A program made the position numbers and the translations under genes. A DNA stretch of 64,000 nt. Source: Amphiura filiformis (taxonomy: Eukaryota; Echinodermata; Ophiuroidea; Amphilepidida; Amphiuridae). The stretch is taken from NCBI RefSeq assembly GCF_039555335.1, contig NC_092644.1:45184667-45248666 (forward strand). The letters are read 5' to 3'. A model generated the notes under the pieces. That model was not told the DNA's origin. It worked only from the letters and a program-made list of their open reading frames with translations, and made no database searches. Each line of letters begins with the position of its first letter. The first letter of the stretch is position 1. This document shows, piece after piece, positions 1 to 64,000 of the stretch.

Positions 1-1404
1 GCCTGTGAGTGCATAATTGATATGTTGATAACAGATCTAATAATGTTGTAGAATCAAAATCTTCATTATATGGACCACATTGAAGTCAAAGTAATTATCT
101 ATCCTATCCTGTATCGTTTTATGGATAAAATTGACTCAAAATGTTATTGATGATATTATTGCTATCTTTAACATCAGTTTTGTCTTTTCAACGGGAAAAA
201 TCCGATTGAAAATAAAGTTTTTAGGGGCTAGCTATAATATTGAACAATATATCCCATATTTTGAAATGCACTTATAGAAAATAAATAAATTATTGTCTTA
301 CTTTATAAATTATAAATACTGTAAAATGACACATAACTAAAGTGAGGCCAATTTCTATCTTTTTTATTTGATTCATAAAATAACATTCAACAAAATGATT
401 GAAGACTGAGAAAACACACCATTGATGGTTTGGTGAACTGTCATGTATGTAAACATGGATGTAAGCGTGATCCTAAAAAATGCCTTTCACGGTGACCCAA
501 ACTATTTACAAGACCTCTTCTGCATTGAGGCTGGCCTTCCCTTTTAAAGGGAATTTTTATTTGGTCAAAATTTGACAAAATCGCCCAAATTGTCCCCAGA
601 ATATCGCTTCAAGATAATATAGATACAGTACCTTTTTTGTTAATCTATATTTAATATTATACATGCGACATACATTATCTGCAGCGAATATTTTGAAAAC
701 AAAATCATAACAAACAAATTTTGCAACCCAAATATATCAGCTCATGTCACTTTTCAGAAATGGATGCCGATGCCAGGTAAAAAGAAACGATCAGAGTGTT
801 CCAATGAAATTTAGATGAAAAGTTTGAAAAATATTTGCAAAATATTTCATCTAAATTTGTTTTTGTTTCATAACTCAAATAGCATTAACTTTTGTTTGGC
901 ATGATTTAGGGCCTACAGCTATCTTCAGATAGCAATAATTTGTGTTTCACAATGTCCATGATATCATTGTGTGTACAGTAGAATATGTAGCCAAGGCCTA
1001 CACTCGCATTACTTTTTTTATTATTATTAGTCTTGATAATTGGTAAATTTTGGGAGCGATCACTCAAAACATAACTCTAAAAACATAACCATAACCTAAC
1101 TTTTAGAGATCTTCAGTAGATAGCATTAATTTGTTTTTCACAATGTCCATGATGTCATTGTGTGTATAGAATATTTGCAGGTCAGGCCTGCACTCGCATT
1201 ACTTTATTATTATTTATTGGCTTGATAATTGCTTGAGGGAGTGGTCACTCAAAACATAACCCTAACCTAACTTTTAGGGTTTGGATTGCTTCACTTGATC
1301 TTCTGGTGGATGCGTTTGAGAAAAATATAATTTTATGGACAACCCCTATACGCCAATGCTTCAACTCGAGACTATAAAGTAACCATTCTATTATTATTTT
1401 GCAG
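1..1404. other. Upstream non-coding region of the protease gene
   Basis: No convincing coding exon was recognised here, although the first protease exon (start codon) should lie in or before this stretch, because exon 1405-1486 opens in phase 0 without its own Met. The region is AT-rich. It contains a diverged tandem duplication (about 912-1075 and 1108-1258, listed separately) and copies of a CTATCTTCAGATAGCA-like motif also found in the 9-10 kb and 17 kb repeat arrays. Confidence 0.5.
912..1258. repeat. Diverged two-copy tandem duplication (~165-195 bp unit)
   Basis: Two successive blocks share the same ordered landmarks: a CTTCAGATAGCA-like motif, TTTCACAATGTCCATGAT, TCATTGTGTGTA, a block ending in CACTCGCATTACTTT, an ATT-rich tract, CTTGATAATT, and GTCACTCAAAACATAAC. 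They differ by many substitutions and small indels, so the duplication is old. No TSD or terminal inverted repeat was seen. Confidence 0.7.
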
Positions 1405-4400
1405 AATATTTTGGCCGTGGCGTTTGTAATAGCAACATTTCTCCCAAATGTGATGCCATGTTGGATTGATGAAGATAGTAGTTTTGGTGAGTAGTAAATA
1501 ACGAAATGCAATGAGAGTCGTTCCTTCGTATATAATTTAGTTCACTAGTATGTGAAGCACATGCAAGGCACTGTGAATTTCAAGTGAAGTCTGCCCCGAA
1601 GTCTGCTGATTGGGGTGAATTGATATGTGCAGAATCTGACTGCGAGCTACAATCTTGGAAATAAGTCTTGGAACACTATTGTGTTAAGTATTATAAACTG
1701 ACACCTCAGCTCCTCTCCCCGTGCAATGTTGGGAAATACCAATGTCTTCAGCAGTTTTCCAAAGTGTTCCAACATTGATTGATGGGGAAAGGTGAAGGGT
1801 AAATCATTGTTGTAGATGTCATGTTTGTTGAAAACCAAAATACATGTCACTCACATGATCATTGCAAATTCTACTCGTAATTACGACAACGTGTACCAAG
1901 TGTTCCAAGGACTTTTTTCCAAGATTGTAGACATGGTTCTCTGTATAGTCTGTACACAACTGCACATCCGAAGGACGTAGTGCGTCTAGTCACATGGTTC
2001 ATTTACCAACTTTCAATGGGTCCCTTGGGTGAGCTGATAGATTATTGAATCACTGCCAACTGTTTAGAAACAATTATCTTTATGAATAACTTAAATTAAT
2101 GAAACTTGTTTTGATTTGTTTTTAAACAGCGAGTGAGTGGGATGAAAACAGAGACATGTGTGGCACCTACAGTAACAATGGTAAAATCGTCGGCGGATCT
2201 GACTCACATACCTTCTACTGGCCATGGCTGGGCTTCCTGTACGTGAACGGTAAATTATGTACAGCTGAACTGATCGCTTGGGATTGGGTAACAACTGCGG
2301 CACATTGTGTGGATAATGGTGTGTAAGTATCTTTGTTTTTATTCTTGTTTAGTTTAGGATAGGCCTATGTTGTGAACACGATAACAATTGAAGGTCCTCG
2401 CAAAGGACAATATTCCTTGTATTCCTTATTTAGTTGTTGTTATTATGATTATGATTATTATTATTATTATTAGTGTTATTATTATTATTATTATTTACTA
2501 TAGGAACCCTGGATGTGAGTGTGACATTTGGACAGTCTGACAGGGCTTACTCGTCCTATTTTACCCAGCAGAGAGGTGTACAGGAGATAATCATCCCTAA
2601 TAGCTACTCTGGTGTTACTGACGACATCGCTCTTTTGCATCTGTCCTCACCTGTCGTATATAACGCATTTGTTAGGCCTGTATGCATGCAAGCCCCTGGT
2701 CCCTCTTTGGACGGTGTCTTCGACAACTGCTGGGTTGCTGGATGGGGAAGGGATGGAAGTGGTAAGTAGTGGTTTAATCTATAATAGATTGCGAATGGTA
2801 GTGAGCTTTGGTAAAAATTGCATTGATCATTTCATCGCGAGTGTGTAGAAGAATTCAAATATCACAGATATACTTCTGTAGTCCTGTGGTTCTTGAGTTA
2901 TGTTATAACATTGTTGTATAAAGAGGGCTGAAAGAACACTTTTGTCAGACGTACATAACTCATTAACAACAATAAATCAAGCAAGTTTTCAAAGTATTTG
3001 ATTTGTAGAATGAACTTTTGCAAAACATCAAAGAGTTATTTTTCAATAATATATTGAATATATACCACGCCCCTTTAAGACATCTAGAATTTGAATAGCC
3101 TGGTTTTAACCGATATTTGAACAGTCACTTGTTCCGGAGTTCAGTATCAAATTACCATCTCCCTCCCTCTCCCTCTCCCTCATATCTTTCTCTCCCTCTC
3201 TCTCTCTCTCTCTCCACTGACAACTCTCCTTATCTCACTCACTCTCTCTCATTCTATTTCTTTTGTCTAATCAGGTACGCTTCCCACTAGACTTCAGGAG
3301 TTGCAAGTGCAAGTTGAAGCCGATATTACAGTCTGTGCGGCATCTGGATGGGGATCTGGTATATTCACTGCAAATCACCTTTGTGCTACTCGAGCGGATG
3401 GCACTGGTATATGTCATGTAAGTATGTTCAGAAAGACAATTAAGCTGCGCTATTATTAAAAGGTTCTTTATTTATAATCTCAGGAGAATCCTTGAAGTTT
3501 CTTAAAATGAACCATACAAGGATTTTTGGTCATGCTAAAATGCTAAAGAGGCTGCAAAACCTGGAATGGTTCTCCAGTCTAAAGGATTTTTGAATTGTCA
3601 GGAATTATTATCAACATATTTCGTGATTTTTTTAGCATTTTAAAGTTTTAAAATCCCTCAAATAATGCTTCTTCAATTAGAAGACAGTGGTAAATTTTGA
3701 ATACTTGTTAGATAATCAATTTAAGACTAGTTTTTCAATAAGATATTAATTTTAAGTGAAAAACATTTTTGAACAAATCTGTAAAAATCATTTTTAAAAA
3801 CAAATGCGACCCTGATTTTTCAAGATTTTATAGGGCCGGTCGATTGAGGGCAACACAGCATTTTTTTCTTCCTTTTTTGGCATCAACTCTTGCGTTGCGA
3901 CACAAATCTATATATTTACAACCATGATAACCAATTTGGTAAATTGATATTTTATTTTTACTTACAGGGTGATAGTGGCGGTCCATTGATGTGCAAGTGG
4001 GGTGATAAACAGTGGGTATTACACACTTAAAACTACGGGGTCAAAAAATGACCCAAACGGGGTCATTTTTGACCCCAGCATAGTTATCAACTAAACACCA
4101 TACCACTAACGGGGTCATTTTGACCCCATTGGTCGGGGTCATTGCAATGACTACGTATTTGGGTCAAATAGTAACCCCATTGGGGTCAAAATATTACCAC
4201 ATTTCGGGGTCAAATGAAATGACCCCTTCAAAAGGGTTGCCTTATTGGGTTACTTAATGACCTCATTTCGGGGTCAAATGAAATGACCCATTAGAAAGGG
4301 TTGTTTTATAGGGTTACTCAATAACCACATTTAGGGGTTGTTTGGATTTTTTTAGTAGGCCTATGGTCATGCTGGTCCCACCAGGACATAAGTGTGTTTC

Positions 4401-5189
4401 TGCACAGAGAAATCATTACATAAACAGCAAACTGTAAAATGCATCTGTGTATCACACTCACACACAGTCAGTCATCGCCTATATGACAGTTCACGTATTA
4501 TAAGCTTACATGATATAAGCTTATAACAACTGCAGCCAAGACACCAGCCACGACAGCATGAAATTGAATGAATCTGCGTGCATAGACAAGGGTCTATGCA
4601 TCCTTGCAGTCTCACTGTTCAACTAACTTTTCATATTCCATCATGCAGACAAGCACACACGACAATCCGCTGAGCTGCACAATCAGAACAAATATGGCGC
4701 TGATGTGACCACGTGAGCCGATGCACACCGTGTGTGCAAATAGTTCCGAAATGCAAGTCATTATAAAGTTGACAAATTGGGTAACTTCGGTCAAAAAATT
4801 AGTTTTATTTATTAGTCAACAAACATTAATTGCAGCTCATGTTTAAACTCATTTATGAATTGAGATTTTCAAAGCGGAAGATTGAAACTGATATCAATGC
4901 GCGACGGTATCGGCAAAATGACCACTAAGTTTTTGACCACGTTCGTCGTGGCTAAAATGACCTCGTGAATGTGGTCAAATTAAAACAGTATAACCCCCTT
5001 GAAGGGTCAAAACAACCCCAAACGTGGTCAATTCAAAATGACCACGGAAAATATAACCCCGTAGTTTTTACTAGTTTCACCAGCAAAAATTCCGGATGTG
5101 CTAGCAACAAACCAGATGGGTTCACTAGAGTCTCATCATTCAGTCAATGGCTAACTGAACAGATTGACAACAGAGGAGGGCCGAAATGA
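1405..5189 (+). CDS. Elastase-like S1 (chymotrypsin-fold) serine protease, last exon interrupted by a transposon
   Basis: Secreted serine endopeptidase, assembled from exons 1405-1486, 2130-2318, 2504-2761, 3275-3417, 3968-4027 and 5073-5189 (stop TGA 5187-5189). GT/AG borders and phases agree through 3968. The first visible exon gives a hydrophobic signal peptide (ILAVAFVIATFLP); the initiator exon lies upstream and was not found. Exon 2 holds the zymogen cleavage and N-terminus IVGG and the catalytic His in TTAAHC. Exon 3 has the catalytic Asp in DDIALL and the conserved AGWG. Exon 5 has the catalytic Ser in GDSGGP. The final part SFTSKNSGCASNKP...FTRVSSFSQWL matches the C-terminus of chymotrypsin-like elastases. 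The position equivalent to chymotrypsin 189 is Gly (GICHGDSGG), arguing against trypsin-like specificity. The exon 2 donor is the weaker G|GTGTGT, chosen because it keeps frame. After 4027 a 1042-bp element brings an in-frame TAA (4028-4030), so unspliced read-through yields a truncated enzyme lacking the C220 partner of C191. Confidence 0.85.
2434..2497. repeat. (ATT)n microsatellite in protease intron
   Basis: A run of ATT/ATG triplets directly precedes the exon 3 acceptor (TTTACTATAG ending at 2503). Its length may vary between individuals, and it supplies the T-rich tract of this 3' splice site. Confidence 0.8.
3158..3252. repeat. CT-rich microsatellite (CTCCCT/CTCTCT) in protease intron
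   Basis: Imperfect CTCCCT and CT dinucleotide repeats lie shortly before the acceptor of exon 3275-3417 and form a long polypyrimidine tract. Confidence 0.8.
4028..5069. mobile_element. Non-autonomous TIR DNA element (~1042 bp) inside the last protease exon
   Basis: The ends carry 13-bp perfect terminal inverted repeats AAAACTACGGGGT (4029-4041) and ACCCCGTAGTTTT (5056-5068), flanked by the direct repeat ACT (4025-4027 and 5070-5072), a candidate 3-bp target-site duplication. Both subterminal regions are full of short palindromic units of the type GGGGTCAAAATGACCCC and TGACCACGTTCGTCGTGG. No transposase ORF is present. Superfamily is not assigned. Deleting the element plus one ACT joins KQWVLHT to SFTSKNSG in frame. 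Confidence 0.85.
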
Positions 5190-5235
5190 AATAAATAAAA
5201 ATAATGCCATATCAGTTTAGGGATAAGAAAATAAA
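5190..5235 (+). promoter_or_regulatory. Candidate polyadenylation signals of the protease gene
   Basis: AATAAA occurs at 5190-5195, overlapping the region just after the stop codon, and again at 5230-5235. The second is the more plausible cleavage signal. Position is the only support. Confidence 0.4.
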
Positions 5236-5454
5236 GGGTAGGGCCTAATTGTTCTCAGCCTCTTTCGCATTGTATCAAATATATTGTTTCATATGGCGAT
5301 AGAAATATTTTAATACAGCTTAGTACGCTGGTCGCTGGCCATAAGTATCTTCAAAATAGATCAATCGGCTTCTATTAGCCTAATCCTAGTATAAAATATT
5401 AGATATCAAGATCCTTCTCATAAACCAGTTAAACCAAGAAAGCTTCAGGAGAGC

Positions 5455-5792
5455 CAAATGGTGTCGGGAGGAAGTTGCACAGAAGTGGTGACCCGGGAGT
5501 GGTGATCGGAAGAAGTCGCCAGAGAAATATTAAAGCCAAAGAAGATTACGAGACTAAAAATGACTGGGAATATTAAATGTGACTATCGCAAACTTCGCGT
5601 CAAGAATGTTCACTACAGCCATGTTCATTGCGTGGAAATCCTTTGTGCGATAGTAACATGACATGTCATTAGAGTTGAATCTTTTCAGTCTCGTAATATT
5701 TGGAAGATTATTTCCCTGTCGGTTTTTTTTTTTCGATCACCACATCTGTGCAACTTTTCCCGTCACATTTTCGGCACTCCCGTCTATACCCC
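5455..5792. mobile_element. Fold-back / MITE-like palindromic element
   Basis: The left arm contains GTTGCACAGAAGTGGTGA, ATTACGAGACTAAAAA and ACTATCGCAAA. The right arm contains their reverse complements in mirror order: TTTGTGCGATAGT, TTTTCAGTCTCGTAAT and TCACCACATCTGTGCAAC. The arms are diverged. No TSD was identified, and borders are approximate. Confidence 0.6.
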
Positions 5793-6496
5793 CAGCAAAT
5801 TACCCCTTTGGCTCACAAGCTGAAGCTTCTTCTGGATGATTTCTGGACCAAACACCATATCTGCGTTAGACCCACCCTATGGCTAGACGATGCCTCCGCT
5901 GTTTTTAAGCTCTTGTAACCTGACTATGTTACCATATGTGACCATCTTCCATGTTTAGAAAATATATATCATAAGCTTTACAATGATATATCATTTGACT
6001 TCAAACAATATCCAGAAGTGGAGTTATGGCTTGTTAAACTTTGCTCCTTCAGTAAAAAGGTACATTATTTTGTTGCTACATTATATCTCTTTTTCTACAT
6101 TGCTGGTATTATATATCAAATGGTCATAATTGGCGGTCACTTCAAATCATCCCCAAGTCAACGAGGTTCAGGAATGTCCTCTCATTGTTAATTGTTGGTT
6201 AACCCACCACTTGAACAGGATTTAGCCAAAGCAAACAAAGACTAAAGCTATTTACTATAAGTATAAGCGTATTATCCTTTTCAACAATAGGATTAAAGAT
6301 TGGTATATAACTGGACTGAAATGAGAAACTTGTAGGACAATCATTAGGTACATTATGAAAACAAGCTTTATGCACATTTTGGACTGTAACTCAAAATTCA
6401 ATTTGCCGACTTTACGAGCGGTTTGAGATGGATGGTCACATATGTTCCACCAAAATTGGAACACCATTTCGGCCCATGTCGCCCTGATATGACAGT
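5793..6496. other. Intergenic AT-rich DNA, no feature recognised
   Basis: Nothing with coding character. A stretch near 6405-6445 (CCGACTTTACGAGCGGTTTGAGATGGATGGTCA) resembles the right terminus of the element at 27018-27367, so it may be a solitary decayed copy of that MITE end. Confidence 0.4.
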
Positions 6497-8530
6497 ACCG
6501 CACTGCAAAAAAAAGTATTCAACATTAGAACACCACCTGTGCAAAATTTAACACACTGTATTCAATTTCATAATGCTTGGTGTTCGTAACCATAATGCTT
6601 AGTGTTCGTAACATAACGTCAGAGGAAACTTTTAAACACATAGTGTTTGAAGTGTTCAGCATTAGAACACCACCTGTTCAAATTTTGACATACTGTATTC
6701 AATTTCAGAATGCTTAGTGTTCGTAACATAATGTCAGAGGAAACTTTTAACACATAGTGTTTGAAATGTTCAGCATTAGAACACCACCTGTTCAAATTCG
6801 ACATATAGGCCTATTTAACATTATAGCATTCACTTTTGTAATACTTAGTGTTCGTAACATAACGTCACAGGAAACTTTTAAACATGTAGTGTTTGATCAT
6901 TCACTAAATGTTCATAAAATGAACACTGTATGTTTAATCTACAATTTCCACAACACTATTATATAGGCATATAGCATAAAATGCTCGCCTGATTGTAAAA
7001 CCATTTTTATAACTGGTTACTATTATTTATGGAGATCATCAGTTGTTCTCATTTTATTTTACCCAGGCCTGCAGCTTGCACGGAATGAAAGAACATTGAA
7101 CATGTTGAAAATTTTGCGGTTTATAGAAAAATACCTGACAATAGGCCTATTATAGGTGTAGGCTTACGTCGAATATTGAAATTTAGGCCTATACCGTACA
7201 CTCCAAATAACTCTGGGTACACGCCCATAAAATCGTGTTGTAGGCCTACAGCTCAGGTGTTCACAACTTTTACACTGAATGAACATGTAATGTGTTCGTT
7301 TTGAACACTGTATGTATGTAGGCTATATTTACCACGTGCTGGGCCACGCATGCGTCGTTGCACCGTTAATAGAACAGACGATGTCATCGGAGTGAGAAAC
7401 CGTGATTTGGACGGGGACTTGGAGGTGAGATTTTACCCACAAAATACCATTTTATTTAAAAACAAATGTATCGAACGTGTTCTCCACATATCATAGAACA
7501 ATGAGACTAAAAATGTAAATTCATCGTTTTTGTATTGCGTGGTTTTAGTGCATTTTAATGAATGCGCAGTAAGCTTATCAATCATGACCATGCAACAGTC
7601 ACATGGTCAGACAGTGTGCAAATCTGCAATTTGATACATGCCTAATGTGAATTATACTGATACTGTAGGCCTAAACCTCTGACGAGTGTGTCTTACAACT
7701 GGTCAGTATGTGGGTCGATTTCATATGCCATGGCATGCCTGATGGAATAGATGTAATTGCGATGTTGCACTCGTCAAACATGCATAGGCCTAGGTTTGCT
7801 GTAATTTACTACTGAGTCTGTTGTTACAATTAAATTTCGAACAAAGGTGTACATTTATACATTGACCCATTGTACCTTGCTTTGCGTAGCCATATTGCAT
7901 CCATTTTTGTAACACTTATTGAACATATATAGGCCTAAGTGTCATATGTTCCAGACCAGAACACTAAGTGTATGACATTTGTGAACACATCTCGGTGTTC
8001 AAAGATTAGAACACTTGTACATTTTAAGTATGCATATCAAGTGTTCTAAACATGAACACATTTGATGTATGACATTTGTACATTTTAAGTATGCATATCA
8101 AGTGTTCTAAACATGAACACATTTGATGTATGACATTTGTGAACACAACTCAGTGTTCAAAGATTAGAACACAAGTGTTCTAAATGATTAGAACACAAGT
8201 GTTCTAAAGCTGAACACATTTGATTTTGAACATGTAAATGTGTTCTTAAAGTGTTACATGGCATTGAACATGTAAATGTGTTAGGATTTGGAACACTTTG
8301 TGTTCAAAGTTTTAACATTAGGTGTTCAAAACATGAACACACCATGTTCACAAAATGACGACAATATGTTAACATCAAGTGTTCAAAAGGTGAACACACG
8401 TGTTCACAAATTATACTGTTGTGTTAAAGTCTGGAACACTTGGTGTTCACAATCAGTACACTTTTATATGTTCAATAAGTGTTACAATTTTTAGTGTTCT
8501 AATTCAGAACACTTTTTTTTGCAGTGCGGT
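6497..8530. mobile_element. 2.0-kb non-autonomous element with perfect 20-bp TIRs and GTGTTC/GAACAC arrays
   Basis: The termini are ACCGCACTGCAAAAAAAAGT (6497-6516) and its exact reverse complement (8511-8530). The interior is dominated by the motif AGTGTTC and its reverse complement GAACACT. At 6518-6900 there are three ~120-bp imperfect tandem units. At 8019-8140 there are two copies of a 61-bp unit. From 7930 to 8510 GTGTTC or GAACAC recurs every 10-30 bp. There is no transposase-like ORF and no clear TSD. Confidence 0.85.
8019..8140. repeat. Near-perfect 61-bp tandem duplication
   Basis: The block beginning ACATTTTAAGTATGCATATC at 8019 is repeated at 8080 with no difference I can see. 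It lies inside the GTGTTC-rich TIR element. Confidence 0.9.
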
Positions 8531-8999
8531 TTTAACTGTTTTGTGGACAGAATCTTGACATTTGACATGTAGGCCTAATCGATGGGAGCCGGTGAATGTT
8601 AATTCATTTTGAACAGTAAACCTTAAATATTTTGGAGATTTTGCAATACTTTGTTTATGGCCAGTGTGTAGGAAGATGTAGTGTGTTGAAGATGTAAACC
8701 TACGACAAAGGCTAACAACATTACAATTATTTTATTCTTACAATTTTATTCAAATAAATTTAACAACATAGTTGATTAAATTCTGCTATGTTTGTGTCCA
8801 GTGAATGCTATTTATTATTTATTATACATTCCGTAAGATTTAATATTGTATACAATAACCGCCTTTGAATATTTTGAAGAAATAAACACGTTTTAAAAGT
8901 AACAGAATCTTTTGACCTTTTAAGATTTTTTCGAAGTATAATGTATAAAATTGATTGGTCGACAACTTTATATACATTTTTTTTATCTACATTTTCGTT

Positions 9000-10470
9000 T
9001 TATTATGTAGCGGATAATTTCTTATGGTAGCGGATAATTTTTTATGGTTTTTGTAGCTATCTACTGAAGACAGCTGAGTCTCAATCCGATTCACCATCTC
9101 TTTCTGCTCACGTTTTACATATTTTTCTCTCTAGTATTTTTCACCGTTTCTGTCTATAACATTAGCCCCGTTCACAAATTGTATCTCATCACGTTCCGGA
9201 TCTATATTTTAGCCCTTTTCTAATAGCCTCAGAATTAGGCCCAAATGACTGTTTTCACGCACGCAGAACACGTATTATGAGTTATAGGTATATTCTGACT
9301 TTTCGTGTTTCATGTTTTCGCTATCTACTGAAGATAGCATTTACAGTCTCATGCCGATTGATCATCTCTTTTACTGCATAAGTCACGTTCTGCATTTGTT
9401 CTCTATATTTTCGCCTTTTAAAAGGGCATTTCGTGATCCACAGCATCATCCCCCCACTTTTCTCAAAAAAAGTTGAGATTTTTATATTACTGGAAACCTC
9501 GGGCTACATAATGTTTATTTACAAAATATTTCTTCACAGATTAATTCGTTTAGCAAAGATTCCGTGAAATTTTAATTTCGTTCGGTATACCATAACGAAA
9601 TTACAACACATTGTCTATGGAGCAGAGTAATACACATAATCATGCATATATCGCAAACGGAAAATCGGAAACAACTGAAATTTTGGGAATAAGATTTTTT
9701 CGTGAATATCTAATGAAGAATATCATAAAAATAGGATGCTAGGATCACGAAACATTCCTTTCATGTAGCGGCTAGTTTTGGTTTTTTTTTCGTTCTGGGA
9801 CATCAGTCGCGTTCAGAAATTGTACCTCTATAATAATTATAGCTATAGCCTCATCACGTTATCTCTCTAGTTTAGCCTTTTTAATAGCTCAGAATTAGGT
9901 ATAAGGACTGTTTTTATTCGCGCAGAACGCGTGTTAGGAGAGTCTTAGGGTGTATTTTGATTATTGTTTTTTTTTTTTTTTTCGCTTTCTACTGAAGATA
10001 GCATTTACAGTCTCATTCCATTTCATCAGTTTCTACTGCACAAGTCTAGTTTTGCATTTTGTCTCTATATTTTTGCTTTATTACGTAGTCGCTATAAGTT
10101 ATTTCTTTCTAGGACATAAGTCCCGTTCAGATTTATAGCCTCATCACGTTCCGGACCTACATATCTCTCCAGCTCTATTTTCATGATTTTCGTCAGTTTT
10201 AATACCTCATAATTAGGCCTTATGGCTGTTTGCACTCGCGCAGAACGTGTTAGGAAAGTCCTTATAGGTCTATTTTGATTTTTCATAGTTTTTTGGCGCT
10301 ATCTACTGAAGATAGTCTCATACCGACTCATCATCTCTTTCTACTCTATAGGTTTTCGCTTTATCATGTAGCGGCTACCGTATTTTGTTCTTTCTGGGAC
10401 ATATCGTAAACCCCATTCAGAAATTTTATCTCTATAGCCCCATCACGTTCCGGACATACATAATTTACAT
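9000..10470. repeat. Left tandem-repeat arm of a composite fold-back structure
   Basis: Imperfect units of roughly 300-400 bp share an ordered set of motifs: TATCTACTGAAGATAGCA (near 9058, 9321, 9986 and 10298), TCATCTCTTTCTACTG, ATGTAGCGGCTA, CTGGGACAT, CATCACGTTCCGGA, TCAGAATTAGG, CGCAGAACGTGTTAGGA. The same motifs return in reverse complement at 17.0-17.9 kb. About 9420-9760 interrupts the array. Confidence 0.75.
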
Positions 10471-10564
10471 ATCTAATAAAACAATTTTGGCTAAATAATA
10501 TTCAGCATTTAGTAACTAGTAGTTTCACGCCTCACGGCGATCGTCAGACTATTGCTCTGTTGTT

Positions 10565-11276
10565 GTTATGATCCTTGATTACGGAACCGGAAAAATATAC
10601 GCAAAGTAGGCCTACGCATAAAGACGCGTGGATATGAAACATACGCAAAGTCGACCCACGCGGAACCACAAGTAAATGCAACTGTAGAATCAAAGCAAAT
10701 TGTCCCCTCCGTGGAGAATGCTTGACTGAAGCAATAGTGTACAAGGCTACTGTAACATCTGATGTGGAATCTAAAGTATACATAGGACTTTCAGGAGGAC
10801 CGTTCAAAGATCGATTCCGTAACCATACGAAGTCCTTCAGACACGAGAAATATGAAAAGGAAACTGAACTTTCAAAACATGTTTGGAACCTTAAAAGAAG
10901 TAGGCCTAATTCCAATTATGAAATCATCTGGGAAATAGTTAAGCAATCAAACACTATGAGACGAGAATCCGGTCAATGCAATCTTTGTCTAGAAGAAAAA
11001 CTTTATATTCTAAAAATGTCAGAAGAAACCCTCCTAAACAAAAAATCCGAACTTATCTCAAAATGTCGCCACGCAAGAAAAAAAGAAGTAGGCGCAATTA
11101 AGTTGTTGTTTTGATTTTTGATTTGCGGTGCCATTAAATTTTCGCGCGAAATTCACATCTATTTCGCGTAGGCCTATCCGCGTGGGTCGACTTTGCGTAT
11201 GTTTCATATCCACGCGTCTTTATGCGTAGGCCTACTTTGCGTATATTTTTCCGGTTCCGTAATCAAGGATCATAAC
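10565..11276. mobile_element. Penelope fragment framed by 99-bp perfect inverted repeats
   Basis: Arms 10565-10663 and 11178-11276 are identical reverse complements (landmarks GTTATGATCCTTGATTACGG and GTCGACCCACGCGG). They enclose a Penelope-like GIY-YIG coding fragment. Penelope-like elements can carry terminal repeats in inverted orientation, so this may be a truncated Penelope copy with its own terminal repeats. It could also be a DNA element that captured the fragment. The first 9 bp (GTTATGATC) overlap the outer 100-bp arm. Confidence 0.8.
10674..11114 (+). pseudogene. Penelope-like retroelement, C-terminal zinc-linker and GIY-YIG endonuclease fragment
   Basis: The open frame from 10674 (no start codon; 5' truncated) begins KCNCRIKANCPLRGECLTEA, the cysteine-rich linker that precedes the endonuclease in Penelope-like elements. 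It continues with IVYKATVTSD, then the GIY-YIG core VYIGLSGGPFKDRFRNHTKS with the conserved Tyr, Gly and Arg. Next come FRHEKYEKETELSKHVWNLK, CNLCLEEKLYIL and LLNKKSELISKCRHARKK, all typical of this C-terminus. The reverse transcriptase domain is absent upstream, so the fragment cannot retrotranspose itself. The frame is open to a TGA at 11112-11114. Open coding plus identical flanking repeats suggest a fairly recent origin. Confidence 0.85.
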
Positions 11277-12216
11277 CAAGGATTCTCGAGTACTAATATA
11301 CTATACACGAATCCGACGGGAGCTGTTTCTACTCCTCAACCGTGGGTGGCGCTGTTGCGTCCGCCATTGCCGGGGGCCATTTCGCGCTTGATTCAAGTTC
11401 ACGTGCTAGACTAATTCCAATCAGCCGTCTACACTTCGCATGTAGGCCTACTGTGTATGCTTCGTAGTGACGACTGATTATCTTACAGCCAATATCATGA
11501 CGGACTTCTGAAAACTATTCAATGCGACTTCAGTTGTGCGCCGTAGCGCGACTGACTAGCGGCGCTCGTGTACCGCGTCGCTGTACCGCGCCGCTTTGAC
11601 AAGATCGCGCTTTGAACTTCTAAAAACAACAAACTCGGTCAAAAGGTCAATTTGGACACAACTGCGCATGCTCTATGCCACAGGAATCCTGTTGCAAAAT
11701 CCGTCACTTTTTTTCCACGTAGTTTTCTCAGTCGTCAATCCAGACGGTTGACGACTGAGGGCAGCAGTCTATTCACGTGCACGCTGTATGTTCACTTTTC
11801 ATCTGTTTTAAGCTATTTTAATCCCAATTTTAATCAGGTTAATACTACAATTTTTTTATGATTAGGTCTACCTTATTTTGAGGAGCTGTGGTCGGAACAT
11901 TTTTGAGCATTTAGACCTACAATTATATTGATGCTCAACTTTAGGCCTGGTATGCTAGGCCTTGGGCCTGACTAGTCATTTATGTTTGGTTGGTAGGCCT
12001 ACTCGGCATTGACACGGGTAGCCGACCCTAGCATAACTCGCCGGCTCTCACAACCGATATTGGCATGTTGGTAGTGTTATTTTAGACAAGGTTTAACTTC
12101 AAGTCAGGGATCTAGAGGTGGAATTCATTCATGATTTATCAATAAACGATCGAAGCATATACTCGGGCACATGGGCCTACAATAAAAAAAACGTAACACG
12201 TTTTGTGAGAGCAAAG

Positions 12217-14422
12217 CAGGGTTCGTATGGGTCATGGAATTTTGCTTTTTCATTTTCCAGGCCTGCGCAAAGTCATCCATGGAATTCAGAAAATCTCTTG
12301 AAAGTCATGGAATTTGACAATTTGCTCCCAAAAAAAAGTTTCTCTGATTAATAATATTATTTTAAACCAAAAATGGTAATTAAATTAGCTTTTGCATTTA
12401 ATACCCTTTTCCGTGTTTTTAAAATCCATTCCGATTGTTAGGCCTACTTTCTAAATCGGAAAGTAAAATCACGCATTTACCGGCCAGCACCTGCTGGGTA
12501 AATTATGCACAGAAATTATGCCACTTGCCCACTATTCCGCCTCTGAAGGTATATATTTAGTTAACTATTTAGCTATTTTGGTGCAAAATAATAGGCCTAC
12601 AAGATGATTTCCGACATCGTTTTCGTTCCGACTTTCGGATCATGCATGAATGCACATTAAGTTTTTTATTTAATAGGCCTATAGGCCCTACCTAAAAGAT
12701 GATTTCCGAAATAATACTTCTGACTTTCAGATCGTTCATGCACATTAATATTTTTTTTTATTAAGTAGACCTATCTAGGGCCTAACTGCTATACACATGC
12801 TATGTTTTCTGAAGGTATAGGGCCTATGGGCAATTCCGTATGAGAGAGAGCAAATTCTAAATGGTGAAAATAGTTAATATCTCCAAAAACACTGGTGCCA
12901 CAATATTACAAATTTGGTATAAAGTGATAGAGTAGAACAATATCTTTAATTTGATGCGTATTGCAGTTATATTGAAATATGTTTAGGCCTACTAGGCCTA
13001 CTCAGTACTGATTTTTTTCAAAAGACATGATTTTCTGCCCAAAATTTTGTTTTTGAAAATGTAAACATACATGTTACATTCCGTTACCGTGGAATTGCCC
13101 ATTTAGTAAAACTAAATTTATTTAGCTCTATAATAGGCATACAAGATGATTTCCGACATCGTTTTCTTTCCGACTTTCGGATCATGCATGCACATTATTA
13201 TTTTTCTTATTTAATAGACCTATAGAATGATCTCTGATATAGTTAACGTCCGACTTTCAGATGGTTCATGCACATTCATATTTTATTAACTATCTAACTA
13301 CTACACGTAGGCTCCTACATGCTTTGTTGTCTGAAGGTATTTAGTTAACTATTTAGCTCTATTGGTGCAAAAATAATAGGCCTAAGATGATTTCCGACAT
13401 CGTTTTCGTTTCGACTTTCAGATCATGCACGCACTTTGGTTTTTTTATTTAACATGTATAGACCTACAAGATGATTTCCGAAATAATTTGTGACATGATC
13501 AAGGGGAATGAGTCGGATGTCGCTAATATTGTTTTTGAGATATTGGCAAAAACAATGTTCAAATTCTTTTGTTTTATCATTGTTTTTAGCCATTGATAAA
13601 TTGCTCATAACTCGGTAACCAGACGTCCGATTTTGATGGAGTTTGCATCAAAATGTAGCATTAATTTGTAAACAGCTAGAAAATGATGCAAAAAACTTCT
13701 AACTGAAAATTGCCGACAAGTGACTCGTCCCCCCTGATGATGTCACATTTACTTCATCAGACTTTCAGATGGTTCATGCACATACTTTTTATTAATTATC
13801 TAACCCGGGCTATCTAACTGCTACACATACTTTGTCGTCTGAAGGTATTTAGTTAGCTCTATATTGGTGCAAAGTAATAGGACTACAAGATAATTTCCGG
13901 CATTAATATTAACCATGCATAGACAACTGGTATACATGTACATATCCAGTAGAGTTTTCTAATTAACATTAGCACTAGGTTTTTTCTTTTTTTTGTTGTT
14001 GTTGAAAACATGCCCTAACAAAACCCGGTGTTAGGCCTAAAGCTTCCGGTGGGTGGTCCACCTAAATCAATGAATTGTTAGTATTATGCATAAAGCCAGT
14101 GCAAAAGTTTTAAAAATGCTTCGTGCATAGTTGAATATGGGAAAGCGGAAAAATGAAAATGGAGCTTCTTTGAAAATTGTTTTGAAAAAAATAAATGCCA
14201 ATTGCTATTGTCATTTTTTCAATGTGAAGGTGGTTGAATTAAAGCATATTTTGAAAGTAGAGTGTCCCTTGGCATGGTTAGGGTTTTGAAGTACACAAAT
14301 AGTACAATTGTATGAAAATGGTTGGTACATTATATAGGCCTACCAGAGAAAGTCATGGAATTCTTTAATTAAAGTCATGGGAAGTCATGGATTTTTTTTG
14401 CTCATGAAGTGTAAGAACCCTG
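12217..14422. mobile_element. CAGGGTTC-ended non-autonomous element with internal repeats
   Basis: Begins CAGGGTTCGTATGGGTCATG and ends GTAAGAACCCTG. Both ends are followed inward by GTCATGGAATT-type repeats. A direct repeat CAAAG (12212-12216, 14423-14427) flanks it, shorter than the 8 bp expected of hAT elements, so the boundary call is tentative. The interior (12590-13920) holds several diverged copies of a unit with AAGATGATTTCCGACATCGTTTTCGTTCCGACTTTCGGATCATGCA and CTGAAGGTATTTAGTTAACTATTTAGC. Confidence 0.6.
12590..13920. repeat. Diverged tandem repeat array (GATTTCCGACATCG / TTCAGATCATGCA units)
   Basis: At least six imperfect copies of a ~70-130 bp unit carrying GATGATTTCCGA, CGACTTTCGGATCATGCATGCACATT and a T-rich tract lie near 12601, 12698, 13145, 13226, 13386, 13469 and 13757. 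They are separated by spacers with CTGAAGGTATTTAGTTA. Non-coding. Confidence 0.7.
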
Positions 14423-15370
14423 CAAAGATTTGTGCCGTCCGGACTTTTTCAAAAATCAGTGAGGGAGTCCCTTATTATTTGTTATTTATATGTTGTTTTT
14501 TACCATCCATTTCTGTGTAAAATTGCAATTGCAAAGGCTTTGGCAACACATCATAAAAACGGGGAGGCCCGTAATATTTTTTGTTATTTCCCCCAAAGCC
14601 CTAGGCCTACCCCTAGCTTGAAGAGAGTGTTTGCAATAGGGCCTACATGTTTATAAATGGTAAGCAAGAACTTCTAAACATGTCTTTTCATTGCAACAAT
14701 TTTAGAAACAAAGAAAGGGACCAAAGAAGAAAAAATAACAAAAATATTTGAAAATCTTCAAAAATCGGGCGGGGACGTTATTTATTTTCAATTGGCCTCA
14801 TCGGTAGGTAGGCCTACCGCTTGCATCGTAGGCCTACTTTCAATTCGTCGCCGAAGAAAATATTTTCTTGTTCTTTTGTCGCTTCTTAATTAAAAGCATT
14901 CATCATTTGCATTTTTTTAAGTTTAAAACTCTACTTCTGATATTTTGCGATATTTTATACTACTTAAAAGTTAAAACTATTTTCAATACATAAGTAGGCC
15001 TATCCGGTTCTTTAAACCAGAGGTATAAAGCGACCGATGCTTTTTAACACTTTTCATACGGATGAAATAAGCTTTTGTTTTAATACAATATTTAGGCCTA
15101 CGCTACGGCGAAAAAAGATGCATAAATTCACTTTTTTGACAAGTAAATTACCTTGAAATTATAGTTTTGGCCAGTCTCGAACATCATCTGCCTAAGCAGC
15201 CATGGCCATTTGATGATGCCGACACTGAAGTGAAATTAGAGAAGCATATCCAAAGTCTCGTTGTTGTTTGCCTATGCTATGCTGCACAAATGGCCCCCGT
15301 AATGGCCCCCCGTAATGGCGGCGATGTAAGAGGGCGTCCTTTCGAGAGTGCGCGGTCGGATTCGTCTATA

Positions 15371-16009
15371 CTATAGACCTTTTTCCCTCTTTCCCATCAT
15401 GCACAATTCCAGGGGGGTATGAGTGTCGCAAAATACATCATCTCCCCGGGGGAGTACAGAGTTATGTTCATCACATTCTGGAATACGGACATTTTGACTG
15501 GTGCCTTCATCACAAAAAAGGAATCCCCGATAATGATGATAATGGCGCCACGGTCACTCATACCTTTCGGGGCAAAAAACAACATTTCTATGCCGTATGG
15601 ACATGGTGTATTCACCTAAAAAAGTTTCCTGTTATTGAAACCTAACTTTGCATACATTTTATAGACCTAATGGTGAAAAACTGATGACGGGACACGCAGT
15701 GATATTTTACCGGCGTCCGTTTTATTTTTTTTTTCGGAGTTGAAAATAAAACGAACACAAAATCTCTTACACAGATGTTCTGCATCGCTCCGTAACTGCA
15801 TCACTCGTGTATTCAATAATTGCATAATTAGTAACATCGATGGCCTTTACGATAATCCGCATATATGGAATCAGTATGCCCATATTAAGATAAAATAATT
15901 GCAAAGGCCTGGCAAAGACCATCGGATGCACACGATCTATGAGGTTGATGAACTACGTCATACCCCCCTGGAATAGTGCATTGTGGGATAGAGGGAAAAA
16001 GGTCTATAG
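15371..16009. mobile_element. ~640-bp MITE with ~52-bp TIRs
   Basis: The left end CTATAGACCTTTTTCCCTCT...AATTCCAGGGGGGTATGA is matched in reverse complement at the right end (15958-16009) with about four mismatches. If the true ends are TATAGACC, the target would be TA. No transposase ORF. Confidence 0.8.
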
Positions 16010-16999
16010 GATAAGCCACTCGTTTGCGCAAATGAAGTCAGTCATTCAGCCTATGCGCTATAATGCATGTAATGGCATAGAACCCCTGTACGTGTAGGAG
16101 TGTATTACCTTGTGGAAGAGATGATGCAATGTTTACGTCATATCGTCATCGTTTCCAAAAAAAATTAAATGGCGAAAAACGGCGAACATTTGGTCGAATC
16201 TTTCTATTACTATCATATCGTGAAAAACCAAATAGCTGAGGAGTTAGCTCAATATGCTAGGAAAATATTATAACCGAATACCCCATGACGAGACTGGCTA
16301 AATAAGCTGTATTTTTGCTGGAAAGGGTTCGAAAAATTGGCAGTCGATGGGCGCCATCTTGGAAAAATAGCTCGAAATAGACTTCCTCGACAGTCGTTCA
16401 AGATTGAGGAGATTTTAGCCTGACGATGTTAGACTTGATCAAGACGGACTGTCGTTTGTACTGTAGCGGTCTAAATGTGCATTTCATACATAAAATTAGC
16501 TCGAAAATCAATAAAACAAGTAACGAATGCGTCTAATTTTCTCTCTACTAACACAAAATGTAATGAAAAGGGTATATCTTTCCTAAAACAAATAAACGTA
16601 CTTTCAAATTGCGTTACAATCGTATGTGTACTTGCACGTCTGGAACTATAAGACTAATTTGCACACTGAAATGCTCAAGAACTGTCAATCATTGACGAAG
16701 CTGTCAATGCAATACAGGTTAAGTTCCTTTGGCCGTACGCAAATTAAATACGTGCACAAGTACGTAAGTTTTAGGCTGCGCACTGGATTGCATAGCAACC
16801 GGCATAGCAACGTCAATCAATGTCAATCAAACTGCCGGCGAAGTGACTTCACTTTTTATACAGGGATTGAATACGAGTGTCACAGCCCTGTCATAACCAG
16901 ATCATAACAACAACAGAGCAATAGTCTGACGATCGCCGTGAGGCGTGAAACTACTAGTTACTAAATGCTGAATATTATTTAGCCAAAATTGTTTTATTA

Positions 17000-17880
17000 A
17001 ATTAGCTCTACCTTGTTAAAAATTGGTATTGAGCACTGTGAAACGACTATCGAGTGACTATTTATGTAATTTACATATCTATCTATTTTAGCCTTTTTAG
17101 CTCAGAATTAGGGCTAATTACTGTTTTTTACGTATATTACGTTTTATTGCAACTTCATTAAGCGATTTAGTAACTTATCCATCTAAAAATACCATAAACA
17201 TGACTTATACAGTAGAAAGAGATGATGAATCGGGAAGAGACGGTAAATGCTATCTTCACTAAATCAAAATATACCCTAAGAATCTCCTAGTACGCGTTCT
17301 TCTTTAAAACAGTCTTTAGGCCGAATTTTGAAAAGGCTAAATAGAAGGATATGTATGGCCGGAACGTGATGAGGCTATATTATAGAGATAAAATTTCTGA
17401 ACGCGACTGATGTCCTCGAACGAAAAACTAGCCGCTACATTAAAAGGCAAAAATATAGAGAAAAAATGCAGAACGTGACTTATGCAGTAAAAGAGATGAT
17501 CAATCGGGATGAGACTGTAAAGTGCTATCTTCAGTAGATAGCACTAGCGAAAACACACATGAACAATTAAAATAGGCTACATGCCCTACCTAAAGACTCT
17601 CCTAACATGCGTTCTACGTGCGTGAAAACAGTCATTAGGCCCAATTCTGAGCTATTAAAAAGGGCTAAAATAGACAGATCTGTAGGTCCGGAACGTGATA
17701 AGGCTCTATTATAGCGATAGGCCTACAATAATTTCTGAACGGGACTTTTATCATAGAAAGAAACAATTAACCAATACATGATAAAGCAAAAATATAGAGA
17801 AAAATCGGGATAAGACTGTTAATGCTATTTTCAGTATAAAGATGCAAAAAAAACACATGAAAAATCAAAATATACCTGGA
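17000..17880. repeat. Right tandem-repeat arm of the composite fold-back structure
   Basis: Contains the left-arm motifs in reverse complement: TAAATGCTATCTTCACTAAA near 17246, TGCTATCTTCAGTAGATAGC near 17524, AATGCTATTTTCAGTATAAA near 17819, with CCGGAACGTGATGAGGC, TCTGAACGGGACTT and CTAAAATAGACAGATC blocks. About two and a half units. Confidence 0.75.
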
Positions 17881-19440
17881 CTGTAAATTGGCCAGAACAC
17901 ATGGAACGCGTTCATTAATGTAACGGTTTTTAACACATGACACGTGTTCAACTTATTTAGAGAACACTAGTGTGAACACCTCAGACGTGTTCAAAAGATA
18001 CAGTTGAACACATGACAAATAAGCGTTCTAAAATATTTCAGTACATCAGTGTTCAAACTACAAGAAAACCAGTGTTCAAATGAAACAAAGAAAGATATAA
18101 GGAAATTTTGAACACGTGTCAAGTGTTCAAAAGGTGTTACATATGTGTGTTAAGTTTTGAAAATGTTGTCTTATTTTTCAAAATCAAATATTAATGTAAC
18201 AATGTTTCCTCTTTGCGATAGTGCTAGGTAAGGAGACACTGTGGCTGTGTACTCTCAGACATGCATGTAGTAAAAGTGCAATAACTTTGTAATTATTCGC
18301 GCAAAACATATAAAAGTATACATTTTTATGAAGGCAAGACATCAATAAATCTTAATATAAATACAGATTTGGGGTAAAAACAACAATTTTGAAGAAAATC
18401 ACAAAAAAATGAGTTTTTGGCAATATTTCTTAGGTACATCATAACAAAAAACACTCTTTCCAAAATATTTTATTTTGTTTTTAGCTCAATCTTGAGGCTC
18501 CATTCCAAAAACGGTTTTTTATTTTTTGATATTGGCCTTATTTTTTGAGATATTGACCATATAAGGCATCAAAATGAACTTTTAAAAATTCACAAACGCC
18601 TATTTGCACAAAATGATGCCTAAAATCGGAAATAGATCAAAATATAAAAAATGAAAAACCGTTTCTTGAGTCGATCATGCTTTTTACGATGATCATATTT
18701 GCTTACCTATAGATGCTGTATTTATTGAGTTATCGTGTACCTAAATCGTCATTTTACCGAGAAAATGAACATTGAAATAATGGCCGTTGAAGTTTAAAGT
18801 GGTCACATTTTGCACTCTCATCGAATCTCACAGGAGAATGCGACAGTTTTCGTTTTTGAAACTTATATTACATGAACATCGGATAAATCCACAGCCCCTT
18901 GAGAAGTTTGAGCAAAATCCATTCATAACTTGATATTTAAATCGGGGGAAAGAACTTGAAAAAACTCACATTTTATCAGCTGAAACGGAGCCATTTGACC
19001 ACCAGGTTTTTGTGAAATCAGTGCTTCCGTGGTGTTTCCATAAGATGCGCCGCGCATACAGATAAGCGTCGCGTATGCGTCGCGTATTTGTGCGTTAACA
19101 AATTGCGCGATACGCAACGCGATGTGTTGTTGCGCGCGTGTACCTTGCTGGTACAACAAAGATTTTCTTTCCTTTTCAATTTCAAACACGAGTGGAATAG
19201 TGAAATAAAATCCTTAAAATATTGCAGTTGGAGTTTACAAATCTGGATTTTCATTCCTTGTATTTATAAAAACATAACAAGGTACAAACATATCATAAAA
19301 ACTCAATTTTGAGAAAGAAACAATGGCTAGAGTACACAGCCGCGTTAAGGCAAATTTTAGTATGGATATGCAGACATCTTATGATAACTAATCTTGGAAA
19401 CAGTAACAGAACACTAGTGTCAAGTGTTCTATGACTTAAG
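17881..19440. repeat. GTGTTC/GAACAC-rich segment followed by AT-rich non-coding DNA
   Basis: At 17895-18150 and 19405-19430 the same GTGTTC/GAACAC vocabulary as in the element at 6497-8530 recurs (for example GAACACTAGTGTGAACACC and GAACACTAGTGTCAAGTGTTC). This suggests a relative whose two ends frame ~1.5 kb. No clean TIR or TSD was found. The middle shows no coding sequence. Confidence 0.5.
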
Positions 19441-19448
19441 TGTATACA

Positions 19449-19490
19449 CCGTCCGGTTTCCATTGTTTTAGAACAATAGCAACCGGACGG
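19449..19490. repeat. 19-bp-arm hairpin with 4-nt loop
   Basis: The arms CCGTCCGGTTTCCATTGTT and AACAATAGCAACCGGACGG pair with two mismatches around the loop TTAG. A compact GC-rich hairpin in AT-rich DNA; it may be the remnant of a transposon end or a cruciform. Confidence 0.7.
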
Positions 19491-20650
19491 AACCGGCGGT
19501 TGACCGCCTGTCGAGGTTTGATTTCGTAAATCCCCCGATTTTGATAAGGGCGATGGTCCATTCAATCAACCCCTCCGTTGACCTGTGTATGTGGCTTTCT
19601 GACCAAATTAACCTCTTATTTGGCCATTGTAGCCTACAAAGTGCAAATTTTTGCGCTCTTCGCGAGAACTTGTTCCACCATATTTCAACATTTTAGCTTG
19701 AAATATGACAATATTTTTCTAGTGCTTCGCGCGCATTTCTACTTATTCTGTCGCCAAAAGGTGAAGAATTGTTTCCAACTAAAAAGAAAACTACACCATT
19801 GGCTATGAAGTGAAAGAGACCCGGTAATCAAATAAGCTAATTTGTGGTTAGAACTGGCGACATTTCGTTAACAATGTAGTTTGTCACTTGAGAATATTTA
19901 TGTTTAACAATATTTAAACTGAGAAACTAGCCTTTGAAATATCAAGGTGGATAACCAGATTTTTGGACCACATTGTACAACAAACGATTCAAACTGCTAT
20001 GTATAATAATACGGTGGTTTATTGCACATTGTATGATACATATTTAACAAACTCCTTTGAACAAATTCCTGCTATATAGTTGTCCTGCTAAACACATAAT
20101 TATGAGATCATACAATCACAAAAATTCTCATTCCTTGGAATTTAATATTCCCATTGGACACTGGAGACTAGAAATGCATGTATGCCCGACTTCTACCAAC
20201 ACTTCAGTCACCTTTCCATCCTAAAAATGGATATTGCTCTGCATCAACCCATTTCTCGGTTGTGAGAACATATTCACAGAATATTGTCGGGCCGATTGTT
20301 GCACAGCAAGTTGAACATTAGGCTCATGACCTTTGATCTAGAATGACCTCCGCTTGACTTTTAACATGTTCCCATCAGGATTATTTTTATTTATTTATTA
20401 TTCATTAGGCATTTCAAAAAAATATACAGCAAAATTAGACCAGCAACTTGGAGCCAATTCGAAGCAATTTTAAAATTTGACACCAGATGACTGATCTTCA
20501 ACCTCGTATGACCTCCGTTTGATTTGTTTTCATGTTCCTCCTCCGGTTAACGTCCAACAATTTTATGCACAATCGGAGCGATTTTACAATTTGACCCCTT
20601 GAGGGTTAACGGTATAACCCCATGTGACCTTTGCCCTCAAAATATATTTT
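19491..20650. other. Intergenic DNA, no feature recognised
   Basis: No exon-like sequence and no clear repeat boundary. Between 20320 and 20640 phrases such as TGACCTCCG and TTTGACCCC recur, but without periodic structure. Confidence 0.4.
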
Positions 20651-21249
20651 ACAATTGAATACCTGAGTGGAAGAAGGGCCCAACTCCAATTTTTTTACAA
20701 AAATGAGTTAGACTCAGTATTTTATTGCCAGCAGATTGTTCTTCCTTGTGTGTGAAAGATGAGCCAAAATCCACTCTCTAAATAGTCTTCCATGTACACT
20801 TAACCATGGTTTTCATGGAAAAAAGGGCCAACTACATGGAGTTGGACCCTTCTTCCACAAATATTGATTAAAGAGGAATTTCGTTCATCCATGAAATCTG
20901 CTTTTCACTGCAATAAACTTTTGTGCTAACATATTACATGCTTCTACTTGTGAAATTAATGGACCAACTTTCAGTACCTATTTATAACACATCTGTTTAT
21001 GGAACTGGCACTTGCAATATTAGTGGAAGAAGGGCCCAACTCCAGCCCATATTAAGACCTGTATCGTTGCCATAGAAACGTCATATATGATTTCGAATGT
21101 ATGTAATACTGTATGTTCATATATTAAAGGTCCCCTAAAGATGAAAACATCTTGCCTATAAAACTTTTCCAAATATTAAGTTTTTTCTTAATATCTCAAA
21201 AACAGTTTTGATGGAGTTGGGCCCTTCTTCCACTCAGGTATTCAATTGT
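20651..21249. mobile_element. ~600-bp MITE with 38-bp perfect TIRs and an internal GGGCCCAACTCC repeat
   Basis: The termini start ACAATTGAATACCTGAGTGG and match their reverse complement at 21212-21249 for 38 bp. The subterminal motif GGAAGAAGGGCCCAACTCCA appears at both ends and in two internal degenerate copies (near 20825-20865 and 21025-21045). Non-coding. Confidence 0.85.
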
Positions 21250-22085
21250 TCAAAATTGATATTGTTGACATTTAACAGCCCTGGAAGTAAAATTTATAAA
21301 TCTAATGATATGTAGCTGAAAGGAAAAGCAGACGATCATTTGAAAATTTTGATCTTTCGTATTGAAGATTTTGATTGTTTTTCCCAAAACACCTGAGGCC
21401 TTTTGGGAAAAAAAATTTGCATCTTCAATACGAAATATCAAAATTTTTAAATGATTGTCGGCTTTACCTCCCAGCTACATACACTTTAAGTAGGACAATA
21501 TATCATTAGATTTATAAACTTTACTTCGAAGACTGTTAAATATATGAAAAATAACAAAAATATCAATTTCTAATAACTTGCCATAAAACTTGTACGGGGG
21601 GGGGGGGGTACTCAGTACAAATTACCATACGGGACGCGTGCATAAACATGGGTAGCATTTTCAGCCTTCTGGTATATCAATGACCCCTTTTCAAAGCCTA
21701 TTTTGGTATATGAATGGGTCCTTTTTCAAAATTTTCTCAATTTTTTCAGAAAACAGCCCAATTTTTCCTTAATCTAGCCAAAATTTTGGGAAAATTTGTA
21801 AAAACTAAGACAATTTTGGTTAAATTTGGCCGAAAATTTCGACTTTTGGTATATCAATGGGTCCAAATTTCTTGAAAAATTGGTATATTTATGGGTCCAC
21901 TTCCAAAATCTCAGCGGCACGTCCCTACCAAAACCAAACTTGAGTACTCCCCCGGGACTTGTACATGTATTATATCGCCAATTTAAAACAAAATCACAAT
22001 TATTTGATATCAGAAGGACATTCCTCGTATTCAGAATACAATTCAATATGTCTGATGTGCTCTCATGTCCCAAAACAATTCTGGG
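21250..22085. mobile_element. Truncated copy of the palindromic TTAA-target MITE family, split by a hAT-like insert
   Basis: Shares the order GAAGTAAAATTTATAAATCT, AAAAGCAGACGATCA, the palindrome TTTCCCAAAAC...TTTTGGGAAAAA, CCGTCGGCTTT-like, CATACACTTTAAG and ATTATTTGATATCAGAAGGAC with the intact copy at 25888-26536, but lacks intact ends. It is interrupted at 21596-21956. Confidence 0.75.
21596..21956. mobile_element. 361-bp hAT-like MITE with 8-bp TSD ACTTGTAC
   Basis: An 8-bp direct repeat ACTTGTAC flanks the insert (21588-21595 and 21957-21964). Internal sequence has repeated GGTATATCAATGGGTCC phrases and ends with GTACTCAG / TTGAGTAC. A relative lies at 25795-26682. The uninterrupted TTAA-family copy supplies the empty site. 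Confidence 0.85.
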
Positions 22086-24280
22086 CAAACGTTGTTACTA
22101 GAGTCCTTAATATAAACCTTGGCAAGATTTTCAAACTAGCTTGTAATTTAGTTTATTTAGTATATAGTTTTGTGTACAACAAAAAATTATACCCGGGTAT
22201 TAATTGCCCCATTTTTATTCATTGAGATTAAAAAATTGTGTCTCCGTTGTGTATGTGTTACTTCGGAGGGTTTCAAAATAACAATACACTTTTGAAATGA
22301 GGACCTTGTGCAGTCCTCTGATATGATAAGCAGTTTTAATGGGTCCGAAACGGTATGGCAAATGTAAGCAGCTTCCCATGACCTTCCGATGACTTTTTTG
22401 GTATGCAGATGGGACGTACAGACTTTGTCTATGTCCTAAATGTCCGATGTACTATTTCCTAAAACTGAGGTGTTGGTAAATATCAATAAACTTCTTGTTG
22501 TTGTACTAAATATAAACATAATATATTTGTCAAGAGACAATATATTATCAAAACATTTTATGGGGGCGGGCAAACTCAAATGAACAAGGAAAAGGTAAAG
22601 TGATACATGTCAGCAAACCAATTTAGCATCAGATTCATCGTAAATTGAATAGCACATCGAAGAAGGGATATCGAGGAATGCGATTTTTCAACAAATAAAA
22701 CAAATCCATATTAATCAGTCATATATTATTTGTCTCATGTAATCTTGTTGCCTCATATTTCCCATATTGGATTCAGAATTTAGTTACATGTATGCAATAA
22801 CCATATTTGCTTTAAAAAAATTTTTTAAAGAGATGATTTTTCTCTTAAAAATACAGATTGCAGGTGCGTAAAAATCATAAAAAACAAGGAAGCAATTGAA
22901 GATGTTGTTCAATGATGCCATTCTCTTTCAATGTATTTGCTAAATATTTAACGGAATAGTAATACTGGTTAGAGGCAGGGTTAGCGGTGACCTGCTGAGT
23001 CCAGGGGTCCAAATTGGCAAATAAACGGGTACAGGCATCTAATTCTACACAGACATACAAAATTAAGGGGTCCAAATCACTGGGACCTGCCAAATCAAGG
23101 AGTCCTGGACCCCAAGACCCCTTAAAACGCTACCTGGTTAGTTGATTAAGCAACTCAATATTATTTTGCTGTATAGTGCAAATGATAAATATCAATGCAC
23201 ATAACCTGTAATTAGTTCATCAGAACAATGCCTGACTGCGAAGGGGGAGTGCATTGTGATAGGAGAAATTACAGGCAAGTGAGTTGATTTTTATCATTTG
23301 CATGTCAATAAAATTAGCAGTTATTAAAGCTCATTTATATAACATCATAAAACCACTGCAGTAAAAATTACCAAAAAATCGTATTTGAATATCACTTAAT
23401 TAACATAGATTTACATTTAAATGAAATATGTGGAAAGATCGATCATCTTCCCAGCATACAATCCTATGTTAAGTGTGGTTTCTAAATTCATCTTGAGTTT
23501 CTTGATTAGCATGTTCTATGGCATTTCGAGACAAAACAATACCCTGGCTTCCTCAATGCTCAGCTTTTCCTAAAAGTTGAGGTAAATTGTTCGCCTAGCT
23601 TAGAGGTTTCAGAAAAAGAATAGTTTGCAGTTTTGCACTATCTGTGATGTCTAGTTAATATGTTACACAGCAGAGAGTTAAAAGATATGTAGAATTCCAT
23701 AGGATTCTATGGCATTTGTATTTATTCATCACCTATCTTCTGAACTTCACATCGCAGATAGTAGAAACTATTCTTTTCCTGAATCCCTTGCATTTGTGGA
23801 ACAGTTTTTTTACGAATAGGAGCAACTTAAATTTTTCACCCCTGTACAACATGCAAATTGATCTTGAACCTGTTGAGCCTCATAATTTTATAAATATATG
23901 TCCTACCCACAAATATGTAACATTTTTGTGATCCTTAGGCCCAGGTGAATAATCTGATGATGCTATATGTGGCACTAAAATATGGTAATATTTTGATGTA
24001 GATAAACGACACACTACGCATGATCATGTAGGGGTTTGGTGGGTCATTTTTTAGGGTCACAGGGTTCGAATACAGCTAGGCAGACAAAATATTTGAATTC
24101 AGCATACCCAAATTAAATAATTTAGTTGCCAGTTTTTATGTGAACCTGCCGCTAGATCCTTAAATAAGCACATATTTCAACAACAAAAAAGAGTGTATAT
24201 TGTGATCATCCAACTTATGCAGAATTGCAGACACACACACTACCTTTCACGTGACATCAATAAATACACCCTTACGTACG
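22086..24280. other. Intergenic AT-rich DNA, mostly featureless
   Basis: No exons recognised. A loose palindrome spans 23610-23790 (AGAATAGTTTGCAG...CACTATCTGTGATGT against ACATCGCAGATAGTAGAAACTATTCTT). Around 22980-23110 is a short stretch rich in GGGGTCC/GGACCCC. Confidence 0.4.
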
Positions 24281-24283
24281 CGG

Positions 24284-24592
24284 GCATTCAAAGAGAGGAC
24301 GTGTGTGTAAAAGCGTGTGTATAGGTATAAAAGTGTGTCTGTCCCAGCATTCAAAGCGAGGACAAGAGTGAGTTTCACACATTCAAAGTGAGGACATTTT
24401 TCACAGCGAGGACATCTCCGAATAGCACATACAAAGAGAGGAATTCACCCATACCCCCCTATACCCCCTACAGAAAGAGTGTCATCCTGTGCACCTGTTC
24501 ACAAAGTGAGGACTGGGATTTTGTCCTCGCTATGCCAAAATGTCCTCACTTTGAATGTGGGAAACTATATCTTGTCCTCGCTTTGAAATGAC
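24284..24592. repeat. Cluster of TTCAAAGCGAGGAC units in both orientations
   Basis: The motif CA(T)TCAAAG(C/A/T)GAGGAC occurs about six times on + between 24288 and 24512, then in reverse complement (GTCCTCGC, GTCCTCACTTTGAA, GTCCTCGCTTTGAA) at 24523-24590. The block is a loose palindrome, probably a decayed TIR element. Non-coding. Confidence 0.65.
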
Positions 24593-25794
24593 TTGATGAA
24601 CACACTGCCTGTACAATAGGCTGATTCAGACAAAGTGTTATTCAAAATATGATTAAGAATGACAATTAGCAAAGTGAATGCAAAGAATTTTGGTTGATTG
24701 ATTCCTTGCTCATAATACAAAGGTAGTTTGTGGTTTGTATTGTCTACCAACTGCTCTGCCCACATTTGCACTTGCACTGAACCAATACAAAGAACAAGAA
24801 ATATGTTTTACTAGTACAGGTAAAAAAATAAAAAATCCCCTCTTTGCTTCCCTTAGATGAAGACATTGCATGATGTAATGCAACTGACCTTATTTTTGCA
24901 TATGCATACTGTTGTCTGACCTGTTACTTACTTTTGATGGAAATGTTTATACCAACAACAATTGAGCAATTAAACTAATTTTACGGAGCGGTCATTCAAT
25001 TTTTTTGTTGTGAGCAACTGGGAGATCCAATTTTTTTTTTTTTTTTGAGGGGGGAATGTAAACGTTCAAGTGGAGGAATTTCATAAAATAAGGGGAGTGA
25101 AGCGTTGTTTTTTTCATGACATTACCTCCGGCGGAAGAGTGACTGCCTATATTTAATTGATACGTAACGTTGCTAGCATGCTGGAGCATCAAGTTGCAAG
25201 CTAGTTGACTTTGATGCTAGCGATCGTACGCTACAACTGATAGTATGATCCCTTTAAGTGATGCAAAGGGTGTCTGAGGCGGATCTACCCTTCAGAAGTT
25301 AAAATTCAAAGTTAAAAGTTAAAATTTTTTCCAAATAACATCCCAACCAACTTGAACACTATTGTTGGTTATAGTTAAAGCACGATTTCTCCGCGATACG
25401 GAAAAACTCACAGAATTCTGGGTTTGCTCACAGAAATTTGAAAATGCCACAAAATAGTGAAAAACTGTGTAAAAGGTAAGACACAATACACTTTTAAAAC
25501 ATGTTTGTTTTAACTTTTCAGTGCTTTATAGTGGAAAACGGAAAATCACAGAAAATTGTCAAATTTGTAACACAGATTTTAAATTTTGTAACACAGAGAA
25601 ATCATGGCTTTAGTTATAGTATCACAGACCTCAAAAATGTGACCACAATGTTGAGCTTTCTTTAAGCAAACAACATGTGATTGTGACTTTATGTTGTCAA
25701 AATGATTCCACTATACTCTCCTGCTTCCTTGTATTGAAGTTCCCATATTTGCAAGGGTGCAAAACAAGTGATACATTTGCCAAATTGGCCTATA
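24593..25794. other. Intergenic DNA, no feature recognised
   Basis: AT-rich sequence with a T tract at 25031-25046. Nothing with coding or clear repeat character was identified. Confidence 0.4.
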
Positions 25795-26682
25795 GGGGTA
25801 CTCAAGTTTGGTTTGGGTAGGGGTGTTAGTGTACCAGTGGGTGGACCCATCAATATACCAATTTGTCAAGAAATTTGGACCCATTAAGGGCTGGGGTATG
25901 AGCGTTTGGACAGTATTTATTTTGGGACATTAGAGCACATCAGACATATCGATTGCATTCTGAATACGAAGAATGTCATTCTGATATCAAATAATTTTGA
26001 TTTTTGAAATTAGCAATTTAATACACATTTTATGGCAAATCATTAAAAATTGATATTTTTGATATTTAACAGTACTTGAAGTAAACTTTATAAATCTGAT
26101 GATTTATACTTAAAGTGTATTTAGGTGGGATGAAAAGCCGACGATCAATTGAAAATTTTGACCTTTGGTATTGAAGATATGGATTTTTTTCCCAAAAATT
26201 AGGTCTTTTTGGGAAAAAAATCCATATCTTCAATATGAAAGGTCCAAATTTTCAATTGACCGTCGGCTTTTCCTCCCTGCTACATACACTTTAAGAATAT
26301 ATCATTAGATTTATATAATTTACTTCGAGGACTGTATTATATCAAAAATTTGAAAAATATCAAATTTTTATAATTTGTCATAAAATTTGTATTATATTGT
26401 GATTTTCCAAAAATGAAAATTATTTGATATCAGAAAGACATGCTACGTATTCAGAATGCAATTCGATAGGTCTGGGGTGCTCTCAGGTCCCACAAAAAAT
26501 ACTGTCGAAACCCAATAAACGCTCATTTTAGATCCCTTAATATACCAAAATTCAAATTTTCAGCCAAATGTAACACAAATTGTTTTAGATTTTTAACCAA
26601 AAATTTTGGCTTGCAGTGAGGCAAAATTGGGGCTAAGGACCCAGGTCATTTTGTAGTACTGAATACTCACCCCTTCCCCAGG
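25795..26682. mobile_element. Relative of the GGTATATCAATGGGTCC element, interrupted by a TTAA-target MITE
   Basis: The left part (GGGGTACTCAAGTTTGGTTT...GGACCCATCAATATACCAAT) and right part (TATACCAAAATTCAAATTTTCAGCC...GAATACTCACCCC) align, in order, to the reverse complement of the element at 21596-21956. The 25888-26536 insertion splits it at the sequence GGACCCA|TTAA|TATACC, whose uninterrupted counterpart is visible in the other copy. Confidence 0.75.
25888..26536. mobile_element. 649-bp palindromic MITE flanked by TTAA
   Basis: Flanked by TTAA on both sides (25884-25887, 26537-26540), the target of piggyBac-type transposases. The two halves are mirror images: GAGCGTTTGGACAGTATTTA / AATACTGTCGAAACCCAATAAACGCTC, and near the centre GATATGGATTTTTTTCCCAA / TTGGGAAAAAAATCCATATC. 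A second full copy is at 50069-52763 and a fragment at 21250-22085. Confidence 0.9.
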
Positions 26683-27017
26683 CTGTATCCAAATTCATCA
26701 GAAAACTTAATCTAGATTTACTGTATGTATGGTACTGTACTACTGATCCAATTACATTCCCATGCTTTTCATTCTTCATAATGGCTGTATAATGTAAAGA
26801 ATGGTGGGGTATGATGACTAGTAACTAGTGACTAGCATAATATAGACAAGTATCTTAGCACCTTAGCTTCATGTCAAGATTGAGCCTAATAGACTTTGAA
26901 CAATGCTGGGAAAATATATCTAATATTCATCTTTTATTACAAGAACTGTTTGATTCTGGCAGATTTATATACATATATGACAAGTTATGTAATGTTATAC
27001 TTAATACACACACTATG
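26683..27017. other. Intergenic DNA, no feature recognised
   Basis: Short AT-rich spacer between two mobile elements; nothing identified. Confidence 0.4.
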
Positions 27018-27367
27018 ATGACTGTCCATCAAATGGCTCTATTAAAGTCGGCAAATTTAAAGTCATATTTGCGCACAGTTCAACCAACCAAAACGTCAAG
27101 AGATATTGTATATTGTATGAAGTTAAATGCCATACTATTTTAAAGCATGTGACATAGAGGTCAGTCGAGTGCAGATCCGTTGGAACATGCTTTTCAATAC
27201 GGAATAAATGCTAACCTCATCGTGACATCATCCAAGCAGCAAAGTTCATTTCCCATTGAAAAAGTGTTATCCGACGGATCTGCAGTTGACCATTCTGCAT
27301 ATGTTTTAAATATGAAGTCAAAGAACATGGTGGCCGACTTTACAAGAGGTTTGTGATGGATGGTCAT
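27018..27367. mobile_element. 350-bp palindromic MITE
   Basis: The ends are inverted: ATGACTGTCCATCA...TAAAGTCGGC on the left against GCCGACTTTACAAGAGGTTTGTGATGGATGGTCAT on the right, imperfect over about 38 bp. An inner inverted pair is GTGCAGATCCGTTGGA / TCCGACGGATCTGCAGTTGACC. A solo end of this family may lie at 6405-6445. Confidence 0.75.
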
Positions 27368-28255
27368 TATATTTTTGCAACACATAATAGCATAATAGTG
27401 TTCTGTCACATGGGGTCAAATCAAATTCACTCGCAGGTCTGTCATAAACACAAACATGTTTTAAGGTGGACATGCCAGATGCATGCATTAAATAGATATG
27501 CATTGACCTTATTGACAGCACTAGTTAAAAGCACTACTAGCCCAAGTACATGTGACATCAAAATGTATTTCTGCTTTGAAGTTCCAAAAACATAGCATCC
27601 AGGAAATATCATGTAATTTTGTAACACAAATATGGTGTTTCATAACCCTTGCAAGTAGTAATGAGGGAAAATTAAAAATATATATGTGAATGCATGGGAA
27701 AACTACATACATGTATATCAGAACACAGAAATTGACATACAATGTATATTAGAACACAGAAATTGACAAACTCGGGACTCTCAAAGGTGGGTGACTTGAT
27801 TGATACATGTAGCTTCATTTCCCCACTTTACCCCATCAAAAATATTTTTCTCATTACCTCAGTAAAATTTTAGGCCTAAGATGTTTCCTGAAGCTGAACA
27901 ATAATAGTAGAGTAGCGTACCACCCTATGGGCCACTGTATTACACATTTTTGATTCTAGTATCCAAACCATTGGAGCAGTTTAACTTGGAATATGCATGT
28001 TTAGGTGATGAAATAAAACGGCATATGATACAATCAGCCCACCAATAATTGTTAGAGTGTTTAAATTACATAATATTTTTCCATCCAACTTCCAAGTTTA
28101 AATATCTGACATTGTCCTTGTCAGATTGTTTTTATGATTGTCATTTGCAATGTTTTTATTACACATGTATGTGTGTTAAAAAATAAAAAACAGGTGGTTC
28201 TGGTATGATATCTCTGAAAGCACCTGTAATAAATAATATACAAGTGATATATCAC
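27368..28255. other. Intergenic DNA, no feature recognised
   Basis: No coding or repeat signal beyond a short direct repeat (CAGAACACAGAAATTGACATAC / TTAGAACACAGAAATTGACAAA near 27720-27770). Confidence 0.4.
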
Positions 28256-28605
28256 TAGGGCTGTTGTCAACAGTATTGTCGATAAAGCAGTTTTCTTGAT
28301 TGTCATCAAGCATGGAACAATTGTTGACAAAAAAATAGTCAGTAAAATATTAGAGATATGCTTAACATCGCCATTATTTACCATAAAATAACTGCATTAG
28401 TCTTCTATTTCATTTGTAAGTGGTGCAGATTATCTTTTCATTACAATCCCAATTTTCTGATGATGCTAGATGTGGAACTAGTATATTTTGAGGCAAATAA
28501 ACGACGCACAATGTGGTTTCTGAACTTAATATTTTTACTTTATTACTTTGATGACAACTTGTCGATGGCGGGCCTTGAGATTTGACAATGTAAACAACAG
28601 CCCTA
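28256..28605. mobile_element. 350-bp hAT-like MITE, TSD TATATCAC/T
   Basis: Begins TAGGGCTGTTGTCAACAG and ends GTAAACAACAGCCCTA. Flanked by TATATCAC (28248-28255) and TATATCAT (28606-28613), an 8-bp TSD with one difference. Related to the element at 28903-29227. Confidence 0.8.
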
Positions 28606-28902
28606 TATATCATACTTACATTTAATGCAAACTTTCAGACCAGCAGTATCGCAGAAATAATATAAACATTTTGTGTAATTAAAAATATTGTGTATAGAAG
28701 ACACAAAAGTCAAAACAGCCACTTTAAAAATATTCATGGATGTACATTCTGTGGGGTTAGCAATGCACTAAAATTTCAAAGCCTAGCTCTTACAAACATC
28801 AGTAACGCCTCTATCAATCATCGAGACTTTAAAGCAAAACTGCAAATATTTGAATTTCTATGTTTTTAGGCTATTTCAGTTCAATGGCAAATCACTGAAT
28901 AC

Positions 28903-29227
28903 TAGTGCTGTTGTCGAGATGATTTTCGACATGTCGGAATAACTCAAATCCAGATCATTCAAATTTCTTCACATTAATCACTAAATGAATGAAATCCATC
29001 ATAATTTAGTTGAATATCCAATTGTATATTAAAGCTACGAGTCGGCAATTCACTCATGCAATGCTATATCCCACTCGTTCTGGCACTCATTAGCAGCAAT
29101 ATGCAGCACTACAGCCTGAGGTTTTTTGGCACTTCTTAGCTTACTCAACTTCTGCTCTTTTATGGCGGGATATTCTTTATAGCGACATATATCCACATAA
29201 TACTGCATGTCGTCGACAACAGCACTA
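28903..29227. mobile_element. 325-bp hAT-like MITE, perfect TSD CTGAATAC
   Basis: Begins TAGTGCTGTTGTCGAG and ends GTCGACAACAGCACTA. Flanked by perfect 8-bp duplications CTGAATAC (28895-28902, 29228-29235). Lies just downstream of the mitoguardin stop codon. Confidence 0.88.
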
Positions 29228-29424
29228 CTGAATACATACTGTTATAGCTACTGCAAGCATGATGTTAACTTCCTCTTCTCACAAGTAAATGCTTCGGTGA
29301 GATTACAGGATTCCTGAAATACGACATCTTTTCTCGGGTGATTAAACATTGGGGTGTTCATCACATGCAGGTCAGCGGTCACATATTCATACACAGCCAT
29401 AATTACAGGCCCCATGATGAAGGC

Positions 29425-32400
29425 TCATGTGCTGAGTTTTTCAGATGCAGCGTCACTGTAGTTCCTTGCAAGATTCAGGATGTCATCGGCAAGTTCTGGG
29501 ACAGTTGTGTAGCGACACTTACGTAATGAGAACATATCTCTGGAGAAGCCTAACACATGATCCTGACAAAAGGTAAACAAATATATCAAAACACATGGTT
29601 AAAACTCACTTCACTTACCAGTGAGGTGACAGTGGTACTACAAACATTTTCTTTTACCCAGTCAATGAACAATTTCTACCTAAAACAAAGAAATCTTTAC
29701 TCATGGCAAAGCACTGCATTAAACTTGTCACTATGGTCGCTTTGTGAAATGAATGAATGACAAAACAGTATAAAATGACTTTTGAGCTATTGAAACTTAC
29801 TGGTATGAAATGGTGGCCATGCGCATATTTTGAGGGCGGCTTTGGGGATGCGGGTCCCCGGGGTAAAAGCAGGGGGTGGCAAAAATGAAAGGGCGGTGGA
29901 AGATTAAGGGGCGGCAAGAAGAATTATTAAATGGGCGTGACAGAAGGGGCGGCAAGAAGAATTATTAATGAAAAAATGAGGGAAAATTATGGAAAACTAA
30001 TGTAACTATACCTTTGGCAATTTAGGTGGTGGTGGTAATTGTGTGGGGGGATTCTTTAATGAAAAAAATTGGTTAAAAAATTTTGTGCTAATACCCCCTC
30101 CTCCCTCCCTTTTTAGATTTTCGAGGGCCATCCTGGCTGGAAAAAATTGGTAGAGCCTATTTTAGCGCAGTAACATAGCTAAACATTTATCAAAGCAGTG
30201 TTTATGAATAATATTGTGAATATCGGTAGCCCACCATACGGTTCTTGGTGGAGTCCATGGGGCAAAGATTTGAGCTACTTTAGATACATGCCATATGCAT
30301 GCTGGAAAAAATGATTCACATTGTTGATTCAACAGCCTCCCCACACACACACATGGAACTGTCCCTTTATCCACACCCCCCCCTCCCCATTTGAATATGC
30401 CACTGGATTAACAGGCTACAATGTGATGAAAAACTATTGAAATTGAAAATACAGTTCCTGACTCATGATTATCTTACAGAAAGTAAGTTGCAAAAAAAAT
30501 AAGGCAATACAAATTAAAAGATACTAAAACCACTTTTGGTCATATATCTCAAAATCAAATTCAATGATAACTACCTCATGCTCGGGGAGCCAAGACCACT
30601 TTCTGTGCACTCCCCACAGGATCAAACCAAACGAACTTTTTTAGGTTCCTGAGATTACCCAAAAACATAATCAGGATGTTCCCAAAAATATAAACTGGCC
30701 TCAAGAGGGGTAAAAGGTCATCTAACTTTGCATAGGGTCAAAATTTTAAACTTGTTCAAATTGTGTTAAAAACCATTCCAATGTATTCCCCTAGTCGCAA
30801 GGATTCAGAAAATGTAGTTTGACCTATCTAGGACGTATTGTTCTTGAGTTATAACCAAAAAGGTCAAAGGTCACATTTTTGTCTCTATAGGGGTCGAAAA
30901 CAACAAAGTGCTCCGATTTTGCCAAAAGAGGTGTCAAATTGTTCGTTTTGGTTAAACAAATCAAATAAGGATAGGATTGTAATATCTTGGATGCTTTGTT
31001 ACCTAGGTAACACAGCAAAATAGGTCAAGTAGGCCCGTAATAGAATTCAAAGACTGGATAGTATACTTACTCTGAAGAAGTTCATTAGCTGTAGAAGATC
31101 TGGATCTGAGCCTAGAAACCCCCATGCTAATGCTGGTGTGACATGATACGATATATTGTACACTTTGGCCAGGAAGCCATTAGGATTCTGTAATTAAGCA
31201 AGAGATGGGATTATGTTATTAGAAAGTAATTTTCACCTTATCACCTAACAATGATGCACATATATGCACTGTAAACAAACTTACGGTGATAATAAGAAGT
31301 AGTGCTAAACATGTTCTCCAATTTGACACACACACACTATAAGTAAAAGTTTATTTGAAAGAGTAACATGTGTTTTACACATATGATAAGTTTGGTGAAT
31401 TTTATGGTGTCAGAGTTGGCACTGACTTTCAATGTTATAATTTCATGAATATTCCATGTGTTTTGAAAGACCAACTTATCAATTCCAGATCAACAGATTA
31501 TGGCAACTTACAAGTTTGAAATAAATCCGCTTCTGACAATCACTCATGATGCTGATATTCACTGCCTCCCACTTTATAGAACAAACAATGTATTTTTCTT
31601 TTCTGGCCCTTTTTCTTTTACACTCTTTGTTTACAATTTCTATCTCAACTCACACTAAGAATTTCATGGCTTTTCCAAGACATTTGACCTCTCTTTGGAA
31701 TTTCCATGACCAATATTAACATTATAATAATGACTTTAATTCTGCAATTTCTCCACAAAATACAACGACCATTAAAGAGTATGTGGAAAACCTGCATAGT
31801 AATGTGTCCTTTGACCTTCCATACTGTTTAACTGTAAAATGCTAAATATGTGATTGAGGTATTGTATTGCTCCTTCTATTATGGAAACAGGTTTTCAAGT
31901 TGACACCCATACATTGCCTATGACATAACCTTAACCTTCCACACACAGAGTGAGTGTGAATTTCAAATAGTGTTACCTGAATGGGCAACTCCATTTGAAA
32001 TTCACACCTCCTATGTGGGAGATTACAGTCTTATTATGGGGTTTATGGATTACAACTATAATAGCCCAATTGTGGTGATACCCAGCTTCAATATTTGAAT
32101 CTCTAACATCTGCCTCAAAATTTGATTTACTAAAAAGAATCCAAATTCTAGTTATTTGGACAGACTTACTGACCTGTAACATTCTTCTCTTGGCTGCTAG
32201 CACTGACCACACAGCTGTTGATAAGGCCTGAGAAAAGAATATCAACAGCAAAATAGGTTTAAAAATCAAATTACAGATGCCGTATTGTTTGTAATAAACA
32301 CCCCCAACGGTGTTGCATTTGAAGGGGGACATTTATTAGAAGTGAATTTCAGTGAGAAAAACTGCAAAATTGGGTTCAAATTCCTGATGATGCTCCTGTA

Positions 32401-35400
32401 GAGCGGAGGGATTTACAACTATATTAATACTACTTTCGATTGCGGCGCCCTCGTAATAGCGTGGAACATGATATCTTCATGGAAAATACAACGAAATTAC
32501 ATCCATTAATCAAGCAAGAATCTGATGAAATTAGTGAAATTCTACCATAATTATGCAACAAACTGGATGGTTATAGTTTCAGTCATAATAGGTTTTGTCT
32601 ATGCAATTTAGCGATCGTCACTGACATGACTGATGAAAGATTTAAGCTTACTCACATGATATGGCATGAACATTTTTGTCTATTAAAGGTGGAGCATTTA
32701 ATAGGAACAATACGGGAAGTGGGGTATGAGTATTTACATTAAATCACTTACCGTTTCTTTGACCCTGTTAGACAGCCATCTGTTCTGTGTAATACAAGTT
32801 ACTGATGTAGGTGGTGATTCTAAATCATCAAAAGCATCCAGTAATAAGAAGTCTAATACAATGTCATAGAAAGACATGAACTGCACCTACATGAAATAAA
32901 TATGGACAAAATGTTTTAATTGCTCCTTCATGACTTTTTAATCAAAAGACTTATAAAACTGGCTATATGAATGCTATGGCCAATGTTACTTACTATACTA
33001 ATAAAAACAAGAAGCAGCATGTGGCCTTCACATGTGACATGATCTGATCTACTCAGACCACAGTCTGATATTGGCAATTCTTACCATTTCTAACAGTTAC
33101 TTACTCAGTACCTACACTTACTGATGTTGAAATCCCCATATACCTGGCACACTTGGGTTATACAAAGTCATGATCTTTTATATCAGTTCATTCTCATTGT
33201 CAGAGAATGCACTTCACATTGATCTGCGTCAGATGAAATTGCACCACAGCTTTTAAACTGGTGTGCAAAAGTGCACCCCAATGTAAAAAATTCATTTGAA
33301 GACTGATTGCAATGCATACACCCTGTAGTGTGGCCCTCTATAGCAATACGCACATACGCATACTGTACAGAATAAAGCGTAGTATCAACCCGTCTGCCAG
33401 ATAGCTTCAGATAGCTTCAGATTGAGCATGTTATGCTTATGTTTTATTGTATTTTGCTCCTTATTTTTGCCTATATTATATACATGTATCTCAATTTCAA
33501 TATTGCCAACATTGGTCTGATTAATTCTGCATATATGTTTATATTAAAACAATTATTTCTGAGTCTATAAAATTAATATGTGGAACATGCACATGTCCTC
33601 TGATTGAGTATACACATACTTCCTCACTAACCAAGTGATCGATCCAACATCATTGGGGTTTCCTAAATTACCTCTCCTTCTCGTAGCTCCTAAAGGAATT
33701 TTAAAACTATGTTAAACTTGAAGTTAAAGTGCATGAGTCAATCTTGTGTCAATTATCAACTTACCCCTCTCCCTCTGAGCTCTGCTTCAATCTCTTGCCA
33801 ACTCTCTGAAGCTCTACAGTATTTCATCAAATCATCAAATGTTTCCCCAAATTCTTCCGCATCCTGGGGATAAAAATAATGTTTGAATTAAGAATTGAAG
33901 TATTTGATGGATTGTTGTCAGTCAGTGCATCACTACTTATTCTAGACCAGGTGTCCAATGCATTTATTCCCGCAGGCAAATTTCAGCTTTAGATTAGGTC
34001 CTGGCAGGCCACACTTTTCATTAAAACACCACCTCAAAATGAGTAACATTTTATTTAATAAAATATAGGATTTTCCCCCAAAATACAGGTAAAAAGAAAG
34101 AAAAAGTATGAACACTCACAAAACAGATAAAATCACTGTTCAAATATTTGTTATGGTACATAAGTATTTGTTCAGCTTGAAAATATTATCAGTAAATTGG
34201 TAAGCTGAAATTTAAAGTAATATTATTCATTTTGGGGGCTCAGACACACTCAGCAGGGATGTGAGTGCAGTGAAATGAAAAAAGAGGAAAATGCGAAGCG
34301 TAGCTCCCGCCCATTGCGGCCGGGGGCCCAGGGGCCCGCTCAAGGGCCCCTGGCGGGGGTCGAGGGGGCGGAGCCCTCCGAAGCTCATGGGTTTTAGCAA
34401 TATTAAAACCAATTTGATGATGTTGTGAGCTACTTTTTAGCAGAATTTTGTAATAAAGCATAATTAACAAAATCAATTCATCACTAGTTCTAAATGATAC
34501 ATGTAAAATATCACATCCAAAGATATCTACTTTCAAGTGGTTTACAACACGGCACTCACAAAAAAAAAATTATTAAAAAATAAATAAATAAAAAAAAAAT
34601 AATTTTTTTTTATTATTATTTTTTTAACATTTCGAAGTGGATGATGATATTTCATCATAAAAAGAGCAAGAATTTTTTTTTAGTAGGACGGTACCCTCAA
34701 AGCCTATTCCCCAAGAATAGGCGCAAGAGCTTCGCTCGCTACGCTTCGCCTTCAATATTTTAACCAGTACTTTTTTGGTCCTGGTGACAACCCTGATCAT
34801 GAAATTCAATTCAAAACACAAAGTCATGATACTGCACTACAGTACAAGAACATCGTATACATAAGGCACAAACATCGTGACGTACGCTTTATTACCTGGA
34901 AGTAATGTATTTGATGCTCTGAGTTTCAACACTTTCGTGTGCGCAACAGTCCAAGTTACTCGAACTATATAATACGTTCAGATTTACCTCGTTACGACAA
35001 CCCACAACAATTCAGCAATGGCATCGTAAACAAAACATCGATCCCAACGGCAACGTTCGATGACCGCTGCCATTATGATATGATACTACACAATGCTACA
35101 CATCCTACCACGGATCTCTATACATGCGGTCGTCTTTCGCAAATTAGTCTCATATGCAGGTTTAATACACGCAACGTAAGCAACGTAAGTTAGTCTCATA
35201 CATTAAATTAATGGCAGACAGACGGACGGACAACGTATAATGTATAAATCATTGGGGAAAAGCAAAACGCGGATTTTTAGTTCGGGAAACATAAAAACGC
35301 GACGCAGGCAAGCTAAAAACACATGCCTGACTCAGGGCAGGCCTATCTGAATGCCAAGCCAGTTATATTGTGCACTCATATTCTATAGGCATCAGTAGTT

Positions 35401-38400
35401 ATTTAAATTTCACATGAATTTAAGTTCAAATTTCTATTTGTATAAATTGTTTCTTTGGCCACTTACAACAACCAAATCTACAAATCCTCATATGTGATGT
35501 GATAATGCAAAATTGATATTATGCAAGAAATAACTCATTCAACTTGATTACATCAAATATGACCATCCATCACAAATAGGCTGTAATGTTGGCATTCTTC
35601 ATTTTTGGGATATTAGACAGGCAACATTTCCTCAAAATATGTGTTACATTGATATACATGTATTACATGTCTCTCTTGCTTGTAAGCAAGGTTGTAAAAA
35701 TCAGTAAGTGTTGGGAAATATTTTGTTTTCTGCTTTTTGAGAGGTTTAATGGACCACATCTCAAAACAAGTTCTACCAACATTATGACCCATTGGATGGG
35801 CATATGCTTGATGCATGTGAAACTTACATAATTTGCTTTAAATAGTACATCTCCTATAATTCCTTTGCCCATTGATATAAACCATTCTAGTATAGTAGCA
35901 TCTTGTAGTAGTATAGCCATTGCTTGTCTAACACAATGTACTTTGGCTAGGAAGTCCTCATCACTACGGCATCGGAGCATCTTGGTCCTGTACAAATATA
36001 GATCCATTATAGATGGTGAAATATTTGATATTATACCAAATGTACAGAATTGTGATCTTATATTATCTCCAGGAGAGCACACATGCCTAAAGGAATCTAC
36101 AAAGCACAGTATATTGTGATGCAAAACATCAACAATTTTCAAACAAACAAAACACTAAATATGATTCTAAAGACGAGTGTGGACTCGGCATAGGCCAATG
36201 AGTAACACCATGTGAAAATCCACCATATTTGATATGCATGGGTCCCAAAGTGTACCTCCAGTATTCATTAGCAAAGGTTCAGAATCAATATATTAAGCAC
36301 TTTCAAGTATGAGTATTCTAAACATGTTTGTGCATGTAGCGCTTTGTATGCATGTATCAGCCCAACATATTACATGAAAATTGTAAAACAAGAAACACTT
36401 ACAAATATGAAAGTTTACTAGGCACATGTATTATCACTCAGACAAAGGGGGCCCACTTCTCAAGTCAAGTGTATGAACCTCTCCTAGCTGATAAATACAA
36501 CCGCTTCAGTCAGGATACATCCAACCGGAAGTACGGAACTAAGGAATAGCAATCATCATTGTGATGATGCCTATCAATCATGATAGGTGAAAACAGGGTT
36601 CCTGTTAAGGTTTTAAAAATGTGCGTCCGTAATGACGCAAGTTTGCTGACGAGGTTGCAAAAACTTGCGTCCAGACAGATTTTTAAAGCGCCCATCTGAA
36701 ATTCACGATTATGACGATACACACGCATTCCCGGGTCTACACCTCATCAAATGTTGATTGTTAAAAAAAAATAAAAGTGCATTTTCGCCGTGATATTCCA
36801 TCTCCATTCGCTATAATAATTTTTCACATTTCTGTGTCAGTTTTGGTGCGAAACGTGGTAAAAAACAGGTGCAAAAACATGAGCAAAGTCTGTCAATCTT
36901 GACCAATATTCGTTCGTACTTTCACTTCCGCGTTTCTATTTTTAAATTAACGTGCTGTTGATGCTACAAAAACTAAAACACGCGCTGCCACAAATAATAC
37001 TGAAAAAGGGTTATCATTTAGATTTTGTCTTTAAAATTGCTTTTATTCATTGTAACAATAATACTAATAAAGGAAACCTAGATTATTAATAATGAGAAAA
37101 AAAACTTAAAATATTAAAAATTGAATATTGTCAGGTTGTGATAAATAATTAAATAAACACCGCACGTTAGCGGCACGTGCTAGTAAACAAATCAATCGGG
37201 ACTCCCCAGGCCATGTGATCAAACAGCTGTACAGCGATCGCTCGAAAGCATGCAAAAGTGCACGATTTCCTGACGTTGCATTTACAAATATTGCAGAATT
37301 TACTTCAATTCTCAGCAGGTGGGTCAAAATTTTGGGGCTTTTATTATCTTAAAATATAAAAGAATAAAAATTTCTTATTTTTATCATCAATTAATGATAC
37401 AATTTGAAGTTTTGTCTGCGTCCAAATGCATGTGACATGGACGCAAAATACTTGATTAGCCATGTGAATTTGCGTCCAAATTTGTAAAATACGCGTCTGG
37501 ACGCAATGACGCACACTAACGGGAAGCCTGGGTGAAAAGTAGTGAATAAATGTTTTGACTTTTTTTCAGAAGAAATCTCTTGTAATGATGCTTGTGGTGA
37601 CCGTTTCTAATTGTTCAATGATACATTTTCATGGAAGTTGCTTACCGTTTTCTCCTGCATTGAATACCACCTTCCTGTGCTGCCTGTAAAGCTCTCTCAT
37701 ACAGATCTTGTTTTCTATTCAGGGTAGGTGATTCCAATCCACTAGCCATTTCCTCCAATTCTGCAAGCTACACATATTGTAATAATAATAATACACGGAA
37801 AAATTATTTAGTTTGTCAATGTACAAAAACACCTGCCCTAACATACTGCTTCACTTATGCTGGTTTCAAACTTTCCTGCCGCTTGCCGCTTTGAAGATAA
37901 TTTACTTCATTGCGCACTGGGCAGTCGCACCAGAATCACTAGCGGTGACCATCGGCAAGCCGATATATTGATCACTCCACCGCTTTGCTGCGGCGGCAGC
38001 ACTGCTGGGAGTTGAATTCAAATCAACTCGGGATGTGCCGCTCTGATGTATGAGAACAGAATATGATTTAGGAGGCGTGCTGAGTGGCAAGAGAGGTTTT
38101 CAGAGTCACGCCGCTGCCGGTCAGTAGTGTGCCACTACGCTTGATGAAGCGTCACACCGCTCAGCAGCAAGCGGCAGAAAGTATGAAACCAGCATTAGTG
38201 TGTTTGTAACTATTATATATAATAACGTTTTTGTTGAGAGTGTCTGCCTCTTGTCTCTTGTGTCAAAAAAACCTCGTTTAGAGGCATATATATGCTTGTA
38301 GACGGAATTTTATGGTATAATATAAACAGAAATCCATACAACACCTATGGAAGACATGACCTTAATCTCCCACACAGGGGTGTAGATTTCAAATCAAATC

Positions 38401-41400
38401 ATCCATTCAGGTAACCCCATTTGAAATTCACACACCCTGTATGGAAGACATGACCTTAATACTCAGCACAGGGGGTGTAGATTTCAAATGGAGTCACCCA
38501 TTCAAGTAACCCCATTTGAAATTCCCACCCTTGAGTGAAAGATTAAGGTCATGTCTTCCATAGGGGATGTGTGGATTTGACCTGGAATAGCCCAATCTCT
38601 TGTACAACTTACCTCAGTTGCTGACACAAATGAATCCGTAGTTGAATCATTATCACTATCTGATAACCTCCTCTCTTTGTACAAGGACAGTTCACCACTC
38701 ATCTCATTCAAATCTGATGAACTCAACACTGATACTGGCAAACTAAACACAGTCTCTTCATACTCAGCTTGCAGTGAGTATGCATCACTTAGGATTCTTT
38801 GCAATCTTTGCTCCATATCTAGTGGCATATTAGGGCTATTTCATTATAAATGACAACATTGAGTCCCAAAAGGGGTCAAAATTCAAACTCATTTATTTCA
38901 TGCAAATTCATTATCATTTCAAAGTTCAGATGGTGTGTCAATAATTCTCAAAATATTAGAGCGTCAAACCCTCAGGAACCATTAAAAAATTAAATTGAAT
39001 TTTTGCTGTGTAAAACATAGCTGCCGTCTGGAGGGACATTTTTTAAACAATTTAATACACAACTTTGAAAGAGTATATGTAACCAACATTGGGTTCATAC
39101 TTATTCATATTTAGTCTGTAATAATTGTTGTATGTTCCTTTACACTTCAGTGTCTTAAATATGCCAGTTTCAATATAAAACAATTAGTAAATTGATACTA
39201 ATCCAGATAAATGGTGCAAAATTACTACATATTTTAAGGATAAACTTTATCTTCAAATGAAAAATTCATGAAATAGTCATTTTGTCCTGCCCAATAGCTA
39301 CACTGATGCATAAGTGAGTATTCTGCGTCAATCTGTTGTACTAGTCATGGAAAACCTAAAATAAAAGACCCTCCTGTGTCATTTGTTCTGGATAGGACAC
39401 ATTTTTTAACACATAATAAAGCATACTTTAACTTTAGAAATAGCTGCATCAATATTATTGCATCAATATTATTGCATAAAAGATCCCCAGCATTTAAAAT
39501 CCACTACAAACAGGGTTAATATTCTGGTTAAATTAGGAATATTGCAATTTTTAGCTAACCGAAGTTCAATGCAGAATAATATCATATGTGTTCTCAACAA
39601 CTGGACAATAATTTGAACACTAAAGTGGTTTGTAAGCATAATTTGCAATAAAATGCAAAAATTTCTTGTGGGTTTGGCTCTTTGAAATTTTTATTTTTTT
39701 AGTTTGTTTACCAATTCATGGAAATGACATAATTGTGCTGGAGAGGACATTTGTTAAATTGCAAACAGAATCGTGGATACAGGCTTGCAAAAATGCAACA
39801 AATACCAAATCATGTGCCACATTGGTAGAAGGAAGACCACTCTTCCTCTACAAATTTCACATTCTATGATATAATCCTTCTTATTTCAACAATTAGTAAT
39901 TAACTTCAGTTCTGGAGAGGACAAATTTTTAACGCGGAACTGTGGTATCAAGAACAAGTGGTCTACTGTATGTAAAATAAATGAATTCCTCAATCAGTGC
40001 CCTGTCCCATCAATTGGTAATATAACACAGATTATACAGGTAGGGTAAGGGTTTATATTTCCTCTTTAATGTTAACAAAAATGGAGGCATGAATTGGAGA
40101 GGACACTCATTTTTTATTTAACGCAAAAATGCCAATTTTGCAAGAATCGACAGAATTTTAACATTTTTGCACCAATTTTCACCATTCAACTTGCATGATG
40201 TTCCACACATATCATATTTTCATTGCAACAAGCACATTGCCATAGAATGTACCTAATTTTTCAAAGAATTAATTCAGAATACATGGGCAAAATGAAATGG
40301 GACTCAAAAATTGGGTTAAAAATGTACCTTTTGGCAATTTTTTATACAAAAAATAGACAGAATTCTGTAAAAATGCTCATGTAGCTTGTAGTTTGTGGCA
40401 TACTTAGAATTAAGTTAATAACACTGCATTATCACCCTAATTATATCAACCAGATATGATAAAAGCCATTTTTGTGAACGTGTCATTTATAATGAAATAG
40501 CCCATTATCCTGAAAAACACAATGAGAATTATTATCTGTACAAAGAAAGTATTGTTACACTACAGTAGGAATTCCAATTGATTGAACGCAGCTTTCAACA
40601 GCTGTACTCGATCCAACTGCGATCGTATATCACATATTTCAAACTACAACGCGAAACGCACGATCTTGGATACAATACTAACCAATCACAAGTGCGTTGG
40701 CATGGTTGGATTCACTTCCGCATTACTAACGCACACATTGGCGTACATCGCGCATTGTATGCAAAAAAAGTCACGCTATGTCAGGCTGTATTCATTGTAG
40801 AAGAGAACAAGTTCTTGATGAACAAATCAATACCAAAATTTGATACCAAGATTTGATACCAGACTAACAATGTGACTAATTAATTCCTGCAATTATTTTC
40901 CGATTCTTGCTCTAACTTATAAGAGATTAATTTCATTTGACAAAAAATGCCATGAAAATTTGGGAATTGCATTATTGCACAGTACTTTTTTCAAAATATA
41001 CTCGCTGCAACTCCAACGTTATAGGGGGTTAACAATGACTTTGGAAAAGACATACAAAACAACAAGAAAGACAACAACAATAACAAAATGACATTTCTAT
41101 TTGCTCCACCTTTCATTCCTTCCTATGTTTGACAACTAATTTTTTTATCATTTTTTACATTTTGGATTCAATATTGCTTCACTTACAGTTTCATCCAATC
41201 CATATTCCTCTGTACCATGCTGTAAATCATCTACAGCATGCTCCCAGTATGCAATTGCAGATTCAAATGACTCCACTCCTGCATTGTAAAATAAACACAT
41301 AAATGGTAAATACTCGATAAATTATTAGATTCTTCCAGTAGAAACAACATGCAATAATTTCAACCAGCCCCTCCTAATACCACCAACCAAAATCGTTGTG

Positions 41401-42507
41401 TTAGTGCAAGAATCTGCATTTTTGTCATACAATTTACTTCGTTCCATGCGTGTGTATCAAGCATAAAATCAATAAATATGTTAGACATTCATGCAGGGCT
41501 CAATTTGGTACATATTTAATAATATTTATTTATCACCAGGGCTACATATGGATATTATTTGAATATTTCTGAACAGAACTAATATAGCCCTTACATTTCG
41601 CATGCCATGGTGGCAATCTAATAGAAATAGGGGACAACAACATTTTGCTATATTGTTACGACCTCTACATACATACATTATATCTAAGGACTGTATTACC
41701 TAACCGAAACAGCCTTTGGACGCTGACAGGCTCATTTGTTGGTGTGTGTTCTCCACTTCTTAAAGTTGATTCACTGGCTAGTGAGTTAACAGAGCCAGCT
41801 AAACTATTGTTGGCACTGGACTGGCCAGATTTTTTGGACAGCAATGACCTATTTGACCGTGAGAGTCTTGACATAGCTCTGGGTGAACCACCTTGTGGGC
41901 TGATTAGTGGTCTTCTGTAGGCAACCTGCATAGCTGTTGGTAAACAGTAACATATAAATAAAGTCAATGTGAGTAAAAGTAAAATGCAATACATTCAGAG
42001 TCTGTTGTAGTTTCCGTTTTTACACACATGTACAAATTTTGGGCATTTTCAATGTCATGAAAGGAATAACATTTTACACTGCACAATTTGCCGACACAAA
42101 TATTTTCTTTACTTCAACATAATTTTCTATAGACTTGACTGGTTGAAACCTCATTTTAAGCCTAATTTTATATTCTTTCACTTCAGTGCAACTAAAATTT
42201 AGAACAATAGTGTTGTTGTAAATGAAAAATGCCACACGTGACCGTGTGGATGTGGTAACAGTACCTTGTGGTAATGTTTTTGAGTATGACCTAAACATAA
42301 CCTTAATTTTTTTATAATATTCATATCGTTTCAAGAATACTCACGTCCATTAGAACTCCTGCAACTGAGACTACTATGTCTTGATAGACTGACATTCTTT
42401 CCTTTCTTTCTTTTCTTTCTCTTCAAGAAACTTGCTGCAATAATCAGACTGGCTACTGCTGATACAGCTACAGCAATAGCAATCCTAGCTCGAAATCCTA
42501 ATGGCAT
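29425..42507 (-). CDS. MIGA: Mitoguardin (outer mitochondrial membrane protein, MIGA/FAM73 family)
   Basis: Coding exons in transcript order: 42507-42345, 41933-41700, 41278-41187, 40509-40504 with 38828-38613 (split by a transposon), 37767-37646, 35987-35828, 33863-33765, 32886-32752, 32227-32174, 31187-31071, 29562-29425. All junctions are GT/AG and in phase, giving about 511 residues. The N-terminus MPLGFRARIAIAVAVSAVA then LIIAASFLKRKKRKKGKN is a membrane anchor followed by basic residues, as expected for outer-membrane targeting. A Ser-rich linker follows. The family core runs from GVESFESAIAYWEHAVDDL through RCRSDEDFLAKVHCVRQAM, FYDIVLDFLLLDAFDDLESP, ALSTAVWSVLAAKRRML and ALAWGFLGS to RDMFSLRKCRYTTVPELADD. 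Mitoguardins act at mitochondrial fusion and at ER-mitochondria contacts, where they bind VAP proteins and move lipids. SFVSATE after an acidic, Ser/Thr-rich stretch resembles a phospho-FFAT VAP-binding motif. An acceptor TTTTCAG lies 8 bp before the start codon's AAAA leader, implying a non-coding 5' exon upstream. Confidence 0.93.
31900..32035. repeat. Palindromic repeat with GAATTTCAAAT / ATTTGAAATTC, intronic
   Basis: The block CATAACCTTAACCTTCCACAC, GTGAATTTCAAAT, GTTACCTGAATGGGCAACTCC, ATTTGAAATTCACACC is a relative of the element at 38329-38581, which has the same words in the same order. Intronic in mitoguardin. Confidence 0.6.
34255..34765. repeat. GC-rich interspersed repeat with GCTTCGCTCGCTACGCTTCGCC tail, intronic
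   Basis: An island of high GC (34305-34390: GGCCGGGGGCCCAGGGGCCC, CAAGGGCCCCTGGCGGGGGT) and a CGCTTCGCTCGC-type tail (34728-34752) lie in a mitoguardin intron, around an A/T homopolymer stretch (34560-34625). Similar sequence lies at 54200-54480. Probably a dispersed repeat rather than a CpG-island promoter, since it is internal to the gene. Confidence 0.6.
36594..37530. mobile_element. 937-bp hAT element in mitoguardin intron, TSD GGTGAAAA
   Basis: Begins CAGGGTTCCTGTTAAGG and ends CTAACGGGAAGCCTG. Flanked by perfect 8-bp duplications GGTGAAAA (36586-36593, 37531-37538). Subterminal words GTGCGTC, GACGCAA and GCGTCCAGAC occur at both ends in inverted orientation. No transposase ORF. Confidence 0.88.
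38329..38581. mobile_element. ~250-bp palindromic element, 32 bp from a mitoguardin exon
   Basis: The left end AATCCATACAACACCTATGG / AAGACATGACCTTAATCT is mirrored at the right end (AGATTAAGGTCATGTCTTCC / ATAGGGGATGTGTGGATTT). Internally, ATTTCAAAT(GG)...CCCCATTTGAAATTC is repeated twice. It sits just past the donor of exon 38828-38613. Confidence 0.75.
38833..40503. mobile_element. 1671-bp TIR element inserted inside a mitoguardin coding exon, TSD TAAT
   Basis: 23-bp perfect terminal inverted repeats start GGGCTATTTCATTATAAATG (38833-38855) with the reverse complement at 40481-40503. On the transcript strand the flanks read TTTTTCAG|GATAAT, element, TAATATGCCACTAG, giving a 4-bp TSD TAAT. 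Removing the element plus one TSD gives GAT AAT ATG CCA CTA GAT ATG GAG, in frame with both neighbouring exons. Five internal copies of TGGAGAGGACA(n)TTTTTTAA are spaced about 180-370 bp apart. No transposase ORF. Confidence 0.9.
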
Positions 42508-44032
42508 TTTTCAGCTTTCCTGAAAACTGAATTTGTTTAAAATAAAAAAGTTCCATCAATTCAAACTTTTAGCATACCGTAATGTTAAATATTAAATTCC
42601 ATACTAACTATGCCATTTTCACCCACATTAGGGTGACAAAATGGTAAAATTCTATGATCAGAGCTCTTTGTGTGTGTAGTGTACGGTACAAATGTACATG
42701 CACAGATGAGGTGACATCAAATACAAAGGCTGAGCTGTAGTCTATGCTTGAGAAAACGGCATGATCATTGATCACTGTACTTGTATGTGGATCCTGGGTT
42801 TCTCTAGTCATTGCTAGGCATTACATGAGAACGCATACTGTGCAATATGCTCATCAGGTGTGTGGTATGCATAATCACATATATTCAGTGTTCGAAATAA
42901 GCACTTATCCTCTTGTCCTCTTGTCCAAAAATCACTGGGGACAACCATATTGAGATATGTACTTATCCTCTGGACAACCACTATATTTTACCTCTTAAGT
43001 ATGACACATTTTGGGGACAACCAAAATGTTTTGAGGACAAGCAGAATTTATGCTTTGGTTGTCCTCAGGACAACCTCTATATTTTATTTATTTCGGACAC
43101 TGCATATATTGTATTGTGGGAAAGAATTTCCCTCAACCTGACTTCCGATAGAGAAACCCAAGATCCATGCCTTATTCTCCTTTAATCTGATTCAGCGTCA
43201 ATTTTAAAAGCACAAGAAGTTCAAGAGCCACCCCAACCAAATATGTCAAAACAGACTTTCTAGTTTCTTTTCTAAATTTTTTAATAGTTCAAATCGAGAT
43301 GAGCCATGTGTCAAGCATCACACACAGATGGCAGATGCAGAATTGATAAATAAATCATGCTAATCAACAATCATGGCAACAATCCTGCACCCCAAAAAAT
43401 CCATGACGGTCCACTTCTAGCTATTTTCTCCAATAAAAGGTTCAAATTGAAAAGAAAATTGACAAAATATCCACTTTTTTTTGATATGGAATTCAAGAAG
43501 TCCTAAAAAGGTAATACATTATTTAATTGATTAAATGATCTACTGACATCATTTAGAATATTTTAATAATTGGTTTGCAGCATTGCTGAACTCACAATAT
43601 GGACAATCATCACCCTGTTGTGTTGGCAGCTGTGTTCATTCAAATGACATGAATGAAATTGCTTCTCGATCAAATTATTAAATGATTTTAAAATATTTTT
43701 CAGCAAGGTAAACACCTGAAGTGGGGTTCCGATTGGCTAATTGAATCACTGTCATTAGTGTTGGCGATCCAGAATCAGTAGATTGGGGATTGGTGAATTG
43801 GGACTCAATTGGTCTTGATTCTAAATCGCGGACAAATCCCCTATGTTGCCAATCTTCATACTGATCCAGACCTGCCAACCTACTGTCAGAAAGAGGGACA
43901 TTGAGGCCAAAACCTTGTGCATGTACAGTACGGTACCGACAATTTCCAAGACTTAAGGTGTTCAATACTTTCAGAATTCAGGGAAGGTTTTGCAGTTCTG
44001 AATTTATCACAAGAGACTAAAGAAAATGCTAC
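42508..44032. other. Presumed 5' intron of mitoguardin; contains a palindromic segment
   Basis: No exon recognised. From 42780 to 43170 a loose palindrome is present: GGATCCTGGGTTTCTCTAGTC on the left and GATAGAGAAACCCAAGATCC on the right, with repeated GGACAACC/GGTTGTCC words between (42890-43075). Confidence 0.5.
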
Positions 44033-44040
44033 CGTATAGC

Positions 44041-46554
44041 CAGGGTTCGATTTAACTTGTGTCATGGAGCAAAATGCTCCCCATTTTGGACAACCTGCTA
44101 CACAAATTCCAGCTTGTATAGCAATTTTTTACAATGTAAACATACATGTAAATAAATGTAAAAACAGCAGAAAATGATGCAAATTTCACCTTGAAATTTT
44201 GCTACACGCAGGGTTCGATTTACTTTGAAAAATGTGCGTAGCAATTTTTTAGCGAAAACCTTATTTAGGTGATGTTCCATGTACCTCCATGTATGTAGTT
44301 ACTCCATTTCCGGAGGTTCTGCGCCTGAGCGCAAAACCTCCAAAACCGGAGGTTCTGCGTGATAACGTCTTGAAACTCCGTTTTGGAGTTTTTTATACAT
44401 CATAAAACCTCCGATATTGGAGTTTTTGTGCATCAAAACTAATGTTAAAAAATTGTTTAAACATGCTTAAGGTAGCTGCCTCGGATACAACACCCTTGCA
44501 GAAAAATAGCTCCTGTGTCTGATCAATCAGGTCTATCCATTTAAATCTTTTAAACATAACAAAGAAAAGTATTTTCCCCACCTATTTTAAGAGTCTTATA
44601 AGAATTGTAACAATTCTTATGTTTTTCTTTATTTTTTGAAAATTCCCTTAATTTTGACAGTTTTTGATTTTTTTTGCCCACTTTGGAAGGAGCTATGGTT
44701 ACCAAACTTTCAGAGATGGTACCGTCAACCAGTGCTGTACGGTGCGACCAATTTAGGCGCATTGGCGACTAGATTTTTTCTAATGCGACTAAACCTTCAA
44801 TTCCTGGCGCCAATGGCGACCAACTAAAAGCTTTTAATTGCCAGCAATTCTAGTATATCGGTCAAAAGTTTTGATTGTTTTTTAAGTACTCAAGATGGCG
44901 TCATAATCAAAAAGAACTTTGAATTTGATGAACTTTTTTGGAACAAGGAGAAGGAGGATGAAACAAAAAAAAGCAGGGAATCCAACAGCTATTAATGATG
45001 CAAGTTGTACTAGTGGTGCTATGTAAGGTCATGGAACTGGAAATGGAAGTAACTTGAACGTAGATTTAAACCATTGTGGCAGACTTCGAGCGGTTGGAAT
45101 ACGAGTTGGCGCCTCTTACTTAGGAGCAAAATTTGGGCGCCTAAATTTATCAAGTTAGGAGCCATTGGCTCCTCAATCAGTTTTGGCACCGTACAGCACT
45201 GTATATAAGCTTAATATCTAAATTCTCTCGTCAGTTTTTCTGGATAAAGTGTTTACTTTTTGAAAAAAATTATTTTTTCCATTTTTAATTTTAGGGAATG
45301 TTAGAAACACTGTAGCTTAAAATAGAAACACTTAATTGGAAAAAACTGACGAGAGAATTTAGATATTATTTACCACCCCTGAAAGTTTGGTAGCCATAGC
45401 ACCCTTCCCTGTTGGCTAAAAAAATCCTAGAATTTAGGTAATTTAGTGTTTCTAGAAAAAATCAAAAAATCATAAAAAAGTACCAACATTCCTGTTAAAT
45501 AAAGTAACACTAAGTTAGAAAATAAACTTGGTTTGAATTATTCTGTGATATATTGGCAGCAAAATGAAACTTAAAACTTTTATATACAACTGCTTTAAAG
45601 GAGAGAAAAATCAGTTTTAATAAAATCTTTGTTTTCAAAAATGTTGCTATTTTGAGAAATTGGCAAAGTGCCAAAAGCCCTTCCCTGTAGTAATTCAATG
45701 GGATTTTGAGATGACAAAAATTGCGGAACTGAAAAACGCTTTGTTGGAAAAAATTAAAACTTGGCAAGTAAGGTTTTCTCATCAAAACACACATCCTATA
45801 TCATTTTCAAGGAGTTCTGAGCATGACACCATAGCCGATACAGCCACCTTAATCTTAATTACTTTTAGTATACGCAAAACTCCAAAATCGGAGTTTTTAG
45901 CCGTCACTGCAGAAAACCTCCGATATTGGAGTTTTTAGCATCAAAACTAATGTTATAAAATTGTTTAAACATGTTTAATCTTAATTACTTTTAGTGTGGA
46001 TACGCAAAAACTCCAAACTCTGAGTTTTTGCGGCCGTCGCAAAACCTCCGATATTGGAGTTTCTGCGTATCAAGACTAATGTTATAAAAATTGTTTAAAC
46101 ATGCTTAACTTCATTACTTACACAAAAACTCCAAAATCGGAGTTTTTGCGCCCGTCGCAAAACCTCCGATATTGGAGTTTTTGTGCATCAAAACTAATGT
46201 TATAATAAATGTTTAAACATGCTTAAATTCTTCATTATACGCAAAAACTCCAAACTCTGAGTTTTTGCTCCCGTCGCAAAACCTCCGATATTGGAGTTTT
46301 TGCGCATTAAAACTAATGTTATAAAATTGTTTAAACATGCTTAATCTTAATTACTTTTAGTATGATACGCAAAAACTCCAAAAACGGAGTTTCTGCGAAC
46401 GTTATACGCAGAACCTCCGGTTTTGGAGGTTTTGCTCGGCGCAGAACCTCCGGAAATGGAGTAACTACATACATGGAGGTACATGGAACATCACCTAAAT
46501 AAGGTTTTCGCTAAAAAATTGCTACGCACATTTTTCAAAGTAAATCGAACCCTG
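44041..46554. mobile_element. 2.5-kb hAT-type element with TSD CGTATAGC and long inverted arms
   Basis: Begins CAGGGTTCGATTTAACTTG and ends CAAAGTAAATCGAACCCTG. Flanked by perfect 8-bp repeats CGTATAGC (44033-44040, 46555-46562). A second left-type end CAGGGTTCGATTTACTTTG lies at 44209. From there the sequence is the reverse complement of the right end over more than 120 bp. The mirror symmetry also continues outward past this inner end (44155-44208) and past the right TSD (to about 46612). No transposase ORF; the sub-repeat array is listed separately. Confidence 0.8.
45875..46400. repeat. Tandem array of ~110-130 bp units built of AACTCC/GGAGTT palindromes
   Basis: Units start at about 45881, 46003, 46128, 46240 and 46371. 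Each has CGCAAAAACTCCAA-(A/C)TC(G/T)GAGTTTTTGCG, then AAAACCTCCGATATTGGAGTTTTTG, then ATCAAAACTAATGTTATAAA and TTGTTTAAACATGCTTAA. One further unit lies alone at about 44398-44470. Each unit can fold into two hairpins. Non-coding. Confidence 0.85.
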
Positions 46555-47492
46555 CGTATAGCAAAATTTCAAGGTGAAATTTGCATCATTTTCTGCTGTT
46601 TTTACATTTAAATTTGCCTTCTTTGAAATTTTCAGAAAGCAGGACTGTCCCTCTTTTTCACTTTGGAAAACCCCAAATGAGGACCAGGCCCTCAAAATGA
46701 AGGGCATGGAAAATAATATTTTTTGTAGACTTCATCGAAATTTGAATGCGCCGCCAATCTTTCTGCATATCTTGCGTCCGTGTGGAATGACGCAATAATG
46801 TTTCCCATGGTAATTGGTGTGTTGTGCATAGTTGTTTACAGAATTCATGTGTTTGGAGATTAAGAGGCGATAGTTATCTGAATCAGGCCGATCTGTGAAA
46901 ATTCATTGAAATCGGAGATTGGCACTGCCAATCTTGGGGTGAATCGGCCAACACTAACTGTCATCATCACATTCATATCGGCACCTCATTTTTGATGATC
47001 AAGCTGTGTAGCAACGTGTGACATATAATTCTTTTTATGCGATAATCAGGAAGAGTAGTAGGCAGTGTTGGACGTAAGACATTTTTATGCGTAGCATTAT
47101 CAGCTTGCACTACTTGATTTTTGTTACATTTGCACACTTCACTGTACATATAAGTCTATGGCATATAGGCCTACATGTAATTGCTAGATACATTTCCAAA
47201 ATTGTGTAGCAAAGTGATACGAGCTATGGCCCACGCTGGCAGTCAGGCAATCGTGCCGCCGTTTCCGTGTCGGTGCGCTCACCCCGCTCACTGTCTTTAT
47301 GACTATCCACTATCGTCTTATAATGTATAGGTCATGCGAGCGCCCTGTTAATGAGCGACATACAGGGAGCTTTTGTGTTCCCTTTAACTTAAAGTTTAAG
47401 GACGCTGATCTGCACCGACCAACGACTTCACACACAATCAGCCAATCAGATTATTTTCTCGCCGGTCGGGGCCAAGTCACATGCATCCATTC

Positions 47493-47632
47493 ATGCATTG
47501 GAGTGAAAACAACTTATCGCATATTTTTATTTGCAGTGCCAGAGAGTCGAACCTGGCACAATAGTGTGATAGCTTGTGATACACTCCAGTCCAGAGTTCA
47601 GTGAATGCGAATGTTGTTTTCACTCCAGTGCT
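47493..47632. repeat. Inverted repeat CATTGGAGTGAAAACAAC / GTTGTTTTCACTCCAGTG
   Basis: 18-bp arms with one mismatch, 104 bp apart, enclose a second hairpin TGCCAGAGAGTCGAACCTGGCA. A short element or structured RNA cannot be told apart from sequence alone. Confidence 0.6.
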
Positions 47633-47809
47633 ATTGTCAGCGGTTCATGCCGGATGTCCGACCGACATAATTGGTCTGTTGCTAGTATGTCTAGTTTTGT
47701 CAGACGATTGATTCAGTCTTCTTCTTCTTCTTCCTTTGAAGTACAGTAATTGTCGTACTGTGTGCAGCATGGCAGTGCAAATGTGGTGAGCAGGAACACG
47801 ACTTCCAGT

Positions 47810-47868
47810 GATGCTCTTGGAGAAACTATTTACAGTACAGAATAAATAGTTTCTCCAACAAGAGCATC
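47810..47868. repeat. Strong hairpin, 23-bp arms
   Basis: GATGCTCTTGGAGAAACTATTTA pairs with TAAATAGTTTCTCC-AACA-AGAGCATC around a 10-nt loop, with only a 3-nt bulge. Nothing coding is near it. Confidence 0.75.
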
Positions 47869-50767
47869 AGCAGTCAATTCAGTACCCACTTCCGTGTTTA
47901 CGCTCTGCATGCTCTCAAAATGTAAACAAGTGCCTTTTTAAAGTTTTTTCTCTGACAAAAACTTTGGGTGAAAAACCAATCAAATTGCGTGAATTCTTGA
48001 CAAGAATTCATGTATTCACTGAATTCATTTACTGAATTCATTCAGACTGACTGAGATGAGTCATGCATCAATCAATGCATGCATGACTATGACATACATG
48101 AATTACCGTAATTAGAATTTACAATTGAAGGTTAATTTGTAGCTAACGTATAAACATCTTACCAAAATCCAAATGAAACATGCCTATCTATATTCACTAC
48201 CGGTATTGTCTGATTACATTATAACAATGTTAGTACAGAAAATAATAGCCTAAATAGGTAAGCTTAAAATTTGTGTTACACCACCTGACGAATTAATCCA
48301 CCTGCCGTTCCTGCACGTCGCGCGTCGTCTGCAATGACAAACATAACTTAGAAACACCAATTGGGACCAATTGAACAAATTCATATCTCAAATTTCACAC
48401 ATTTCACATAAGATTTAATACAGTCAATCATTTGAGCTACAGGTTACCACGGATTGATAATGCACTGTTTGTCAAAGTCTTTAAAAGACGTTGATAATGA
48501 TACAGAAAGCTACATACAGGTGTGAACTTAGAAATAAAATGTTTTCAAAAGATTAAAAGCAGCTTGGGCAAAGTTTATACGCATGCGCACATTCACTATA
48601 CGGCCCATGGCGGCCATATTGAAGGAAAACGGACGGGTTTGGACTACGCTGGTCATTTTCATCAAAATTTAACAGCTATTTGGAAGCGTCTGTGCATGTT
48701 TTGTAAATCTGTACGTTCTTCATAGAACCAGGTATATTGTGATGTAATTTGTGGGTTAAGGTTTGCCATGAATACATTTTTTTACACCTGTTAATATTAC
48801 CGTTTTTGTCCGAAATGAGAAAGGTTGTCGAATTCTATGCCCTTGCACTTGCATTTCTCTGACAGTGACAGTAAAGTGTAAGCTTATAATATTATATACA
48901 TGTAAATATGGAGGTGTCGTGATGAAGCTCAAACTACTGCTTCGGGCCATAGTATATGTATGTCCAAACCTGGGAAGTGTCAGGTTTGCTAAATCCATTA
49001 GCATTATCAGAATACAGAAACATTGTCGTTGTCGTTGTAAAATGCCGCGTGCCGGCCCATCGGTTGTTCTGACCACCATGCATGCATTGGCATGGGACAG
49101 CCACACGCATATCCAAGGTTGCCAAAACTTTTAGCCCAAGTTGCGGGTATTAGCCGTGAAATGTCGCCCAAATAGCCAAAAAATCACCGAAAATTTTAAG
49201 TCGATTTAGGGGGTTCTACACCCCCGTTTTATTTTGAAATTTTTGGAAAATGCTGAAATAAATTTAAAAAAAAAAAAAAACTGAAAAAAAAAAGTGGAAG
49301 AAAAATTTAAAATCGATTTGAGGGTTCTACACCCATCTTGGAATTTTAGGGAAAAGCTGAAATAAATTATAAAAACTAACAAAAAAGGAAAAAAGTTTTA
49401 AAAAAGAAATTAAAAAACGGCTCGGCCTCGGGGGGGGGTAAATTATAAAAAAACTAACAAAAACTGATTTTTTGTTATCTAGGCCTACTTTAAAAGAAAA
49501 ATTTATATATTTGTGAATTTTTGTGGAATTTGTGGAAATATTGAAAGAAAGCACGCCCTTTTGTGATATTTTGGGGAAATAATGAAAAACTAACAAACAT
49601 TTTCAAAAATTAAAGCAGGGTTCGCAGGTTTTTGCCGCAGGTGGAAAAACCGCGGTTTTAACCGTGGTTTTTTCCGCTTTCCAAAAACAGTTTTTGCTAG
49701 TTTTTGCCAACAAAAATGGCAAAAACTAAAAAAGTGATAAATAGTTCACTTTTTTCATCTCAAAACAAGTTATTAAGTTATAAAAATAATTTTCAGAGTG
49801 TAACAAAGCCATAACATACAGAATTTCATCTGATCAAGACCAGTCAAAACTTATGTTTTCTGGCGTTTCATCAACCATCGGTTGACTTCATCAGCAGTGT
49901 TGCTATTTTGAAGTACTGTGTGATATTGAACCAGTAACTCTAAATGTTAGACCAGCATCAACCCCTGTGTCAAAGTTCTTAAATGCACTTCAAAATAGCA
50001 ACACTGCTGATGAATTCAACCGATGGTTGATGAAACGTCCAGAAAATGTAAGTTTGGAGTGGTCTTAAGGGCTGGGGTATGAACGTTTGGACAGTAGGGG
50101 AGATTGGGGTTAGTTGGAACGCGGGGTAAGTTGAAACATTGTATTTTTTTCTGACACAAACAATTAATTTGGTAAAATACTGGCACCTAGTAATAGGTAT
50201 TAGTAAGGGTCATCCACCAAATTAGCAACAGCACTGATGCCCCACCAGTGTTGGCTTGGGAAAGGAATATCTGTTTTTTGACTTACTGACTAATTTTTAT
50301 ACCCCTCAGAAATGATGCGTTATCTCCATGTTGTTTGAAGATTCAGGAGATTATTTTTTGAGTATCATAAGCACTAGTAGTGAGTCCCAGAATAATGTTA
50401 AATAAAAGTTTTATTGTATTTCTTATTTTGTGTAATGAAGTTTGAAATGTAAAAATAGGCATCGGGGTTAGTTGAAACTTTTGAGGTGGGGTTAGTTGAC
50501 ACGTGAAAATCGCATAGAAAAATATGGTTAAAAATTTGACTTTTTAAAATTTGTAACATGTTTACCATTTCTTCAATATTGCTTTAATATGGTTAAAAAG
50601 CAATAATACAAGCAAAAAGTGCACACAGAAAGTACATTTTATAATATTTTAGGCTTCTCATATTTTGGTCCATGGTGACACTCGTCACCTTGTGTCCAAA
50701 GTATTGACCCGCACTCCCACATATTTATTTATTCATTTTTTCACACTGATTGTATGTTAAAGGGAAG

Positions 50768-51214
50768 CAGGGTTCGCAGGTTTTTGCCACAGGTGGAAAA
50801 AACCATGGTTTTAACTGCATGTTTTAACCGCTTAGCAAAAAACAGTTTTTGCCGGCAAATATGGCAAAAACTAAAAAAGTGATTTAAAGTTCCGATTTTT
50901 TTTTTTTATTCTAATTATTACATTCAAAAATTAATTTCCATTTACTGAAATGTGGTATATCACATTCAAAATATTTTCATTTTAAGGACTTGATGAGACA
51001 AAAAATAAGTTGAATGATTCATTAAAAGATATATGTTTACTGTTTATTAGCTTTCTGTGCACTTGTTAACATTTGAGTGACTATAAATGAGTTTTTGCCA
51101 GTTTTTGCCATTTTTGCCGGTTTAAACCAGGCAAAAACTGGCAAAACAGGTTTTTGCCAGTTATTGCCACTTTGTCGGCAAAAACAGGTTTTTGCCGGCA
51201 AAAACCGAACCCTG
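50768..51214. mobile_element. 447-bp hAT element, innermost layer, TSD AAGGGAAG
   Basis: Begins CAGGGTTCGCAGGTTTTTGCC and ends GGCAAAAACCGAACCCTG, the same family as the outermost 49616-53132 element. Perfect 8-bp repeats AAGGGAAG (50760-50767, 51215-51222). Confidence 0.92.
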
Positions 51215-51514
51215 AAGGGAAGTATAACCCTAACAACACAATAATAATTATTCTGAAATTTTTACAAGCTGTGTTTCAACTAACCCCACCCTATGTTTCA
51301 ACTTACCCCAGGGGTGGGGTTAGTTGAAACACTTTTTTTCAAATTTTCAAATTGGATTATATGAATAATCATAAGCAGGTCCAATAAAGTTTAAGGCTGT
51401 ATTTGTAGCATGTATGTATATGTTTATACTGATATGGTTAGTGTTTCTTGAAAGTAATCGGTTTATGCGTTAAAAAAGACGATTTTGTGAAAAATGTTTC
51501 AACTAACCCCAATC

Positions 51515-51832
51515 CAAGGGTGAAAATAAGAGAGCTTGAACCAGGGGCCACTTCGGCAGAAAAAAGTGGCCCCTGGTTCACCAAGATTGGAAGAAACCAG
51601 GGGTTATTTCCAATTACCAAGGGGTCAATAAAAATAAAGATATGCTGATAATGCTGGATTGGTTAAATACGCACTATTTGGTTTAAAATTTGATATTTTT
51701 GGTTCACTATCAAGGGGGCAAGTTTTGTGAGAAAAGTGTCCCCTGGTCAACTACAAATGAGATGGAACCAGGGGCCATTGCAGAGTTTCTGGGGGTCAAA
51801 CGGCTCCTGTCTCCCGCTTAATTTCACCCTTG
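51515..51832. mobile_element. 318-bp hAT-like element, TSD CCCCAATC
   Basis: Ends CAAGGGTGAAAATAAG / CTTAATTTCACCCTTG, flanked by perfect 8-bp CCCCAATC (51507-51514, 51833-51840). The interior repeats ACCAGGGGCCA in both orientations. It landed beside the terminal repeat of the TA element, so its TSD copies part of that TIR. Confidence 0.88.
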
Positions 51833-52416
51833 CCCCAATCTCCCCTATTTATTGTGGGACATTAGAGCACATCAGACATATCGAATTGTATTCTGAATAC
51901 GAAGAATGTCATTCTGATATCAAATAATTTTGATTTTTGAAATTAGCAATTTAATACACATTTTATGGCAAATCATTAAAATTGATATTTTGATATTTAA
52001 CAGTACTTGAAGTAAACTTTATAAATCTGATGATTTATACTTAAAGTGTATGTAGGTGGGATGAAAAGCCGACGATCAATTGAAAATTTTGACCTTTAGT
52101 ATTGAAGATATGGATTTTTTTCCCAAAACACACAAAAAAATTGGTCTTTTGGGAAAAAAATCCATATCTTCAATATGAAATGTCAAAATTTTCAATTGAC
52201 CGTCGGCTTTTCCTCCCTGCTACATACACTTTAAGAATATGTCATTAGATTTATATAATTTACTTCGAGGACCGTTATATATCAAAAATTTGACAAATAT
52301 CAATTTTTTATCATTTGTCATAAAATTTAATATTATATTGTGATTTTCAAAAATGAAAATTATTTGATATCAGAAAGACATGCTTCAGATTCAGAATGCA
52401 ATCGATAGGTCTGAGG

Positions 52417-52696
52417 CAAGGTCTTAGCCAGCCATGCGTCCACCAGTCTTTAAGATGGCCTAATCTAATTTTAGACGGGTGGATTTAATGGATTTTACAG
52501 ATGTGATAGCTCTAAAACAGATGATTTTAAGGTTGTATGAACTTGAGACTAATTCAGAGTGACATGTAAAGGCCAAATCAGGACATATTTGACCCTAGTG
52601 ACCCTTCCATGGATATAGACAAGTTGTTTTATATTTGAGGGTCAAATTTTGGTATCTGCTTGGACGGGTGGTTTCTGATTTCTGGCTAAGACTCTG
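52417..52696. mobile_element. 280-bp hAT-like element, TSD GTCTGAGG
   Basis: Ends CAAGGTCTTAGCCAG and CTGGCTAAGACTCTG, flanked by perfect 8-bp GTCTGAGG (52409-52416, 52697-52704). Inserted in the right half of the TTAA-target MITE copy. Confidence 0.88.
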
Positions 52697-53140
52697 GTCT
52701 GAGGTGCTCTCATGTCCCACAAAAAATACTGTCGAAACGCAATAAACGCTCATTTTAGATCCCTTAACCAGATGAAATCCTACAGACCTGATGGAATTTA
52801 TTCAAGGATGTAACAAAGCCGGATTTTATAATTATAAGTACCGTAACATATTAAGAAATTTAAGGCATGGGTTTTCAATTTTTTATTGCTCTCTAGTGCA
52901 TTTAACTGAAATGTGGCATATCAAATTCAAAACTTTTTCATTTTAATTAAGGACTTGATGAGACAAAAAATATGTGGAATGATTCATTTTAAGATGTGTA
53001 TTACTATTTATCAGCTTTCTGTGTTACTTTTTAATACTTGAATGACTTTACATGGGTTTTTGCCATTTTTGCTGGTTTAAACCAGGCAAAAACTGGCAAA
53101 AACAGGTTTTTGCCGGCAAAAACCGAACCCTGAATTAAAG

Positions 53141-55021
53141 AAAAAGATAAACTGCAAGGAAAATAAATTTCATTTGATTTTAGGGAAAGGCTAACTTTTT
53201 AGACCTTTTTGGTCTTCCAGCCTTTTCCTCCATATGTACATGTACCGTGTTTGTATATATTATTTTTTATGTAATGTCTTTGATTATTTTATGGAAATAA
53301 ATATGTATGAATGAATAAAGAGTTGACTTTTGACAGGGTTCTGCACTACCTTCTTAATTTTGGGGAAATGCTGAAACAAATTATAAACAAACTACCGTAA
53401 CAAAAACTATTTAAAAAAATGCTAAATATTTTTAATCAAACCCAAAACGGTCGGGTCCGACTGTCCGTGGATAATGACTGGTACTTATTTTTTGACTTGT
53501 TCGGCATGATTTGTACAGTTTGTCTTCGCTTTTGATCATCATGCCGTTTCAAAAGAAAATGTGCGGTAGGTGTTTGCACATTTTTATTTCAAAAGAACTG
53601 ACAATGGAAAAAAACAAAAACTTATGTTGAAGTAGAAACTTGGCACCGTCCCCGCAGCGCTGACACTAAGAAGCTACTTTTACGTGCTTAAGACGACTTA
53701 AAAGTCGTCTTAATTGTTACAAACATGCTGAGGTCATGGTTGTGTCCTAAAAGTATACACACATGTGGAACCCTTGTTGTGAGGTTACATAATGTTGTGT
53801 GGAAAATTTTAATTGAAAAAGGACCACTCCTGGGCACACCTGTTATGAGGATGTTACAAGTAGTCTACCATGTCACATGTTTATATGTCTGGAGTAGGAC
53901 CACTCTTTGGGTGGGTCTGTTTACTTTTTGAAGTTTATACTAGAGGGTTGGACATGTGACTCGTTATGTCTGGAGTGGGACATGTAGACAGAGTGGTACT
54001 ACATGTACTACTAGGCAATAAAATCACCAAGTATGGTACAAAAAACATCGTGCAATTTTTTTTTTTTTAGATCAACCATGAATGATCCTATCATTTAGGT
54101 CTAGGTCCAGGACACTCCAAAACCAAAAAATAAATAACTTAAAAAAAAAAAAATTAAGTATAATCCCCTCAGAAATGGTGTCTCCTGTAGTGTAAAATGT
54201 GTAGAAACCCTCTGGCTTGACCCCCACCAGGGGCCCTTAAGCGGACCCCCGGCCGTATGACACAAGAGCTCCACTCGCTACACTTGTTACGCTTTGCCAA
54301 TTTTCAGACTCAAAAAATTCACATCAGATTCAAAAAATTTGGTATTCAGAAGGGCTCTCAGATGAGTCTGAAACCCTGGAGCTCCAGGGCTCTGCCCCTG
54401 GATCCCGCCAGGGCCCTTAAGTGGGCCCCTGGACCCCAGCTGTAGTCATAAGCGCTTCGCTCGCTCCGCTCGCAAGTGTCCCTATTTCTAGTTTTTAAAA
54501 GTTACAGGTATGCCATTGCCTCTTCTTTGCACGGTTGTTTTTGTGATAGGTGCTATGGTACTACTTGTTGACTCTGCATAAATTGCATAAAATCTATTTC
54601 AGGCAGAAACTAACAATTGATTTTCAAGATTCAAAATCATTTTCTAGGTAAACAGACCCTGCTCTTTCAATCTGCAATACTTTTAGTGACAACAAGGTGA
54701 TCTACTTTATCAGGCTCTCAATTGACGTTAAACTGAATTTTTTTAATGTTCATCATCACTAACTAATCTATCGTCGATCTAAGACCGAGTGTCCATTCAT
54801 GTACTGTCCACCAGAGCTCTGTTAATGTTATAATATTTTGCAGATTTCCTTTTACAAATTAAGGGTACTGGTAACCGTCCATCGTGTATTATTGTGCACA
54901 AGCTCCTAGATGCACACACTTGACTAAAGGTTGGACTAAATCAATGTATCTAAAATTAAAAGAAAATGATCCTAAGGAAAATTAATCATCAATTGTTTCA
55001 TTTATTTATTTTTGTCAACAG
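53141..55021. other. Upstream region of NELFB; GC-rich dispersed repeats
   Basis: No coding exon identified. 54200-54480 holds GC-rich dispersed repeats (CCAGGGGCCCTTAAGCGG, CAGGGCCCTTAAGTGGGCCC, CGCTTCGCTCGCTCCGCTCGC) like those at 34.3-34.75 kb. An unidentified non-coding 5' exon of NELFB should lie in or before this stretch, because an acceptor (TTTGTCAACAG) ends at 55021. Confidence 0.45.
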
Positions 55022-55045
55022 GTGGAGTATTAGAAGAAGTGAACC

Positions 55046-58000
55046 ATGTCTGGTTTTGAAGAGGTTGGAATAGCCGGTAGTGATCACCTGAGAGAGGCAT
55101 TGACTAACTGCACTGATCCACAGCAAGCCATAGAAGATTTTCAAGCTGAAAATGGGATTCTATTACCAACACTACAGCATGCTTTACCCTTGCTAGATCT
55201 ACATAATATCAGGCGTCTAGAGTTTCACCAGTCCATTATGGAAGAGCTCAACGAAAGACTGATAAAAAGAACAGCTGAGCTAGCAGGAAGCGACGACAAG
55301 AAACGCTACAAGAAGATCGAAGATCTGCTCTCAAAATGTTTCCCGTTAATAAGGAACAAAGTTGTCCAACCAGTGGTGATGTCAGTTATGAAGTGCTTGC
55401 CAAAAGTACCAGAAAAGTACTTGTCTGTTCTTGTAGAAGATAGAGAGCTTTATGAAGTTGCAGCACCGGAAGTGAAGCGGCAGATCTGGGAACAGAATCC
55501 TTCTTTGTTTGGTGATGAAGTGTCTCCGCTGTTGTCAGAATACATCAAAAACAAAGAAGCTGTCTTGTTTGGTAATGACAGGGTGAACTCGCACATGTTC
55601 TTTTCAGTCCCACCAAAAACACGTCGTCAGGGAGACGTGGTGCAGAGACTGACACAGATGGTTGGGAAGAGCATCAAGTTGTACGACATGGTACTGCAGT
55701 TTCTCAGAACTCTCTTTCTTAGGACTAGGAATGTTCATTACTGTACTCTGAGAGCAGAGTTGCTCATGTCTCTGCATGATGTGGAGACAAATGAAATAGT
55801 TAATGAGGATCCTTGTCACAAGTTCACATGGTGCCTGGATGCTTGCATCAGGGAGAGGTTTATTGATGAGAAAAGATCAAGAGAACTGCAAGGGTTCTTG
55901 GATGGAGTAAAACGTGGACAGGAGCAAGTTTTAGGGTAGGTGTACTAGGGTATTGATATGTAGCATGATCTGATTCACTCGGACCAAAGTTGGTTATTAA
56001 TTTTTAATCAATGTTGAAATCGGCAGGGAATTGGTATTTTTTGCTTCCATCAATTTCGTTATTGGCAACTTTCTTCTGATTTGATCAGATCTTGTCACAC
56101 ATTGCTCAATTTGTACCGGTTTCAGCCAGGATGTGATAACCAGTTTGGAGCATTTTTGGAGAAAGTCCCTGCTCATTATCATCACTGCATAGTTTCATTT
56201 GATCATCATAAATCGGGGGAGGAAACAAATGAAGTCATGACAACAAGAATAGAAAAGTCAAATTCAAGGGCAATATGGTAGGATGAATTCCCAGGCATGA
56301 GAATTTTCAGGTTAAAACCTGAATTCAGGTTTTTTTGTTGTCCAAATTTAAATGCAATTTCATTTATTTTTAACCCTTTAAGTATTTTGGGCCATTTTCA
56401 TGCTACTTTACAATGTTCCAATTTTTTTTAGAATAGTTCATTCTCATGCCTGATTACTGCATCACTTGTGTGCATAAGTAGTACTATTTTAGGGTGGCAG
56501 ATTTTGTCACTGTCAGCCATCATGGATGCATGAATAAACCAAGTTTTCTCTTTGTTTGTTGACAAAGATTCGACATTGGAGTCTAAATTTTGGTGATATG
56601 CATATAGCCAAAGAAAAATGAAACTACAACAATGCTAGTACTGAGAAGCTCAAACATAATTGTGTTCATAGTGAAACTTTCAAATAGTTACATTTTGGCA
56701 GCTACAACATTGTGTTTTTTATAAATTTCAAAACATTCAAGAAGCAAAACTTTTCAAAAGTGTTGTCTCCATGCATGTAATTCATATCACATTTTTCTTC
56801 ATGTCACTTACAATGGCAAAACATTTGATCCTATTTTACAGGGACCTGTCTATGATCTTATGTGATCCATACGCAGTGCATACCGCAGGTCTTAGTACCA
56901 TCAAACTTCTGGTGCATCTTGTCAGCCAAGAGAAACTACCAAGAGTAAGTCTTGTTGAGCTAAAGTAAGTGATTACTGTCAGTGTAACAATTTGAGTGAA
57001 CAAGGTGAAGTAAATTATATTTAAAAATTCTTAAACATTTGAGATTGTTCCTGCAATCCTTTTGGTTCTTGACCATGTGATATGACACAATTATAAACAT
57101 GATTCAACATGTGCATACTCATTATGTGAACCAATCGGAGGTGCATAGCATCAACGGGACTGATTGATTTTTAAGACCTAGGTAATTCCTTGTAAAATGT
57201 AGGGTTTCATTTGCTTAAAATTTGGCATACTTAAATACTTATAAGTGATATTTTTAATTGAAGTGTTTAAAAATGGCGTAAAACAACTTGGCTTTGCCTC
57301 ATTGTTTTACTTAAAATAATGATGTCGCCTGTGTTATATGGTCATTTTCACGGTAAAGGGTGTAACTTTTGATTTTTAGGGTCAACATTTCAAACCACTT
57401 AAATATGTTTCTGTTTACTGAAATCATGCATAGAAACAACTTAAATTCCAGTAAAATAATGTTTCAAGGCTTAAACCTTTTGATTTCTAATAAAAATTTG
57501 ACATTTGCATAACATTTTGGTTAAAATCTAAGAAAAAATGTATTTTACATAACCTCAGAAAATTTTGACATGAAAGCTGGAATACATGTGAAATTCCATT
57601 CCAAAGTAAGTCAACAGATATAAGTTAAATTTTATACCATGTTTTGCTATGTTTGTAATTGCAGTTTTGAAAATTTTAACATCAAGTGTCATTTACAATG
57701 GAAATTTCCAAACCTTAAACATATTTTTTAAGTTTTAATTGGGTTCCTAAAATAATTTGAATGTCTAACTTCATGTACAAATACTCAGGATTGAGTTTTA
57801 AGGCGTGCAGTGCGATTCTGCACGCGCCTTGCGCCTGAAAATACGCCGAGGGGTGCGATTTTTCGCACACCTAAAAAAAAATAAAAAAAAATAAATTTTT
57901 TTTTTTTTTTTTAAGTTTTATTTTTATTTAGAATGTCCCTGAACTTAAAAATGTCCCTGGAAATATTTTTAATTTTTTTTTTTAAACTTGAAAAAAAAAT

Positions 58001-61000
58001 TACAAAAGATTAAAAAATTATAAATTCATGTTCAAAATAGGCAAATTTGTAATTGATGTTCACATTACAACCTATTTATGAAGTAAAGAAGCATATAAAA
58101 CAAATGCATTTTAAAATCATTCATAGATTATTATGTGAACATAATTTACAAATTTGCCTATTTTAAACAAGAATTTATAATTTTTTAAATCTTTTTGTAA
58201 TTTTTTTTTTTTAATTAAAAAAAATTCCATGGACATTCTAAAGTTCCTGGGACATTCTAGGGACATTCTAAATCCAAAAAAAAAACTAATTAAAAAAAAA
58301 AAAATTACAAATGACACTAGCAATAAGTCCAAAGTCCAGGGACATCTATGCAGTATACACCATTCATTACCCCAGAGCTTTTACCATGGCCATTAAAAAA
58401 AAGTACATGTATGTTGTCACAATTGCTAAGTTTTAGCTGAAAATGAAATCATAGTCATGTATACCAGTTTTGAAAAAAGCACACCTTGGTTTATTTAGGT
58501 GTGCGATTTGCAGCACACCTAAAAGCACACCTCGGGTTATCCAGGCGTGCGATTTACAGCACACCTGTCATATTGCAAAACTCAATGCCTGAATACTACT
58601 TGATGAAAGGAACCTCCCAGCCAAGTTTCACAGAAATTGGAGTTATTTTTTAGAATTGGCAATTCAAGCGATTTGTGTTTCGGAGGCTTCAGTTAACAAC
58701 ACAGGTGATCATAAAAGTAAAATATTTAGCTAACTACTACAAGTTGACATAAAAAATAGGTAAAAATATCACAATTACCAATTTTCATGCTTTGCTTCTA
58801 AGTATTGAATTTCAGTTGTGACAAAATTAAATTATCACAGCAAGTCATTTTTTTGTTTCGGAGGCTTCATGTTAACAATTGTTAAACATTGCAGAAGTAG
58901 TTGTTTTGAATACAACAGTGTTGGGATCATCTAAGCTGTTATTTTCTTGTGTGTATTGAATCAATGATTCTATGCGGCAGATATTGTAGATTTATCACAC
59001 ATTAATTTTTTCACCCATTTGTTAAGTATGGTGTTTTTTGCATGTGAAGCCTCCGAAACAGGCTTTTTAAGGTATCAATATATTTTTCAAACATTAACCA
59101 TAATGTCAATTTTTTTTTAAATTTATGACATTCTGCACATATCAAGTAATAATTACAATGCAGATATCAGTATGAAACACACCAATTTAGATATGCATAG
59201 ATGATAATTAAGTTTATTGTTGTTTCGGAGGCTTCATTTGTTTCGGAGGCTTCAGTTGTTAACGGAAAGTTTGTATTGGGTCCCATTTTCAAACGGTGAT
59301 ATATATCTCCACGATTTAAAAACATGTGACTTGAGGATCTACTTTGCTACATTTTGATAAATAGATTGGATGAGCTCTTTTATTTATATTTGCACAAGCT
59401 TGCTGAACAGTTTGTTTCGGAGGCTTCAAAAAGTTAACGGAAAAACGGCTATTTGAAGTCAAGATTTTATAAAAATTTTAAAAGCTTGCAAATCGGCTAA
59501 TTTTTGTTACCCATTTCAAGTTAAGATAACAACTGTTATGAATCAAGAAGAAGTGAAGAAATAACCAAGAATTATGAACCAAAGCTACACCCACAAAGTT
59601 TGTTAACAATTGTTAACGGAAAATGAAGCCTCGAAACGACAAATATTGAAGTCCGGTTCTCAAAAATACAGGGCCGTTCACAATTAAATCTAATGTGGCA
59701 GTGTTTACTGAACATATGACTGTACTTTCAGGATAAGAAAAATTATCCATGAACTAACTGAAGAAAACACAGGGTTTTACAAAAATGTTACTGTTTTTTA
59801 TAGTTTTTCAAAATGGCAATATTAAGTACATTTAAGCCTGCTAAAACTGAACGCAGTAACTCCCAAAGCTGATTATGCTACCCAAGGTAGCTGCTAACTA
59901 GATGACTTATGCGGCCAAAAATCATGGAATTCAGTGGCTTTATTAGAACACTACGGTTTAAAATGTTAAAAATCCAAAGTTACACCCTTTACCGTGAAAA
60001 TGACCATATGAGACAATAGATGCAGGACAGCGGCTACAAACAATACCTTTATTCTCTAATTATAATAAAGGAAATGCTTGTCATTGTGTTTGGGAACAGC
60101 ATTTCAGACTTATGGTACCGTACAAAAATGTATGTAAAATTTTAATGAATTTAAAAAATAAAAGTCATGATAGATTCTATATGTTTATTATCAGAGTTTG
60201 TAGTTCATCACAAAGTAATTGTAATTGTGAGAATTAACTTTGATTTACTCAACTCCATTCAGTTCACAGATTCTTGCCCAAATTGTAGTTATAGTACTTG
60301 GCATAGTAAGGAAAATCATGAGTTCGACAACAATAAGCTTACAAATACAATTGATATTTCTTGTTACTTTGTATATATTTGTAGAAAACATTTGATCTTT
60401 TATGAAATCAAATGTTGTTTGATCTCAATATATTAAATATCTTAAAACATAATAGATTGTGTTATTTTTCCTCCAATGTTTATAGGACAGTCAAGTTTTG
60501 ATGCTACTTCTCAGAATGCTGACACTGGGCTTGGGAGCATGGGATATGATTGACAAACAACAATTCAGAGAACCAAAGTTGGTGAGTATTTTGAGATAAA
60601 TAGGACAAGGTGGAAATTTGATATGGTGGAGAAAGCCTTCCAATATATGTTATCCCTATCTCTAGCAAATCCCAGACAATCCTGTACCCTGGGTGTTTCC
60701 ACTGGAACAACGTGGGGCAGGGTAACAAACATTAAGATTTATATGTTCACAGCTTGTCACTTCTTCTTCTTGCTGCTGAGCAGCCAGTCTCGTGTGGAAA
60801 CATCAACTTCAGAGAGTCCCTTGGCTCAATTTGGGGTCAATGAAGGTGACAAGCTTTGATGATGTGGTCTGCCGTCTGCTCTTCCTTTCCGCACTCACAA
60901 AGTGGGCTTTGGGTGAGGCCCCATCTATGCATACATCTAGATGCATACTGGACCTACTCCTGTTCGCAGGTGGTTGAGTTTCACCCATGCATGGCGTGGC

Positions 61001-62736
61001 AAATCCGAGCCAGGGCTTGTCACAATAATTATTAATAGAAACTTGTACTGGAGTGGTCACTGAGAATTGCATTGTTACACTTATATTTGGATAAGCTGCA
61101 TGTCATGTGACACAATCTGGTCCATGGAGACCAACGGATGCATTTTTGAAAATTTTTGGCCTGCATGGATTAGATCGTGTCACATAATTCGTCGGTCGCA
61201 ACACATAGTGGCGTACGTGAAGGACAAAATACGTCTCCGAGCAAAACGTTTTTGAAGGATATGCTACCAGTAACGGAGTCGATACTCCTCCACTGTTATC
61301 TCTCAGTGGCCCGATTCCATTTGAAATTAAAGTTAAAGGTTCAAACTATTAAACTGTATCTTAAATAGTTAACAAGGAATAACTATTATAGGATATTAGC
61401 TAGCTCTAAACCTATACGCCACTATGTGAAACGGAAAATTTGGAAAATGGCTATACGCCACTATGTGTTGCGACCAACGATATGTAGTGTGAAATGGTGT
61501 GGTACATCTGCTCATATGCATGGCGGTCTTCATTCTTTCTCAGTGGTAAGACTAATTTTTGTCTGTTTTTCAGGAAAATGACCTTATACTGAAATTCATT
61601 CCATCCTTGATGTCACTCCTGGTTGATGACAATATGCGCATCATCAACAGGCGTCTCAACGAGAACAACCTGGAAAACGAAGCATTCCAGCAATCTTGCC
61701 CAAATTCATCAAGAAAGATCGCATCGCAGCAACTCTGGTCCTGTACTACGTCCTACACGCGACCAAAATGCGCAACAGAGAGGCGCTGTGTCGCATCCTA
61801 CCCAACATTGTAAGGACTGAAAGTAATTTGTCATACGATGACATCTTTCTGCATCCATTCCCATCCCAGCTTGTGCCCATGGTGGAGGATTTTACACAAG
61901 AACAGTTTTGTGAGGCATTGTTTGACCGGTTTCTTTTGGTGCATCTTGGTTCACAAGAGAATGTGACAAGACATACGTTGAAGCTGCTGGAGCATGTTTT
62001 CCCAAAGCTGCCATCTGAAAGACTGACCAAACTTCAGGGGATACTAGAACCAAAACCTGGGGTGAGTGTTGCTATCATACATCCACTATCAAATCATTGG
62101 CCCTATGATTTTCCCTCTCATTTCCCCATGACTCTGAAAGGAGTAAGTGGTGGCCAAAGAAAAAGGCAAAGAGCCAGAAGTAGCTATGTCCATAATTACA
62201 TGTTACTCATTTCGGCAACAAATGGACGGTTAATTTTGCCCTCTATAAAATATAATGTAAGTCACTTTGGGGGTATGTATACATGGTCACTTGCGTCTAA
62301 CTAACCATGCTAACTGTTTAAGTGACCATGCATACACCCCAAAGTCACTAGCATTTATTATGGAGAGCAGAATTAACCATCCATTTGTTGCCGAAATGAG
62401 TAACATGTAATTGTGGACATAGCTACTTCTGGCTCTAATCCAGTTTTTACAACGACAATATATTGTACTATTGCCAAAATCCATTTGAAGTCACTGTTTG
62501 CATTTTAATTTAGATTTTATTCTGTGATTTTGTGCAGGCAGTGTATTTTTGTAAAAGAATAAGGGCTCATTTTTTTCGTTTCTGTTTTTGTATTTTTACA
62601 GCACAGTCAAGATGTTCGTGAACTCTACACAGCCATCATGGACAAGATCAACTCATACACACCAAGTCCAAAGACCCCTGCAGCAGAGCCTATTGACTCC
62701 CCGCTCATAAGTGTCCCCACGCCTGCGCCATTATGA
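55046..62736 (+). CDS. NELFB: Negative elongation factor B (NELF-B / COBRA1)
   Basis: NELF-B is a core subunit of the NELF complex, which with DSIF holds RNA polymerase II in promoter-proximal pausing in the nucleus. Exons 55046-55935, 56842-56944, 60486-60581, 61574-62061 and 62602-62736 (TGA 62734-62736) join with GT/AG and consistent phases, about 570 residues against roughly 580 in human. Recognisable conserved stretches are LTNCTDPQQAIEDFQAENG, QPVVMSVMKCLPKVPEKYL, EVKRQIWEQNPSLFGDEVSP, KTRRQGDVVQRLTQMVGKSI, LYDMVLQFLRTLFLRTRNVH, DPCHKFTWCLDACIRERF, DLSMILCDPYA, GLGAWDMID, LYYVLHATKMRN and the C-terminal VPTPAPL. The Met at 55046 follows an in-frame TAG (55031) in the same exon. Exon 4 has a one-base frameshift: the frame ending ENNLENEAFQQ must change to ILPKFIKKDRIAATLV around 61640-61696. 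All else looks intact, so an assembly indel or a recent mutation are both possible. Confidence 0.94.
57336..60009. mobile_element. 2.7-kb TIR element in NELFB intron 2 with TTTCGGAGGCTTCA repeats
   Basis: 34-bp perfect terminal inverted repeats start ATATGGTCATTTTCACGGTA (57336-57369) and are mirrored at 59976-60009. The motif TTTCGGAGGCTTCA occurs six times (58678, 58856, reverse at 59045, 59223, 59240, 59414), often next to GTTAAC; a seventh degenerate copy is near 59624. A separate palindromic element is embedded at about 57795-58568. No TSD or transposase found. Confidence 0.85.
57795..58568. mobile_element. Fold-back element with GTGCGATTTTCGCACACCTA ends
   Basis: The outer motifs GGTGTGCGATTT and GCACACCT recur at both ends. 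The interior is a long imperfect palindrome: CAAAATAGGCAAATTTGTAATTGATGTTCACAT against ATGTGAACATAATTTACAAATTTGCCTATTTTA, and AATGTCCCTGG against CCATGGACATTC. AT-rich and non-coding, nested in the 57336-60009 element. Confidence 0.7.
61188..61478. mobile_element. ~290-bp element with GTCGCAACACATAGTGGCGTA inverted ends, NELFB intron 3
   Basis: Left GGTCGCAACACATAGTGGCG and right CGCCACTATGTGTTGCGACC are exact reverse complements. A further CATAGTGGCGTA-type word lies internally (reverse, near 61419-61430). No TSD seen; borders approximate. It ends about 95 bp before exon 4. Confidence 0.75.
62170..62436. repeat. Long near-perfect palindrome (~120-bp arms), NELFB intron 4
   Basis: AGAGCCAGAAGTAGCTATGT at the left is mirrored by ACATAGCTACTTCTGGCTCT at the right. 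Pairing continues inward through ATTACATGTTACTCATTTCG, CTCTATAA and CACTTTGGGG, leaving a short loop around 62293-62316. Probably a fold-back MITE; the intron RNA would form a long double-stranded stem. Confidence 0.85.
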
Positions 62737-64000
62737 CAAGTTTTGTCAGCTATTCATAGTTACCAGGTGTCAAATATGTTTTCATTTTTGCTATGTACAT
62801 GAACAGTCAGCATTACTTTGAAGCGGAACCTGTTGCCTACCCTTTCAACAGTGTCTCTACACCATCATTCTAGCAGGCTTCGGGAGTGACAAATTTGCTA
62901 ATGATCAAAGGCCAGAAGTGATTGTACAAAGCACACCATTGTTCAATCGTGGCTAGCAACTGCCACTACAGAGTTACCTTTGAAGTAAGCTTGTAGCATT
63001 TTTGACAATGGGGTAGGCTATCGACTTATGCTTGTTATATCAGCTATCGTAAACGTAAAATTTTCACAAACGCAACATGTTTTGCAACTGCTTAGGCCAT
63101 CTTAATTAAATCCTGTGTCTCAAAGCTGCCGCGCGCGTTAGTAAAATCGTGCACATAGTCGTCTTTGAAAATCAAGAAATTCATTTTTTTATCTCTCTTT
63201 ATTTATTTTTTAAACAAAAAGGCAAAAATAAAACTCAAAATTCGTATTTGATTTCAAGTTTTTGATTTGTTCGCAAACTTTGGACACAAAAAGAGAAGAA
63301 TAATAGTTTGTAACAGTGACATTTTTGTCTGTTATTCCAACATTGGATATTATTTGCACAAAATGCTTGTCCGAAATCCTGTACTGACACATCAAAATTA
63401 AAATTTAAAAAAATACAGTAAAAAACACAGCATTCCGCATTAGGTTTTGACACAGGATTTAATTAAGATGGCCTTATACATTTTTCACTCGGGTGTGGCA
63501 GTGACATCAGTGAATATTTCATTGGGTGCAGCCTCAAATCAATAGCATTCACTTAAAGCGCTGGTGTACACACACACATACATGTTTGACGCTGCATTGA
63601 TGCGCGAGCGAAACAGCTGCTTTAACACGTTGACATCACTGCCACATCAGGGTGAAAATTAGTATATGATGCAGGCATAATTAGTCTCATGTAATAGATG
63701 TGTTTGAACCTGTTGTTTGTAACATGTACGTTTTGTGGGAGTTGGTCACAATTGTTTTCAATTTTGAATGGTGATTTGCATGTGTGGGTTTCCTACAGGT
63801 TCTCATTAACCCATAATGCAGTACTTGGCCTTATATAGTCCATCAACTTAGAAGTGCAAAGTAAATAGGCTTCAGAAACTGGAGGTACGAGAATAATTAT
63901 TTCAGTGCAATGCCTGCGAAATGCTTCTTTGGCGGGCCAACTGCTGCACGATTTGTACTAACTTGCCGAGCGCACCACGCTCTTTATGTGTCATGTTTTT
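62737..64000. other. NELFB 3' UTR and downstream
   Basis: No further exon recognised. A PIF/Harbinger-like MITE lies at 63095-63473. AATAAA occurs at 63227-63232 within that MITE and could serve as the polyadenylation signal; no other good signal was noticed nearer the stop codon. Confidence 0.5.
63095..63473. mobile_element. 379-bp PIF/Harbinger-like MITE, TSD TTA
   Basis: 25-bp perfect TIRs begin GGCCATCTTAATTAAATCCT and are mirrored at 63449-63473. Flanked by TTA (63092-63094, 63474-63476). A 3-bp TTA/TAA target and a GGCC-type terminus fit PIF/Harbinger elements. Confidence 0.85.

Follow-up and report, generated by a model that had tools for sequence, protein, structure and literature searches.

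A non-autonomous DNA transposon interrupting exon 4 of an otherwise intact mitoguardin gene of Amphiura filiformis

The window analysed here, that is, the whole stretch of 64,000 nucleotides, contains on its minus strand a mitoguardin (MIGA) gene whose fourth exon is interrupted, six bases past its acceptor, by an element bounded by perfect terminal inverted repeats (TIRs). That a DNA transposon has inserted into coding sequence of this gene, which is intact in all other respects, is well supported. We further consider it probable that this is a young insertion of a non-autonomous DNA transposon in a working gene, likely to be polymorphic, and that the resulting allele is null or hypomorphic. 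The young exonic insertion of such an element is an ordinary kind of event; its value lies mostly in being a clean test case, since each junction, reading frame, and alternative product can be predicted to the single base and the products would distinguish a null allele, exon skipping, use of a cryptic acceptor, and SOS splicing.

The mitoguardin gene and its interrupted exon

By reading the exon borders off the sequence, with phases that agree, we obtained a mitoguardin gene of 11 exons, which runs on the minus strand from 42507 to 29425 and is complete apart from the insertion (table 1). All 10 introns are bounded by GT..AG and match in phase, and the frame spliced with an empty insertion site comprises 1536 nt, stop codon included, and encodes a protein of 511 amino acids. 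This protein gives one match to the Pfam family Miga (PF10265; 433.6 bits, E-value 1.9e-129), extending over residues 8-505 and over positions 16-536 of the 540 of the profile, and its C-terminal half matches three distinct PDB sequences, named Mitoguardin 2, Mitoguardin 1, and "MItoGuArdin homolog". The open reading frame (ORF) containing the remainder of exon 4 matches Pfam Miga as well (E-value 5.5e-06); searched alone against the PDB, the exon 4 ORF returned four matches with E-values of 0.53 to 3.6, none of them to a mitoguardin. Searches of prokaryotes (genome_contigs) and viruses (viral_contigs) with the 511-aa protein gave 262 and 27 pattern-matching stretches, respectively, and no relatives among them. 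The first-pass annotation of this DNA had taken the rest of the gene to be intact, which agrees with the 511-aa Miga match and with the absence of any disabling change outside the insertion (0 across 1533 coding nt plus 40 bases of splice sites).

Two other descriptions of the locus were rejected. A decayed pseudogene does not fit, since the other exons are open and the splice sites sound, and a second exon 4, whether a duplicate or a mutually exclusive alternative, was not found in the window, where tblastn of the exon 4 peptide hits one place only.

The last codons of exon 4 read SFVSATE, with an S-F-x-S spacing as in S246/F247/S249 of fly Miga, and precede the lipid-transfer domain. Judged by eye, they correspond to the phospho-FFAT motif, which binds VAP proteins (PMC9239997, PMC7556861); S292/S295 of mouse MIGA2 offer a further comparison (PMC9239997), and in fly the FFAT motif (S246/F247/S249) is required for Miga function (PMC7556861).

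Elsewhere in the window, two ORFs match COBRA1 (PF06209), at 55043-55936 (+; E-value 3.1e-103) and at 61630-62301 (+; E-value 2.6e-07); they lie on the strand opposite to the mitoguardin gene and run away from it. We take COBRA1 to be negative elongation factor B. An ORF at 2455-2766 (+) contains a partial trypsin domain (PF00089, E-value 1.6e-12), and an Rfam search of the window gave no match.

Table 1. Positions of the mitoguardin exons, the inserted element, and associated features in the window
Feature	Position	Strand	Remark
Exon 1, start codon and hydrophobic N-terminal stretch (presumed membrane anchor)	42345..42507	-	
Exon 2	41700..41933	-	
Exon 3	41187..41278	-	ends in phase 0
Exon 4, first 6 nt (GATAAT), separated by the element	40504..40509	-	preceded by acceptor TTTTTCAG, phase 0 when joined
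Target site duplication copy ATTA	40504..40507	+	
TIR, other arm	40481..40503	-	inverted-repeat match to 38833..38855
Non-autonomous DNA transposon-like element, without long ORF	38833..40503	.	TIRs and target duplication
TIR, one arm	38833..38855	+	sequence GGGCTATTTCATTATAAATGACA
ATTA copy of the target site duplication (transcript strand: TAAT)	38829..38832	+	
First codon (CAA) after the best in-frame cryptic acceptor ATATGGAG/CAA	38808..38810	-	first exonic base 38810
Exon 4, remaining 216 nt	38613..38828	-	donor GAG/GTAAGT, phase 0
Phospho-FFAT-like (VAP-binding) motif, codons SFVSATE, end of exon 4	38613..38633	-	by eye
Exon 5	37646..37767	-	
Exon 6	35828..35987	-	its ORF: Pfam Miga 1.2e-15, solved MIGA2 1e-11
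Exon 7	33765..33863	-	
Exon 8	32752..32886	-	
Exon 9	32174..32227	-	
Exon 10	31071..31187	-	
Exon 11, with stop codon	29425..29562	-	

Read along the transcript strand, the acceptor TGTTTTTCAG comes first, then GATAAT, then the element, and after it TAATATGCCACTAGATATGG. This order, along with an element length of 1671 bp and perfect TIRs of 23 bp, had been proposed from a first reading and is found as described (38833-40503, 23/23). Exon 3 ends in phase 0, as had also been stated (GAT GAA ACT/GTAAGT), and when the element is removed GATAAT meets ATGCCA to give DNMPLDMEQRLQ, with GAT AAT ATG CCA in phase 0; the exon 4 border of the empty site would read TTTTTCAG/GATAATATG. The original acceptor of exon 4, ATTCTCATTGTGTTTTTCAG/GAT, scores 7.70 on a small matrix made from the nine other acceptors of the same gene, which is suited to ranking only; 42 of the 3251 minus-strand AG sites reach this score, a count that includes this acceptor and whichever matrix sites score as high.

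If the element is retained and the normal acceptor used, the frame reads ...DETDNGLFHYK and then meets a stop as codon nine of exon 4 (codon 172 of the frame), leaving 171 amino acids. The two acceptors near the element that had been dismissed earlier are no remedy: with CCACTAG the frame is indeed lost, and behind GAAATAG the reading comes upon CCC TAA. Deletion of the element with one copy of TAAT brings exon 4 into phase 0 with both neighbours, so the proposal that exact excision restores the gene holds for the frame. It is nevertheless uninformative on removal from RNA, because exact removal restores the frame after any exonic insertion that duplicates its target; the restoration confirms the insertion and carries no information on what happens to the transcript. 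As for an ordinary intron at the position of the element, this was rejected: from the acceptor up to the first in-frame stop there is no GT, the sole GC in that stretch reads GCTATT, and intron 3 has its own donor and acceptor.

Structure and classification of the inserted element

The two TIR arms are complementary at 23 of 23 positions, and a scan of the 64 kb that allowed up to three mismatches finds the TIR sequence at these two places alone (0.00 expected, 100 shuffles). The element is flanked by a 4-bp direct repeat, ATTA on the plus strand and TAAT on the transcript strand; by chance, the ends of 1671-bp intervals match over 4 bp at 343 of 62321 window positions (0.55%). The longest stop-to-stop frame lying fully within the element measures 75 amino acids, and the two frames scanned, out of 16 internal frames of at least 40 amino acids, gave no Pfam match at an E-value of 1. 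Inverted repeats and a target site duplication, two marks of a TIR DNA transposon, are both present, and a transposase of its own, which only an autonomous element needs, was not found by frame length or in the two frames scanned. Judged by structure, the element is a non-autonomous TIR-type DNA transposon, a classification that follows from the TIRs, the target duplication, and the absence of a long frame and of a Pfam match in the two frames scanned; the word transposon itself is based on the first two. The usual fixed target duplications are TTAA for piggyBac, TA for Tc1/mariner, a 3-bp TWA for PIF/Harbinger, and 8 bp for hAT. The 4-bp ATTA fits none of these four.

The locus is represented by a single assembled sequence, and a mis-assembly or haplotype artefact might in principle have put the element into the exon. 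However, exact TIR borders together with a matching 4-bp target duplication are the signature of a real insertion, and we regard an artefact as exceedingly unlikely.

Neither blastn nor the TIR scan turned up a second copy in the window, the only other blastn match being one of 29 bp at 58283-58311 (86%, E-value 0.002). Exact matches to the 23-nt TIR in viral_contigs and to 20 nt of it in genome_contigs were both zero, which says little about animal DNA because these collections hold viruses and prokaryotes. On the transcript strand, the element contains three AATAAA and two ATTAAA.

Several further repeats were noted. The motif CTGGAGAGGACA occurs four times on one strand of the element with at most one mismatch (39388-39399, 39738-39749, 39912-39923, and 40094-40105); with up to two mismatches, the whole window has seven matches against 2.33 expected. 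A second MITE-like repeat lies at 38330-38593 in mitoguardin intron 4, its end GGGCTATTCCA starting at intron base 20 and matching the end of the focal element, GGGCTATTTCA, at 10 of 11 bases. The exact string GGGCTATTYCA is found at three places in the window, all at the focal element and the 38330-38593 repeat, and a diverged relative is present at about 31894-32067. Upstream of the mitoguardin start, a 2458-bp stretch (44153-46610) has 173-nt arms that are 99% complementary, and is perhaps a larger foldback or TIR element; a 712-bp stretch at 10565-11276 has 100-nt arms that are 100% complementary.

Age of the insertion and predicted fate of its transcripts

The TIRs alone date the element poorly, as up to 12% divergence is allowed at 95%. 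A closer bound comes from the gene. On the assumption that the allele is null and fixed, and with assumed indel/substitution ratios of 0.15 to 0.05, the lack of disabling changes outside the insertion limits the divergence since insertion to a D of 0.0094-0.0166 (about 0.9-1.7%). It follows from this bound that the allele is either young, within the range of polymorphism in an outbred species, or not null.

The sequence of events that we favour begins with a non-autonomous TIR-type DNA transposon that would have entered exon 4 recently, six bases past the acceptor, duplicating TAAT. The sequenced haplotype would then be a young and probably polymorphic allele, with an empty site expected in the other haplotype or in other individuals. 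Transcripts spliced at the normal acceptor would run into the element and yield the 171-aa product, which has no lipid-transfer domain, and RNA entering the element would probably be degraded or polyadenylated early. Exon 4, now about 1.9 kb long, would probably be skipped in part of the transcripts, with the frame kept and 74 residues lost along with the VAP-binding motif. Because the outcome would be either truncation at 171 amino acids or skipping with loss of this motif, the allele would be null or hypomorphic for ER-mitochondria tethering.

The first-pass annotation had offered two outcomes, a null allele or removal of the element from the RNA. That choice was incomplete, as it overlooked two in-frame products of ordinary splicing, exon 4 skipping and a cryptic acceptor at 38810. 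Exon 4 totals 222 nt (6 + 216) and has phase 0 at both ends, so that skipping keeps the frame; the resulting open frame of 437 amino acids loses residues 164-237, among them SFVSATE, and still matches Miga (390.3 bits, in two stretches). These phases and this open frame are what speaks for an old and tolerated insertion, in which exon 4 would be skipped efficiently and the 437-aa mitoguardin without VAP-binding motif would be the working product. Yet the part of exon 4 beyond the element shows no decay, its 216 nt being open and lying in a Miga-like ORF (E-value 5.5e-06), and in fly Miga function needs the FFAT motif (PMC7556861). We therefore hold skipping as the working product to be very improbable, and retain it as a partial outcome of the young allele.

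As for the cryptic acceptor, 124 AG sites lie between the donors of exons 3 and 4, five of which are open and in frame. Use of the best of these five, ATATGGAG/CAA, would let the spliceosome remove the element together with intron 3 at a cost of eight codons (DNMPLDME), the product junction being GAAACT joined to CAAAGATTG. This site keeps phase 0 with a frame that stays open as far as the donor of exon 4, its score of 0.80 exceeds that of the weakest acceptor of the gene (exon 5, -0.44 by leave-one-out), and the junction CCC/TAAT creates a branch-point-like CCCTAAT at 38835, about 19 nt upstream, which fits ynyTrAy. The same site, however, ranks 44th of the 124, falls below nine of the ten real acceptors of the gene, and has no pyrimidine tract; it faces stronger competitors in a site at 39965 within the element (9.43) and in the original acceptor (7.70); and ynyTrAy is common on the transcript strand, at about 5.8 per kb. 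Removal of the element by this route is in our view an improbable outcome. The site at 39965 (TTTATTTTACATACAG) is the top-scoring acceptor-like site between the two donors, and through it parts of the element could become exonic.

Removal from RNA by SOS splicing has as its structural precondition a TIR element in an exon whose TIRs pair in the RNA. Tc1 is spliced out of worm pre-mRNA. Here an exonic TIR element is present and its TIRs pair by prediction only, in an RNA helix of 23 bp (-33.6 kcal/mol) of which all 23 pairs appear when the element, with 40 nt on either side, is folded to minimum energy; they were again present in 8 of 8 folds after shuffling of the interior, and in 0 of 8 once one TIR had been shuffled. 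The TIRs would pair, an endonuclease would cut near the stem, and RTCB would join the ends independently of the spliceosome, giving a full-length or nearly full-length mRNA. The otherwise intact state of the gene is consistent with this, and so is the existence of the pathway in animals, for which a review on the tRNA ligase complex has unknown endonucleases carry out the excision and RTCB the joining (PMC13247085). Paired TIRs do not discriminate, however, as this anatomy is common to any TIR element in a transcribed exon, and we judge SOS splicing at this site quite unlikely. The DNA itself gives nothing that shows the element to be cut out of RNA; the locus is a test case for SOS splicing and no evidence of it. 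That it might be a natural germline substrate in a non-model animal, where a gene-breaking exonic insertion would be phenotypically silent, is correspondingly doubtful. Were it true, the substrate would be one found in the germline of a wild animal, and the affected gene an ER-mitochondria tether, whose loss should be visible.

Comparison with known systems

The young insertion that we favour resembles MITE-like exonic insertions in its TIRs, its short target duplication, the lack of a detected transposase, and the disruption of the host exon, and differs from them in that ATTA/TAAT lies outside the usual fixed duplications (TTAA, TA, TWA, or 8 bp). With SOS splicing (Zhao et al. 2026, as described in the review PMC13247085), it has in common a TIR element in an exon and a predicted pairing in RNA, and it differs in that its exact restoration is a trivial consequence of the target duplication.

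Introners with TIRs and 4-bp duplications are known, with an example from Symbiodinium located in an exon (PMC9860276), and TIRs with a 4-bp target duplication in an exon are likewise what the element has in common with them. In contrast to introners, which have splice sites at or near both borders and are present in introns in many copies, it offers no GT donor before the first in-frame stop past the acceptor, has only a weak in-frame acceptor behind it, and occurs as one copy in the window. Because no GT precedes the first in-frame stop, it could at most extend intron 3 through the new acceptor at 38810.

With respect to PIF/Harbinger elements, the 4-bp duplication departs from the usual 3-bp TWA, and no transposase was found. 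In mPing, which belongs with PIF/Harbinger/Tourist, matching duplications make repair precise (PMC4561436), and by analogy the matching duplications on either side of the present element might likewise allow it to be lost exactly, so that reversion of the mitoguardin allele at the DNA level is conceivable.
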